Notes under the pieces: model-generated | What the model saw: the letters and a program-made list of their open reading frames with translations, nothing else | Database searches by the model: none | What the model was told of the DNA's origin: nothing | Assembly (NCBI GenBank): GCA_009192285.1 | Contig: CM018608.1 | Location: 1,708,563-1,772,562 of the forward strand | From: Morchella semilibera | Lineage: Eukaryota > Ascomycota > Pezizomycetes > Pezizales > Morchellaceae | Length of the DNA stretch: 64,000 nucleotides | Direction: 5' to 3' | Shown here: positions 1-64,000 of the stretch, piece after piece | Layout of the letters: each line of letters begins with the position of its first letter | Position numbering within the stretch: position 1 is the first letter of the stretch | Position numbers and translations under genes: made by a program

Positions 1-3000
1 GAAACATGAAATACCGGGTGTATTTTCATAGAGACAGGTAACTCCACCTCGTAGGCATAAGGGCTCACAATTCGTTTGACCGGGTAGGGACCAATTTGTT
101 TCCAGTCAAGTTTTTTCGAGGGTCGTTTTGTTTCAATATTTCGAGTCGAGAGCCAGACAAAATCGCCAACCGCATATCGAGGTGCCGGAGTCCGGTGTAA
201 GTTGGCCATCTCCTCCTGTATCTTCTGCGCCCTGAACATTTCACTTTTCAGGAAATCAACCACCTGGGACATCTCCCGTGCCAACCCATTAGCCTGGTCC
301 TCGTTCACCGTCTGTCCGTGCTGTAAAGGTCCGAATGTCATTCTCGGGTGTCTCCCATAGTTAGCCTGAAAGGGGGACATATTAGTAGTTTCGGAGATGT
401 GATTATTGGTAGCAAATTCAGCCAGAGGTAAAAAATCCACCCAGTTATCCTGTTGATATGATACATAACTTCGGAGGTACTGTTCCATAATCGCATTGGT
501 CCTTTCTGTTTGTCCATCGGTCTGAGGATGAAATGCTGTGGAATAACGAGGGGCAATTTCCAGCCGTTCACAGAGGACTTTCCAAAATTCAGCAGTAAAC
601 TGGGTCCCTCGATCGGAAACAATAGTCTCTGGTAGCCCATGTAACTTCCATACCTGTTCCAGGTATAGACGAGACAGATCCCTGGCGTTAACACTCTCCG
701 TCGTAGGAATCAAATGCTTCATTTTTGTCAACCGATCCACCACTACTGGAATGGCATTAAATCCATGACTCTCCGGAAGTCCTGTTACAAAATCCATCGT
801 GACATCCGTCCAGGGTCCTTTGGGCACCGATAGGGGGCGCAGAACTCCTTGTAGGGGATTATGATTCGTCTTCCTTCGCCGACAGGTATGGCAATTCTGG
901 ACATAGCGGTCTGTATATTTCCGCATGGTCGGCCAGTAATATTCCCGGCTGAGAAGTTCCAAAGTCTTTGATCGTCCAGGATGTCCAGCAGAGGGTTTAT
1001 CATGATACTCCCGTAGCAGGTAGAGCTTAAGTTCATCAAAATCAGGAACATAAAGAGTATTCCGGTAAAGCAATAGCCCCTCCTCGCTCTCCTTGCACTC
1101 AGCCAACGAGATCTCTTTCGATTGTCGAACGCCATTTCGGAGCATGGATAGAATTTTGTTTGGAAAGCTATCACTCTGGTAAGCTTTGTTAAACAAATCA
1201 AGTACGGGAGACGATCCTTCAGCGGGTTCATTTGACAAAGAGCCCGCTAACAAACTTATCTTTGCATCTAAATTCTCCCTCTTTAAAACCACTCGACTTT
1301 GTTGTTCCAATCTCTCATCCCCTTCCTTTGGTAAATCCTTAGGCCTCCTGGTCAGAATATCAACCTTCCTTCCCTGCTTCCCGGGCCTATATTGAATAAC
1401 GAAATTAAACCGAGACAAAAACTCCGCCCAACGGGTTTGACGTCTATTCAGCAATTTAGTCGACATAAAGTACTCAAGATTGCGATGATCTGTAAGTACT
1501 TTGACTTGAAATTGAGCTGTCTCCAAGTGAGGTCTCCATTCCTCGAAGCAACGAATAATGGCCAACAACTCCTTATCATAAATTTCGTAATTGCATTCTG
1601 CTGGCGAGTGTGTCTTGGAGAAAAAAGCGACCGGGTGCAGAACTCCTTCATCATCTCGTTGTGATAATATCCCTGCCGACACATAGTCTGACGCATCGGT
1701 TTCCACAATAAATTCCTTCTCGGGATCAGGGTGCATCAATATGGGAGCGGTGGTAAAAGCAGTCTTGAGTTTCTGAAAGGCTTGTTCAACTTTTTGGGTC
1801 CATTCAAATCGTACATGCTTTTTTGTCAGAGTAGTCAATGGCCGAGCCACTCGGGAATAAGCATAGATAAAACGTCGATAGAAATTGGCGAACCCAAGAA
1901 ATTCCTGAACCTCCTTCACTGTCTTGGGCGCTTCCCAGTCCACAATTGTCTGTACCTTAGCAGGATCCATCTTCATTCCTCCCGGAGTCAAGATCATGCC
2001 CAAATATTTTGTCTCTTGTACGCTGAATTCGCATTTCTCTGGTTTTAAATGGACCTCATTAGCTTCCAAGGCTTCCAGTACTTGCTGCACATCCTGTTGG
2101 TGTTGTTCCAAGGTCTCCGAATAAATAAGAATATCATCCAGATAAGCAGTAGCGCAACGATCCAGAAAGGGGCGAAGAATATCGTTAATCCAACGTTGAA
2201 AGGTAGCAGGAGCATTGGTTAGACCAAAAGGCATCACCAAATATTCCCAATGTCCATAGCGTGTTCGAAAAGCCGTTTTCCACTCGTCCCCTTCTTTAAT
2301 CCTAATCTGATTATATCCCCATCGTAGGTCCAGCTTGGTAAAATAATTAGCACTGGCTAAATTGGCCATCGTCTCTGGTGTAAGGGGAAGAGGGTATCGA
2401 TCCTTGACCGTAATAGCATTTAGCTTTCGATAGTCAACACACAAGCGTAAGGAACCATCAGCCTTTTTAACAAACAGCACCGGGGCGCCGGCTGGAGAAT
2501 TACTAGATCTAAGAAATCCTTTCTGCAAATTATCGGCCAAATAGTCCCTCAACGCCTTCAACTCTTCCCGTGACATACTATACATGGGACCAAAGGGTGG
2601 TACTGTTCCTTCCTGAAGTTTGATCTCATGGTCATAGGGACGATGTGGTGGTAATCTAGAAGCATTGGTCTCATCGAACAGCTGTCGAAACCGCTGATAA
2701 TCAATTGGAATCATTCCATCAGGGTTGGCAGGCAACTCCAATACTTTGTTGATAGCATAAAGGGTAGTCGAATAAATTTGCACAGTAGGGTCTTGCGAAA
2801 GTTTCTTAAACGATCGAGGAGTAATTGCCGAAATATTTGTAACAGGCCTTTCGGGTGGTGAAGTTGAAATTCCTCGAGCAACAATAGGTTTGTGGTTGGC
2901 TATGCAATGTTCAAGACACACTGATGACTGGAAGCGAATCTCATTCCTTCCACTATCAATCAAAACTCCATGCTTCCTCAGCCAAGGGATTCCCATCACA

Positions 3001-3370
3001 ATCGGGTAATGTCCCAACTTTGTAACAAAGAAAGGACACTCCTCCACATGTCCATTAATTTCCAATTCCAACGTCACCTTCCTGGTCACTTTCCCAGACT
3101 CAATAGGCCTTCCATCAATCACATCAATCTCCCTTTCAGTCCGTAAATTTTTCATCTTTAATTCATGGCGGCGCACAAAGTCTTCATCAATAAATGCATA
3201 TCCCGACGCTCCAGTATCAATCAAAGCATAAGTGGGTACAATGGATTTTTTATTTTGTGAAATAGAACACACTACAATCAGTTGATTCCCATCCATCTCC
3301 CCTTCTGATACTGAAAACGTTGAAATAGACACCTGAGAGAAAACCTTTGGAGGTCCCTGGGCTATGCCGC
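1..3370 (-). CDS. pol: Ty3/gypsy Pol polyprotein, partial at window edge
   Basis: Reading the minus strand from just past the Gag stop, one frame stays open with no stop to base 1, about 1,120 codons; its end lies outside the window. Domains appear in Ty3/gypsy order. Aspartic protease: DTGAS with the Asp codon at 3216-3218. Reverse transcriptase: VDYRKLNAIT, VMPFGLTNAPATFQ and the catalytic YLDD at 2133-2144. RNase H: ETDAS near 1697, DKELLAI and TDHRN. Integrase: an HHCC finger ending NCHTC near 885-900, then DDE residues in MDFVTG (about 790), SDRGTQF (about 612) and GQTERTN (about 504). The final in-window segment resembles the end of the integrase C-terminal domain; whether a chromodomain follows is not visible. 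The frame is -1 relative to Gag and overlaps its end, so expression probably needs a ribosomal frameshift. The intact frame suggests a young copy. Confidence 0.95.
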
Positions 3371-4612
3371 CTAGGCCAGGGACGAATCTTTTAACTCCTC
3401 CTCATCCGACAATACCTCCTCTTCCTTTTCCTTCTTTTCCTTTCTTGCTTCCAACAACGCTCCCCTCATCCTAGGTGCTGCCCTTCCCGAGGGCGAAAGT
3501 TTACAGTCTCTGACCAAATGTCCAACCCCCCCGCAGTAATAGCAACGATTCTCCACACGACGTGCCTCCCTTTCTCTGGGATCCGGACGACGGTAACTAT
3601 TAGACAAATCCATGGGAACAGCTCCCCCAGGAGTATAGGAAGGATGGGCCGCTGGCGCAGCATTCTTCGGTGGTGGTTGGGGTGGCCCTCGTACGACTGG
3701 GGATGTTGCTGGTGCAACGGGGGGACGAGGAGCAAAGGGACGCGGAGCAGGAGCACTTGGAATCTGAAAACGAAATCTCCCCATCCTGGCCTGTAGCGCC
3801 CGTTGCTTGTTATCAAGACGTTGAAGAAGCAGCCCGCAGTCCTTAATTGTGATTGGTGTTTCATTCTGAATCATCAGGGCCATTAGGTCCTGGTTAAGTC
3901 CTTCCAACAAACATTCAATCTTAGCCGCTTCGTTGAACTCAGAGTCGGCAGCGTATCGCTGAAACTCTGCAAAGTACTCAGAAAAGGTACGTTGGCGCTG
4001 CCTGATCTCCCTCAGATTTCGAGCAGCAGTGGCGGCGCGGTCTGGATCCCCAAACGCATTATCCAAAATTTCAAAAAACTCCGCCATGGAATCGAGAGCG
4101 ATTCCTTCATCTGTAATATAAACTAAAAATTGATCCGCCGCCGATCCTTCCAATCGAGAAATAGAATACGCAAGTTGTTGAGCCGCGGTAGGGAAGCGAT
4201 CCAAATTAGCCGTGAGCTTAATCTGGAGTTGTCTCTGGAAAGTCCTGAGAGTCTTGCGATCGCCCCGGTATTTCTCCGGGTCGGGTAGCTTCTCGGATTT
4301 GGATGGCTTGGTTAAGTCGTCGTGGAGCTCCTCTAAACCTCCTTTGACTCCTTCTTGCAACTTCTTGATCTTAGCCCGTAGTCCCTGGATTTCTTTGTGG
4401 AACTCGGCCCGGCCTTGTTCGGTTTCGGAGTGATGGGTGGTGATGTCGACCGCATATTGCTGGACCCCTCCGTGCGCTCTTTGGAGGAGGGCATACGCTT
4501 GCTTCGCTTCTTCCGTTGCGGCGGGGTCCACTTCAGGGTGAGCGACAAAGAACCCTTCGAGATCCGTATGGAGCTTTTGATAATCAAATGCATTGGTAGC
4601 GGGGGCGGTCAT
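3371..4612 (-). CDS. gag: Ty3/gypsy Gag (capsid/nucleocapsid), 413 aa
   Basis: A complete ORF starts at an ATG with good context (ACCATGA on the minus strand) and ends in TAG at 3371-3373. The first half is alpha-helical and charged, with a retrotransposon-gag core around residues 110-260 (RTFQRQLQIKL, RQRQRTFSEYFAEFQRYA). A Pro-rich linker follows (about 285-340). A single CCHC zinc knuckle, CYYCGGVGHLVRDC, spans residues 357-370 with C-X2-C-X4-H-X4-C spacing. The tail is very acidic and basic (KEKKEKEEE). It would package element RNA in cytoplasmic virus-like particles. Pol begins in the -1 frame over its last codons; the run G TTA AAA in the Gag frame about 20 bases before the stop is a plausible relaxed slip site. 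No internal damage is visible, which fits a recently active element. Confidence 0.95.
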   Translation of the reverse strand: MTAPATNAFDYQKLHTDLEGFFVAHPEVDPAATEEAKQAYALLQRAHGGVQQYAVDITTHHSETEQGRAEFHKEIQGLRAKIKKLQEGVKGGLEELHDDLTKPSKSEKLPDPEKYRGDRKTLRTFQRQLQIKLTANLDRFPTAAQQLAYSISRLEGSAADQFLVYITDEGIALDSMAEFFEILDNAFGDPDRAATAARNLREIRQRQRTFSEYFAEFQRYAADSEFNEAAKIECLLEGLNQDLMALMIQNETPITIKDCGLLLQRLDNKQRALQARMGRFRFQIPSAPAPRPFAPRPPVAPATSPVVRGPPQPPPKNAAPAAHPSYTPGGAVPMDLSNSYRRPDPREREARRVENRCYYCGGVGHLVRDCKLSPSGRAAPRMRGALLEARKEKKEKEEEVLSDEEELKDSSLA

Positions 4613-5200
4613 GGTGAACTATGGTGCGAGGAACTCGGACTGTGCTAGTCGAGTGAGGATGGTCTCGTCTTAGTGTGACGGAGTAACCCGACACAAAGAA
4701 GAAGATGACAATGATGACGCAGAGGGACTCGAGGAGCACAGTGTACTCGACGAGGGGGCCGATGAAGACAGGGACCACGCCAGGCAGGCACAAGCACAGG
4801 CACCGGCGAGGGCAAAGGCAAGGACAAGGGCACAAGAGCACAGAGCAGGGAGAATGAGGACCGAAGGGACCTCAACGAGAGCGAAGAGGGATACTATGGG
4901 TTTCCTCTTGTCAGAGGACCGAGTCTTTGGTACGAGAGGCTATGGCTTTAGAAATAGGAGTAGATTCCTATGTACCGAAATAACAGGAAGACGAGACAGA
5001 GAGAGAAGAAAGAAAGAACTAAGGAAAACATCTATCTCGACTATTTAACACACCTCCTCCACAAGTCCAATATGACTCACACCTCCGCTCGTAGAACCTC
5101 ATAGAAACCTGTTACTACCACACCCCGTAATCCTCCCCACCATCTCCGCTATTCTACATTACCAATCCATCACGCCATCGAACCTCCCAGAATCTAATGA
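4613..5200 (-). other. Probable 5' leader and LTR of the gypsy element (boundaries unresolved)
   Basis: This stretch lies directly upstream of Gag in element orientation and holds no convincing gene. On the minus strand it contains an AT-rich TATA-like TTAAATA near 5044-5050 and a TC-rich tract (4985-5030), which would fit an LTR promoter and start region. I could not identify a TGG-type primer binding site or matching LTR ends, because the other LTR is outside the window. The short ORFs here are low-complexity shadows. Confidence 0.35.
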
Positions 5201-5308
5201 CGACAGTCTCCACTTCGCACTCCCCGCTCTCGCTTAACATTTCCCTAACGACCACAACCGTGCATCGCCTACCGAACTGTCGGGACAAATGCCAAGACGC
5301 CGGGACAC

Positions 5309-5636
5309 CTGCCCCTTTCTTTATTGCCAACATCTCTTATTTCGGTACTCCTCCCCAAAGCTTTCTGGCAAACGCCATTTTCCTCTCTTTACCCCCCCCC
5401 CCTCCCCGAAGCTTTTTGGCAACATCAGCAGGCTCGTTGCCTTCCCCCAGCGCAAACCTCTCCCCATCTCCAAGCGCAAACCCCTCGCCATCTCCAAGCG
5501 CTAACCCCTCGCCATCTCCAAGCGCAAACCCCTCCCCATCTCCAAGCACCCCTTGCCATCTCCACCTCCACCTCTGTTTCTGAGAGCACTCCTGACTTCA
5601 AGAGCAGCGATCTCGAATTAGACGAGAATGACCTGA
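5309..5636. repeat. Dispersed repeat copy 1 with 24-bp minisatellite (3 units)
   Basis: From 5323 to 5636 this segment is nearly identical to 24924-25332. It carries a poly-C run of 11, two near-duplicate lines around AAGCTTTCTGGCA and AAGCTTTTTGGCA, and a minisatellite of unit TCTCCAAGCG + CAAACCCCTCGCCA (24 bp). Three full units are followed by a truncated one. The second copy has seven units and a C run of 10, which accounts for the 95-bp length difference. Reading frames across it give Pro-Ser-Ala-Asn repeats and are probably not genes. Confidence 0.9.
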
Positions 5637-5819
5637 CACAATGCCGAACCGTATTCCGTATACGCAATCGGGTCACCCGTCACGCCCCCCACCCCTCAAC
5701 GTGTCCTCGGACCCCCGGTTCGTTCCCGCCTACCTGTCCTTGGCACCCCGAGTTGTTTCTGCCTACCTGTCATTGGCCCCCTGTTACCGTAACCACACCA
5801 AAATTAAGCAAGGCAGACC

Positions 5820-5988
5820 ACCACCACCACGATTAAATGAGGAGGTCCACAATCAAGCCGACCACACGAAAATTAAGCGACCACCACTAAATATTTAACC
5901 AAATAGCAGCACTACGGCTCACTCTATCATTCAAAATTTAAGCGAATCATATAGAATTCATGAACCTACTATTACGCTTCCTCTCAGC
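5820..5988. repeat. Subtelomeric dispersed repeat, copy 1 of 3
   Basis: This copy is marked by AATTAAGCGACCACCACTAA, then TATTTAA, ACTCTATCATTCA, AAGCGAATCATATA and a terminal ATGAACC-TACTA-TACG motif. The same order of words recurs at about 8651-8850 and 8998-9145 with divergence. No coding potential is visible. It may be the tail of a degenerate mobile element or a subtelomeric spacer. Confidence 0.7.
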
Positions 5989-6002
5989 TTAGTTAGGGTT
6001 AG
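5989..6002 (+). repeat. Short interstitial telomere-type sequence
   Basis: The 14 bases TTAGTTAGGGTTAG match the unusual 10-base telomere unit found at the window end, 58 kb away. It directly follows the dispersed repeat copy 1. The match is short, so chance cannot be ruled out, but the TTAG + TTAGGG form is the one specific to this chromosome end. Confidence 0.55.
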
Positions 6003-6259
6003 TGATGAAGTTTATTTACTATCTACTCAAGCTAAGGGGAATCCCAGGAGCCCCGATCAAACTACCACATTCCTCAAGTCCCCAACACCGCCTTTCCGGA
6101 TCAGTGCAGGAAGATCAGAAGGGAGGACACAAGAGACCCACAACTAGAAACCCACGCGAGGGAGGAGAGCCCCCACCCGAACCGCAGCCCAACCAAACAG
6201 AGAGACGCAATCCCCCAACAGTCAGGTATTTACAAACGGTCCAGCGAAGACCAAAACAC

Positions 6260-6424
6260 TGGCAGAATGGGTCCACGATTTCCGCCCCGGAAATCATTTA
6301 TGCGACATCCACACCAGCGACACACACAAGCGACACATACAAGCGACACATACAAGCGACACATACAAGCGACACCATACAAGCGACACATACATGTGAC
6401 ACATACGCATACATATATGTGAAG
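6260..6424. repeat. 13-bp minisatellite with conserved flank, copy 1
   Basis: A flank of about 50 bp (TGGCAGAATGGGTCCACGAT then TTCCGCCCCGGAAATC) leads into tandem GCGACACATACAA units (13 bp) with one GCGACACCATACAA variant. The same flank and array recur at 8288-8475. Short ORFs here encode only Thr-His-Lys-Arg repeats and are not credible genes. Confidence 0.85.
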
Positions 6425-8287
6425 ACCGATTGAGACTAGTGCGTGGCATTCTTGGCGCGATCGCCATTTCCCTCTTCCACTTCCTCTTCACCTCCGCCCT
6501 CTTCACCTCCACCCCCGAGTACCACCCTCCTTCATATCCATCCCAAGTACCCATCTTCCTATCTCTATACTCTGACACCTATGCTAATATCTATATAGAG
6601 TCCTCCTCATTCACTCCCAGAATGGCGCTGAGCATGCAGCTCATGCCCTTAAGTTGTACGCCTGGGTGGACAAGGCACCAAGGAAGGGGGATGTCGCCGA
6701 GCATGCAGTACACGCCCGAAACCAGAGCACCTAGGTGGGCACAGCACCGAGGACGAGGAAGGAAACAGCGTCGAGAAAGAAGGACGGGGCTGAGCACCTT
6801 GTTGAATATGCCAACCAGCCCTGTTGATGGCGCTGAGCACGCGGTTTACGCCCGAAAATCGCGCAGGAGGCGAGCACGACATTGAACAAGCCCCAAGTAG
6901 GGCGCTGAGCACCCAGACCACACCTGAAAATTAATCACCTAGCTAACCACAGCACTGAAAAAGGGCAATAGCGCCGAGGAAGGGGACCACGCCAAGCATG
7001 CAGCCCACACCCAAAAATCGAGCACCTAGATAAGCATGGTACGGAGGAAGAATAGCAAGACCAAGAAAAGAGAACGGGACGAGCACCTCGTTGAGCATCG
7101 CACTGGGAAAGGCACCTGCACCACTCCTTGGACACGCTTCAAATTACATACAGTCCATGCCAAAAATTCGAGCACCTAGATGAGTATGCCATATCTTCCT
7201 ATCTCGTTACCCTGATATCTATGTTAATCTCTATATAGGAGATGCTGAGGTCTGCACCCACCATACAAAAATCTACGCCTCGGACACGCCCCAACCTGGG
7301 ACGGCATCGAGGAAGGGGACGGCGTCGAGAAGCAAGGACGGGGCTGGGCACCCCGTTAAGTATGGTACCGAGGAAGGCATTGGTGATTGCGCTGAGCACC
7401 TAGTTGAGCATGGCCTCGGGGGAGACCCGGGAATGGCGCCGAACATGCAGCTCATGCTCGAATTAATGCCAGGATACGCTTAAGATATCGTTAAAGCCTA
7501 CACTTCGTGGAGCACAGCACTGAGGAAGCCACCTGGGACGGTTCCGAGTACCTAGCTAAACACAGTACTAATGAAGGAGTCCAGCGCCGAGGAAGGGGGG
7601 CCGCGCCAATCTTACAGCCCACGCTCCAAAATCAATCTCCTAGATGAGCACGGCATTGAGTGGGGTGGGTGGGGCGGTTCCCGAGCACCTAGTTGACGAC
7701 ACACCGAGGAAGGGGAAGGCGCCGAGAAAGGAGGATTGGGCCGGGCACCTCGTTGGGTACGGCACTAGGGGAGGACCCTGGGACGGTGCCAAGTATGCCA
7801 CTCAGGCAGGCTCTGTTGATAGCGTCGGGCACGCAACCCACACCTGAAGGTCGCGCACTAAACGAGGACGACCTCGAGGAAGGCACCTGGAACAGTTTTG
7901 AGTATCTCGTTGAGTGGGGGAGGCCCACAGGACAGCGCCGATCACGCACTATGCGCCTGAAAATTGAGCAGCTAGATGAGCACGACACCGAGGAGGGGAA
8001 TAGCGCCGAGCACCCTGTCTCCGCCTGAGAATCAATCACCTAGTTGACCACGGCGCCGGGGGAGGCATCGCGGAAGGGGACGGCGCTGAGGAAGGAGGAC
8101 TGGGCCGAGCACCTCGCTGAGCACAGCATTGAAGGCCCCTAGGACGGCGCCACGCAGCCCACGCCTAATGGTCCCCTCACCTCCACCCTCTTCACCTCCT
8201 CCTCACCTTCCTATCACCTTCAACTTCACCTACATCTCAAGTACTTATCTTCCTATGTCTATACTCCAATACCTATGCTAATGTGCC

Positions 8288-8475
8288 TGGCAGAATGGGT
8301 CCACGATTTCCGCCCCGGAAATCATTTATGCGACATCCACACCAGCGACACACACAAGCGACACACACAAGCGACACACACAAGCGACACATACAAGCGA
8401 CACCATACAAGCGACACATACAAGCGACACCATATAAGCGACATACACATGCGACACATACATGGGATATATTTC
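8288..8475. repeat. 13-bp minisatellite with conserved flank, copy 2
   Basis: The flank is the same as at 6260, followed by GCGACACACACAA and GCGACACATACAA units with two CCATA variants. It has slightly more units than copy 1. The identical flank shows that the two arrays are duplicates of one locus, not independent slippage products. Confidence 0.85.
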
Positions 8476-8650
8476 ATACGTATACATCAGCAAGCTTGCT
8501 GACTTCCCCGCTGCGCCAGGGCGGAGACGTGAAGCTTTGACATGTTTCCGCTTATACAAGTCATTGGCCCCCGGCTCGATCTGGACTAGTGCCCTCCGCT
8601 CACTAGGTGACTTGGCCTTGGTACCCTACGACCGCTCTTGGCCTACCACC

Positions 8651-8850
8651 ATGATTAAGCGAGAAGGCCACCACTACAATTAAGCGAGAAGGTCCACAAT
8701 CAAGCCCACCACCACCACCAGACTATTAAGTGACCACCACTAAATATTTAAGCGAAACATACAGACACATACCAGCACCATTCACTCTATCATTCATCAT
8801 ATAAGATTTATGAACCGACTACTACGATTCTTCTCAGGTGACCCTTTGGC
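8651..8850. repeat. Subtelomeric dispersed repeat, copy 2 of 3
   Basis: This is a diverged copy of the 5820-5988 segment: AATTAAGCGAGAAGG, CCACCACTAAATATTTAAGC, ACTCTATCATTCAT and ATGAACCGACTACTACG are in the same order. No gene is visible. Confidence 0.65.
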
Positions 8851-8997
8851 CTCCAGAGGTTGCGTCCGTGTCCGTTTCCGCATATGGCCCATACTAATTA
8901 AGCGAGAATGCCACCCTGCGCGATCCCTGCGCCACACCACCACCACATTCCTACCACTATGTCTTGTGGCAAAGTGTCACTACCCCCACAACCACCT

Positions 8998-9145
8998 CCA
9001 CTAAAATTAATCGACCGGCCACCACTAAATATTTTAGCGAAACACACAACCAAATACCAGTACCACAGCTCAATTGGTCAAGCGAATCATATATAATTTA
9101 AGCGAATCATATATAATTTATGAACCCATTACTACGCTGCTCGCT
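8998..9145. repeat. Subtelomeric dispersed repeat, copy 3 of 3
   Basis: Contains CCACCACTAAATATTTTAGC, then two direct copies of AAGCGAATCATATATAATTT (about 9079-9098 and 9100-9119), then ATGAACCCATTACTACG. The 20-bp direct duplication is unique to this copy. Confidence 0.65.
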
Positions 9146-11499
9146 CATGCAAACACGTATGTGGAGAATATCATATATCAGTATTACTAAAACCGATTGG
9201 GACTAGTGTGTGGCCTTGGTGTGATCGCCCCTCACTTTCGGCTTCACCCCCACTCTCTTCACTCCTCTAACTCGAGCACCACCTTCTCCCAATCCCATCT
9301 CAAGTACCTATCTTCCCATCTCTATACTCCGACACCTATGCTAATATCTATATAGAGTCCTCCTCATTCACGCCCAGAATGGCGCTGAAGCCTGCACCTA
9401 CGACACTGCAAAAATCTACGCCTCGGACAGGCCCCAGACACGCCTCAACCTAGATGAGCATGGCATCGTGAAAGGCACATGGGACGGTTCCGAACACCTA
9501 GCTAACCACAGCACTGAGGAAGGAGGCCAGCGCCGGGAAAGGGGGACGGTGCCGATCACGCACCATCGCATGAAAACTGAGTAGCTGGATGAGTACGTCA
9601 TCGAGGAAGGGGCAGCACAGAGCATCTCGTTGAATATGGCACCCAGGAAGGCCTGAACATCGAGCGCGGCACTGAGGAAGGCTCCGGGGAAGGCGCCAAG
9701 TACTTCGTTGAGTATGGCACCGAGCACGCAGCCATGCCTTAAGATCGAGCACCCAGATGAGCACGGCATCGAGGAAAGTACCATGGGAATGCCCCGAGCA
9801 CAGCACGGCAACGAGGGAGGGGGCCAAGCACCTCGTTGAGAATGGCACTGAGGAAGGCCCTTGAGACGGCGCCGAGCATGCACCATACTGCTTCAGTACT
9901 GCCTCCTTTAACTCCATTTTAAGTACTTAACCTCCTATCTCTATACTCTGACACCTATGCTGACGTCCATACAGAGCCCTCATACAACATAGACGAGTAC
10001 GGCACCGAGGAAGCAGGGGGGCACCGAGCACCTTCAAGTTGTTGAGTATGGGGTCGAGGGAGACCCCGGGAACGGCGCTGAGCATGCAGGTCATATTCGA
10101 ACATTGAGCACCCAGATAAGCATGGTATCAGGGAGGGGGACGGTTCCGAGTACCTAGTTCACAACAGCATCGAGGAAGGGGGAAGGCACTGGGGAAGGAG
10201 GATGGGGCCAAGCACCTCGTTGAATACGGCACTGGAGGAGGCTCCTGGGACGGTGCCGATCACGCACCATCGCCTGAAAATTGACCAGCTAGATGAGCAC
10301 GGCACCGAGGAAGGTGCATGGGATGGTTCCAAGCACCTGGTTGAGCACGGCATCGAGGGAGGCATCGGGGAAGGAAGGGGACGGTGCTGAGGAAGGAGGT
10401 AGGGGCCGAGCACCTCGTTGAGCACGGAATTGAAGGCCCCTAGAACGGCGCCGAGCACGTAGCCCACGCTTAATGGTCTCCTCACCTCCTCTCCACCTTC
10501 CCCATCTCCCCCAACTCCACCTCCATCTCAAGTACCTACCCCGCTACCCCTATACTCCAATACCTATGCTAATGTGTATACAGGGTCCTCATCTACCGAA
10601 GCCTGCACCCAAAAGCCACTCCTTGGACACGCCTCAAATCACACACAGCCCAGGACGGTTCCGAGTACCTAGTTGAGGACGGCACTGAGGAAGGAATAGG
10701 AGACGGCAAAGAGCATGCAGCGCACGCCTGAAAACCAAGCACCTAGATGAGCACGATATGGGGGAGCGATGGGGAGAGTTCCGAGCACCTGGTTGAGCAC
10801 TGCAATGGGGGGGGCAGCGCCCAGCACCTAGATGAACACGGCACTGAGCAAGGGGGACGGCGCCTAGCACCTAATTGAACATGGCCTCGAGGAAATCCCT
10901 GGGAACGGCACCGAACACGCAGCCCACGCCCCAAAATCGAGCACCCAGTTTAGCACGGTACAATGAAGGCACCTGGGACGGTTCCGGGCACTTAGTTAAG
11001 CACGGCATCGAGCATGGCTCTGGAAACCACATCGAGCATGGCTCTGGAAACGGCGATCACAGGTCCCGCCCAATTCACGCTCCTGACACGCTCAAAATAT
11101 CGTCAAAGCCTACACTTAGTGGGGCACGGTGCTGAAGAAGGCTCTGGGGACAGCGCCGAGCACTTCTTGAGCATGGCACTGAGCACGCAGTCCATGCCTG
11201 AAATCGAGTACCTAACTGGGCGTAGCACCAAGGAAGGGGAACGGCGTCGGGCACCCAGTCCACGCCGCGGAATCACCGGGATCAGCACGGCATTGAGGGG
11301 GGAATCGGGGGCGGCCCCGGGCACCCAGTTAGTTGAGTGTGGCATTGGGGGGGGCCCCTGGGACGGTTTCGAGCACGGTTTTGAGCACGCAGCGCAAGCC
11401 TGAAAATCGAGCACCCAGATGAGCACGGCTCCTAGGAAGGAATAGGGGACGGTTCCGAGCACAATTTGCGCCCCAGAAAACTGCCAATATACCCGACGT

Positions 11500-14400
11500 C
11501 AGACCACCCTGATGTCAGCCACTCTCAACGGAGTTGTGTTGGACCCACTTATATCCTGCGATACCACGTCACGACACCATGTCGGGCTCAATCACTATGA
11601 TATAGAAATCGTCTCTGTGAATCCACAGTGCATTCTCGCGTCTTGCTTAACTTAGTGCCGCACTCCCTGATCGGGCTCACAAGATTGAGATTATATTTAT
11701 TCAGGGTTAGCCCCGCACCCGACCATTTATTCGGGATTGGTTCCGTACCAATCGCATCCTGATCACTATTAGTGTATGCTCAATAGGTATTTCACCCACC
11801 AGTAAAATTGTTTATTCGTCAAAAATTAGTATACAAAATACATTCTTCAAATATTTTTAGTTAGCTGTAGTATTATATTTAATACTATCACATACAGCTC
11901 TTGTTTTCCGTATTAACATAGGTTAGAATACCCACTGGCGAAGACTAATCACTCTACGTCGCAATTGGCGCCGTCCCAAGGTCTTAAGCACCCCTGCCAT
12001 GGACACGTCCGAATCCACGACCAGGACATGCCAAAATCGACGCCATGGACACGCCCAAAGCGACACTCATAGTGACACTTAGGGCAAATCAGATTGAAGG
12101 CTCCTAGAGGTAGGCCGGTGGGTGCGCGGACAGTAGGTGCGGTCTGGGGTGAGGCGACAATCAACAAGCAGGCTTTATCGATACGTCTGCCTGAACCTAA
12201 TCAGCACTCAGAAACATGCTTATGAGTCCCAGGCTACGCTTGGAAACATTCTTTTTGATTTCTGATAAGCCCTCAGAAAGATGCGTACTCCGCTTGTAAA
12301 CACGGGTTTTTTTTTACGACTAATCTGCACCACAATCTCTACCTCCAGTTCGAACTCATAATAACGATCATAATTAAAATATCTGCTAATACAATCTTAC
12401 TTATTTCTACGTGGAGTATTGTGATTCTCATCCACGTCCCAACAGCGTGTTTTACTACTCGTTTATCAGAGGTATAGTAAGTGAATAAATAAAATGAAAT
12501 CGACAAAGACAGCCGAGTGATACAATATGGTGGAAGTTCTGGACGAATGAGTGATTGCATCCCCACTACGAATCTCAATGATATTATTGTTATCAAGAAC
12601 CTCTCGCCACCTTCAAAAGAACCTAAATGGCTAGGACTTCACTCTCTCCCGCTATCACTTAATAGAACAAACACTTACAACAAAAATACAGAATGCCCGA
12701 AGTAGACATGAATAACCTATCAGTACAAAATATTAATTCACTAAGGATGATGCATGCCGGTAGCCCAACTAAGTACCTTGGATGCTAAACATATATTTAT
12801 CCTTCGCCCCTCCGATTATCGGAAACTTTCCTTAATCTGCATCACAGTTTATCACTCGACCTCTCATCCGCATTGACTTCATATTCTCAACTCTTAAGTT
12901 ACAATACAATAACTACCCTCCAATGATATTAGAAGCTTCTGTCGATAACATTTCTTTGATCAGGGTGGTTCCGCCTCGGTTAAGAAATCACTCTTGAATG
13001 TCAATCTCTTTTCCTAGTCTCTTTGAAATATGATAATATTATATCACTCGCCTTCTATTTTTTTCTAATAGAATAACTTTCATAGAGTATATACTCTAGT
13101 ACGCCCCTGTTTTAGCCTCAACTACTCCAGCCTACGATAATCACTTTAGGACGGAATGAAAATCCTAGTCCCCACCCACTCCATAGCTCAGCCAATGAAA
13201 AAAAGAACAGAGAACAATTTATTAAAAGCAATAATTGGCCTACCTTAACATAGTCCCAATAACGTCGTAATTCTCTCAAGACCATTTCTCAATTAGCAAA
13301 ATCAAAATAAATACTACCTCCCATCATACGAATACAATACCACTTCCAAATAATGTATCAAATATATATCCCAGAGAAGACAAGTGGAAAAATCAATCTC
13401 CTAACCTAGAGCATGAGTCTGTCGATTTCAAATACAGCAAGTTATTTCTGCTTCTGTATCGACAATTTTATATGAAGCCTTCCGACACCCCCGCCTCTTT
13501 TAGTTTTCAAATCAGATTGCGGTGGATGGAGCAATTTCTTGTCAATTAAATAGTGCGTCGCCATAGCTGTGAGGGAGAGTGCGAATTAATGTAACAAAAG
13601 TGGTCGCCGATACCAATATCGGCTGAGTGATACTCGCTATTCTGTAAAACACGAGTGACACTTCATGGTTGGACTCCAAGGATCACCAGTTTATAATCAA
13701 CAGCTAGCTTTCAAACCTCATTATCTTGCTCTTATCATATAAGGATCAATTGGAATCATATCGGATATTTAGCACTAACTATTTTCACTGGATAAATTGC
13801 GGTTACAAATGCGAGTGACACTTCATGATTAGCATATAGCACCACAGGTCTTCAAAATGGAAACACCCTGACGCATCACTCACTACCGTCTTCTATCAGT
13901 CCATTCCTAATGGCTTGAATACCTATCTTGCCGGGTAATGTTTTGTTGTATCCTGACAAAGTCAAAGTAATGTTTTCTTTCTCATTCTGTACGTCCAATA
14001 TAAATCCCAATGATTTTTCACCTTTTCAATATAAGATATCACCGTAATACCTGACACAATCCTTCCGGAAAGTCATCATAGATTCCCCGCACCTTTATCG
14101 ACTTGTGCCCCTCCACCTCCCAGCATACATCTTTCGCATGTCAAGAGGAGTTATGTTCCACGGTTTGCAATCTCCATTTTGTAGATGGTGTTCCCGGGGA
14201 GCCACAAACTAGTAGTAAGAATTCTCGTAGGACATATATGTCTAATTATCCTCTTGCATAATGGAACAGTTTGATTCGGGGTGTTTTCATGACTCTGGCT
14301 TACACTACTCAGTCAAAAAAGCCATATGCCCGCTCAAAGCATGAAAGTGGATCCTGCATTCTCCTCTCTTTCATTATAATCGAACCTAATTATGTCAGCG

Positions 14401-14570
14401 AAATCCTATCGAGCGAAAGCTTGAGCTCTGTTACTCACCCTCTCCCCAAACTCTCCTTGCCCAGCTACATCAACTACCCCGACACACTCCCGCAGTTGTA
14501 GTACCCATTCGTTTGCTCCTGGCTCCGATTGGTAGTACTAAGGTGATGGACCGTATCTCAAATCACCAGC
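11500..14570. other. Gene-poor spacer
   Basis: No supported gene. 11950-12070 still echoes satellite words (CCATGGACACG twice). The rest is moderately AT-rich, non-repetitive sequence with only short ORFs that lack recognisable motifs. A pair of GCGAGTGACACTTCATG-like words occurs near 13650 and 13812. Confidence 0.5.
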
Positions 14571-14574
14571 GATC

Positions 14575-14625
14575 GGGTTGGGGCGGGGGTTGGGCGGGGT
14601 GTTGGCGGGGTGTAGGCGGGTGCTC
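14575..14625 (+). other. G-tract cluster (G-quadruplex candidate)
   Basis: At least six runs of three to five G occur within about 50 bases (GGGGCGGGGG, GGGCGGGG, GGCGGGG, GGCGGG), separated by one to six bases. This meets the usual sequence pattern for an intramolecular G-quadruplex on the plus strand. It lies about 0.5 kb left of the transposon remnant starting at 15111. Confidence 0.5.
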
Positions 14626-15110
14626 AAGTTGTGATATCATATGAGATGCGGCTGAAAACAACCAATGTATTCTCCGTAATGCCAAGAGAAACCTCCGCTA
14701 GTAACAACGGTATATCCCAATATCACTAAGTGGAATCCTCCGCAAACCCTCCGACGACGTCACTATTACTGCTTTGATATCTTTGGCTAGAGTGCAAAAT
14801 ATTATTACAGTAATCTAAACCTCGTACACCAAAATCTAGAGAATCCCCGACAGCTTATTAGAGATTTCGAGAGGTCTCGTTCAGAACTCAAATTTTGTGG
14901 TGCCTCATCCCTACAGAAAACCTTCATAGCTTTTTGCTTCTTGACTTCTTTACAGGAACGCCCACAGACAAGGGCCACCCCGCCCGTGTCCAAATCTTCA
15001 AAAACGCAAGCTTTTCATGGCCCCGTGAATTTCCGGAGCTACTACAACACATCCCCGACATTCTTTATATAGACTGTACATATATATATCTATTGCTACA
15101 TATATATTTA

Positions 15111-16681
15111 GGGCCCGTTCGGACAACCTCAGATTATTGGCTGCCATAACATTCGGGGTTGCATGTAGTAGTTCTGAAAATTTAATACTCAATTACATGA
15201 AATGCACGGGTAGCAGAAAAGTCGTTATTCAGTCAGATTATACGGTCCCTAGTATCACCTACAAATCAATAAAACTGATGCAGATATTTTGGTGGCAACC
15301 GCTCCTGCCCCGCTATCCTCCGTCTTGCCCGACCCTCCCCCGCTCTAGTATGTCCCTTCGCTCGTCGCAGCAAAACCCCGAAACGCCTAGGTCTTGCCTG
15401 CATAGAACGGTAGAGTACTCGAAACAAACCATCTATAAACTATGGTGTAGGAACTTTCGGGAGGGAACAAGCGGTATTTATGCCACACACGAATTATGTG
15501 CTTAGACTCGCCTATGGCAAGGGAAGGTATATTGCCTAGTTAGAATATTTTTAAACTATATATAGTTATTAAGAAACAGAAACCAAGTTGGTATATCTAT
15601 TCAAATCTTCAAACTCTAGGTGTCCTAATCATTAAGCATTAAAGATCCTCCAATATATGAATTATCGTGGAACGTACTTCAGAAGGAAGAAGCAAACGTC
15701 GGCTCACAGAAGGGTGCGCCTCTCTCAACAGGGAAAAATTTGACTCACACCGAGAAACACGATTCATTGCGTAAATTGCCAAACATAGTTCCCTAAAGTA
15801 GCGTACATTTCGCTCCACAAGTCAATTGATTATACCAGTCCCATATTCACTTAACGCAAAAGAAGGGTTTTTTGATCTCAATTGCGAAGAACCCCCTGGT
15901 CTCTCCCATCTCATCCTAAATTGAAACTCTGACTGTGAAACTTCGACCCTAATACCAAATCCTAGAATTTACTATGCGAGCACCTGAACCACATTGTAAA
16001 TACACCCTCCGGCTTTGAGGGGAGTCAATCGGGGATTGGGTTGTGCAAGGCCCGTATTAGCGATAGTTCGATATGAACCTGGTTTTTAGGAATAATCTTC
16101 ACCCTCCCATCACCTCCGGTCCTGCCACATATATATCCAACTTCACGCCTAGTCAGCTTAGTGACCCAAACATCATGCCGAGCAGCCGTTAGTTAGACAT
16201 CAGGGCCCAAGGTTACAAATATCTGCAACTGGAAGTATAGGCTGTGTATCAATCTTGGCAACCGGGTTTGCAATTCCTGGCAGCCTTGAACATCATTGAA
16301 CCCAGTAAATTCACCAGCTTAGGCCTATTAAAACATGAGGGTACTCAGGCAGAACCGGCCAAGCCTGATCTGCTTCCGCGGGTTGGTTTGCCAACGGTTG
16401 TAGAAATCTTGAATATTTGTGGATGCCTATAGGTAGGCTCAACCTGCATGAGTTGAAGCCTAATTGCTAGCTGCACTCCCGCTGGCGGTGGGTCCGGCAT
16501 CCGCTCTTGGACCATATCATTTGTTTGAAAGCCTTGGCTATTGCCATTCGCATCGTCCGGCCTGGGGTTCATATTTTCGGAGAAGTCAGGATAGAGACAT
16601 TGCAGGCTTGTCAGATCGTGCTGTGCGGAATCATTGGATGTTCTTTTGGATTTTAAAGCTATGATGCATCCGAACGGGCCC
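15111..16681. mobile_element. Non-autonomous Harbinger-type element (GGGCCCGTTCGGA termini)
   Basis: Terminal inverted repeats GGGCCCGTTCGGA are perfect over 13 bases at 15111 and, inverted, at 16681. The same terminus with a clean TTA duplication bounds the smaller element at 49745-50096. Here the left flank is TTA and the right flank starts TA, so the target duplication is imperfect. The 1.57 kb interior has only short ORFs, none resembling transposase, so it is probably a deletion derivative mobilised in trans. Confidence 0.6.
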
Positions 16682-16855
16682 TAGAGTTTCTGCTAGTTAG
16701 AGATTTTGTGCCAGGGATCGGTTTTGGGGGGTGCTGTTTGCCCACCCAGCAAAAGGATCTCTGCAACCAGTAACTTTTACCGAAAGTGATGGTTGGCCTA
16801 AGGTTCCAATTGAGGGTATATGCGGTGGAGTGTTGGACGATACAGAGGGCATAGG

Positions 16856-17017
16856 GAGTTTAAGTTATAAAGAAAAAAAAGATCGACATAAAAAAAATAA
16901 GCATCTACTAGGTATGATACTTTCAACGCCGCCCACAGAGGCCTCTGGTACGGTATCCTAAATGCAACCGTGAAGCTGTAAACAGCGTTTGTCTGAGCAC
17001 GGTGCCGATTTTCTTTA
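16856..17017. repeat. Dispersed repeat pair, copy 1 (see 28724-28890)
   Basis: Shared words in order with 28724-28890: AAGATCGACATAAAAA, AGCATCTACTAG, GGTATGATACTTTCAACGCC, GAGGCCTC-GGTACGGTATCC and CAGCGTTT-TCTG. About 160 bp, clearly homologous but with small indels. It could be the end of an old transposon; no gene is visible. Confidence 0.75.
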
Positions 17018-17019
17018 CC

Positions 17020-18910
17020 AGACCCTCTGTTTCGCCCAACACACTCCCCCGCTCTTTCCCAAGCCCAAGTTGAAACTTTCAACATGGATGTGATAGTAGG
17101 CTTTTTGCAATAGAGTTAGCTGCCTGTTTATCTAATTAACTGCAGATGCGAACAATATCAATCGGCCTTTCAGAAAATGCGGTTGATGCTCTAGAGTAGA
17201 GCTAGTAGAGCCTCTTGGCCGGTTGCAACTTTCATCATTAGTTCTCAGAGCCGCACCTTCGGGGAGATTCACTACCCCCGCCCCGATAAGAGAAGAAGTG
17301 TGTACCACGTTGTAAATGTAACGTCGCAGCATCTTCTTAGGCCATGTTCCTCCGCCCCAAATATTCCCCTCCACCCTCTCCACATAAATTCACGTCTCCG
17401 ACCACTCCAATAATCAGCGCACCATCACCCCCCCCCCAAAAAAAAAATCCCTACCGCCTCCCGCCCTTAAGGTACCCTCAGTGCAGTATTCCACACACTA
17501 CTTACAGGCTGTGACATTTGCCTACAACGCGACTTACGTGTCGCTCCACCTGTACGCCAATCACAAGCCATGCTTCCCTCAACAAACCTGTTCGCACAAG
17601 ACTCAACTGACTCCTTCTAGTTCCAATTACATAGTCCCTTCGCGTTGGAACTTCAACTCCGACATAGGCGTCTAAAGCCTCATTCGCCCCCACTACTCGT
17701 AGCCCCTAGGAAATTCTCAACGAAGGGATCTTTCGGTACAGATTGCTGCAGATGGACGCGTCTTCTACGGGGTCTCTAGAATTCAAGTTTTCTGGGCTAA
17801 CGCTGATCTGTGGTAGCAAGTTTCTGGCTCCATCACTCACTACAGGGCCCATTGTATCCAAGGAAACCAGACAGCAACTCCCTCAAGGTCTTCTCAGGCA
17901 GGCCGAGATCACTCAACTGGCTCAGACTCTAGACCCATTCCTGGGGGCATGGTTATCAGGAGTAAGTCTAACTCCTCATAGATTTGAAAACCGTTAAGTG
18001 CTCTTATTTAATTTTAACAATTAGATGCATATTCCCCGGAAAGAGTACCATCAGTTCGCACAAATGTTGTCTATTTCATAACTCAACTTGGGTTTGAATT
18101 TCATTAGACACCCACATTTCTCTACCCCACTGCCCGGAAAAGCACCACCACTACCGCTTCCGAAAACAATATGGTGTGAGAAAGTCTTAGCCGACCGCGT
18201 GGTCTTCCTCCGTGTGCCAACCCGCCACTAATGATAAGCCCGACTACAAATACTACGCTCTCACCGAATTCACCATTAACGAATCAACTGTTAGTAGTCC
18301 CCGTTCAAGCCATTGTCACTTAGTGACCTAGCAAGAAATTCTAAACCTAAAAACTATCTCGTTACCTTATATTCTACTAACAACCTTGTAGGTCTCAACA
18401 ACACCTCAGTACTGGATTTATGCTAATAACACGTTGGGTAGTTTAAATTTTAGATATCTCTCGCCCCCCAACCATCTTCGCGCGGAATTGGGTGGGGGTG
18501 GTCTGCTCCTAGCTACTTTAGGGGCCGCTACCTGTTATTGCCACACCACCGGCAGTGTATATTCGTTATACTGTTATCAACTTCAACCTCAATTTATGTT
18601 ATTGATTTCCCATTGTGGCATAACCCTTGTCGCCTTTCTTTTCTAGCATGTAGTACGATTCCTCCAATATCCCCTAGAGCAATTGGGGCGTGTTTTCAGC
18701 TTAGATGTGTTGAAGCGTCCGAATGTCCCACAGTGATTGCCTCATGTTTTCCCAGGGAACATACCCACTATTCTATCGTCGGAATGATACTACAGCCTGT
18801 GGGATCTCTCCCTCCGCAGCTATATCTGTACTTTACAAAGTCTTGGAAGCGGCGGAAACCTACTGCCACCTAACATCAAATGCTAATACCTGTCCTCTCA
18901 TACCAATAAA
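17020..18910. other. Spacer upstream of the helicase gene
   Basis: No gene that I can support. It holds a C9 and an A9 run (17428-17446), many short unrelated ORFs and C-rich stretches. It lies directly upstream of the TATA-like box of the large gene and would contain its regulatory DNA. Confidence 0.4.
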
Positions 18911-18916
18911 AATCCA

Positions 18917-18924
18917 TATATATA
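18917..18924 (+). promoter_or_regulatory. TATA-like box of the helicase gene
   Basis: TATATATA lies about 63-70 bases upstream of the ATG chosen for the large gene, in an otherwise mixed stretch. Its position favours the ATG at 18987 over an in-frame upstream ATG at 18723, which would precede the box. Confidence 0.4.
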
Positions 18925-18986
18925 CCCCCAATCCCTACGGGAGTCATTCCAAACATCCCAAACATCAGAACATCTGCCTTATCAAA

Positions 18987-21900
18987 ATGTCTCTGAGTCA
19001 CGCACCTACCGACTCCAACGCTCATCTTTCATATCAGTGCACCAAATGTTCACGTAGCTTTGAGAGCACAAATCAGCTACACAAACACAGGCGGGTGAGT
19101 ATATTTGCCATGCACATTAATGTGAAAATATCTAACGTCAAAAGGACGCCCACCAAGGAACAATAACACTTGTCTCCGCCGATGGCATCACCATTACACT
19201 TACCCGTGATGCAATCTCCGGTCTCTTCCACTGTTGCTGTGGTTACACAGCACGTAGACCTGAGTCAGTTAGAAGACACGTTACTGTTAGAGATTCCATC
19301 CATGAACTTGGTGCCCCTCCATCTAAACGCCAAACAACTACCCACATCTCCCCACCTCCCCCCCATCAACCAGCACCCATCATGCCTCCCTCTCCAGGAA
19401 CATATCTCATTAGAACGCCTATTGCTCCCCCGGCAATGACTCCATCCACTGGGCCCATTTCAACCTCATCCATCCCAGCCGAGGGGCCAATCAATTTGAT
19501 GTTCAGTACTCCGGATGTCTCCTACGACCCCGCATCCACGCCGTCCATTCCCACGTCTAATTCATCAGATGTTTCTGACATGGCATCCACACCATCTCCT
19601 ATCAATACTATGTCGGCGAGAGGTAAGAATCAAATAACCCATCCCCTATTTTCTTAGTGCTAATACTCCTTCTCTCACTCAGCATTTGAGAAATCTCCCG
19701 CATCTCAGCCTCCCACTACAAACTCCAACTCCTCTAACAATTCACATGCTACGCTCAATTCACATGGTATACAATCTCTCCCTCAATCTTTATCACCGTG
19801 CTAACTCCCATCTATCCAGGATCTCTATCCTCTTATGAATTTTACGAGTCCCCTGCTTATGAGCTACCAGCCCACGAGCATGTACCCCCGCCGCAGCAGC
19901 AGGACATTGAACGACTTGGTACAAAACTTGGTCTCCAATATCTCTTCTCTTACAGGGTGGTTTTATGCTTCCGGTGTGAAACTGGCCTAGACTCCCGCTA
20001 TTTGGCCTCACATCTCGCTATTCACCATGGCCACTTACGTGATGATCAAGATGTGGTCAAATTTTCTGAGTTAATCGATCCTCTTCCAGTCTGTACTATC
20101 AGACTGCCACCACCTGGGTGTCCCCCTTTCGAGAATCTGAAACTTTTCGATGGCTTCTCTTGTGCCCTTTGCAATTACTCCTCTCAGGTCAAAGACACTA
20201 TAACCCGTCATATCCGAAAGGAACATCCTCAGCATGATACCGTTGCCAAACCTTCCACGATTCAAAGCTTCTTCACCGGCTTGGGCAGAAAGTGGTTTCC
20301 AGTTTCACAACCTAATGGTGATCGGATATCTAAGGGTGAGATTACAGCAGCTATGTTACAAAAAGAAAGAGAAAAATACATCTCCTTCCAGAATTCCAGG
20401 AAAGCTACCAAGGTAGGCCCAGTCAACCGTAATGAGATATCTCCTTGGCTATCACGTACTGGCTGGTTACGGCACTTCCAGGACATTGACCTTCTCGACA
20501 TTGTTCGTTATATTCAAATCCCACGGGGCCAGTACTACCAAGCTCTCGCCGCGGTTCATCTGGCAGTAGCACACATGTTCGATCGCACCTATACGATCTT
20601 TCAACAGAAGGCATGTCCCCCGACAAGAAGATGGATGAATACTTATTCAACTGTTGAGTATTCTCCGAAGCCCTTTGAGCGATTAGAGGAACCTACCGAG
20701 AGGAAATATCATGAGGTTTTTCGCAAAATCATAGTTTATCTAGTTCACATATACATAACAGAAGCCTACAAAGATGACCACCTTCAAAGACTCTTGCGCT
20801 TCACTGAGTCACAACGCAACATCCTCCAACTTATATTAGCTTCTGCTTATGACGTTGATGGTGAGGTGGATATGGTTGTCCTGGAATCCTTGACCTTTGA
20901 CCTTTGTGTATCTCTCGTTGATTACACTTTTGCAGAAACGGAAATTCAGATGGCACCGTTGCTTCATGAAGTCGCTGTCTTGGGAATCGAACCCCAAGAA
21001 GGGGCTTTTCGATCCGCCATTCTAGTATCACCTACTCTATCGGCTCTGGTTTATGTCTATCGAATGGCTCTCTTCAGGCAAGCATGTGTTCTATCAGGCT
21101 CCGACGATACCCTCATACTACCCAATTTTCTCACTCTTCACCGTAACTTCATCACTCCAACATGTGTCTCCCCTATGGGTGAAGTGATCAATCTCTTGTC
21201 ATTCAGCCTAAGTGCCGGCAAGCACGAATATGGGAAACCGGCTATCTATTGGAGCTTGGATGAGGGGGCGGAGACTATGGTATTCAGAGGGGCCGATATC
21301 AAAATGGAGACATTTAAGGGCATGGTAGCGAAGGCGGTACAGGATGCGAAAGATATACTCAGGGATGAGTTCGGTATTTCTCAAACTGACGAGCAACTCA
21401 GCCAGGATGTGTCTAATATCAAAGATGATATATCCTGTGACAACTCTAACTATAGTTTCCTGTCAGATAGGCGCAACAGGGGTCTCTTTCCTAATACTGC
21501 AGATGCAGACTCCGCTTCTCTTGATCTGATTTTTAATAGTCCTCTTCTAATGAAAAGGATGTGTCGTACTGTTGGTGATAAGATAATCTGGATCGAGAGT
21601 GGGATCAAACAGTTCTTACAATACTCAGAAACCTTTCTTGAACTCTTATTGGGAATCTTTCACTTCTTAGGAGGACAGCCTGCTCGGGGTACAGAGATCG
21701 TCAAGTTGCGTACCCACAATGGAGTTTTGGGTGCCCGGAATATCATTTTTGTCAACAAGTTGATAATGTGGGTAACTAGCTGGCATAAAGGTCAGAATAA
21801 AACCGGAAAGGGCAAGTTTATCCCACGCTTTCTTCCCACTGATATTGCAGCACTGTATATGATCTATCTCTATAAGGTTCTCCCGTTAGTTCGTTACATT

Positions 21901-24363
21901 CAGAGCTTTGATCAACCTCTCTTTGAAGACCCGGAAGATCATTATCCTAGGTATTATCTTTTTTCTAATGATGGGATGACACCATGGAATACAGCAAGGC
22001 TTTGTCGGGTCCTTCGACGTCTCTTTTGTGATACCTTTGGAAGAGATGCAGAATTTGGTGTCTTGAGCTACCGTCATATGGCGATCTCAATTAGCCGGAG
22101 ATATCTAAAGGGTAGTTTCGAAAGCAATGATGATCAAGAGGATGATGATGAACTCGATCTTCAAGCCGGCCATTCTTCTGCCACTGCAGACAGGATTTAT
22201 GGTGTGAGATCTGATCTATTGCAGGAACTTACCGAAACATCGATACAAGTTTTCGGGAAGATCAGTTTACAGTGGCATCGTCTACTCCGAGCGCCTCCCA
22301 AGCAACCGAACGAACAATATAATAAAGGTAAACTATATTCCTTCCACTTTACAACATATGATATGTATTGACTCCCGGCATTAGATGTTCCTAGTATTAT
22401 CCACAGCCAGGATCAAACACTGGCTTCGACTCAAGAAACCGATAAGATACAGAAGAGAGCCTACAACATAATCAGGACCATGTTTGGCCCTGATGCTAAC
22501 TTTAAAAGTACGGAGCAAAAAGATGCATTAATACATGTCCTTGCTGGTAAAACTACACTTGTTGTCGTTCTACCTACAGGTGGTGGAAAGACACTACTTT
22601 TCGCTGGCCCCGCATTAGAGCCTGACGCGGGCGTCACGGTCATAATCCTTCCATTTCTATCATTAATTGAAGATATGCAGCGTCGTTGTCATAGTTTTGA
22701 TTGTACTGTTTGGAATCAGAATCAACCACGGGAATCAACTATTTTATTGATTACTGTGGAATCCGCGGTAAACCCCAACTTTAGGCAATACATCAAAAGG
22801 CTACATGAAGTAGGCAGACTTGATCGTATTGTAATTGATGAGGCGCACATGCTGGTAACTAACCTATCCTTTCGGGAGTCCTTTGGCCGTCTTGATTGGT
22901 TCTCGACTATTGGAGTACCTTGCATTTTCCTTACTGCCACACTCCCTCCGTGGATGGAGGAAAGCCTCCTTGAAGCTGCACTAATTAATGATACTCCGGT
23001 CACGGTAGTCCGATCAGCAGTGTCTAGGCCGAACATATCATACCATGTTAATACACATCGTAGGGGATTCCAAGTGGAATTACTGGACAAGGAGGTTCAA
23101 GAGTTCAGAGCAAAAAAATGTGGTAAAGCGATCATATATACCCGCAGCTGTAATATGGCTGAAACGCTGGCAGACAAGTTCGGTTGTCCATACTATCACG
23201 CACAAGGACCAAACCGTACACAGATACTACGGGACTTCACAAGTGGAGTACATGATCTAATTGTCGCTACTACAGCACTTGGTGCCGGGCTTGATATTCC
23301 AGATATTAGGCTCATTATCCATTTTAAACTTCCTCATACACTCATTGATTACTCTCAGGGAAGTGGACGTGCTGGGCGAGATGGCAAACCCGCCAAATCT
23401 ATCATTTACGCCGCACCAGATGAGTTGAACAGAATGCCGGGAAGATTAAACCACGATATGAAAACTGATCTTAAAGCACTTGAAGGTTATTGTAGAACAA
23501 GTGGATGCCGGAGACTTGAGCTTGGTAACTATTTCGACGGGGCTGGAAAAGGTAGTGCATGCGTCCCTGAGCATGATGAGCTATGCGACAACTGTTCAAA
23601 GATTTTTGCTTTGGATGATGATATCACTCGTTATTTCTCACCACCTATAATCTCCGGCACTAAAAGAAAGAGAGATTTCCAGTATGATATAATTGATATT
23701 TCTTCCGATGATGGTGGGGAAATAGGAGAGGCATCAGTACAAACTCCCGGAACATCTGGTCAGCAACCCGATGTTCCTGCTCTATTACCTCGCCTGCAAT
23801 TTAAAATTGCTAATGACGCTGAATTCTGGAGAGAATTTTCTTCTAACCTTCCACTTCTGAATGGATCATGTCAATATTGCTGGATGAAGTCCCGCAATCG
23901 TAGACAAAATGACCATCATTCTTGGGACTGTATCTCTTCCTTGGCTCGAAGGAGCTTGAACTTGGATCGTCGCATTAGTAGCGATTGGCAGTCATATAAG
24001 GAATGGAGAAGCATTGTCCAGTTCGATGCCTTTACATGTTGCTATCGATGTTGTCTTCCTCTACAAGTTTGTTCCGGTACTACCAATGGTGATGAAGATA
24101 ACAAAAGAAGAGCCGGATGTTCTTATGGACCCAATGTTATCGTTCCTATCGCCTTTCTGGCTCAATTTGTCCCTCATCTCAGGGATCATATCAAAGATAT
24201 CATGAGGTCAGATGTATTCTCCACAGCAGAATATATCAAATGGGTTGGGCAGATGACATGGATACATGGTAGAAAAGCTGCCAACCTCATGCGGGTGGTT
24301 GAAGCAGCAATGGTTTTACCAGAGCATCCCCCGTATGCCAACCAATCTCTAATCTGCCTTTAA
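18987..24363 (+). CDS. Zinc-finger / tyrosine-recombinase-like / RecQ helicase fusion protein, 5 exons, 1718 aa
   Basis: Proposed exons: 18987-19094, 19145-19622, 19683-19766, 19820-22327 and 22385-24363, 5,157 nt with the stop and in frame throughout. Introns are 50, 60, 53 and 57 nt (GT..AG; CTAAT or CTAAC precede acceptors 2 and 3). Splice 1 completes a classical C2H2 finger (C18, C21, H34 from exon 1; H39 from exon 2). A Pro/Ser/Thr-rich linker runs to about residue 220. An OrsD-like pair of fingers follows (C273/C276/H288/H292 and C338/C341/H354/H359). Residues about 840-1020 resemble a tyrosine recombinase: R846 in ARGTEI, a basic hairpin (HKGQNKTGKGK), R975 in SYRHM, H1008 in GHSS and Y1017 in RIYG. 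RecQ motifs are complete: PTGGGKT (1123-1129), DEAH (1211-1214), TAT, ATTALGAGLDIP, QGSGRAGRDG (1384-1393), then the RecQ zinc-binding Cys set and a second Cys-rich tail. RecQ proteins are 3'-5' ATP-dependent DNA unwinding enzymes; subtelomeric ones are known in fungi. No break is seen. The recombinase assignment is inference. Confidence 0.85.
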
Positions 24364-24700
24364 TTCATATACTAATTCGGTCAGTCTTAGGCTCCTGTGA
24401 TACTTTATCAACATTAGTTAAAACTTTTGCAACATTTCAGCGATATTTTTTTGCTTGGTGGTTTCTGAGACTTTTTTGAAGTACTTTGTTTGCAATACGC
24501 TCTATATATGAACCTTTGTAGTATATTGCACAGGATACAAGAGATATGGGTGTGTATTATCTCACACAGGATACAGGACATACCGGAAATGGTCATGTAT
24601 TATCAACTAAAGATAATAACAGAGCGATTATGTCATCTCAAAGCTGTGTCTTAGTCATCACATCTCCAAGATCCTTTAGAGGACATAAACTCAAATACTT

Positions 24701-24839
24701 AGACCAGCTTGCCCATCAAAGAGCGCGGCCCCTCAACAAGCGTACACCCAAAATTTGGTGGGTAGCATCCGTTGCAACGGGAAAAAATAGCAGGCAACGC
24801 TCGCTGATGGGCCATGCTCGTTTATGGGCAAGCTGGTCT
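24701..24839. mobile_element. Foldback MITE, 139 bp, 6-bp target duplication
   Basis: The ends are inverted repeats AGACCAGCTTGCCCAT, perfect over 16 bases and partly matching beyond. Flanking direct repeats ATACTT lie at 24695-24700 and 24840-24845. The interior has no coding capacity. A 6-bp duplication does not point clearly to one superfamily. It sits in the 3' flank of the helicase gene. Confidence 0.75.
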
Positions 24840-24909
24840 ATACTTTTATGGAGAATTTGTTTCATATGGAATATTTGGTGTGGGATTTACCTACGGGCTG
24901 CAGCCATCC

Positions 24910-25332
24910 CTGCCCCTCCCTCCATTGCCAACATCTCTTATTTCGGTACTCCTCCCCAAAGCTTTCTGGCAAACGCCATTTTCCTCTCTTTACCCCCCCC
25001 CCTCCCCGAAGCTTTTTGGCAACATCAGCAGGCTCGTTGCCTTCCCCCAGCGCAAACCTCTCCCCATCTCCAAGCGCAAACCCCTCGCCATCTCCAAGCG
25101 CTAACCCCTCGCCATCTCCAAGCGCAAACCCCTCGCCATCTCCAAGCGCAAACCCCTCCCCATCTCCAAGCGCAAACCCCTCCCCATCTCCAAGCGCAAA
25201 CCCCTCCCCATCTCCAAGCGCAAACCCCTCCCCATCTCCAAGCACCCCTTGCCATCTCCACCTCCACCTCTGTTTCGGAGAGCACTCCTGACTTCAAGAG
25301 CAGCGATCTCGAATTAGACGAGAATGACCTGA
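24910..25332. repeat. Dispersed repeat copy 2 with 24-bp minisatellite (7 units)
   Basis: Near-identical to 5323-5636 from 24924 onward; weaker similarity extends a few bases left. It has seven 24-bp units against three in copy 1, grouped as CTCGCCA-type then CTCCCCA-type, so the extra units arose by expansion within the block. Predicted ORFs are repeat translations. The sharp right boundary (after ...AATGACCTGA in both copies) suggests one transposed or duplicated unit. Confidence 0.9.
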
Positions 25333-25575
25333 ACTTTGCCAAATATCAAAGGATTCTCCTGCCCCTGCATGCGTAACTAGTATCTTTCTCTAGGCTAATT
25401 TGCACCACAGGATGCCAAAGCGATTGAGGGCAAGGGTGAGATTATAAATCACTTGGTGCTGGGTGGGGAGGGCAGGGTGGGGGGGGGGGGGTTTAGTGTA
25501 ATCTACGGTCCGGAATTGCTCTGGGAAAACAGTAGAGTTATCGGAGGAAATGTTATAATCGTACATTCAACTAAG
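25333..25575. other. Intergenic spacer with G-run
   Basis: Contains a G-rich stretch with a run of 12 or more G near 25480. It lies past the stop of the dioxygenase gene and would hold its 3' UTR. No gene is visible. Confidence 0.4.
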
Positions 25576-26683
25576 CTACTCTAGCTTCGTGTAGTCCCAT
25601 ATATTCTGGTGATTGAAAAATACAAAGCTGGTTCTATCACCTTCAAAGTCTGTCAGATAGTGCTCCAGTAGGGCAGCCCTGAAAATAATGACATCTCCAG
25701 GCTTAAAATCAAGCTTGATTTTTAAACCCGGGATGACTAAATATCCACCACTGAAGTTACCAGCACACATCATCGTGGTATATCCATCCTTTCTGTCTCC
25801 AGAGTCCCTATGAGGTAGGACTCTTAGATTTCGGAGTACAGCTAGGCCGTGAAACGCGAATCTGCGACTAGTAGTATAAAGAGACCAACTGCCAGCAGTT
25901 CGCGTTATGCGAACACGCGAAAGTGCGCTCCAGTAATCTTGTGGGTCAACAATCTGGTATATGAGACCTAATATTTGCAGATGGGGTGCTAGCTGCTTGA
26001 AAAAGCGAATGCATGCTGCATTTCTATTTCATTAGAATTAGTATGCTATTTAGGACGGAAAAGACACGACATAGGTAAGGAGATATAGCTTCTTACTTAT
26101 AAGCAGTATCAATCAAATGTGCAGAAATCACCGGGGCTTTTGATTTTGCTTGTCCCCTAGCAAACCACCATGCGAAGTGCCAAAGACCACAGATTCCCGG
26201 TTTTTGTATCAAAGATGTGGTGACAGCAGGATTCTTTGACCCATTGTGTCGCTTATCGCTAGCTGGAGGTTTTGGTGGTGTGTACGTGTTTTGCAGGTCA
26301 GAGATAGCGGAATTTAGATCCCTGACCATTTTCTTTCCAAAATTAGGGCCAAAAGGAGCGTCAAAAGCTTGTTTCCAAAATATTATGAGATTTTCTTCAT
26401 CGTAAGATTTTATATTGATACTGGAGGTATAAAGTTGATATTTTTCTGCTGACAATAGCGGGTCTTCAATAGAAGGCGACAGTGGAAGCCGGTGCCTAGC
26501 ACTCTGTAGAATTGATGGATAGGTAAGTTCCGAGAGTTGTATAGGGATTCTTGAGAAAGGTTTAAAACAATCTCTCAAAATTCTTCTTTGTTCAGGTACT
26601 TCATGAGGTTGAGGTGGCTCCATACTGACGAGATCCTCAGCAGATTGTAGCAAGATATGGTATGCTTCGGAAACAGAAGACAT
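25576..26683 (-). CDS. TET/JBP-like Fe(II)/2-oxoglutarate dioxygenase, 2 exons, 344 aa
   Basis: Proposed exons on the minus strand: 26683-26097 and 26023-25576, separated by a 73-nt intron with GTAAGA donor, TACTAAT branch-like motif and TAG acceptor. The joined frame is open for 344 residues. The exon 2 core shows H267-R-D269 in VLPHRDSGD, then GNFSGGYL, a PGDVIIF turn, H317 in LLEHY and R326 in GDRTSFVFF. This is the HxD...H iron triad plus the 2-oxoglutarate-binding Arg, in the order and spacing of the TET/JBP family. Known members oxidise 5-methylcytosine or thymine in DNA; in some fungi they are expanded and linked to transposons. The N-terminal ~200 residues lack a recognised domain. 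The first in-frame ATG is at 26683. The gene faces the helicase gene tail to tail, about 1.2 kb away. The DNA substrate is inferred from the family; an unrelated prolyl-hydroxylase-like role is possible. Confidence 0.75.
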
Positions 26684-26713
26684 AATCAAAAGCAAGCTAA
26701 AAGAACAACAAGA

Positions 26714-26769
26714 GGTAACCTTACACCCTTGTTGATCTCTAACTAAATAATATATCGGTAACCTTACAC
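26714..26769 (-). promoter_or_regulatory. Paired 13-bp direct repeat upstream of the dioxygenase gene
   Basis: GGTAACCTTACAC occurs exactly at 26714-26726 and 26757-26769, within 90 bases upstream of the ATG at 26683. It could be a duplicated regulator-binding site, or a target duplication around a 30-bp insertion. Confidence 0.4.
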
Positions 26770-26819
26770 AATATATTTATTTAGCTGCCTATTTTCAATT
26801 ATTGACTTGCTGTCGGGTC

Positions 26820-26882
26820 GGGGGGTAAGGGAGTGGGATAGGGTGAGGGAGTGGGATAGGGTGAGGGAGTTAGAGAATGGGG
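26820..26882. repeat. 18-bp short tandem repeat
   Basis: GTGGGATAGGGTGAGGGA is repeated about two and a half times, with G-rich flanks. It lies in the dioxygenase promoter side. The minus-strand ORF across it encodes LTLSHS repeats and is not credible as a gene. Confidence 0.75.
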
Positions 26883-26999
26883 GGTGATGGTAGTTATATA
26901 TACGCGAGGGGAGAGCTGATACCAACATACAACAACGACGCCGTGACTCATTCGATCTCTTACCGACCCACCATGAAGAACCGATACAACTCTCTTTCA

Positions 27000-28550
27000 T
27001 AAAAACAGCTAACTACTCCTATAACCTTTCCGCACTTTATCCAGTCCGCGCAACGCCAAATTTAGTGATGGCCACTGAGCTTGCCCACCAGAATGAAGCA
27101 ACGAATTCGGTTGTGATGGAAATTTGATTAACTCGGCATCCGATTGCTCGCATTATGGTATCTACTTTGCTTGACTCGCCGTGAGGCTCAGGATTTAAGG
27201 ATCCGGAACGACTCTCTGTTGTTTGTTCATTCGACTGTACTGGGTTGGGTAAATTAATCTGTGCTTGTAGTTCCTCTGGAATTTGGGCGTCTTCACGTCT
27301 CCTTATTTGGCGTAGCAATTCTACCAGATTAAACGGAACAAGACCGCTTTTGCAAAACCAGATACTGCGTTTGATCAGGCGCAGGATACTTCGCGTGGAG
27401 GAAACAGAATATGGGGAAATCGTCGTTCCTTCCTAATCATATATTGGAAATTTGTGACGGCTTTTTTATATCTTGGAGTTAGAGGGCCAAAAACACTTCA
27501 GCCTAAAGGCTAGGTACGGTGTGATGTATATGTAGGTAAACAGAAGGGAATAATATGATGGTCTATAGTGAAATCAATGACATGAAGCTCAATTCACATC
27601 CATCGAGTATGAACCTTCGCCAATCACTAGGATTGCTATAAAGATTATTAATGTATCTAGAAGTTGTTTTAGAGATAATAGTCTAACGTACTCAATTATC
27701 CATCGGGTTTCAGGCTCACTCACTGTCTCGATCCACACCTATGCTCGGTTTTTGCTCTCTAAATGGTAGGATTAACATAATCTCCGTATATAGAAATAGC
27801 TTCTACTAGTGAACATGACTCTCGGTCGGTATATTCTTTATACGTTTTGTCCGGATCCGTAGAATGAACAGCCCTTCTCCTGGTATTTCCAATTCCAAAA
27901 TGCAAAGGCTTTTCACCCACATTCCATATCCTCTTTCGTACCACAATATTGTAAGATTTCCTGTAATTACGATACTGTGAAACGTCAGACATAAAGTATT
28001 AAACTTAAATTTTATATATTATGATTCTACCTTCTTAAAAAAATCCACCATATTGTTCCAATCTTCAGACTTGGCTTGATTCTTGTTTTTATTGTTGCAA
28101 TATGTAAAACGGATGGAATTCTTATGACGTTTGAGAAAGACGTGAAACAAGGCAGTTCTAAGTTGGGACTACCCGTATTTCTGATACCTTTTTGCATAAT
28201 AAAATCTGCTCCATGTGTTATTTGCTCTCGATCAGCAGGAATATTCCACATGTCCAAGAAATCCAATCTTTCCGCCAATGAATTTCCTCCCGCTCCTGTT
28301 TGTAGTACTATGACTCACCGGTCACGTATTCATCTAGAAGGATCTGCAATGTGTCTTTGAAGAGGTCATCTAGATATCCCATACTACCGAGCAGTTGTCG
28401 CAGCATGAGGATGCCTATGCAAGCCGCTATTTGGATTGTTGTATTCCTTCAATTTTGCGTAGTACGAGGATAGTGCTGAATACGATCTTTCCCCACAACC
28501 AAACTCCTCGTCATTATTGATTTCTGGACTGTTAGATAGCGTTAGTTAGG
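27000..28550 (-). other. Unassigned coding-like fragments
   Basis: Three minus-strand open stretches occur (27037-27318, 27759-27992, 28027-28278), plus a short open segment around 28310-28400 beginning MLRQLLGSMGYLDDLF. They could be exons of one degraded gene, but I could not build a continuous spliced frame and recognise no domain. The stretch has no other gene. Confidence 0.3.
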
Positions 28551-28723
28551 AATTGGGGACTCCGGAGTTCCTCTTCTCACCTTTCTCTCCATCTCTCCGG
28601 GAATATAACTTTCACTTTCATACCCATCATAGTAACGAACTCCTGGATTGTCGGTATCGGAGTTGTCCGACATTTAAAACCGCTGCAGTTTGGGGGGGGG
28701 TTAGTTGTTCTGTCTCAAGAGAG

Positions 28724-28890
28724 AGTTTAAAAGAAAAAGATCGACATAAAAAGGATTAGCATCTACTAGCTATAGATAGTAGGTATGATACTTTCAACGC
28801 CGCCCGCGGAGGCCTCCGGTACGGTATCCTAAGTGCAATCGTGAGAGAGCACACCTGTGGACAGCGTTTTTCTGGGCACGGTGCTGGTCT
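28724..28890. repeat. Dispersed repeat pair, copy 2
   Basis: Homologous to 16856-17017, with a duplicated CTA-TAG word inside (CTACTAGCTATAGATAGTAG) and a poly-T run just beyond. Both copies contain CTTTCAACGCCGCCC and GTACGGTATCCTAA. Confidence 0.75.
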
Positions 28891-28899
28891 TTTTGTGTC

Positions 28900-30390
28900 G
28901 ATCTTTTTTTTTTTTTGCAACGGACGGTCTCTAATACCTCATTGCTAATCACCAGGACCCACCAGAACACGATTGCAGACCCCACAAGTCAAGAACCGCC
29001 AACCAAAAGCACATATCAATCTGCTTGCGCCAGGACCGGAAGGGTTGGATTGGCCAACAACGAGATAGAGTACTGCGGCGCAGGTTAGGTGACAACAAGT
29101 TACGTATACCATAAAAGTGGTCTTTGGGAAAATGTTAATTGTCATGATAAATCTGTCCGTCAGAACTATGTATAAAGATAGCTCACTTTGTCAGTTCATT
29201 CAATACACCAGTTGACCCTTCTTCGATCTCACAAACTGTTTATTTCCAGTCATCAGAACACGCAACGCCTTACAGTACTGAAAGGTTTGTTCCCGGGTAG
29301 GGCCTGGCCCGATCACATACCTAGCGGTAGTCTTTGAGTTCATTTCTGAAACAAAAACTAGAGTAGGTTGTGGGAAAATATTATTTCTAGATGTGTCCCA
29401 CCATTCCTGATTGCGCTCATGTTATCAAAATCCAAGAACGAGACATTGACAAAGCTATATATAAGTATAAAGTGCCCCCCCCCCCCCCCAACATTCCTGT
29501 TTCTTGTACCCGGCTCAATTACGTACTGGTAGCGACAAAGAGAGAGAGGTTCAGCAGCGAGGTTGTATTCTATCAGTTGCCGGAGCAACTAGTGCCTTCC
29601 ATTGTGCGCTACTGCTCCATTCTCGGTTACTTAACCTCTCGCTGCATCTTTCATCTTGCTCAAGTAGTAAGTTCTTAACACCCGGATAGCCAACACTCTG
29701 TTTCAAATACTGATATACCTCAGATGTCTCAGTTACCTATATATCTAAACTACTATCAAAGTAGCAGTTCTTCATGATGACCTACTTGGTACTGGCGAGG
29801 ATACCTCAGACCTTCCTATCTTCAAGCACTAGTATAAGTCGCACCCCATCAAGCATCAAGCCGCAGTATCAGCCGCGCCGATCGAGGCCGAATACCAGCC
29901 GCAGCATCCCAAGCCAGAGATGAAGCCGCAAGGGAAGGTACTTTAAGAAGGCCAAGCGGGTCACCTTTGGTATCCTCGGAGATATGAGGCGTAGAGGCAT
30001 CGGGAGAAGTAGAGAGGATTCGGAGAAAAAAGGATCTATATCAAGGATGCGGAAACACAAACTCTGCTAGTGTGTTTCTGTATATCACACTTTTCCGATT
30101 ATTTTAAAGGCTCCCAAGAAGAGATATTGGACTAGATAAGAGAGGAATTCAGGCAGGCCTCGGGTAAGAGTCCTTTCCTCTCCGCTGTTTGATAATGGCT
30201 TTTGTTTAGATTTCTGATAAGGCAGTAGGGCTCGATGTAGTGGCAATGGGTTTGATGAGGAATTGGGAAGAGGAGCGGAGAAGGGAAAATAAAAAATAAG
30301 TAAAAACAGGAGGGTGTCGCGCTCGCAAATACAGAGATGGGGCAAGCTCTTGACAAGTACGGTCTCTATTATTCTTCTCTTTTGATAATT
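28900..30390. other. Spacer without supported gene
   Basis: Contains a T run near 28907 and a C14-type run near 29475. Short ORFs show no recognisable motif. Composition is mixed. Confidence 0.4.
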
Positions 30391-30392
30391 TA

Positions 30393-30885
30393 TTGAAGTA
30401 TGATGATAGTTCTTTATTACTACCGGTCACTAACAGATTCAATTGCGGATACAGGCGGATAAATATGATTGATGACCTACAAAGCCAAAATGACGATAAT
30501 AAAAGCTCTGATCTCGGCGAAGTTGAAGAAGTCAAAAGAGTTAGCAAAAACTTAAGAGCTGGCGACTGTTCCCTCGCAAAAGCGAAGGCAGATGAGAGTG
30601 ATGAGTGTTGTTCTTCCAATATCGCTAAGAATGGAAATCAAAAGAGAATGGAAGATACAAGAATTTTGCAATCAATAATTGACGCCAATGAAGCAGGAGA
30701 TAAGAGGTTTATGGATAGATGGGGGGATGTCGAGAAGTAGACATCCAACCTTGAGAGAGAGGATGGACAGAATGGACAAATTGCGGAAAAAATAGGGTTA
30801 TCGAATCAATGGAAAGGCCAAGTGGATAATTTGGACAACCGAGTTGATATAGGTGTTGGTATTAAAGAAATATTGCCCAATTAAT
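30393..30885 (+). pseudogene. Fragment resembling the Harbinger accessory ORF C-terminus
   Basis: The stretch to 30740 encodes a charged segment ending RILQSIIDANEAGDKRFMDR, similar in layout to QLKSIMKD...MDKQRMDRW in the 42092-43045 ORF. After a stop, further in-frame coil-like sequence (NQWKGQVDNLDNRVDIGVGI) ends in TAA near 30885. No transposase partner is visible to its right, so this is a decayed remnant. Confidence 0.4.
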
Positions 30886-30934
30886 AGTCTTTTGGATAGA
30901 GGCATATAGCCATTAAGAAGATTCGTAACCTTTT

Positions 30935-30950
30935 GAGGGTTAGGGTTAGG
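30935..30950 (+). repeat. Short interstitial TTAGGG tract
   Basis: GAGGGTTAGGGTTAGG contains two and a half canonical hexamers without the extra TTAG of the terminal repeat. It is short and may be chance or an old healing scar. Confidence 0.4.
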
Positions 30951-30989
30951 ACCCAGCAGATATCAAACACGTCTCTAGAGTACACCCCC

Positions 30990-31715
30990 TAGTCTCCTAC
31001 ACCTCCACCTCCACCTCTACACCATCATCTCTACACCATCATCTCTACGCCTTCATCTCTACGTCTTCATCTACGTCCTCATCTGTGCCCACTACAGTTG
31101 AGCATCCTGCCATCGTCCAGACATGAGCTAATTAGTGAAGCAGGTAGTAAAACGAGCATCAGTGGATCAAGCAGGTACGGTAAGTGGGTATCCCTACGCC
31201 TTTATCTACGCCTTCATCTACACCATTATCCCCGCCGCAATTCAGCATCCTGTCATTGTCCAGACATCGGCTAACCGGTGAAGCAGGCACCGAATGAAGC
31301 AGCGAATCCATCGAATCCAAACGAGTACGGATTCAAGCACCTTCATCTCCACGGCTTCATATCTATGGCTTCATCTCTACGGCTTTAACCCTCTACACCT
31401 CCATCTCCACATTTCCATCATATCCTCTGCACCCCCCTCCCACTCCGTGGATACCGCGTGTTAGTAGTCTTCCTACACCTGTCCCCATGCGTCGTCGTCG
31501 TGGCCTAGTGAGTGGAGCAGGTACCAAGTCTAGCGAATTCGGTACTTGATCCAGCGAATCCATTCTCCAATCTAGCAAATCCAGCACCCCAATCCAACAA
31601 AACCATCACCCAATCTAGTATATCCGCCACCAATCGAGCGAATCTATCAAGTCCAGCGTATATATCAAGTCCAGCCCCCAACCAAGCAGCGAATCAAACA
31701 GGTACGGCAGGCAGG
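30990..31715. repeat. Degenerate low-complexity repeat region
   Basis: It is built from CTTCATCTCTACG/CACCATCATCTCTACAC words. A longer pair is also present: AGCATCCTG, TC-GTCCAGACAT and GTGAAGCAGGTA at 31098-31145 and 31242-31290. A stretch of AATCTAGCGAATC words closes the region (31520-31700). The ORFs in it are repeat shadows. Confidence 0.7.
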
Positions 31716-31719
31716 TAAG

Positions 31720-32250
31720 CAGAGTCAATGTACATATTAAATCGAGAAATAATCAAGAGTTTTATTTGTGAAATTCACCTATGCTCAGAAGTAGCGTGAA
31801 ACTGACCTACCTGCGCATCCAGATTTTACACTGAATAAAATAACCCTTATAGCATTATCACATATACTAAGGCTGAATATATATAACTCTCACCGGCCAT
31901 AGCAATTTAAGGAGGTTATAGAAAATACCACAATTAATATCAAACAATCCTCATATTGATATGCCAAGGGCGGTAGTGTATCTTTATCACTATCGAGAGC
32001 CAGCTAAAAGTATGACCAGACACGTACTGTAGTTCTTGTGTCTGCTTGACCAATAGAGCCAATAGAAGACCAAAGATAGAGAGGTGGTTGCTGGCGCCCT
32101 ATCAATATCTGCATAAGGTGGGTGGATTAAGTGCTGCCGCCAATTGAGTCAAATCCATTTTGAACCGAAGAAATTCAGTACACCACGTACTAGGGGTGGC
32201 CAGCTCGCGACCGCGGGTTGTAGGTACATACTTTTGGAGCTCTGCCCCCT
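31720..32250. other. Spacer without supported gene
   Basis: AT-rich, no repeats of note and no ORF with a recognisable motif. Confidence 0.4.
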
Positions 32251-32251
32251 C

Positions 32252-32318
32252 CCCCTTTGCTTGATATACCCTTGGCCCGCCCCCTTTGCTTGATATACCT
32301 TCGGCCCCGCCCCCTCAG
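32252..32318. repeat. Two-copy tandem duplication
   Basis: CCCCCTTTGCTTGATATACC occurs twice in a row with a short C/G-rich spacer (TTGGCCCGC or TTCGGCCCCGC). Confidence 0.7.
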
Positions 32319-32532
32319 GTTTATCTGCTCTAACAGTCCTTCAATATATAGTTCAACTACTTCCAGTTGAATGAATTATTAAAATCATCTCTAGTAGATT
32401 TTATTTCTAGTCGTGCTGCCCTGGGCCTCTACAGCTGTTATTGGGGGCCTACGGTCCCGCTCCAACTCCCCCAATTCCTCCATCCTTCCACACCCCCCTT
32501 ATCATATCAGCAGCTCTAGTTATTTGAATTAA

Positions 32533-32617
32533 CTCCAACTCTGGTACTTGCCGCGAGAATAAGTTTCTGCCACATAAACTTGGCGGAAACTTGTTCTTAC
32601 CGCAAGTACTGGGAGCA
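32533..32617. repeat. Long imperfect hairpin
   Basis: The arm TACTTGCCGCGAGAATAAGT + TTCTGCC pairs with the inverted arm GGCGGAAACTTGTTCTTACC + GCAAGTA, around a loop of about 10 bases. The stem is roughly 30 bp with a few mismatches. It could be a collapsed foldback element or a source of hairpin RNA. Confidence 0.6.
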
Positions 32618-34090
32618 TTTGATTTGGTTGCCAAGCTGGGTTAGGGTTCCCACTCCTGGCCGATCAGTTTTCGAGAAAGTGCGCAAAAGTGGAAAAAAAA
32701 AAAAAGGTATGGTCTCAACCCGAACATCCCCAGTTGCTTTCCGGCTCACCTCCATACTCTATCTTTCAGCAAGTAGAGAAGAGAGAGGAAATTTAGGAAA
32801 GCCCTTTTTTATTTTTGTTTCTAATAACACCCGAATAGGTGAGCATCATATTGGATCGTTGGCGACCACGACGTTGGATTAATGGGGCGATATTGTCTGC
32901 AACACCTCGCTGAGTTAAACTCAGTAGTAAAAAGGTCTCCGCAATGTCTATGATGTCGGTCAACCTCCTCTGGCTCCACTTCACAGTTTTCCGCCTGTCA
33001 TATTTTATAATATTTTACACCTCTCCACATTCTACAACCGCGAGCGACATAATCCCACCTCGCTGATGAACCTCTTGGGCCAGGTCGGTCGATGTCGGAA
33101 GTGTAAGGTTGGATGCGGAGTAGTTTCGCAGTCCATGTATCTGATAGACGGTCAGTTCAAATTACAACCCGAGACACTTAAACCCTTTATCAATTTAACG
33201 CTAGAATACAACTCCACACATCCGACGCGACCTCGGCCCGACCCCGACCCGACCCCGGCCCGACCCAGCTGCAGCATGCCACTCCCTGCTCTCTTCACAC
33301 ACCATACATGCCACTGCATGCTATCGTATGGGATTTACTGCTAGGCCTAGGAAAGCTACTGGGGCATGGAGTGCTTGGCTTAGTTAGCAGAAGCTCGGGC
33401 AGGCCCACAACTCCGTAGGTAATGGCGCTAGTGCGTGATGAACTTCAGAACAGTCAAAGACCAACAGGTCTTACGGAACAGAATATTAGACTATTGGTTA
33501 GTTTATCCATCTAATCTTATTTAAACATCTATTTAATGGTTATTAGGATACAACGAGCGAAAATATATCAAATCTCTAAGATAGCCGCTGTCAAGATTGA
33601 TCTTAGCTCCTCCTATACAAGGCTACAAGCCGCTGCAAGGGCCTTGAAGCCACACCCCACGAAGCTACAGTGGTACCTCATAGTAGGAATGAATCTGAGA
33701 TGCTGGAATCAAATAAAGAAGGTCTTGAGCATAGTGCATGACATGTGATCGTGTATCGAGCCGTGTCTCTACAAATGCATAATGATTATGGATCATATCG
33801 GAATGCAAAAGGCAGAGAAAAGAAAATCAGAGAAACTTACTTGAGGAGGGAAAGCGGGGTGCGGAGCAATATATATGAGATATATTCCAACTAGAAAGAT
33901 CCGAAACAATGTGCGACACCTTCGCATCTAGAGATTTTGGAGTTACCCAACAGTGATAATTGTAAGACGTCAGCTTCGCCCCGAAAAACTTACCACATCA
34001 ATCTCTCGGGAAGTAACACAGATGTGAGGGAGCAACCCGCAAAGCCAAACACAGTTTGGCAGCAAATGAAGCCGGCAGCGGAAGGCTCAC
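32618..34090. other. Spacer with small GC tandem repeat
   Basis: Holds a run of CCCGACC-type heptamers at about 33229-33268 and an A13 run near 32692. No ORF has a recognisable domain. Confidence 0.4.
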
Positions 34091-34096
34091 GTATAA

Positions 34097-34291
34097 ATGG
34101 AGCCAGGTAGAGAAAGAAGGACTGCGGTTAAAAGGGAAAGAAAGGTTATAATGCATTCGATTGCTCAAAGGTTGATAGAGAAGCGAAATAGGGAAGTAGG
34201 TGGGGATGCCGATAAAATAGTGTTGCAGATACAGGACTTCAAGAATCACGTTTATGATACGGGAGGAGATATAAACAAGTTTTGGCGATAA
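34097..34291 (+). pseudogene. Accessory-ORF C-terminal fragment, Harbinger-like locus 2
   Basis: A 64-residue open stretch, rich in Lys, Arg, Glu and Asp and coil-like (SIAQRLIEKRNREVGGDADK), ends 35 bases before the stop of the minus-strand transposase fragment at 34326. That convergent layout matches the pairs at 42.1-44.3 kb and 57.3-58.8 kb. The sequence similarity is weak, so position is the main argument. Confidence 0.35.
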
Positions 34292-34325
34292 TGCAAGCTG
34301 GCACCACGGGCAATTGAGTTGTATA

Positions 34326-34716
34326 TTATACATTATATGACTCCTCCAAGTCAATTCCTAAGTATTCCCATAAACCGGCTGGAATACAATTAATATCACC
34401 AGCTGCAACAGCCCCGTTGAACAAGTAAGCGGCAAAATAGAAGGTAGCCATATACTTACCTATTTGTGGTGGCCCTGTTTTTGGCCCACCTTTATATCCG
34501 CAAAACCTATAGCGATTTATTACCTTTCCAAAATTATTCAAAGTGACAGGCATTTCCAACATTTCTGAATTGGGAACCGTCTATGTAGCTATCAATAGTA
34601 CCTGATTTCTTGTACTGTACTACGCTTCCATAGTTCACTAGTATGCAGCATCGCACTACATATACATAGGTTTCCTTGCAAATTAGACCGAATACCCCCA
34701 ACCCCCACATCTCCAT
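34326..34716 (-). pseudogene. DDE (Harbinger-like) transposase C-terminal fragment, locus 2
   Basis: NNFGKVINRYRFCGYKG, IGKYMATFYFAAYLFN and LWEYLGIDLEESY align by eye with the C-terminus of the 43065 transposase (AFGKVVQYFGYIDFERG, VGKYYFAAVLFTN, SIEEYLL). The catalytic part is missing. An overlapping minus-strand segment to 34716 is in another frame, so the copy is truncated and frameshifted. Confidence 0.5.
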
Positions 34717-34872
34717 TCCAACAGGCCCGAGAGACTAGCGATTATCCCATTGGGTTTTACAATTGCTTGCCATATCATCGTATGCGCTCTTCCATATCCA
34801 CTAAAAAAATTACTGGTCGGCATGATCTATTCCGGGACGGCAAAATTTAAAAGTGAGAATGTTTTCTATCAA

Positions 34873-35043
34873 TGGATGACTTCCCGTGAAAATTTGGATT
34901 CCAGAATCTGAATCTGAACAGATGGGGGGGGGGGGGGGTCGGTTCAGATTTCTAAACTTCAGAAACCTGGAAAGCAGTAATATGGTTGTTCGTGAGCCTT
35001 ACCAGAAAATCCAGGTTCTAAATTTCCTACGGGAAGTCACCCA
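34873..35043. mobile_element. MITE with central poly-G tract
   Basis: Inverted ends TGGATGACTTCCCGT and (reverse complement of the right end) TGGGTGACTTCCCGT match over 14 of 15 bases, and similarity continues into AAATTT. The middle carries a run of about 16 G. No clear target duplication is seen. It is non-coding. Confidence 0.6.
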
Positions 35044-35049
35044 ATAAAG

Positions 35050-37900
35050 CCTGACATTTGTCTGGTTGCCGGGCGTTCACATTGCAGATGCATATGAGGT
35101 GAGACGCAAAGTATCCCAGAAGAGTCGATTATGTATTTTGTGTACATAATTATAAAGATGCAAGCATCGTTGATAATAACTGAAAGCCATGCACAAGAAT
35201 GACTAGAAAATATAGCAGCTCTTTAAGACTGAAAGTCGTTGGTACATCAAAAGCGTCGCTAGCTGAACCAGCCACAATCAATCGAAGCGGAGAAATTCCA
35301 AACATCATAAGTCGCTTTTATCCTCATAGAAAACCGAGATCACATATAAGGAAGGGTTCTTCGTAATTTTTCCTTTCCCCGTATATACCGATTGCGTTTT
35401 TGGAATAATGCTGGTACCGGGTTGCTTGCCGTGGTAGAACCTGGTTTAGATACTCTATATTGTGAAAACCCCCTAAGGGTCTCGGGTGTTTTTCTAATTT
35501 TTCACAAGAGTTAGCAACAGTTTACAACGACTTTCTCTTTCGTCAACATTTCCCCACACTGCCGCTTACCTTTTTCTCAAGGCCTGTACCCAGAGGATCG
35601 CTTTTGTATGTTGACCTCTCTATTCAAAAAGCAGCCGCCTGGTCCCCGCCAGTGCCTAAAAGCCAATCATTTCCCTCGATCACACCTGATTCCCTGTCCT
35701 CTAGTCACATCCGAAGTCAACGTTTTATGGGCATAACCTTTTAATTTTATTAGAGGGGTTTTGCACCCCCAACCAGATATGGCGCACTTACTGCGGGACC
35801 TATCCACAAACACACAGAAAATAGAAACCATTGCTTGCTCTTTCACATCGGGCTTTGCGCCAAGAACTCCTACTAGTCCTTGTGTATGTAGATTTATGCA
35901 TCAATCGGCGTTGCTCGAAGGGAGGCTTAAGAAAAGGTAGCAATTGCAGTTTTTTTCTATTTATGTAATGATAGAGTTAGGTCTGGAAATGTATTTACAA
36001 GTTGGAACTGTGAGCACATTTACCCCTCCTATCACACCACGTATATATCCAAGTTCCGGAGGCCACCTGTACCAAGAACATATATGCCTGGGGTTTCCCC
36101 ACTCCCCACTTCCCCACCCCTACTCGTATCAACTGCCCGAATCATAACCGACGCATCGATTAAAGAGGGACCTTTAGCTACAAAAGCTGGATGGAACGCC
36201 GAGCACTTTGGCGGGATGCCCTATGCTGCTAATCGGTTGAACGACTCAAGTCTCTCCCGGAAACAGATAGACTTTCTGTTCAACTTGTTCGACTTTCTGT
36301 CAGACTCGCGCAGCTAAAAGTCCCTTTTAGAGGTAGTCAGACTTGCCCAGAGGTAGAGCCAGAGCCAGAGCCAGCGCAAAGGTATTTTTTTGGCTGATAA
36401 AAGCTGCTCGGGCTCGGTCCTAGCTTTCCAACTGATTTTTTTCTCGTTGGAAGGACAGGGTGGAGTTGGGAGCGCTTTGTCGCTAGCTTACCAGATCGTT
36501 TTAGCTCTGGCTCTCGCTCGTTTCTGGCCCAGTCTACCATTTTTGTGAATTAAGGCGGATGCATACAGAAACCTAATGAAATACCGTGTTCAAAATGTTT
36601 CTTTAGCAACAAATGTCTTTTTCCTTTCCTTATTTTCTTTACTACTCTTTTTCCTTTTCCCCTCCCTCCTCTGGTGGAGGGGGGGGGGGGTGGGGGCAGT
36701 AACAGCACAAAAGATCCGTCTCCCGCTTCGATCCCGGGACACCCTCCGCCAGGCCGGACCTAGAAAATCATAAGGTATTATATTCCGGGATGATCTCAGG
36801 GGCTATAAACGTTGTTTGACACGCCCATGGAAAAGTTCCGGTGGTCTCTGTGAACCATCTCCGGCCCATTAGTTCTTGTATTAATTACTCAGGTTTCATG
36901 GCTTCTGGTAAAACCCACCCGTCTTTTTTTTTTTTTTTTGTTTGTTTAATTCACAGATAAAACCCTCCCGAACGAACAGCACTCGCCCCCCCAACGCACT
37001 ATCAAGGGAACTTCCAAAGGCTTTCTACGAGTTCAGCATCCTATTGAACAGTTTATTATATACAACATAAATTACTGGAAGCGATTTCAACTCCCCTCAA
37101 CCAGACTGGAATATTCCTGCTAACAGGTAAATGTAGTTATACAAGACATATTTTGTTCGACGCCATTGGTTGATCACAGCTTGAACCAAAATTGCATCTG
37201 TCATGCCCGATTAGTCTCTCCTCACGATCAAAAGAAAGGTAAAAAAACACCCAAATTTTCCGCTGGCAATGCGAGCCCCTCCCCGGTCATTTACATACAC
37301 CTTTTCACTCCAGCGCTTATACCGCTTTTGTGAAGGACGGAATATACGATAGCCAACCCATTTGGATGTTATAAAACAAAATCGGCCCCTCTTTCAGTAA
37401 ATACTGGCCTGGCCGTTTAGTTATTCCCTCTATTATGGACCTTACACCATTAAAACCTATTCACAATCGAAAAAAACTTGTCAAATAATACCGGACCTAC
37501 GCCGACATCCAGGGTCCATGTGCTTGGATCCAGAATCGGCATGTTTCTAGTACCCCAAATATCTATAATGCTTTTTGTTATTTTCTGTCCGAGTGGCTAA
37601 TTACTCGATAGTTTGACACTCATTCCCGTCATATTGAAAAGAGTTCTTCCTGTTCAATAATACTTATATTTTCAATATAATAATCCCTAGCCCTTTCACT
37701 AAAGTATTTGCCGTCAACGCCGATAAAGATTGCGTTCCAACTGTTTATCATTAGCTAAGGTATGAAAACCCCATGGCCCAGTCATACCGATCCCAAATTA
37801 CCCCATAGAGAACCCTAGCCCTCGAACTAAAGATCCAACACACCAGTCAGGAAATACATTCATCACACAACATATCCGCTTTCTAGAGTTTTTTTATATG
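35050..37900. other. Spacer without supported gene
   Basis: Contains an imperfect inverted pair around AGAGCCAGAGCCAGAG (36352) and TAGCTCTGGCTCTCG (36502). Poly-G (36679) and poly-T (36926) runs are also present. Short ORFs have no recognisable domain. Confidence 0.4.
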
Positions 37901-37916
37901 ACTGGAATATTCCTCT

Positions 37917-38168
37917 TTGCTGGTACTATTGAAGACAGTATATAGCTCTCGATTTCGCGATGAGGAGAAACAATCAACTAATAATACCCTCCGCCGCTAC
38001 ATCAACAGCTATAATTCCCTAAGCAGATATCCCTCTCACGGCGTATTTCACAACGGATTTTTGGCTTGGAATGTAGCCCGCAACCTCAACCGTCAAGATT
38101 TAGTCTACCGCGTTATCATTCGCTACAGTAGTGGTTATATGGATGTAGACTATGAGTCTAAAGGCTGA
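37917..38168 (+). CDS. Hypothetical small ORF, 83 codons
   Basis: An isolated open frame with no recognised motif. Composition (RYINSYNSLSRYPSHGVFHN) is not low-complexity, but there is no splice or promoter support and no similarity I recognise. It may be a decayed exon or chance. Confidence 0.2.
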   Translation: MLVLLKTVYSSRFRDEEKQSTNNTLRRYINSYNSLSRYPSHGVFHNGFLAWNVARNLNRQDLVYRVIIRYSSGYMDVDYESKG

Positions 38169-39544
38169 TTAGCCAGCAATTAGAAAAGCCCGAAAGTAGG
38201 ACATTGCACGTCCACCCACGGCCTGGTAAACACCAGAGTATATGTATCTCTCTCAACCTTTAATTTTCCGCACCGACGAAGGAGACATCAATATATGTAA
38301 CCGAACACTACCGCAAGTCCCCTTCTCCATCTGTTGTTGATCTTCTACGCTGTTTGCCCGGTAACTCTACTGATTATGTAGAAATAGTATCAACGTTACT
38401 TGTGAACAGCTACCTACCATATTATCCAACCTTCAGCACACTGTTCTTGTCGTTGAGCAAGCTTTCATTTTCCCTCATATACTTTGTGCAGGTATCTACC
38501 CTAATTTTTATATGTTCATTGATGACGATTAGTATATTTCATGACGTGGCGAACAACCGGCCCCTAGTTAGAGAGGTTAATGCCTAGGAACCTTTGCCCA
38601 AGAGTTTATAGTGTGGCTAAGCAACCTCGTCCCTTCAAACCGGTTAATTCTATTCCCCAGTGAACACCCCCCCCCCCCCATATTCATGAACGGGTCCGAA
38701 TAACCTCCTATTCGGAGAATTTAATTATTGCGGATATAAAAACACTTATTGAGAAATTGTGATCTTGTGCATAACATATGCAAACCCTCCCCCTCTTGTG
38801 GCACAAGACATATCTGCAATATGTATAGCCTTCGCGATACCCCGTTCTTATCCTCAAATTTATACCCCGAATGTGTTTTATGAGAAGGTAAACCCGGGGC
38901 GTTTTAATTGGCCAGCCTTTCAGGCCGGTTTTGTGCCTGTGAAATTGGAGGTTGCCTGCAGGTGAATGCTCTACCTATTAACGCCCCAGTATAGATCTAC
39001 GTTCCTGTATGTGTTACGCTAATTACGCCATCAGTTGATCAATCCACCAGACTCAATATAGTTTCCGGTTTGTCGATGTTGCGGGAGGGCTACAGGAGTT
39101 GAATAATGGCTAGGTCTTCATATGGAGCAGCTGTATGCACTTTCTAGTGTTCAAGAGTCTGCCGCTTTGAAACTGACTCCCTTGATAATAAAAGTCGCAC
39201 GTATTACCCTTGGTATGCTCAAACAATCGTACAATTTCATTCCCGGTCGAGAATTTCCATTGAACATACCGCTAATACCTCAGCGCCGTTCCCGACAGAG
39301 TCACTCACAACCCAATCCCTCTATCTTAAAGACTGTTGTAATCTATGACAGAGCCCAGCCGGAATAACGGCGCACTATACAGCGTTGAGAATTACTAAAA
39401 TGCCTAATCACAGACTATCACTCGATCTTGTGTCTATTGTTCCAGTGAAATATTATAATGAAGAACCCTCGTAATTCCAAGCATAGCCCCTTCCTTGCAT
39501 GGTAATCTGATGCTCATTATTTACTTATAGTGTCCGGGCCCTGA

Positions 39545-39991
39545 GTGATGGGTGCGGTGGGGTTTATAATGGTCTTGTTTATCTGTTCTCGCCTATCGGG
39601 CCGGATAGATGATAGAAACTATCTCTCTCGAATTCAGGAGCTCTCCGGAATGGACTACCCTAGAGTTATGGGGTTAAGAGAGTCTGTTATCACCGCCCAT
39701 AGGCGACCTGGCACCAGAGCAGTCCTATATAGGTATATGTTGAGATTTCAGGGTCGGTTGAAACAATCTGACTTTGAATCATTGAAAGTGACTAGACAAA
39801 CTACAGCTATATCTAGTCATTCGCAACCTCGGCCATTCTCCGTTGTATGTTGCCCATATCTCCTGTCACCCCATCAGATAGCCAGCCCATCAGGCGGGAT
39901 TTCCCATGTTCTCATAAAATCCATTGATACTTCTGTTGCTACCCTAAAAACGTCTATAAGGCAGCGCAGAACCACAGGTAGTGGTCAATAG
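39545..39991 (+). CDS. Hypothetical ORF, 148 codons
   Basis: It starts MMGAVGFIMVLFICSR, a hydrophobic stretch that could act as a signal or anchor, followed by a basic region and a Ser/Thr-rich tail. No domain recognised. In an AT-balanced spacer an ORF this long is somewhat unusual, but gene support is absent. Confidence 0.25.
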   Translation: MMGAVGFIMVLFICSRLSGRIDDRNYLSRIQELSGMDYPRVMGLRESVITAHRRPGTRAVLYRYMLRFQGRLKQSDFESLKVTRQTTAISSHSQPRPFSVVCCPYLLSPHQIASPSGGISHVLIKSIDTSVATLKTSIRQRRTTGSGQ

Positions 39992-40553
39992 TGTGTAATA
40001 AATAGAATACGAACCTAAGAAAATTGTAAGTTTGGACTTCAGTGCCACTTTGACATAAACTTGAAGCTTTTATTGACTTAGAAAATCCTGAAACAGTCCT
40101 ATTGCAAGTCGTTCGACAACAATCTGACCTCCGGCTAGCCACGCTCCCGGAGTATAGATTATAATATTTCTTTTCCACTGGCAGACACATAGATCCATAG
40201 CAATAGGCCAGTGGCAATTACTCTAGGTGGTATAAACGATTTAAATTACTTACATTCTCAGGCTGAATTTGGTGCTCGTATTCTCTGGAGGACTTACTGC
40301 TCGAGAGTCTATGGGGGAGGGTATCTAAATTAACTTTGGTGTTAATTTCTCTAGACACATTGGTGGTTTCAAAGATAAGGCTGCAGATATCATATTTCAA
40401 TGTTAGCTGCTAGTCTAATGCAGGTGTTTTTTCTGGTTCTCGCATAGGGATTGTGAGGGTCCCAAGAGTTGACGTTCCCGGCCTCTACCGCCGGCTTCTC
40501 GGTTCATGAAACTAACTCAATCCTCCGGCTCCGTAGGTGTGTATATTCTTCTA

Positions 40554-40709
40554 CAGCCGACTCTCGATATAGTGATACTTAATTGATATTCGCCTTATGA
40601 GGATCAGTCTTGCCGGTCAAGCTTTTAGTAAGGGCTCTTTCTCATTTCTTATAGTGATAATCTCATAAGTTCTCAGTCCCGACCTCATCACTATATCAAG
40701 AGTCGGCTG
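40554..40709. mobile_element. Tc1/mariner-type MITE, 156 bp, TA duplication
   Basis: Ends are CAGCCGACTCT + C/T + GATATAGTGAT inverted repeats, 22 of 23 matching. TA dinucleotides flank both sides (40552-40553 and 40710-40711). It is non-coding. The terminus resembles pogo/Fot-like elements, which duplicate TA. Confidence 0.8.
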
Positions 40710-40726
40710 TACTTGCATCAAACATA

Positions 40727-40945
40727 GGCTCGTACCCAGCCATCCTACCGGAGCTGGAGCATTACCGTTCCGATATTTGCTGAGATCCTTTTGTGGGCGT
40801 ATTACGGGGCTCTCCGAGTGTCGGGGGGTTGTCGGAAGCTTGTCGGAGGGCTGTTTACATACAAAAAATAGCCTCCAGCAGGCTTTCCGACACAGTAAAT
40901 AATATTTTTGAAGGAAAGTTAATGCTCCCGACTCTACGGTGGGCA
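40727..40945. mobile_element. MITE family with GTCGG-rich interior, copy A (short)
   Basis: It shares terminal words with copies at 48451-48779 and 59407-60009: GGCTCGTACCCAGCC, GGAGCATTA and CGTTCCGA on one side, and (inverted) CCCACCGTAGAGTC, GGAGCATTAACTTTCC and ATTATTTACTGTGTCGG on the other. The interior is reduced. It directly abuts the mariner-type MITE to its left. Confidence 0.65.
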
Positions 40946-41199
40946 TGCAGAATCCTGCTTGTAGAGGATGGGTTAAAATCTGTAACAACACTTGTATTAG
41001 GCCTCAGGGCAATCAGTATAAATAAGTCGCACTTTAAAAATCATGACATATCTAATGTCCGCCCTTTCGCAAGTATTCATCCTCACACCTTCTCTTCTAC
41101 ACCCCAACAACCTAATCGTGTACCATTACCTTATCCGACCATATTTTTTTACCAACTATGCCCAACAAGTGGGAGTTGACTATGTAGTTGGAGTCTCTC

Positions 41200-42080
41200 A
41201 ATGTAACTACATGTAAGCAAGAACCCCGCACGCGCCAATAGAGAGGTTTTGCAGCAGGCGCTATACCAAGACAGGGTTGTCCTTTTTGGTTAGAAAGTAC
41301 GGACAGGGAAAAATGATGTTCTGCATTTTGCTGTGAACTTAGTACATTTAGTTTACGCTAGTGCTTTTAGCTTCATGAAGATTTATGAGGCGAGACTTTC
41401 TGTTACTGTCTACCCTATCATCTATCATCAACCATCAGGTCATCAAGTCAGCGATGAGCACTTCTGAGGTGAGTTCTATTATCTGAGTACTTGTTAATAT
41501 ATTAATTGAGGAGCAGAATCACAACTCTAATGTTTCGCTACCGGGTCTCGGCGTTTCAATTCCGGAAACTATTTATACCAGTATCCAGGGCAATACATCA
41601 GCGGAATCAACTGGCTGATGGCTTTAATTACAATGATGCTCTTTCGCTGCCGAGTCTCGGCGTTTCAGTTCCGGAAAGTTCCTACAGAAGTCTAGAAGGC
41701 CCAGAACAGCAGACCCACTTGTTTTCTGATACTTCCACCCCAGATAACTCGAGCCAGCGGAGTGAATTGGTTTTTAGTTCCAATGAGGGGGGACCATGTT
41801 GGTTATAATTTCCAAGTAAGCCTCACATCTCTATACCTATTTACTATATCCTGACTGTAGTATAGAATACCTATCCAGCTCTTCCGCTACCGAGTCTCAG
41901 CGTTTCGGTTCCGGAAATCAGTTCTACAGATTGGGAAGGCTTGAGGAAACAGAATGAGAAGTTTTTAGATCGAGCTGTGCTAGATTCTAACCTGCTCGTC
42001 CTCAAGTGGACTGTAACAAAAACAGTATACTATCCACTCCGATAACTGGAATAAATTTCTATTTATCCGAGTATCCGTCC
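41200..42080 (+). other. Coding-like region with three SLPSLGVSVPE-type units
   Basis: TCGCTGCCGAGTCTCGGCGT + TTCAGTTCCGGAAA recurs at about 41535-41568, 41644-41677 and 41884-41917 with few changes. The first unit follows a possible exon junction (ATG at 41454, MSTSE, GTGAGT donor, CAG acceptor at 41516). Units 2 and 3 share a frame; unit 1 is offset by one base and hits a TGA. It may be the 5' part of the accessory gene that begins at 42092, but I could not join them. Confidence 0.45.
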
Positions 42081-42091
42081 GATACTAATGT

Positions 42092-43045
42092 ATGAATTTT
42101 AGATTCCTACAACACAAGAAACAAGAAACAATCAACGTGCTTGAGCCCGATGATAGTATCCTTCGACAACGCTTGCTCTCCTCCACGGAATTTGATGATC
42201 AAACAGCTCCCAAGAACTACTTGACTTATCTAGATTTGCAATCTTCGGTTACAGGACGAAAGCAGAGAGTTCAATTGACCGATCCAGATATGAAAGCAAA
42301 GCTTGTGAAGCCTGCGCATACCCATTTTGAAATTTACTGCAAAGGTAAAGGGAAGTTTTACGATATCATCAGATGCAAATTCTGGGCTGCTACACAAGGG
42401 AAATCTGACGTGAATGTCAAGGGATATTTGGATTGCTGGGAAAAGAATAGGAGAGATCAAACCCGGTTGGATTTAATGAAGAGTGGTGTTGCTCGTGCTG
42501 CAGGAGAATGGGAAGTTGCTATGGACTTGTGGATCGCCGTACTTGACGGCTATGAATTGGAGAAAAAAACAGTCAAACAAGAAAAAGACTCAGCAGCGGT
42601 TGAAGAAAAAAAAAATAAAATAGCAAAAGTACGTGGGAGTATGATGCAATCTCTTTCCTCTAGAGGACCGATTGAGGTCATCTTGGGCGATGGGGTGGAG
42701 GGGGGGCCGATTAACCACATTCTTCCATCTTCCAACAAACGCGCAATGACTGAGCAGCTCAAATCTATAATGAAGGATGGCGACCAACATATGCTGACTG
42801 CTTTGAAGGATATGGATAAGCAACGGATGGATAGATGGGAACGAATTTTTGGTGGTATGATTGAAAAGAGTGTAAGTCAAAGTGACAAAGTTAGGGGTGG
42901 CTCGGGCTTGGTGCAGCGGGTTGCAGCTGTTGAAAATCAATATATGGGAACCAATCGGAAACTGGATGATAGCAGAGAACAACTTCGGGCGCAAGGGGAA
43001 AATTTAGATCAAGTTATGTCGCTACTTGTTAATAAGTTAAAATGA
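42092..43045 (+). CDS. Accessory (Myb/SANT-like?) protein of a Harbinger-like element, 317 aa
   Basis: An intact ORF with a charged, helical make-up. Residues about 75-160 (HFEIYCKGKGKFYDIIRCKF, KSDVNVKGYLDCWEKNRRD, SGVARAAGEWEVAMDLWIAV) resemble the trihelix/SANT-like layout of accessory proteins in Harbinger transposons, which help the transposase bind its ends. A Lys/Glu coil follows, then a C-terminal coiled coil (residues about 230-317). Its stop lies only 20 bases from the stop of the minus-strand transposase at 43065, and similar pairs occur at 34.1-34.7 and 57.3-58.8 kb. The first ATG lies just before a possible TTTTAG acceptor, so upstream exons may exist. The domain call is by pattern, not by search. 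Confidence 0.55.
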   Translation: MNFRFLQHKKQETINVLEPDDSILRQRLLSSTEFDDQTAPKNYLTYLDLQSSVTGRKQRVQLTDPDMKAKLVKPAHTHFEIYCKGKGKFYDIIRCKFWAATQGKSDVNVKGYLDCWEKNRRDQTRLDLMKSGVARAAGEWEVAMDLWIAVLDGYELEKKTVKQEKDSAAVEEKKNKIAKVRGSMMQSLSSRGPIEVILGDGVEGGPINHILPSSNKRAMTEQLKSIMKDGDQHMLTALKDMDKQRMDRWERIFGGMIEKSVSQSDKVRGGSGLVQRVAAVENQYMGTNRKLDDSREQLRAQGENLDQVMSLLVNKLK

Positions 43046-43064
43046 TAGATACATGACTCAATTC

Positions 43065-44343
43065 CTACAACAGATACTCTTCAATCGATGGTGGGGGATG
43101 TTCAAAGTATTGACTGGTATTACTACTATTATAACAGGTATGACAATTGGTGAAGAGAACTGCGGCAAAATAATATTTTCCAACCGGAGAGAGTCCGATC
43201 TTCATTCCTCGTTCAAAATCAATATAGCCAAAGTATTGCACCACTTTTCCAAAAGCCAACTCTACTATAACCCTCCGCCGGGATACGCAGTAATCGAATA
43301 TCTCCTCTCCCTGACTTAATTCTCTACATATAATATAATCAATAATAAAAATAAAAAAAGAATATAGCTTTTTTTACCTACCATTGCTCGGATTGCTCCA
43401 ATTACGTTGGGTTGTAAGCCATAGGCAGCATCACCATATATATTAAAGAGAGGTTCACCTTGAATATTAACAGCATGAGCTTCAAGCTTTAGTCCGAGTT
43501 CTGAATGCAACCACATTCCCCAATCGTTAGTCCGTCCTTTAAATCCTCCACAGAAGCTTGAGATCAAACCGTCAGGTGTTGAAATAGCTTGAGACTGAGT
43601 TGTGTGTTTCTTCTTATACCCGGAGTAGAACCATTTCTGATGCGCAACATCAGGGCCAGGACGACAAATGCCACGATGTGTCCCATCCACAAACCCCCAT
43701 ATCCGTCCACTAGGTTCTCCATGTCTGAATATTGAATCGCACTATCGAGTCAATGTTTCCGGATTTAATCGTACAGTACCCCAAAAAAGCTTGTCCTGTA
43801 ATGTTCGGTAAAGATGTTCGCATACATCATTAAAAACTGTAGAAATCTAGGAATTTCCATGACCAAATATACCAATCACATCTTTGAGTCTTTGGGGGGA
43901 GGAAAGACGGTATAGTACTAGAGATAATGCGGTAGAAGGTGAGCTCGAAAACGGTGCCGAAAATTTGAAGGAATATGTAGCAGAATCGATAGTTGATTTT
44001 GAGAACAATTGAAACGAAGGTAACTGATACTCCATGCATCTGACATCTCATCAATATTGAAAATATATTGACGATACTCGATTGGAATTCTCTTCGGCTG
44101 TATTTTGGTGATTCCAGCAAAATGCGCCATACTGATAAGTCTTTTATTGCGGGTTCGCCTAACAAAAAGTGCCTGTACTGCTGCATGTACTGCTCCCCCC
44201 CTGTTGCAGTCATCAAATAGGCAGCAGTTGTAGGGTCCAGGGCGCCGTCCATTTCTTTTGTAAGTGTGTAATTCTCTCTTACAACCCGCAAACCCCACAA
44301 GTAAATTTGCTACCCTGGTTAAATAGCGTCCAGAGTCAATCAA
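43065..44343 (-). pseudogene. Harbinger-like DDE transposase (DDE_Tnp_4 type), inactivated
   Basis: One frame from about 44035 down to 43382 reads ALSLVLYRLSSPQRLKD, IFGHGNS-stop-ISTVFNDV, LTR-stop, then IWGFVDGTHRGICRPGP, YSGYKKKHTTQSQAI, TPDGLISSF and IYGDAAYGLQP. This is the DDE_Tnp_4 pattern, with Asp in VDGT and in YGDAAY. A 71-nt intron (43311-43381) joins IRAM to GEEIFDYCVSRRRVIVELAF, giving the third acidic residue (Glu in IVEL) and a C-terminus ending at 43065. Two in-frame TAG codons and a frameshift near 43950-43990 disable it; the N-terminus (RQYIFNIDEMSDAW, to 44343) lies in another frame. It converges on the accessory ORF at 42092-43045. Confidence 0.75.
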
Positions 44344-44349
44344 ATCTTT

Positions 44350-45058
44350 TTACATTTTTTAGTGGCTCGTAGTACATGTATGTACTACTTTTTCCATAAC
44401 GTACTTTTTTGTATTATCTATTATCCTTGATCCTGCCGCATCCTTGCAGTTGCCGTGGGAACGTAGTTTATAGTACAGAATTTCTCTTGCAAAACCTCTC
44501 TAACACACATACATCTAACAATAAATCTGATATCCCTACCTCTTCCGTAGCCGGGCTTGCAACTCTTAATTATAAGTAAGTTTGACTCTGTAGATTTTAT
44601 ATATGTAGCTAATTTTTCGTATCCCGCTCTGCGACTACAATTAGAGCTTGTGATTTTGGGTATCAGGCCCCATGGCACCCTGAAGTAATTATTCAGCATT
44701 TTCACCCTCCGCCGAGGCCCTTGCCCTTGCCCTTGCCCCCGGTCCTTCTACTCTCCAAATATCTACCTAGCGGCCGCAAACTAGAGCTGTGGATCATGGA
44801 TATCAGATCCCCCCTCTAAAACTGTTATAAGGGCCTACAGCCACTATCCTCCTACGGTGAACTTCTCCAGACCCTTCTACGTTAGGTCGAGCCTTTAGGT
44901 TTCAGCTCATATCTCGGAATTTACAATTGAATTAATTCTAGTTGAACTGGTTGGTGGGTTAGGGTTTCGATATCGACTAATCAAAGTGGCAAATCCTAAT
45001 TCTAGTACATAGAGGAAGAAATGTACCTCTACAGTACGATATTAAAGCCCGCAGCAAA
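44350..45058. other. Spacer without supported gene
   Basis: Contains a CCCTTGCCCTTG short repeat near 44718. No gene or clear element end is visible; the outer ends of the Harbinger-like pair were looked for here and not found. Confidence 0.4.
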
Positions 45059-45060
45059 TA

Positions 45061-45421
45061 CTGTACCAGTCAATGACGTTGGGACAGCCCGCCATTTCTG
45101 ACAGCCGCTGAATTTGCTACAAGCCGGCTCTGACCAATTCTATGTTGGGACAGGCTACCCTCTGACTGCATATTAGGGCAAAGCTCTCATGGCCTCTTGC
45201 TCTGATTATTTCTCAAACCGTGCTATCTTGGGGGAAATTTCTTTCTTAAACTTAGTAGAACCTATAGACTATATAAATTCTGACTTCTGGCAATAAAACC
45301 TAGGACAAGACATAATATCTCTGACTGATCCGGGTCTTGTCAAAACCCTGACATAATGGTTTTTGTGGGACAGGTCCGGGCCCCTCTATACCTGACGTCC
45401 CAACCACATTGACCGGTACAA
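45061..45421. mobile_element. Non-autonomous inverted-repeat element, 361 bp, TA flanks
   Basis: The left end CTGTACCAGTCAATGACGTT and the inverted right end TTGTACCGGTCAATGTGGTT match over 16 of 20 bases, followed by GGGAC in both. TA lies at 45059-45060 and 45422-45423. No coding capacity. Probably Tc1/mariner-type. Confidence 0.6.
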
Positions 45422-45429
45422 TAGTAGAT

Positions 45430-46660
45430 CTACTCGCACGGTATTTAAATAGATACATATCGTTCTAACAAATCTCTTAGAAAAATTTCCGACTTTTTAA
45501 TTAACGACCGACCATTCCTTAATCTGGCAAGGGGTCTGCCCCCCGCCCCCCCCCCCCCAAACCTCTTCAAGAAGAAGTCTTTGTGTGTCTTTACCATTAG
45601 GTCTTGTCATTTCCTCGTCTGTCGATTGTTCCACTCCTATAATAGAGTCATTATATGGAAGAACACCGAGGTCTGTTAGTAAAGCCACATCAGATTTTTT
45701 TTTTCTTGGGGAGCAGCAGCATTTTGTTGACAGACGAAGGAATATCTCTCATCGTACAGGCCCGTCCGGCCAACCTCAGCAAAGATAAGAATTATTTCCT
45801 TTGTGTGAGGCACCCACCAGAAACGGGACGCAGCTCCGCCGTGCGGCGGGGTCCTCGGGCTCGACATGGGGTTTAGTGGTGGTCCCTATGAGATCTCCAA
45901 TAGAAACTTAATTTCTCTCTTGTAGGGGTCAGATATGCCCGACCAATGTATAACAGGGTTGGGGGCGTTTGTATCGGAGACCAATTATCAAGTACCGAGT
46001 ATAACCAGATCTGGTAGCAGCTTTCGCTTTCTCCAGGGTAGTTAGTAATAACATAAGGAATACTGATATTAGAGTGTTTAGGCTCATCCGACTAATTATA
46101 CAACAAAAAAAAAATGCAGCCAAGGGTCGGACCCTCGGACGGATGAAAATTCTCAAGTTCGCAACCTGGGCCGCGCACCACTTTGTAAAGGTATTATATT
46201 GCTTGTTATGGTAAATAGCTAAACAAGAATATCCAACAATTACCGTAACTAGACTAATATCAGCTGGGAGAGGCATCTTGCAAATCTGCCAACTTTCATC
46301 TGTCCAGGGGATAGGAAAAAGCGAATTTAGCCCAATACCCCGCTTACTTTAGCACATCTCTAATTGCAGGTTCTGTTCCCTGGATTTTCCTTTTATGTAA
46401 TAGGCGAGCTTAAACAGTATCATGAAAAGGAATTCGCGCTCGAGGAACAGACTGTCCTACTAATTCGCCCCTCCCGACCCGGAACCACTCCAAGTTCTTT
46501 TAGTCATGGGATATCACTCGTATCTCCCACGATACCTCAAAATATCAATATGCCAGATTATCATGTGGTATGGTAATTCCCCTAGTAGATCATATTGGGA
46601 CGCTCCGACATATACCACTGAGAGTCCTGCCTCATGCAAACCCTTTTTTTTTTTTTTTTT
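45430..46660. other. Spacer without supported gene
   Basis: Holds C-rich, T-rich and A-rich runs, and a sequence near 45764 (GGCCCGTCCGGCCAACCTCA) that resembles the left end of the 15111 element but has no partner end. The minus-strand ORF at 45929-46276 (115 codons) has two hydrophobic stretches and no known domain. Confidence 0.35.
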
Positions 46661-46860
46661 TTTTTTTAACCAGAACCGAGTGATCGCTCATGATCATATA
46701 GATATCTACAGCCCAGCGCCTTATCTATTGTCCTGGCAAAATGAGGGGTTGAGCGGACCATGACTATATAGCCTGCCAAGTGCGGAGCCACTTCCAAGGT
46801 ATCTATAGATATCTATAATCCGGACCAGACAGTTGCGAACATATTGTAAAAGACCGAATA
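46638..46860. repeat. Poly-T tract and diverged paralogue of 50256-50400
   Basis: A run of about 22 T is followed by ACCGAGTGATCGCTCATGA. The following 150 bases align by eye with 50256-50405 (ACCGAGTGACCGCTCATGAC, CAGCGCC/CGGCGCC, GACCGTTGCGCACATTGAG against GACAGTTGCGAACATATTG). It is likely the decayed start of a further Harbinger-like transposase copy. Confidence 0.5.
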
Positions 46861-47599
46861 ATCAATATGTCTGTTCGCACTGGCAGTGGTGACTTCCACT
46901 ACCGATCTGATGATTTCGGTAGTTGATCCTTCAATGCACAGGATATTACAGGATCATACAAACCATCGAAAATTTACTACAAGGGAACGGATGGGAGCGA
47001 ATTAACAGCTTTGCAACTGATAAATGTATAATGATGCTGGCGGTTTGGAAAATATTTTACTAAGATCTCCGTCTAGTGAATTCGCGTTGTCTTTCAATAC
47101 CATGCGACTCCCACGGTTTACCGTTGATTGCCGGTATACTTGACATAACTCACTACATAGAAGTCAACTCTCATAATTACAGCGTTTCGGGCAGTACCTT
47201 AACAATTTAAGAGAGAAGCAAGAGGGAGAGATCATCTTTGATTTTGTCTGTCATTACAAGATGGGGACACAAGCCCGAGTTTTGGATTCGGTCGTAATAA
47301 GGAGGCCCTTCGGCAATATTCTTTGGATACAGATATCTGTGAACAGATATTGGATACATTTCTGAATCGACAGTTTTGTTAGTTAAAATAATTTCAGGAT
47401 GTCATTCATGAAATATATGAAGCACAATAAATGTCGGAATCTGAAAAATCCCATTTGGGGCATGTTGCATCCCGATTACTATCGATAGAGACTCATTTGG
47501 AAGGTCTCTCACGACATCAATCTGCTGTTAGTCAAAACAAATCCTAGAATCACACTAACTCGGTAATATCAATTCGGCAATCGCTTCAATAATTAGCCC

Positions 47600-47775
47600 C
47601 TCAACTCAGTAATATTGCTCTCCGCCTCTACCGTACACCTGTAAACTCTGTTCCTAGTGAGAGGTATTTCTCTGTGCAGAATGTGATCAGCAGAAGATTC
47701 GCAACCGTTTGGATCCCTCGAGAGTTGATAAACTCACTTTTGTATACATAACTTGTTTTAAACCCAAAAACAGGC
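47600..47775 (+). pseudogene. hAT transposase C-terminal dimerisation fragment
   Basis: One frame gives NSVPSERYFSVQNVISR and a frame one base off gives RNRLDPSRVDKLTFVYITCF. Together these are the hAT dimerisation signature (SERxFS... RNRL.P..V..L.F). A one-base indel near 47693 breaks it. Upstream, 46900-47600, has no intact frame; it may hold the rest of the gene in decayed form. Confidence 0.65.
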
Positions 47776-47799
47776 AACCTAAGCGATGGGATGATTCGA

Positions 47800-48179
47800 T
47801 GAGAATGCGCAGCTGTCGCTTAGTACCAATACAGTACTTCAACCGGAAACCCCAATCTCAACCCAGACTTTAGGCGGACAGAAGTTGCCAGAACCCGCAG
47901 AGTCCATCACGAACTGCTACTATACAGCAGATCAGGCTCGGCATCTTTCATTCTCTCAAGTGGATGAATTCTCGCATCCAAGTTCCCTTACACTCATGCG
48001 ACAAGAATCACAACCTACAGGTAAGTTCTACTAATATTGTGGATTTTTTTCCTGCTTACTTTCTAGGAGGTACGATCATTGACACTTATGGGAAACGCAT
48101 CAATGATAATGGGTCAGGTGATGTGGTGGAAAGGCATCAGATTACTATGGGGGAAACGAATAGGGAAACGAATCGCTAG
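47800..48179 (+). CDS. Hypothetical two-exon segment
   Basis: An open stretch (TLGGQKLPEPAESITNCYYT... LTLMRQESQPT) runs to a GTAAGT donor at 48021. A 46-nt intron with CTAG acceptor leads in frame to GGTIIDTYGKRINDNGSGDV and a TAG at 48177-48179. The splice signals are good, but no start, upstream exon or domain is identified. It may be the tail of a degraded gene. Confidence 0.3.
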
Positions 48180-48450
48180 TCCAATATGTGTTTTAATTCA
48201 ATGCATTTCCTTTTAGCTATGAAAAATTATTAGACCAAGATACCAGACCCGAACCTAATATGCTTGATGAATAACCACATATGTGAACCGCTAAGCTAGG
48301 GATTATTAAAATCTTCTCCTAAATATAACAAAATAAGGTAAATGCGGCCACTAAAAGTAGCGTTGGGGTGGGTAATCTATCGCTTGATTCGCTTCCATGG
48401 TTAGTGGAGTCTGACCCGGTCTCGTACCCATCCCCTACGAGCAGCACTCC

Positions 48451-48779
48451 GCTCACTGTACGGTCTGGAGCATTAACTTTCCGACAAAAATATCATTTAC
48501 TGTGTCGGTGACCCAAATGAAGCCCGACAGTGCTAAGAGTGTTTAGTTCCCGTGTCGGAAACTTAAATAAAGCCCGCTGGAGGCTAAAAAAGGCTAATTT
48601 TCCCGTCGGAGACCTAAGTTACGCCCGCCGGGGGCTAACAAAAAACCTTACTTTTGTATGTAAACAGCCCTCCGACAGCCCTCCGACAGTCGGGGAGCCC
48701 CCAATGCCCCCGCAAAAAGATCTCACCAAAGGTCGGAACGTTAATGCTCCAGCCCCTCTGGTAGGGGGCTGGGTGAGCA
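48451..48779. mobile_element. MITE family with GTCGG-rich interior, copy B
   Basis: The left end GCTCACTGTACGGTC + TGGAGCATTAAC + TTTCCGACAAAAA matches, inverted, the right end of the copy at 59407-60009. The right end reads (inverted) GCTCACCCAGCC and GGAGCATTAACGTTCCGACC. Inside are about three tandem units of about 50 bases, each GTCGG-GAC-C--A--T-A-GCCCG---G-GGCTAA. It is non-coding. Confidence 0.7.
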
Positions 48780-48784
48780 TAAGT

Positions 48785-49740
48785 CTGACTATCACAACTA
48801 CTAATTACTCAGAAATTGGCAAGGGAAAGGAATAAATCACAGAACTGGGCGGTAAATGAATTAAACCAGGGGTTTTACAAACATCCCCATTGAACGAGTC
48901 AATTGATTCATTTTCCGGAAACCGTTTAGTGGGTAATGTGCCCAGTGATTCGTTTCAGCAGCTGGTAGGGACTCTCGCACATGTCGTATTATCACTCATA
49001 ATAATATCATACATTACAATACATTACGAGACGGTTTTAAAAAAATGTCCGAACGCTACCTCCCGCCCTTCCTCTGATCGTCTGCATGATAGAGGTACAA
49101 TTACCAGTGCCGAGACTCCGGCGCCAACTGCAACTCGGATGGATGTAGATAGGTGATATCATAATGTAGTAATAGCAATTTAAGAGACGGTTAACTTAAA
49201 CCTGAACCTTCATATACGTTACCAGATCTATTAAATATAGCAGCCATCATGGAATCTAACTTCATCATAACAACAAGATCCCGCTTTAGCCTTTTCTGTC
49301 TGTGGTATAATATTGGCGCGTCTGGAGATCCGAGCACTCAGTGTTGAAAAAGAGACAGGTTATATCTCACAACTCCCTCTGCCAGTGGCTGCGGCCTGTC
49401 GGACGCAGGGGCCGCTCCGGGGGCGCCCCGGGAGGGACTATCCCATAATGCTTGTTTGTGTGGCTTTCGGTCTCTCTATCAGTCTCCGAGACATTTCTAT
49501 ATCTTGTGATGAGCCTCCCATAGGGTAATCTTCATAATAAATCAAGTTTTCCCCCTGTTGCGATTCAATCGCTCTCCCGTGTCCGGTCCTCTCTGCTGGT
49601 TGGTCAGTAACCGGGTGTGCACATCTACCATAAGAAGTGTGGTAGTTGGGGCGGGAGGTTTCTCGGAACCTTTTTCTATCCTCCGCTCAGGAGAGTAAGT
49701 GGTTGAAGATCAAAATATAACCCCCGGACTATTGTGTTCA
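48785..49740. other. Spacer with weak ORFs
   Basis: Two plus-strand ORFs (48890-49156, 49313-49528) lack recognisable domains. No repeats of note. Confidence 0.35.
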
Positions 49741-49744
49741 CTTA

Positions 49745-50096
49745 GGGCCCGTTCGGACTGGCCCGGATTATAATGATGGATTATTCTAAACTGTCGATTG
49801 TTAATAAGTGAAATAATAAATAGAACTTGGGGTAATCTTATATCAGTATATCGCAATGTTGCGATTGTCACTGTTGAGAAACTCAGTGCCGTTGATCAAT
49901 TGAAGAGTAGAAGAAAGAGAAAAATAATCACCTCTCGAGCTAATTATTTTCTTGGTAGATTATTTGAGTAGGCGGGGGTTAGGGGATTTAGATTATTCAT
50001 TCCCCGGACACCTCTACTTATTACAATAACCCAAAAGTCTATAATCCCTCGGATTATCGTTAATAATCGCGATTATCAGACTGTCTGAACGGGCCC
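49745..50096. mobile_element. Harbinger-type MITE, 352 bp, TTA duplication
   Basis: Termini GGGCCCGTTCGGAC and (inverted) GGGCCCGTTCAGAC differ at one base; further inward both arms have GGATTAT/GATAATC-rich sequence. TTA is directly repeated at 49742-49744 and 50097-50099. Harbinger elements duplicate TWA. It is non-coding, AT-rich inside, and related by its ends to 15111-16681. A transposase fragment of the same superfamily begins about 160 bp to the right. Confidence 0.85.
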
Positions 50097-50255
50097 TTAG
50101 TGAGTTTCTGGATCTACCTCCCCACCCCCCAGATAGATTTTATGGAGTTTCTATAGTCCTATCTGATATCAAAGCAAGGCTCAACGGCATTTCAGCACAA
50201 AATTTGCGTATAGGAGCCCAATATTTCTATATTGTCGCTATTGTCGCAAAACCGA

Positions 50256-50818
50256 GTGACCGCTCATGACCCAACTGTAGCTATAGTCCGGCGCCATATC
50301 CGTGGTTCTGGGAAAATCAGGGACTGGACGGGCCACCACTATATAGTTCATCCAGTCCGAAGGCCCTGCCAAGGCATCCATGGAAATAATTTGGACTTGA
50401 CCGTTGCGCACATTGAGTTACTATTATTACCATATGCACTCGTAACACCGGATGGTTTAATCAGCTATTTTGGCCGGTGGGTGTTAGTAGGAGCGATTCA
50501 TATATTCTTGGCGCCTCGGGCCTCCTGGGAGGTGGGCAGCAATGTACCACTATAAATCTATGGTGATTCCGCATACAGTATCAACAGACACTTTCACTTT
50601 ATCAAGGTGCTAGAATGACGGCTGACCAACGAGTATGTGACAAAGCTATGTCGGAAGTTATAGTTTTTGAATGGGCATTTAAGGAAGTGGTTTCTCTTTT
50701 TGCATTTTTACATTATACAAAAAATCAAAAGCATTTTCTACCGTTACAGCCGGTAGGATCACAGTTTAGAGTAGCAGTTCTTCTCCAAAACGCACATGTC
50801 ATTCTTCACCTTCTTTAA
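50256..50818 (+). pseudogene. Harbinger-like DDE transposase fragment, plus strand
   Basis: ALVTPDGLISYFGR and VGAIHIF match the central DDE_Tnp_4 pattern. After a stop, IYGDSAYSINRHF appears (second catalytic Asp), then MSEVIVFEWAFKEVVSLFAF and QPVGSQFRVAVLLQNAHVIL, the C-terminal part with the third acidic residue. At least two stops and frame changes break it. The N-terminus is decayed and resembles 46672-46860. Confidence 0.6.
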
Positions 50819-50865
50819 ATAGCACAGTATTTCGATGTAAATAGGGATGGTGGGCGGGTGGAGTA

Positions 50866-50974
50866 CAGCGGTAGGTAATAAGTGATGGAACACAGTGATG
50901 CCTGTTTTGGTAAAACGCCACCAACATTTGGTGTTTGTACCTCAGAGCGTTCCATCACTTATTACCTGTCGCTG
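50866..50974. mobile_element. Tc1/mariner-type MITE, 109 bp, TA duplication
   Basis: Inverted ends CAGCGGTAGGTAATAAGTGA and CAGCGACAGGTAATAAGTGA (right end inverted) continue into TGGAAC. TA flanks at 50864-50865 and 50975-50976. It starts CAGCG like the element at 58991. Confidence 0.85.
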
Positions 50975-51129
50975 TACATAGAACAGCAACTTATCGATCC
51001 ACCTACATCAGTTAGCGATTTTCGTAATTAATCACTACCAAATCCACGAGCAAAAAGCCTCATCACATCTGTCCACCCCTATTCCGTATATCTCTTTAAC
51101 GTTCAGTTCTTTTATTCTTGCTAATTTAT

Positions 51130-52275
51130 CTTCTTCAAACTCCCCAGCCAACATTTTGAGTCCCGATACAAGTTCAGAATGGTCTGCTCTCAATTTCTTT
51201 TAATTCTCTCAAAGCTTCAACGTCGTCCTCTTTAGCAAAATCGTCAAGTATGTCAAGTACTATGTCGATCCTTCTAGAAAATTTTTTTTTTTGTAGCAGG
51301 CAATGACTGAATTTCTCCGTCTTCAAAATCATCAATAGAAATCTCGCCCCTGTTACGCGCCAGACTACAAAGTCAACCATTTCAGACTATCTGCCCATAT
51401 CCTTCTAGCCTCCTCGCCTTTCCGTTGCTTCCTGTCCTACAGATGAATCAATACTACCTGATCCCACCTGATAAGGAGTTCATCCATATCGTGGATAAAC
51501 TGGATAACCTCTTCGTTGGCACCAGTCTTATGCAGCAAAGGAGACTGTTCACTTTTATATAACAAAACCAACTTCTTCATTCTAGCCCTATTCTACAGTC
51601 CTTTTGATTGCCTTGGGTCGAAGCCCTGAGAAGTGTATCGAAACCTCCAACTATCTCTCAGGTCTACGGCCCCTAATGCAGTTTGGGTCGTCTTCTAACA
51701 CCTCTCTTGCTAGAGCGCGGTCTTCCCAAGATTCCCATTTCCTTGTTTAACTTGCCCTAACAAAATGAGCTTACGGATGCAAGTCTTCTCCAGATCTTCT
51801 CCAGATCTCGCCATTCCATACGCGTCACTAAAAGGACTTTCTGGGCTATATAATTCCTGAGAAGGAACCTCGAGCTGAACTGGAATAGACCTGGCACTCA
51901 TTCTGAGCGGGTTGGGGTATCTGAAGTGCTTTGGGAAGCAGACATGATTTCTAGTGGCGGGGTAGATGCGGCTTGAGCTTAAGTAAATGGTAAGAAAAAC
52001 CTCAACAGGCTGTGAAGAAAAGGTAGAGCGGGCTACTGTAAATCTCCAAGTCACAACCTATTGTAGTTCAGGGTCGCTAGAGTACCTCTGGCTTCTCCGG
52101 CATCTGGGGCCTTCTTATTGGCTGGATTCCCGGGCCGGAGATCCCATAGGTTGCATGGAGCTGTAGGTCGACGCAGTTCGGACGGACTGGGGTTTTTCCA
52201 TATCTTGACTCTCATCGAGTACTCGTAACTAGCTAGATATCGTTGCAACCAAATAATTACTAAAAATTCCGACAT
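51130..52275 (-). pseudogene. Degenerate coding-like gene, unassigned
   Basis: Minus-strand open pieces follow one another: 52275-52051 (MSEFLVIIWLQRYLASYEYS), 52054-51710 (MSARSIPVQLEVPSQELYSP inside), a broken stretch around 51480-51560 (EEVIQFIHDMDELLIRWDQV), and 51380-51174 (RRIDIVLDILDDFAKEDDVE). Frames change and stops intervene. The acidic helical C-terminus recalls the accessory ORFs, but I do not recognise a domain. Confidence 0.35.
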
Positions 52276-52559
52276 TTACCTAAGACTGGGTACTAACATT
52301 TATATATACACCTAGCTGATCACGACCGATGTAGTTCCTAGAGAGGTAGGTAGTCGGTAGCAATCGATCGCCCACGTGAAAAAGGTTACGGAACAAATTT
52401 TGCGCGCAGTTATAAGTTATACCGGACCCAATAAAAGAGTGGCCGGCGAGAGGTGCTTTAAATACAAAATCAACATACTACATCTTCTGGGGTGTATAAA
52501 CTAGCTTGTATGGCCTCTCCTGCTGGAATCTTTATAAACCATGACTTCTCATGTCATAT

Positions 52560-53760
52560 CGTTGTTTCCTAGATAGCCGATCTGTTTTTCCCCAAGTCCC
52601 CCCCCCCCCTTTTTTTTTTCTTTCTTTTCCGGAGGCCAGGTGACTTTGTCCGTAGCTTTTGTGGTGTACGCGCACAAATTGCTAGTTTTATTCTACACAA
52701 AACTAGAGTCTTTATATACTTGTAGGAAATATGAAATAGAGACAGTGGGTAGGATTGTGGGTGTGTGGGTGACTTCATTTCCTTAGCGATAGCTTTTAGT
52801 CCCAGTAACCCTGACCCTGAAGCCGTAGCCCCCACCACACGTTCCGCCTTTGGCCAGCCATTGCTTCTTGAGTAAAGCTCTCGCTGATATCGGCTCATGC
52901 TAAAGCTGGAGGTCCTCCTGTTGGTACCGGGAGAGGAAGTCGGCAAGGGGTTTTCGGGTCCGGGTCGGTACTTGGCCCAAGCGTCCGTCGTGCGACCTTT
53001 TAGCAGGTGCGTGGAGGTCATGGGTTTGGCTATGTTGCGGTGGCCGGTGATGACCGAGACATGAACGAGCGGGGATGAGACGAAGTGCCGGAAGTTGTGG
53101 AAAGCGTATATGATGGCGTAGAGCTCCTTGTTGTGGATGATTGGTCGGAGCTTTCCGTTGGGACAAGGCTGGGTGATGCAGACGGCATAGGCCACATCCA
53201 GGGCAAAAGAAGCAAGGGAGACGCCATCAGTGCCAATGGCGGCGAGCAGACGGCGGAAGTTAGATTCGTGTCTATCCCCAGGTGAAACCCTTCTTTGTAA
53301 GAGATCTGTGAGCGGGGCGTAAGGATTGGGGATAAAGTGGCCATAGAAAATGATCAGGTTCAGGAAGGAGTGGAAGTCGTCATCGTCCGACATCCGGATG
53401 CCTTTAACGGTGTATCCGAGCAATGGGGCTTCGGTAACCCCAGACACATCTCACCGGCTTGAGGTGGAGCGGGTGCGCTTCCAGTGCCCCCAGGGTCAGG
53501 GTGAAATGCTTTTGGTGTTCTTGGACTGTTAGGGAATTAAATCATCCAAGTACGCGAAGCAGAACAGATCGAGAGACGGGACCAGTATCACGTTGATCAG
53601 GTGTTAAGCGGGGTAGTGGCAATTGAAGACCGAATGGCATAACCATGTACTCGAAGAGGCCGAAGAGTTTCTTGAATTCCAGCCCGAACGTCGAACCCGG
53701 CGGAGATATTGGCACGGGGAAGCTGCTCCATCACGGTGCGAGTAAGCAGCAGTGGGTACT
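52560..53760 (-). pseudogene. Decayed Ty3/gypsy reverse transcriptase-RNase H
   Basis: Reading the minus strand from about 53665: EYMVMPFGLQ, then FAYLDD (53541-53558) of the RT active site, followed by a stop where the family continues. Further on come FHSFLNLIIFYGHFIPN, PLTDLLQRR, a disrupted RNase H start, NKELYAIIYAFHNFRHFV and VITGHRNI. The last is an RNase H motif in which GH replaces the usual DH. Several frameshifts occur. It is a different lineage from the intact element at 1-4612. The ORF at 52569-53447 covers most of the surviving frame. Confidence 0.7.
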
Positions 53761-53769
53761 CATTGATAA

Positions 53770-56300
53770 ATAGAGTTTCTCAACAAAATAAAAAGATAAA
53801 AAACAGAGAGTATAAACTCGCTGCAGGATGTATTAGGGAGGTTTTGTACACTGTGACCTGATATTAGCGGACCCCACAGGGACCTATGCATAAATAACTA
53901 GACAATACAGTATGAAAAATGGGGTGGAATCACTACCATAGGACTACGGAATGTAGTGACAGGTACCGAAATAAATCGGCAGAGAAGAGTACTGTACAAA
54001 TACCGCATTCTTATCATTACTAGCATATCAACGGGAATATCGGAGTAACCCCACCCCTCTTTTTGGTACTGTAATTTTGGGGTTTGCCCTTTCGCATCCG
54101 ACTATATTTCTCTGGCTTTATAAATGCACCAAAGAACGAATTAATTTATCATATTAAATCTTTATGCTAAATCTATCTCATAAATGTGGATATAAATTGT
54201 ACTTCTACAAGTAATAAAACGAATCAGTCTACTATCTGTTTATAAATCCTGAAATAAATCAAGCGTTAGTTGTTGCTTTCACACATTGACCCATACGCCA
54301 AAAAGAAATAAGTTCAAATAGTAAGTTACCTCAACAAACCTTATAAATCTAGATCTGTAAATAACCGTTAAACTGCTCATCACCTGTCAACCGAACACCG
54401 AGTACTCTTGTATATACATTCAGCCAATGTTATAAATCGATCAAGTACACTATAGTATAAAGGTAGAACATTTTGTAAGGGATTTTGAGGTCCTAAACAC
54501 GTACTTGAGAGAACCAAAAGTGATTTAGTCGTGGAATCTGGTGGTGGTGTGGCTCTAAGTCGGGGTCGGAATGTAATTCCGGGGCATTGTTTTAGTTTTT
54601 ATAGGAGATATTCAATGAACTATTGCCACATAGGTAGTTTTATATGCTCAAATAAGATATTCATAATTGGAGGAGAGAATCAAAAGATATTGAGGTTGGT
54701 ATATTGTTAGACACAGGCTGATGAGTATATTTCCCAGTTATCAGGCCATTGTATGGGAGCGCAACTTCAATCTCGCTTTACACCACAATTGTAAGAGAAA
54801 GAGGGCTATTAACTTAATAGCTACAGACGCAAGGGTAGTACATTCAAAATTTTGTTGTTGTAGCCATGTTCTTGGCTGTGAGGCTAGTTCCCAGTCGTTC
54901 CTAAATACCGACAACCCACAACACACAGGATGTAGACATGGCTCTACGAGTTTTGTCAGGGTAGCTCAAAATAGTCAAAAAATGACAGCTTCCCACCACT
55001 TAGAGGACTGCCAGGTTGTACCCTTACCTTCGTAATCTCTAATTATCCCCTCCAACTAGTAGTCTTTGATTGTATGTTATAAAACAGCCTATTTGATGCT
55101 AATTCAATGAGCAGCACCCATGATAATTAAATCAATACCCCGAAATTACATCCGAACCCCAGTATTGGGGCCATCCCCCCCCCCCCCCCCACAATTTTTC
55201 GTTATCTCATCCCAGCCTCGGTCAGTTTATTCCTTATGTTTTTTGAGCCTGTATTGGCCACTTTTGTTACGGCACGCCGCCCCAGCCGTTCCCCGGTGAA
55301 TACACTAGACTCACATCTCAGCTTGGTGCTGTAAAGCGCAGGAAGAGGCACAATAAAGAGAATAAGTGATGTCCTGAAAATTAGTCTTTTGGCTTAAGTA
55401 CGGCTGGGGGAATGATTCATTTATGAGAACATACCTGGTGGGAAATGCATCAACTGGCGAGTTGTCCACATTGGGGAGTTGCAACGCAGCGAACATCACA
55501 ATACCCATCCCAGCTTCAAACATTGATGTATCCTGGGTCTTTACCATTTGTTTCACTTGTGGCCCCCTAGCAGTCAATTGTGGCGGGAGTTAGTTCCATC
55601 GGATCCCGTTGCGTCCCTTATTTTTGACAACTCGTAATACATAGCTGGGCAGAGTATGCCAAGATGAGCTGCCTACGAGGTGCTTGATATGGAAGATATC
55701 CTAGGCCTGGTATCCGACATCGTATTTTGCGGTATCGCGCAGCGCACGTTTGCCCACATAACCCAGCAATATAAATCAAGCAAGAATAATCTTTAAAGGC
55801 AACCACCTGTGCTATGCAAGTGCCAATGTTGCATCTGCCTACCCGTGGAAAGCGGGGTCTGCATAGGGTAGAGAGTTTGGAGCAGGGGCCCGGGTCATTC
55901 CGAGGCAATCTCTGCCTAGAATTGCTTGCTCACCTTCTCTACGTCTAAAGTACCGATTTAGAGATCTGAAATACCATAGATCAGATTAGAGCGGGACTCT
56001 GAGAGAGGTGGTGGCTGGTAATTCCCATCTTCCTGTGCCCAAAACGGTCCATAACTATTGACTGTTGAGGTTTCGCTGGCTTTTGCCGGATAGAGGGTGC
56101 GCCTAGCATGCGGTCAAGCTAGGGGAGAAGGAGGTGTGGGAGGTTTTGCACTTTTGATGTCCGCTTATGCGCCGAGACTGACTACTGCATACAGTCTACC
56201 GCCCAGACTGATCTACCATACCACTGGCAGATCTACGAGACCAGTTCAACAAACCCGACTCCTTCAACCCTGTCCGACTATCTCTTTCACTGGCACTGAC
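53770..56300. other. Gene-poor spacer
   Basis: AT-rich with repeated TATAAAT words (54100-54450) and a C20-type run near 55180. ORFs at 54721-55035 (+), 55311-55577 (-) and 55618-55908 (-) have no recognisable domain. Confidence 0.35.
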
Positions 56301-56338
56301 TAAATGCTGCCAACTTTTGAGGGGCCACCTCCGCCACC

Positions 56339-56614
56339 GTGACAACCATGAACCAGTTCTCAGAAGTACAGATGGCATATTTCTGGGGGAACCCCGGGTG
56401 CACGGTGCACTATGCGGCCTCCTTAAACGTTGGCAGCTTCACCAGCGAAAGGGATACCAACCAGTTTGAGTTTGAGGAGGCGGTGATGAGCCCGGAGTGC
56501 GAGCCTGTGGCTCAAGAATTGGATAGCGATCAGCACCTAACCCCGTTACAACGATCAATAGAACGAGTCTATGTTAATCCATATTCTGACTTTAAAATGG
56601 ATGAATTCTATTAA
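56339..56614 (+). CDS. Hypothetical ORF, 91 codons
   Basis: An acidic open frame (FEFEEAVMSPECEPVAQELD) in a locally GC-rich patch. Not low-complexity, but without domain, splice or promoter support. It could be an exon of a lost gene. Confidence 0.2.
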   Translation: MTTMNQFSEVQMAYFWGNPGCTVHYAASLNVGSFTSERDTNQFEFEEAVMSPECEPVAQELDSDQHLTPLQRSIERVYVNPYSDFKMDEFY

Positions 56615-56829
56615 AAATTACACCTCGCTTCAGCTGAGCCCATTTCAGGCATGGCTATCAATGATCTATATTACATAACTTTAAGCTATTTAAAGCCGGT
56701 ACCAGGAGTAGATGGATATGTTCATGCGAGCGATCTATCAACTCAATCTAGTGGTTCTTCACTCTGATCGGCTATGTGTTTGGCTTCTGCAAAGAGACTA
56801 CGATGTAATATTGTGGATGAGGAGAAGCT

Positions 56830-57684
56830 TTTGCTTATGGGATTATGTGTGGAATATCAGGAAGAGCATGTACACGGAAAAAAGAGTGCTTCTTGGTTGA
56901 TGATATCGGGAATGTTGGGAAGGAGACAAATGCCAATGTGAGATTGAAGAACCCGTAAAAGATAGTAGATTTGCTGGTCGAAAAGTTGAGATCTGGGAAA
57001 GGAAAAGTGGAACTGTCCAACGGGAGGATGAGCCTACACAAAAAATTAACATGGATACGCCGTGAGGAGGAAACCTGAGAAACAAGCAGCCGATACAAAA
57101 TCACCATCTGTTCTAGCCAAAGAAGCAGGGGGAGCGGCTGTACATAGGCGCAATATGTTAGTTAGAATGGGAAAAAAAGAGGGCATGATCTTGAAGGCCT
57201 GGAACCATCTGAAGATGACAGGCCCGGGGACTCGCCTATACTCAACATTGACGAACAGGACTTGAATGACAATGACGAGGAAGTTGCTCATATTATGAGG
57301 CGATCAAGGCTATCGGTTGGGGATTAACCATCTCTGATACAATGACAGTAGTTGGTGCAGTAGAAGGATTGGGAAAGGGTATGGTAGAAGCGGTACAGCA
57401 ATTCGTGGCCTCATGTCCACAAATGAATCAAGTTCGTTAGTTAGGAAAGTGAACAGTATGATAATAGATTCAGGGGGTTGCGAGAGGAACTAGCAGGGCA
57501 GTGGCAAGGAGAGAAATTAAGATTGGAAGGCAAAGGGAAGATGGTAGGTTAGCTGTTGAAAAGAGACGATCTGAAGATCAAAATTTGCAGAAAATCAACT
57601 GAAGGAAGACAAACCAGCGGATGAACTACGGAACTCTGACCTCTCCCGTATCCTTTATAAACTAGATGAACTGAAGAAAAGCTA
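56830..57684 (+). pseudogene. Accessory ORF remnant, Harbinger-like locus 3
   Basis: Broken plus-strand coding-like sequence: EEHVHGKK... near 56870, DTMTVVGAVEGLGKGMVEAV at about 57340, a coil-like NRFRGLREELAGQWQGE at about 57465, and a terminal LSRILYKLDELKKS ending in TAG near 57684. That tail resembles the end of the 42092 ORF (DQVMSLLVNKLK). Its stop touches the stop of the minus-strand transposase remnant at 57682, repeating the convergent layout. Confidence 0.45.
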
Positions 57685-58844
57685 GCTACCTTTGTAGATA
57701 TTCCTGTAACGATGGATGAGTGCAGTTAAATCGTCTACATGTCTGGTTTCCATACAAGCAACTTTAGTTAACAGTACTGTTACAACGTAGTATGCCGCTA
57801 TCAGATACAATTCGATCTTGAGATTTCCTCTGAATCCGTTAAAACCCCATAATATTATAATTTCCCCAGAGCTAGATTCAACGCAGACACGAAACCCAGA
57901 CATCAGAGCATTAACCTCCATTAACATAAGGTTGAGAGGATATCCAGGAAGTACTTTACATGACCACAAAACGCCGTAAGAATGAGAATAAGCTGAATCT
58001 TATAGCATTGTTTCTCTAAAGATTGATTGGGTAGTACTCGTAGTCTTTGCTGTAGCCCTGACTCCAAATACATCCCAATCGCCTCTATAATGGTCCAACG
58101 AAATGGATAACTACTCCGTCAAGTGTCGCAACTGCCTGAAACTTTATTGCATGACACTTCTTATATCCAGAATAGTAGAGCCCCTGATTGTTTGTTGGTC
58201 GAAACATTACTTGCATTGTACCATCAATAAATCCCCAAATGTTGCTTGCTCCACCAGCAGTCTGTCTTGCTATTGTATATTGGCGTATCGTATCAGGTGT
58301 CAAACATCTACCCAATTCAATTTTCCATATAACGAGTAACCTTGAATCTGTTGGTTAAAACAGCGATAAGCTCGACCGCGCAGATCCTGCTAACCAGGTG
58401 TGCAATTGTATCATTGAAATAATTGAGAGCCATGACCGAGACTTTTGAAATAGATACATATATTTTTATAACGGGAAGGGGATAAACAATAAAGAACAAC
58501 ACAAAGGGCAATCTCAGCTGTACTCATATATATATTTTTCATTCAACTCAAAATACTGTAACATCTCGCGTATATCAAGGTGGGAGAAACTGTCCAACAG
58601 AAAATTAGTAGAGGCTCTTGACAGTGACGGCAATATTGAGGTTTTGCCGGAAAGAAGCAATGCAGGACTCTTCATTAAGATTATTAGGATCAAAAGGTAC
58701 TTTGATCGGAACCTGCAAAGGAAGGCGATAGTTAAGTCTGTTGCTATTCATCGCATCCTGCTGCTGATGGTGAAAGTATAGGCATAGAAGACCTGTTACT
58801 GTTGTGGCTGTTGATGAAAGTAGAGCAACAACATCCTCTTTCAC
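57682..58844 (-). pseudogene. Harbinger-like DDE transposase, locus 3, decayed
   Basis: In order on the minus strand: PNNLNEESCIASFR (about 58660), ALNYFNDTIAHLVSRI (about 58410), IRQYTIARQTAGGASN, IWGFIDGTMQVMFRP, LYYSGYKKCHAIKFQAV, LDGVVIHFVGP. After a one-base shift come DSAYSHSYGVL, NALMSGFRVCVES and IELYLIAAYYVV. These are the DDE_Tnp_4 landmarks, including Asp in FIDGT and in DSAYS and Glu in RVCVES. Several stops and at least one frameshift inactivate it. It is diverged from the 43065 copy, so it is a second lineage. Confidence 0.65.
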
Positions 58845-58990
58845 CGATTATTGAATTCCATCGTCACGATATTGGAACGTTTGTTCGGGCTCGCCACAAA
58901 AAAACCTACTAGCTGACTAATCTCTGCCTGCACACTGCATTATCAGATGACAACTCATTCTTGGTATCCGACATCTAGAAAACTGACCTA

Positions 58991-59083
58991 CAGCGATGGG
59001 GAAAATTATTGTAGAAGTATGGTAAGAGTCCTATTGGTCGAGGCAGTCATCTAAACCGTTTTTAGACCCCGTCCCCATCGCTA
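58991..59083. mobile_element. Small Tc1/mariner-type MITE
   Basis: The left end CAGCGATGGGGA pairs with the right end TCCCCATCGCTA; TA flanks both sides (58989-58990 and 59084-59085). It is under 100 bp and non-coding. It begins CAGCG like 50866-50974. Confidence 0.7.
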
Positions 59084-59406
59084 TACTTGCGCAGGCTATA
59101 TGTTTATGCACTCCGACTATGCGAAAACCCGCTGCGAAACCTCTCTATTCGAGATTTCCTAGTTCCACTTGAGCTGTAGTTGATCACGAGCGCGACCACC
59201 CCTTACATCACCTGGATCTCTTAAAAATACGCGCCTTGCTCATGACAGGATCGCAAAATCTCGTCTTTGTCATTACTAAAGTTCAATTTTGTCTGTCCGC
59301 GCAATAGCGCTTGACTAGTAGTGGGGAATTGGGTTAATAGTCTTGGCAGCACATTGACGTCTTCGCTGATAACGAGACCTGTGCTTCCCAACACCGCATC
59401 TACCTA

Positions 59407-60009
59407 GGCTCGTACGCAGCCTTCCTCCCGGGGGGCTGTAGCATTAGACCTTTTAAGCCACCGTCGTTTGCAGGAAAGGAAGATCGGTGGGGAGGGAAGA
59501 TGATCCTCCACTAGCACTAGGTTGGTATGGTCAGGTATATAATAACAATGCTCGCATGGTTGTACTTTTAATACCATGATAGTGGGCTCTAACTCTGGGT
59601 AGTTACTAAACTTTTTATTTGCCAATCTTTTTTTTTTCTGTTGGCTTAAAAGGCCTATTATCGTTCCGACCTTTGCCGAGATTTTTTTTTGCAGCATTAT
59701 TCGGGGTTCTGCGACTGGCGGAGGGCCTATTTACATAAAGATAATAAGGTTTTTTAGCCTGGGACATTTGAATTAAGGTTTTGTAACCTCCGGCGGGCTT
59801 CATTTAGGTCTCCGACAGGGAAATTGACTTTTTTAGTCTCCGGCGGGACTCATTTGACTCTCCTACACGGGGGCTGCCTGTTTTTGCATCTTCGGGCTTT
59901 AATTCGGTCTCCGACATGGTACATTGGGTGCGCCGGGCCCCACTTGTCACCGACATGGTAAATGACATTTTTGTCGGAAATAATGGTTCAGACCCTACGG
60001 TGAGCACAC
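59407..60009. mobile_element. MITE family with GTCGG-rich interior, copy C (longest)
   Basis: TA-flanked (59405-59406 and 60010-60011). The left end GGCTCGTACGCAGCC matches copy A. The inverted right end GCTCACCGTAGGGTC, ATTATTTCCGACAAAAA, TCATTTACCATGTCGGTGAC matches copy B. The interior has several about 50-bp units containing CCGGCGGG-CT-CATTTAGGTC and TCCGACA. It ends just where the telomere-proximal satellite begins. Confidence 0.7.
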
Positions 60010-60014
60010 TACCG

Positions 60015-63000
60015 GAGTAAAATTCAGCGAGACATGCTGGTGCCTGGGATTGGCTCTGGGGCATGGAAATGAATCCTGGCGCCCAGGACTGAAGGCTGGC
60101 GCCCAGGACACTCTACCGTGGCGTACAGGGGCCTGGGACTGATAGCTGGCGCCCAGGACTGCCTCCTATGACATGCTGATACCTGGGACTGATACCTGGC
60201 GCCTGGGACTGACTCTGGGGGCATAGGACTGACTGTCATGACATGCTGGCGCATGGGACTGATAGCTGGCGCCTGGGATTGACTCTGGTGGCATATGATT
60301 GACTGCCGTTACATGCTGGCGCCTGGGCTCATTCCTAGCTCTAGAGACTCACTACTAGGGCTTGAGATTGATTTATGGTGCCTGGCATTCATGCTGGCGC
60401 CAGGCTTGACTCTGGGGAAACAGGATTAACTGCCGTGATGTTCTGGCTCCCAGGACTGATAGATGGCGCCCTGGAATGTTTGCTGGAGCGTGAGAATAAC
60501 TGCTGTAATATGCTTGCGTTTGGGATTGACTATGGGGGTATGGAAATGAATTCTGGCGCCTGGAACTCATAGCGGGCGCCTTGGAATGACTGCTCTGATA
60601 TAGTGGCGTATGGGGTTGATATATGGCGCCTGGCAATGACTGCTATGAGATACTGGCGGATGGGATTGATGGCGCCCGGGATTGATAGCTGGCTCATTGG
60701 ATTGATAACTAGCACTTGGGAATTACTCCCGATGCCTGAGAATGACCGCTGGGACATGCTGGCGCCTGGGATTGACTCTGGGGACATGAAAATGCATCCT
60801 GGTGCTTGGGCTGAAGGCTGGCGCCTGCGATTGACTCTGGGGACATTGGGTTGGCTGCAATGGCATGCTGGCGCCTGGCATTGATGGCTGGTGCCTGGGT
60901 TTCATAGCTGGCGCCTGGGAACTCTGTTGAGGCCAGGGAATACCTGCTGACGCCCAGGGTTCATAGCTCGCACACAGGATTGGTAATGGCGCTTGAGATT
61001 GACTCTGGGACATGAAATCAATGCTGGCGTTTGGGGTTGGCTACTGGGATATGCTGGCGCCTGGGATTGAAATATGTTAGGATTAATAGCTGGCTTATAG
61101 GCTTGAAGCTGGCGCCTGGGATCGGTGCTGGTGCCTGGAAATGACTCTGGGGATATGGGAACTAGTACTGGCGCCTGGGATTGATAGCACTTGGGAAAGT
61201 TACTGGCGCCTGAGATTGACTCTGGAGGTAGTACTGGCGCCTGGGATTGATGCTGGCGCCCCAAAATGACTACTAGAACATAGGATTAATTTTTGTCGCC
61301 TGGGTTTGACTCTGGAGGCATGGGAATCAATACTGGCGCTTGGGATTGACTCTGGGGCATGGAAATGAATCCTGGCGCCTGGGACTGAGGGTTGGCGCCC
61401 AGACTACTCTAGCATGACATACAGTCGCCTGGAACTCCCTAACATGACATGCTGACACCAGGGACTCATACCTGACGCCTAGAATTGACTCTGGGGCATA
61501 GGGCTGACCCTCTGACATGCTGGCGCCTGGGAATGGCTGCTGGCGCTTGTGGGTTACTGCTATCATATGTGGACACCTAGGACTGAACCCTAGCTTCTAG
61601 AATTGACTATAGGCGCATGGGAATGAATACCGGCGTCTGGGAGTGACTGCTATAATATGCTGACACATGGAATTGATAGCTGGCGCCTGGGATTGGTGCC
61701 GGTGCCTGGAAATAACTTTGAGGACTGAGAATGTGTGCTGGCGACCAGCCTTGATAGTTGCCACATAGGGTTGAATCTGTGGCCTGGCATTCACTTTGGG
61801 GCCACAGGATTTGCTACCATTACATGCTGACGCCTAGGCTTGATAGCTGGCATCTGGAAATGATTCTGGGAGCACGAAAATGGGTACTAGCGCCTGGAAT
61901 CACTTCAGGAGATATAGGACTGAATGCCTTGACATGCTCGCGCCCAGGACTACCATGACATGCTGACGCCTGGGACTGATAGCTGGCGATTGTGGTTGAC
62001 GCTGTGTGCATTGGACTGGCTATCATTCTGGTGCTTGGGATTGACTCTGGGGATAGGAATGAATATTGGCGTCCAGGATTGACTCTGGGGGCAGAGAAAT
62101 GAATGCTTGTACCTGGGGCTAATAGCTGTCGCCTGGGATTGACTGCTTATATACAGGAGTGATTGCTGGCGCCTGAAACTGACTGTGGGGCATAGGACTG
62201 AATACCATTACATGCTGAGATTGACTTTGGGGACTGGTAATGAATGCTAGTGCCCAGGATTGATGCTGGCGCCTGGGATGCACTCTGTAGCCACAGGACT
62301 TGCTACCATCACATGCTGGTACCCAGGAATGATGCTGGCGCCTGGAAATGACTCTGGGGGCATGGTGATTAGTACTTGCGCTGAGATTGGTTCTGGGGAT
62401 ATGGGACTGACTGTCAGCGCCTGGGATTGATAGTTAGCACCTGGCAAGGATACTGGCGCCTGGGATTGACTCTGGAGGCACAGAAATGATTATCCTTTCA
62501 TGCTGGCGCCTGGGGCCCAACTCTTGCACCTGGGATTGATCCTCGCATCTGGAATTGGTTCTGATGTAGGATTGAGTGCCATTACATGCTGGCGCCCAGG
62601 GTTGATGGCTGGCACATAGGATTGATACTAGCGCTTGGGGTTGACTCTGGGGTCACGGCAATCAATGCTTGCGCTTGGGATTGCTGGGACATGCTGGCGC
62701 TTGATATTAACTACTATAGCATGCTGCTACCTAGGATTGATTACTGGCTCTAAGGACTCACTGCTGCACTGGGATTGATATATGGTGCCTCGGATTGATT
62801 CTGGGGAAATGGGATTAACTGACATGATATTCTGACTCCTAGGACTGATGGATGGCGCCTAGAATGACTACTGGAGCATGCGAATGACTAATGTGAGATG
62901 CTGGGGCTTGAGATTGATAGCTTGTACATGGAGCTAATACTGGCGCCTGGTGTTGGCTCTGGGGGCAGAAAGCTGACCACCGTTACATACTGGCACTGGA

Positions 63001-63060
63001 GATTGATAATTAGTGCCTCGAATCAACCGTGGGGCCATAGGAATCACACGTATAGGATCG
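60015..63060. repeat. Telomere-proximal G-rich modular satellite
   Basis: About 3 kb of imperfect modules: TGGCGCCTGGGATTGACTCT, GGGGACATGGAAATGAAT, GATAGCTGGCGCCTGGGA and TGCCATGACATGCTGG-type words in changing order, unit length about 30-33 bases. The plus strand is G-rich, the same polarity as the telomere. ORFs (mostly minus strand, QSQAPA/IPGAS repeats) are shadows of the modules. Confidence 0.9.
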
Positions 63061-63164
63061 ATTAGTGTCACATACTCAAGACAAGCAATTATACCATTGT
63101 ACAGTGGGTAGGGAAGAAATTCATAGGCCGAAGGATATTCCGAGTGATATTTCATGACTGGAAT

Positions 63165-63835
63165 AGTTCATTGTGGACTGATGCAATGTGGAGGACAGTG
63201 CATGACCGTAGAATAATGTGCAAGACAGTGCCTGACCGTTTAATACTGTGGAAGACCGTGGGTGACCATTTTGTGGTGTGCAAGACCGAGGGTGAACGTT
63301 TTGTGGTTTGCAAGTGCGGAGGTGACCGTAGGTCACCGGAGTTAGTTAGGGTTGAACCGTTTCGCGTGTGCAAGACCGTGGGTGACCGTTTTGTGGTGTG
63401 CAAGACCGAGGGTGAACGTTTTGTGGTGTGCAAGTGCGGAGGTGACCGTAGGTCACCGGAGTTAGTTAGGGTTGAACCGTTTCGCGTGTGCAAGACGTGG
63501 GTGACCGTTTTGTGGTGTGCAAGACCGAGGGTGAACGTTTTGTGGTGTGCAAGTGGGAGGTGGTGCACCGGAGTTAGTTAGGGTTGAACCGTTTCGCGTG
63601 TGCAAGACCGTGGGTGACCGTTTTGTGGTGTGCAAGACCGTGGGTGACCGTTTTGTGGTGTGCAAGACCGTGGGTGACCGTTTTGTGGTGTGCAAGACCG
63701 AGGGTGAACGTTTTGTGGTGTGCAAGTGCGGAGGTGACCGTAGGTCACCGGAGTTAGTTAGGGTTGAACCGTTTCGCGTGTGCAAGACCGCGGGTGACCG
63801 TTTTGTGGTGTGCAAGACTGTGGGTGACCGTTTTG
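63165..63835. repeat. Subtelomeric 30-bp repeat with 120-bp higher-order unit
   Basis: The basic unit GTGTGCAAGACCGTGGGTGA + CCGTTTTGTG (30 bp) alternates with a GAGGGTGAACG variant and a 60-bp module. That module contains GGTGACCGTAGGTCACCGGA, then GTTAGTTAGGGTTGAACCGT. The telomere-like word starts at 63341, 63461, 63573 and 63753, spacings 120, 112 and 180 bp. Open frames through it (VCKTVGDRFV repeats) are not genes. Confidence 0.95.
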
Positions 63836-64000
63836 TTAGTTAGGGTTAGTTAGGGTTAGTTAGGTTAGTTAGGGTTAGTTAGGGTTAGTTTAGTTAGGGT
63901 TAGTTAGGGTTAGTTAGGGTTAGTTAGGGTTAGTTAGGGTTAGTTAGGGTTAGTTAGGGTTAGTTAGGGTTAGTTAGGGTTAGTTAGGGTTAGTTAGGGT
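63836..64000 (+). repeat. Telomere, 10-base unit TTAGTTAGGG
   Basis: About 16 units run to the last base; the last 100 bases are ten perfect units. Three irregular units occur near the inner edge (one TTAGTTAGG, one TTAGTTTAGTTAGGG). The G-rich strand points to the window end, as at a chromosome terminus. Most filamentous fungi have TTAGGG; here every hexamer alternates with TTAG. Confidence 0.97.

Follow-up and report, generated by a model that had tools for sequence, protein, structure and literature searches.

A 64,000-nucleotide stretch of the Morchella semilibera genome (hereafter the window) ends in a telomere and contains a large multidomain gene, whose parts, all on the forward strand, are listed here.

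18987-24363, +: whole gene model, five exons, 1,718 aa (predicted splice model)
18987-19094, 19145-19622, 19683-19766, 19820-22327 and 22385-24363, +: exons (predicted splicing)
Four introns of 50, 60, 53 and 57 nt, +: all GT..AG (predicted)
18987-19094, +: first exon, N-terminal C2H2 zinc finger (zf-C2H2, E 7.6e-4; 20.2 bits, below the Pfam cut-off of 25.2)
19933-20229, +: OrsD domain (PF12013), residues 262-360, E 3.6e-12
20230-21570, +: conserved stretch from OrsD to the recombinase-like core, shared with paralogues, fold unnamed
21571-22263, +: tyrosine-recombinase-like catalytic core, residues 808-1038, with R846, K880 (or K884), R975, H1008 and Y1017
22328-22384, +: predicted 57-nt intron, GT..AG, containing an in-frame stop (22369-22371)
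22385-23595, +: RecQ helicase core (PTGGGKT, DEAH, QGSGRAGRDG) and candidate RecQ zinc-binding region
23824-24327, +: C-terminal Cys-rich region, kept in paralogues L019 (38% identity) and L021 (28%)
63835-64000, +: telomere, (TTAGTTAGGG)n, at the contig end

The subtelomeric OrsD-RecQ gene family

The domain order is zinc fingers and OrsD, recombinase-like core, RecQ and Cys-rich tail. The original prediction had placed the core in the same frame as a complete RecQ domain. In the paralogues on C3, C1 and C4, OrsD, the recombinase-like region and RecQ do lie in a single uninterrupted frame, so the fusion is real; the raw frame of the window copy is broken before RecQ, where the stop divides two ORFs in the ORF listing. 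The stop falls inside the predicted intron, and the exon content of the 1,718-aa model matches the paralogue ORFs in a comparison within the genome. A pseudogene status of the window copy was considered and rejected, the stop being intronic by prediction and the paralogue frames running to 1,452-1,990 aa.

Judged by its helicase motifs and its similarity to RecQ, the RecQ domain is genuine; the best PDB matches of the region are RECQ5 (2.1e-32) and an entry that we take to be E. coli RecQ (1oyw; 1.6e-31). Scores for RecQ_Zn_bind, with a cut-off of 25 bits, were 24.8 for the window copy, 27.9 for C3 and 22.5 for C1 (C4 not listed).

The family comprises six copies and three fragments; the copies share 34-51% identity with the window copy, and six of the seven places in the genome with an OrsD domain are these six OrsD-RecQ genes. 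All six lie 14-46 kb from a telomere, a contig end or an interstitial telomere tract: a telomere is found at 14-46 kb on C2, C3, C4 and C6, an interstitial tract at 23 kb on C1, and a contig end at 26 kb on C16. A multi-copy RecQ near telomeres, the mark of a telomere-linked helicase, is thus present.

OrsD- and telomere-linked RecQ genes are already known. Several fungi are described as having telomere-linked RecQ helicases at their chromosome ends (PMC5576322, PMC4522978, PMC12857005); telomere-associated subtelomeric repeats of Colletotrichum contain helicase and DUF3505 domains (PMC5576322), an OrsD gene of Metarhizium corresponds to a recQ helicase gene (PMC11457142), and in Ustilago RecQ lies in UTASa and an OrsD domain in the adjoining UTASb, with some telomere-linked RecQ helicases up-regulated in cells lacking telomerase (PMC10532341). 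The Fusarium telomere-linked helicases are likewise multi-copy at chromosome ends, and their frames, at about 3.5 kb, do not reach the length seen in the Morchella gene; neither "OrsD" nor "recombinase" occurs in the text of that report (PMC12857005). The relevant passages of four reports (PMC5576322, PMC4522978, PMC12857005, PMC10532341) state no role for the non-helicase half, and the descriptions of the Colletotrichum, Metarhizium and Ustilago systems, with which the comparison is by description only, name no tyrosine recombinase. A search for a paper naming one in OrsD- and telomere-linked RecQ genes found none.

Candidate catalytic residues of the core

Four motifs had been proposed as tyrosine recombinase boxes, in order, within 21660-22205, and all were located there: GGQPARGTEI (21670-21699), HKGQNKTGKGK (21784-21816), LSYRHM (22063-22080) and GHSSATADRIYG (22168-22203). 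The five-exon model also reproduces the residue numbers given for them (R846, K near 880, R975, H1008 and Y1017), with the lysine at K880 in the spliced numbering. The spacings, compared with those of E. coli XerD, are 34 versus 24 (R-K), 95 versus 75 (K-R), 33 versus 23 (R-H) and 9 versus 9 (H-Y). XerD, Cre and lambda Int share the R-K-R-H-Y order with the Morchella core, which differs from them in its longer spacers, an acidic insert between R975 and H1008, the missing His of HxxR and its fusion to RecQ.

The five residues were named before any alignment was made of the copies, and the expectation that R846, R975, H1008 and Y1017 would be conserved held in six divergent copies of this one genome. 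All five are invariant in the five rows of alignment A1 and likewise in the sixth copy (C16), so that R, K, R, H and Y persist in all six copies in which OrsD, the recombinase-like region and RecQ occur together; the chance that any five gapless columns of A1 are invariant is about 1.6e-4. Among the 13 Lys columns of A1, that of K880 is the sole invariant one. The order Arg I, Lys, Arg II, His/Trp, Tyr is therefore present in 6/6 copies if the Lys is K880.

In a profile alignment R846 lines up with the box I arginine of XerD and R975 with that of box II, and the catalytic Lys of XerD pairs with K884 (kept in 4/6 copies), not with the invariant K880. H1008 and Y1017 align with the GH and Tyr of XerD in two of three alignments; global alignment to XerD misplaces the His-Tyr box. 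The first His of HxxR (His-II), reported as replaced in the window copy, is indeed missing there and in every other copy: the six have L, D, A, A, S and I, none of them the His (or Lys or Tyr) by which membership of the tyrosine recombinases is judged.

The loss of His-II throughout, and of the aligned K884 in two copies, would fit a domain that keeps the fold of a tyrosine recombinase but is no longer catalytic, and serves only to bind DNA, for example telomeric junctions, on behalf of the helicase; the lack of visible mobile-element ends in 15500-27500 of the window points the same way. A mere binder would have no need of the Tyr, and this residue, at exactly +9 from the His, persists with R, K880, R and H in all six copies at 34-51% identity; we consider such a loss of catalysis rather unlikely.

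Similarity to known recombinases

A profile of five copies scored 37.3 against a profile of 16 bacterial and phage tyrosine recombinases, and none of 300 column shuffles reached this value (mean 14.1, SD 2.2, maximum 22.1). Among 16 windows along the protein, four within residues 601-1190 scored 21.2-34.6 and the remaining 12 at most 18.6; windows covering 301-790, the stretch from OrsD to the core, were at background (16.2-17.0). Among 177,635 PDB sequences the top match was the integrase 3nkh (E 0.031 with A1, 0.017 with A3), in whose alignment R975 lands on the LRH arginine; these E-values are marginal. The hhalign probability of the recombinase match is 46%. The reverse search returned the C3 copy first (E 0.009), C2 second (0.17) and an unrelated ORF next (0.31), with the window copy at E 2.9-3.5 and C4 at 5.4; C1 was absent among the matches listed.

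Queried as a single sequence, the core had no match in PDB or Pfam, and none of the recombinase models in Pfam, PHROGs and NCBIfam matched family members scanned one by one. The Phage_integrase profile (PF00589), put forward as a check on the prediction, found nothing in the whole genome. Weak matches to unrelated or unnamed models, on one member each, were led by NF002756 (a glycosyltransferase; E 0.0043), followed by two unnamed PHROGs (E 0.036 and 0.31), NF008525 (E 0.057) and DUF4720 (E 0.085). Profile scans with A1 found no relatives in viral and prokaryote contigs, and two degenerate DNA patterns yielded no relative (four loci, two with best E above 0.5). The AlphaFold model built from the window sequence alone has a pLDDT of 37 and a pTM of 0.23 and is not usable as a fold, and no core-binding domain was seen.

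The silence of the single-sequence family searches, the weak PDB E-values and the E-value of the window copy in the reverse search are what would be expected if an ordinary telomere-linked helicase carried an unrelated helical domain resembling a recombinase by chance or convergence. Against this stand the shuffles, both arginines in register, an integrase as top PDB match and the invariance of residues named in advance; we regard such a coincidence as very unlikely. The fusion of a recombinase-like core to RecQ is supported by the profile comparison with its controls, by residue invariance and by the uninterrupted paralogous ORFs. Our preferred reading, to which we give a probability of roughly 60%, is a telomere-linked fungal OrsD-RecQ helicase that has in its middle the catalytic domain of a divergent, perhaps active, tyrosine recombinase.

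Possible mechanism and mobility

We infer that the OrsD-RecQ protein may have recombinase activity and mobility. Y1017, helped by R846 and R975, a Lys (K880 or K884) and H1008, would attack a phosphate of the DNA and become joined to it through a 3'-phosphotyrosine bond, at a site selected by the zinc fingers; RecQ would unwind or remodel the joined DNA, leading to strand exchange or copying. Subtelomeric DNA, the gene included, might thereby be recombined, integrated or amplified, either to the benefit of a selfish element or as a reserve means of maintaining telomeres. Such a core would give the little-understood fungal telomere-linked helicases a possible DNA-rearranging activity and could account for the spread of their genes among chromosome ends; the candidate active site makes the testable prediction that one tyrosine is essential for the DNA rearrangements by these helicases. 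A tentative extension, which we consider doubtful, is that the OrsD-type telomere-linked helicases of fungi generally work as active tyrosine recombinase-helicases, integrating or swapping subtelomeric DNA, and so form an undescribed class of chromosome-end recombinase.

Helitrons also join a strand-transfer Tyr enzyme to a helicase, in their case an HUH nuclease and a Pif1-type helicase. We know of no Crypton with a RecQ helicase; the Starship captains, described as tyrosine recombinases of giant fungal elements, are to our knowledge a different family, unfused to RecQ, and the transposase of Academ and AcademH elements is of the DDE type, not a tyrosine recombinase. The latter transposons are likewise described as carrying RecQ or a related helicase (PMC3627910, PMC10799480), and Cryptons are likewise fungal DNA elements with a tyrosine recombinase (PMC12210899). 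A link of the core to Cryptons is unsupported, with no PF00589 match in the genome. No short-repeat ends were seen in 15500-27500 of the window.

The gene could instead belong to an autonomous transposon of a new, telomere-targeted type with an active recombinase-helicase rather than to the host, a reading that overlaps with the preferred one. The presence of recombinase and helicase in one protein recalls the Rep-helicase logic of Helitrons, and the family of six copies and three fragments, with a second, truncated 3' end of the gene 25 kb away, might reflect transposition. No near-identical full-length copy is found in the genome, however, and no element ends, terminal repeats or transposon boundary are found in 15500-27500 of the window; the truncated 3' end resembles a segmental duplication, not an element, and neither a target site nor a product of recombination was seen. 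We judge an autonomous transposon to be unlikely.

A conserved neighbour gene adjoins the C3 and C2 copies in convergent orientation. It has no Pfam match, and from its motifs we take it to be JmjC-like; of its 29 match rows, the majority fall at other places.

Gene model and copies in the genome

The gene under study is a predicted five-exon model in which OrsD, a tyrosine-recombinase-like core and RecQ follow one another in a 1,718-aa product:

18987-24363, + strand: predicted gene (OrsD, core and RecQ)

The four recombinase-box motifs named in the original prediction are present in the window where it placed them, and the spliced model reproduces its numbering (R846, K880, R975, H1008, and Y1017). 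Its claim that core and RecQ share a frame holds through predicted splicing and fails in the raw frame, which is broken by a stop codon (22369-22371) lying inside a predicted 57-nt intron. Similar motifs may also be carried by ascomycete proteins of the OrsD-RecQ kind.

A search of the genome (G000; 56.8 Mb in 23 contigs, the window being the end of contig C6, 1708563-1772562) with the core (residues 808-1038) as query gave 10 match rows, representing six loci and three fragments:

C6, C3, C1, C4, C2, and C16 (in two pieces): loci with the core
C23, C20, and C16:1012180: core fragments

OrsD (PF12013) occurs at a minimum of seven places, counts being lower bounds: the six loci and C20:3983961; OrsD, core, and RecQ therefore co-occur at all six core loci. 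A single unbroken reading frame holds OrsD, the core, Walker A, DEAH, and a QGSGR motif in the copies on C3 (1,662 aa), C1 (1,452 aa), and C4 (1,990 aa). The C2 and C16 copies have the three parts spread over several frames, with stops (intron or decay) inside the RecQ match of C2 and the OrsD match of C16. Identities of core and RecQ to the window copy vary together (C3, 48% and 53%; C1, 48% and 55%; C4, 42% and 43%; C2, 35% and 38%), a trend broken by C16 (core 42-49%, RecQ 38-44%).

In the portions of the papers available, helicase and DUF3505 domains are described in Colletotrichum telomere repeats (PMC5576322), OrsD is reported in Ustilago UTASb (PMC10532341), and a recQ gene is the counterpart of a Metarhizium OrsD gene (PMC11457142). 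The same portions of these three and of PMC12857005, PMC10799480, PMC4522978, PMC3627910, PMC8381367, and PMC12210899 hold no report of a tyrosine recombinase and RecQ in one fungal protein, which may be in print elsewhere; in the available text of PMC10799480 both terms are confined to the reference list.

Probable relationship of the core to tyrosine recombinases

Our analysis supports homology of the core to tyrosine recombinases, to which, from sequence comparison, we assign a probability of about 90%. The reference set comprised 16 recombinases: XerD, lambda Int, Cre, and 13 phage integrases drawn from 30 listed of 269 lambda Int-like records; for two of these 13 the record carries no annotation, and the longest frame was taken. 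An alignment of five copies of the core (A1) scored 37.3 against this set in hhalign (P 2.1e-4, probability 46%), compared with a mean of 14.1 (SD 2.2, maximum 22.1) for 300 column shuffles and 14.2 for the reversed alignment; this margin and the conserved residues back the recombinase-like core originally proposed. A scan along a four-copy alignment in 16 windows, none longer than 290 aa, gave the highest scores at 601-890 (21.2), 701-990 (32.6), 801-1090 (34.6), and 901-1190 (25.3); 1001-1290, which takes in no more of the core than its final 38 residues, scored 12.9, and the remaining 11 scored 12.8-18.6. In the 801-1090 alignment R846, R975, H1008, and Y1017 land on the corresponding XerD residues, and A1 with permissive realignment gives the same register; global alignment of A1 misplaces the His-Tyr box.

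The top PDB match in hmmsearch was an integrase (3nkh; E 0.031 with A1, 0.017 with A3, another alignment), in register through R975, and the sole further match was a chromo-domain protein (E 0.46-0.49). When an HMM of the 16 recombinases was run against 499 ORFs from loci of this genome, some of them overlapping, the C3 copy ranked first (E 0.009-0.014, from three loci that overlap) and the C2 copy second (E 0.17-0.19), followed by an unrelated ORF of locus L060 (E 0.31); the window copy (E 2.9-3.5) and C4 (E 5.4) also appeared, and the C1 copy was absent up to E 10.

The five copies in A1 are 35-48% identical to the window. Of the 279 columns without gaps, 50 are invariant, all five candidate residues among them (chance for any five gapless columns, about 1.6e-4). 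The C16 copy, in two exon pieces, likewise retains all five, so that R846, R975, H1008, and Y1017, whose invariance the original prediction had proposed to check, are kept in all six copies of this genome. Among the fragments, C20 retains R, H, and Y; in C16:1012180 the His is replaced by Tyr; and the stop-bearing C23 fragment spans the Lys part and retains K880. The first His of HxxR, correctly read as Leu in the window copy, is variable (L, D, A, A, S, and I across the six). The profile alignment pairs the XerD catalytic Lys with K884 (K in four of six copies, replaced by I in C2 and by T in C16) and not with K880, so the candidate catalytic Lys is either K880 or K884. The recombinase-like region is real and conserved, and the helicase family that carries it is a known one; the function of the region is one that we infer, and the odds that the core is catalytically active appear roughly even.

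Subtelomeric setting, neighbors, and duplication

A 10-mer telomere repeat closes the window. Each of C1-C4 carries it at its two ends and C5 at its start, so that it is present at nine of nine contig ends in the listed matches. Three-unit exact matches to TTAGTTAGGG number 251 (135 forward, 116 reverse), versus 0 for the reversed control; contig ends and interstitial tracts were judged from the first 100 of these 251 matches. Of 13 listed papers that contain the string, none appears, judged by its title and the opening of its abstract, to treat a telomere with this repeat.

63835-64000: telomere repeat (TTAGTTAGGG)n
60070-63836: repeat arrays (units of 20, 30, 70, and 120 bp), directly inside the telomere
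C1:1462166, 1519381, 4005228, and 5770041; C2:4063791; C3:32122 and 2666591: telomere tracts at interstitial sites, from the first 100 listed matches

With manually entered locus bounds, the gene copies lie 14 kb (C2), 32 kb (C3), 39 kb (C6), and 46 kb (C4) from a telomere, in varying orientation relative to it, and the C16 copy lies 26 kb from a contig end. The copy on C1 sits well inside its contig (at 5.74 of 7.34 Mb); 23 kb away is an interstitial tract (5770041-5770140) that runs in right-hand-end orientation and so may be a former chromosome end or a join.

A convergent neighbor family, presumably JmjC-like by its motifs (no member has a Pfam match), also has members on C20 and C4, each no more than a few kb from an OrsD or RecQ fragment:

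L019:451-2310 (extracted locus): family member convergent to the RecQ gene on C3
L022:5-1554 (extracted locus): family member convergent to the RecQ gene on C2
C20:3984881-3985935: family member adjoining the OrsD place C20:3983961
C4:172197: family member near the RecQ match C4:169090
Downstream of the RecQ gene in the window lies, on the - strand (25576-26028), a Tet_JBP oxygenase domain (PF12851; E 1.9e-14).

The gene flanks contain small repeats dispersed genome-wide. A MITE-like 141-bp repeat with 44-nt inverted arms (24700-24840) has more than 20 copies on several contigs, mostly 90-97% identical.

The 3' flank is duplicated on C6 in two pieces, 23941-24913 at C6:1706699-1707642 (93.6% identity) and 24909-25332 at C6:1713870-1714198 (95-96%), parted by about 6.2 kb containing Ty3-type retrotransposon frames:

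3-4618, - strand: two long frames that on visual reading resemble Ty3-type pol and gag, within the interrupted duplicate

This second C6 copy holds only the last ~140 codons of the gene, with a stop, and demonstrates subtelomeric duplication, not recombinase action. The matching flank pieces share 5 bp (24909-24913), as expected of target duplication.
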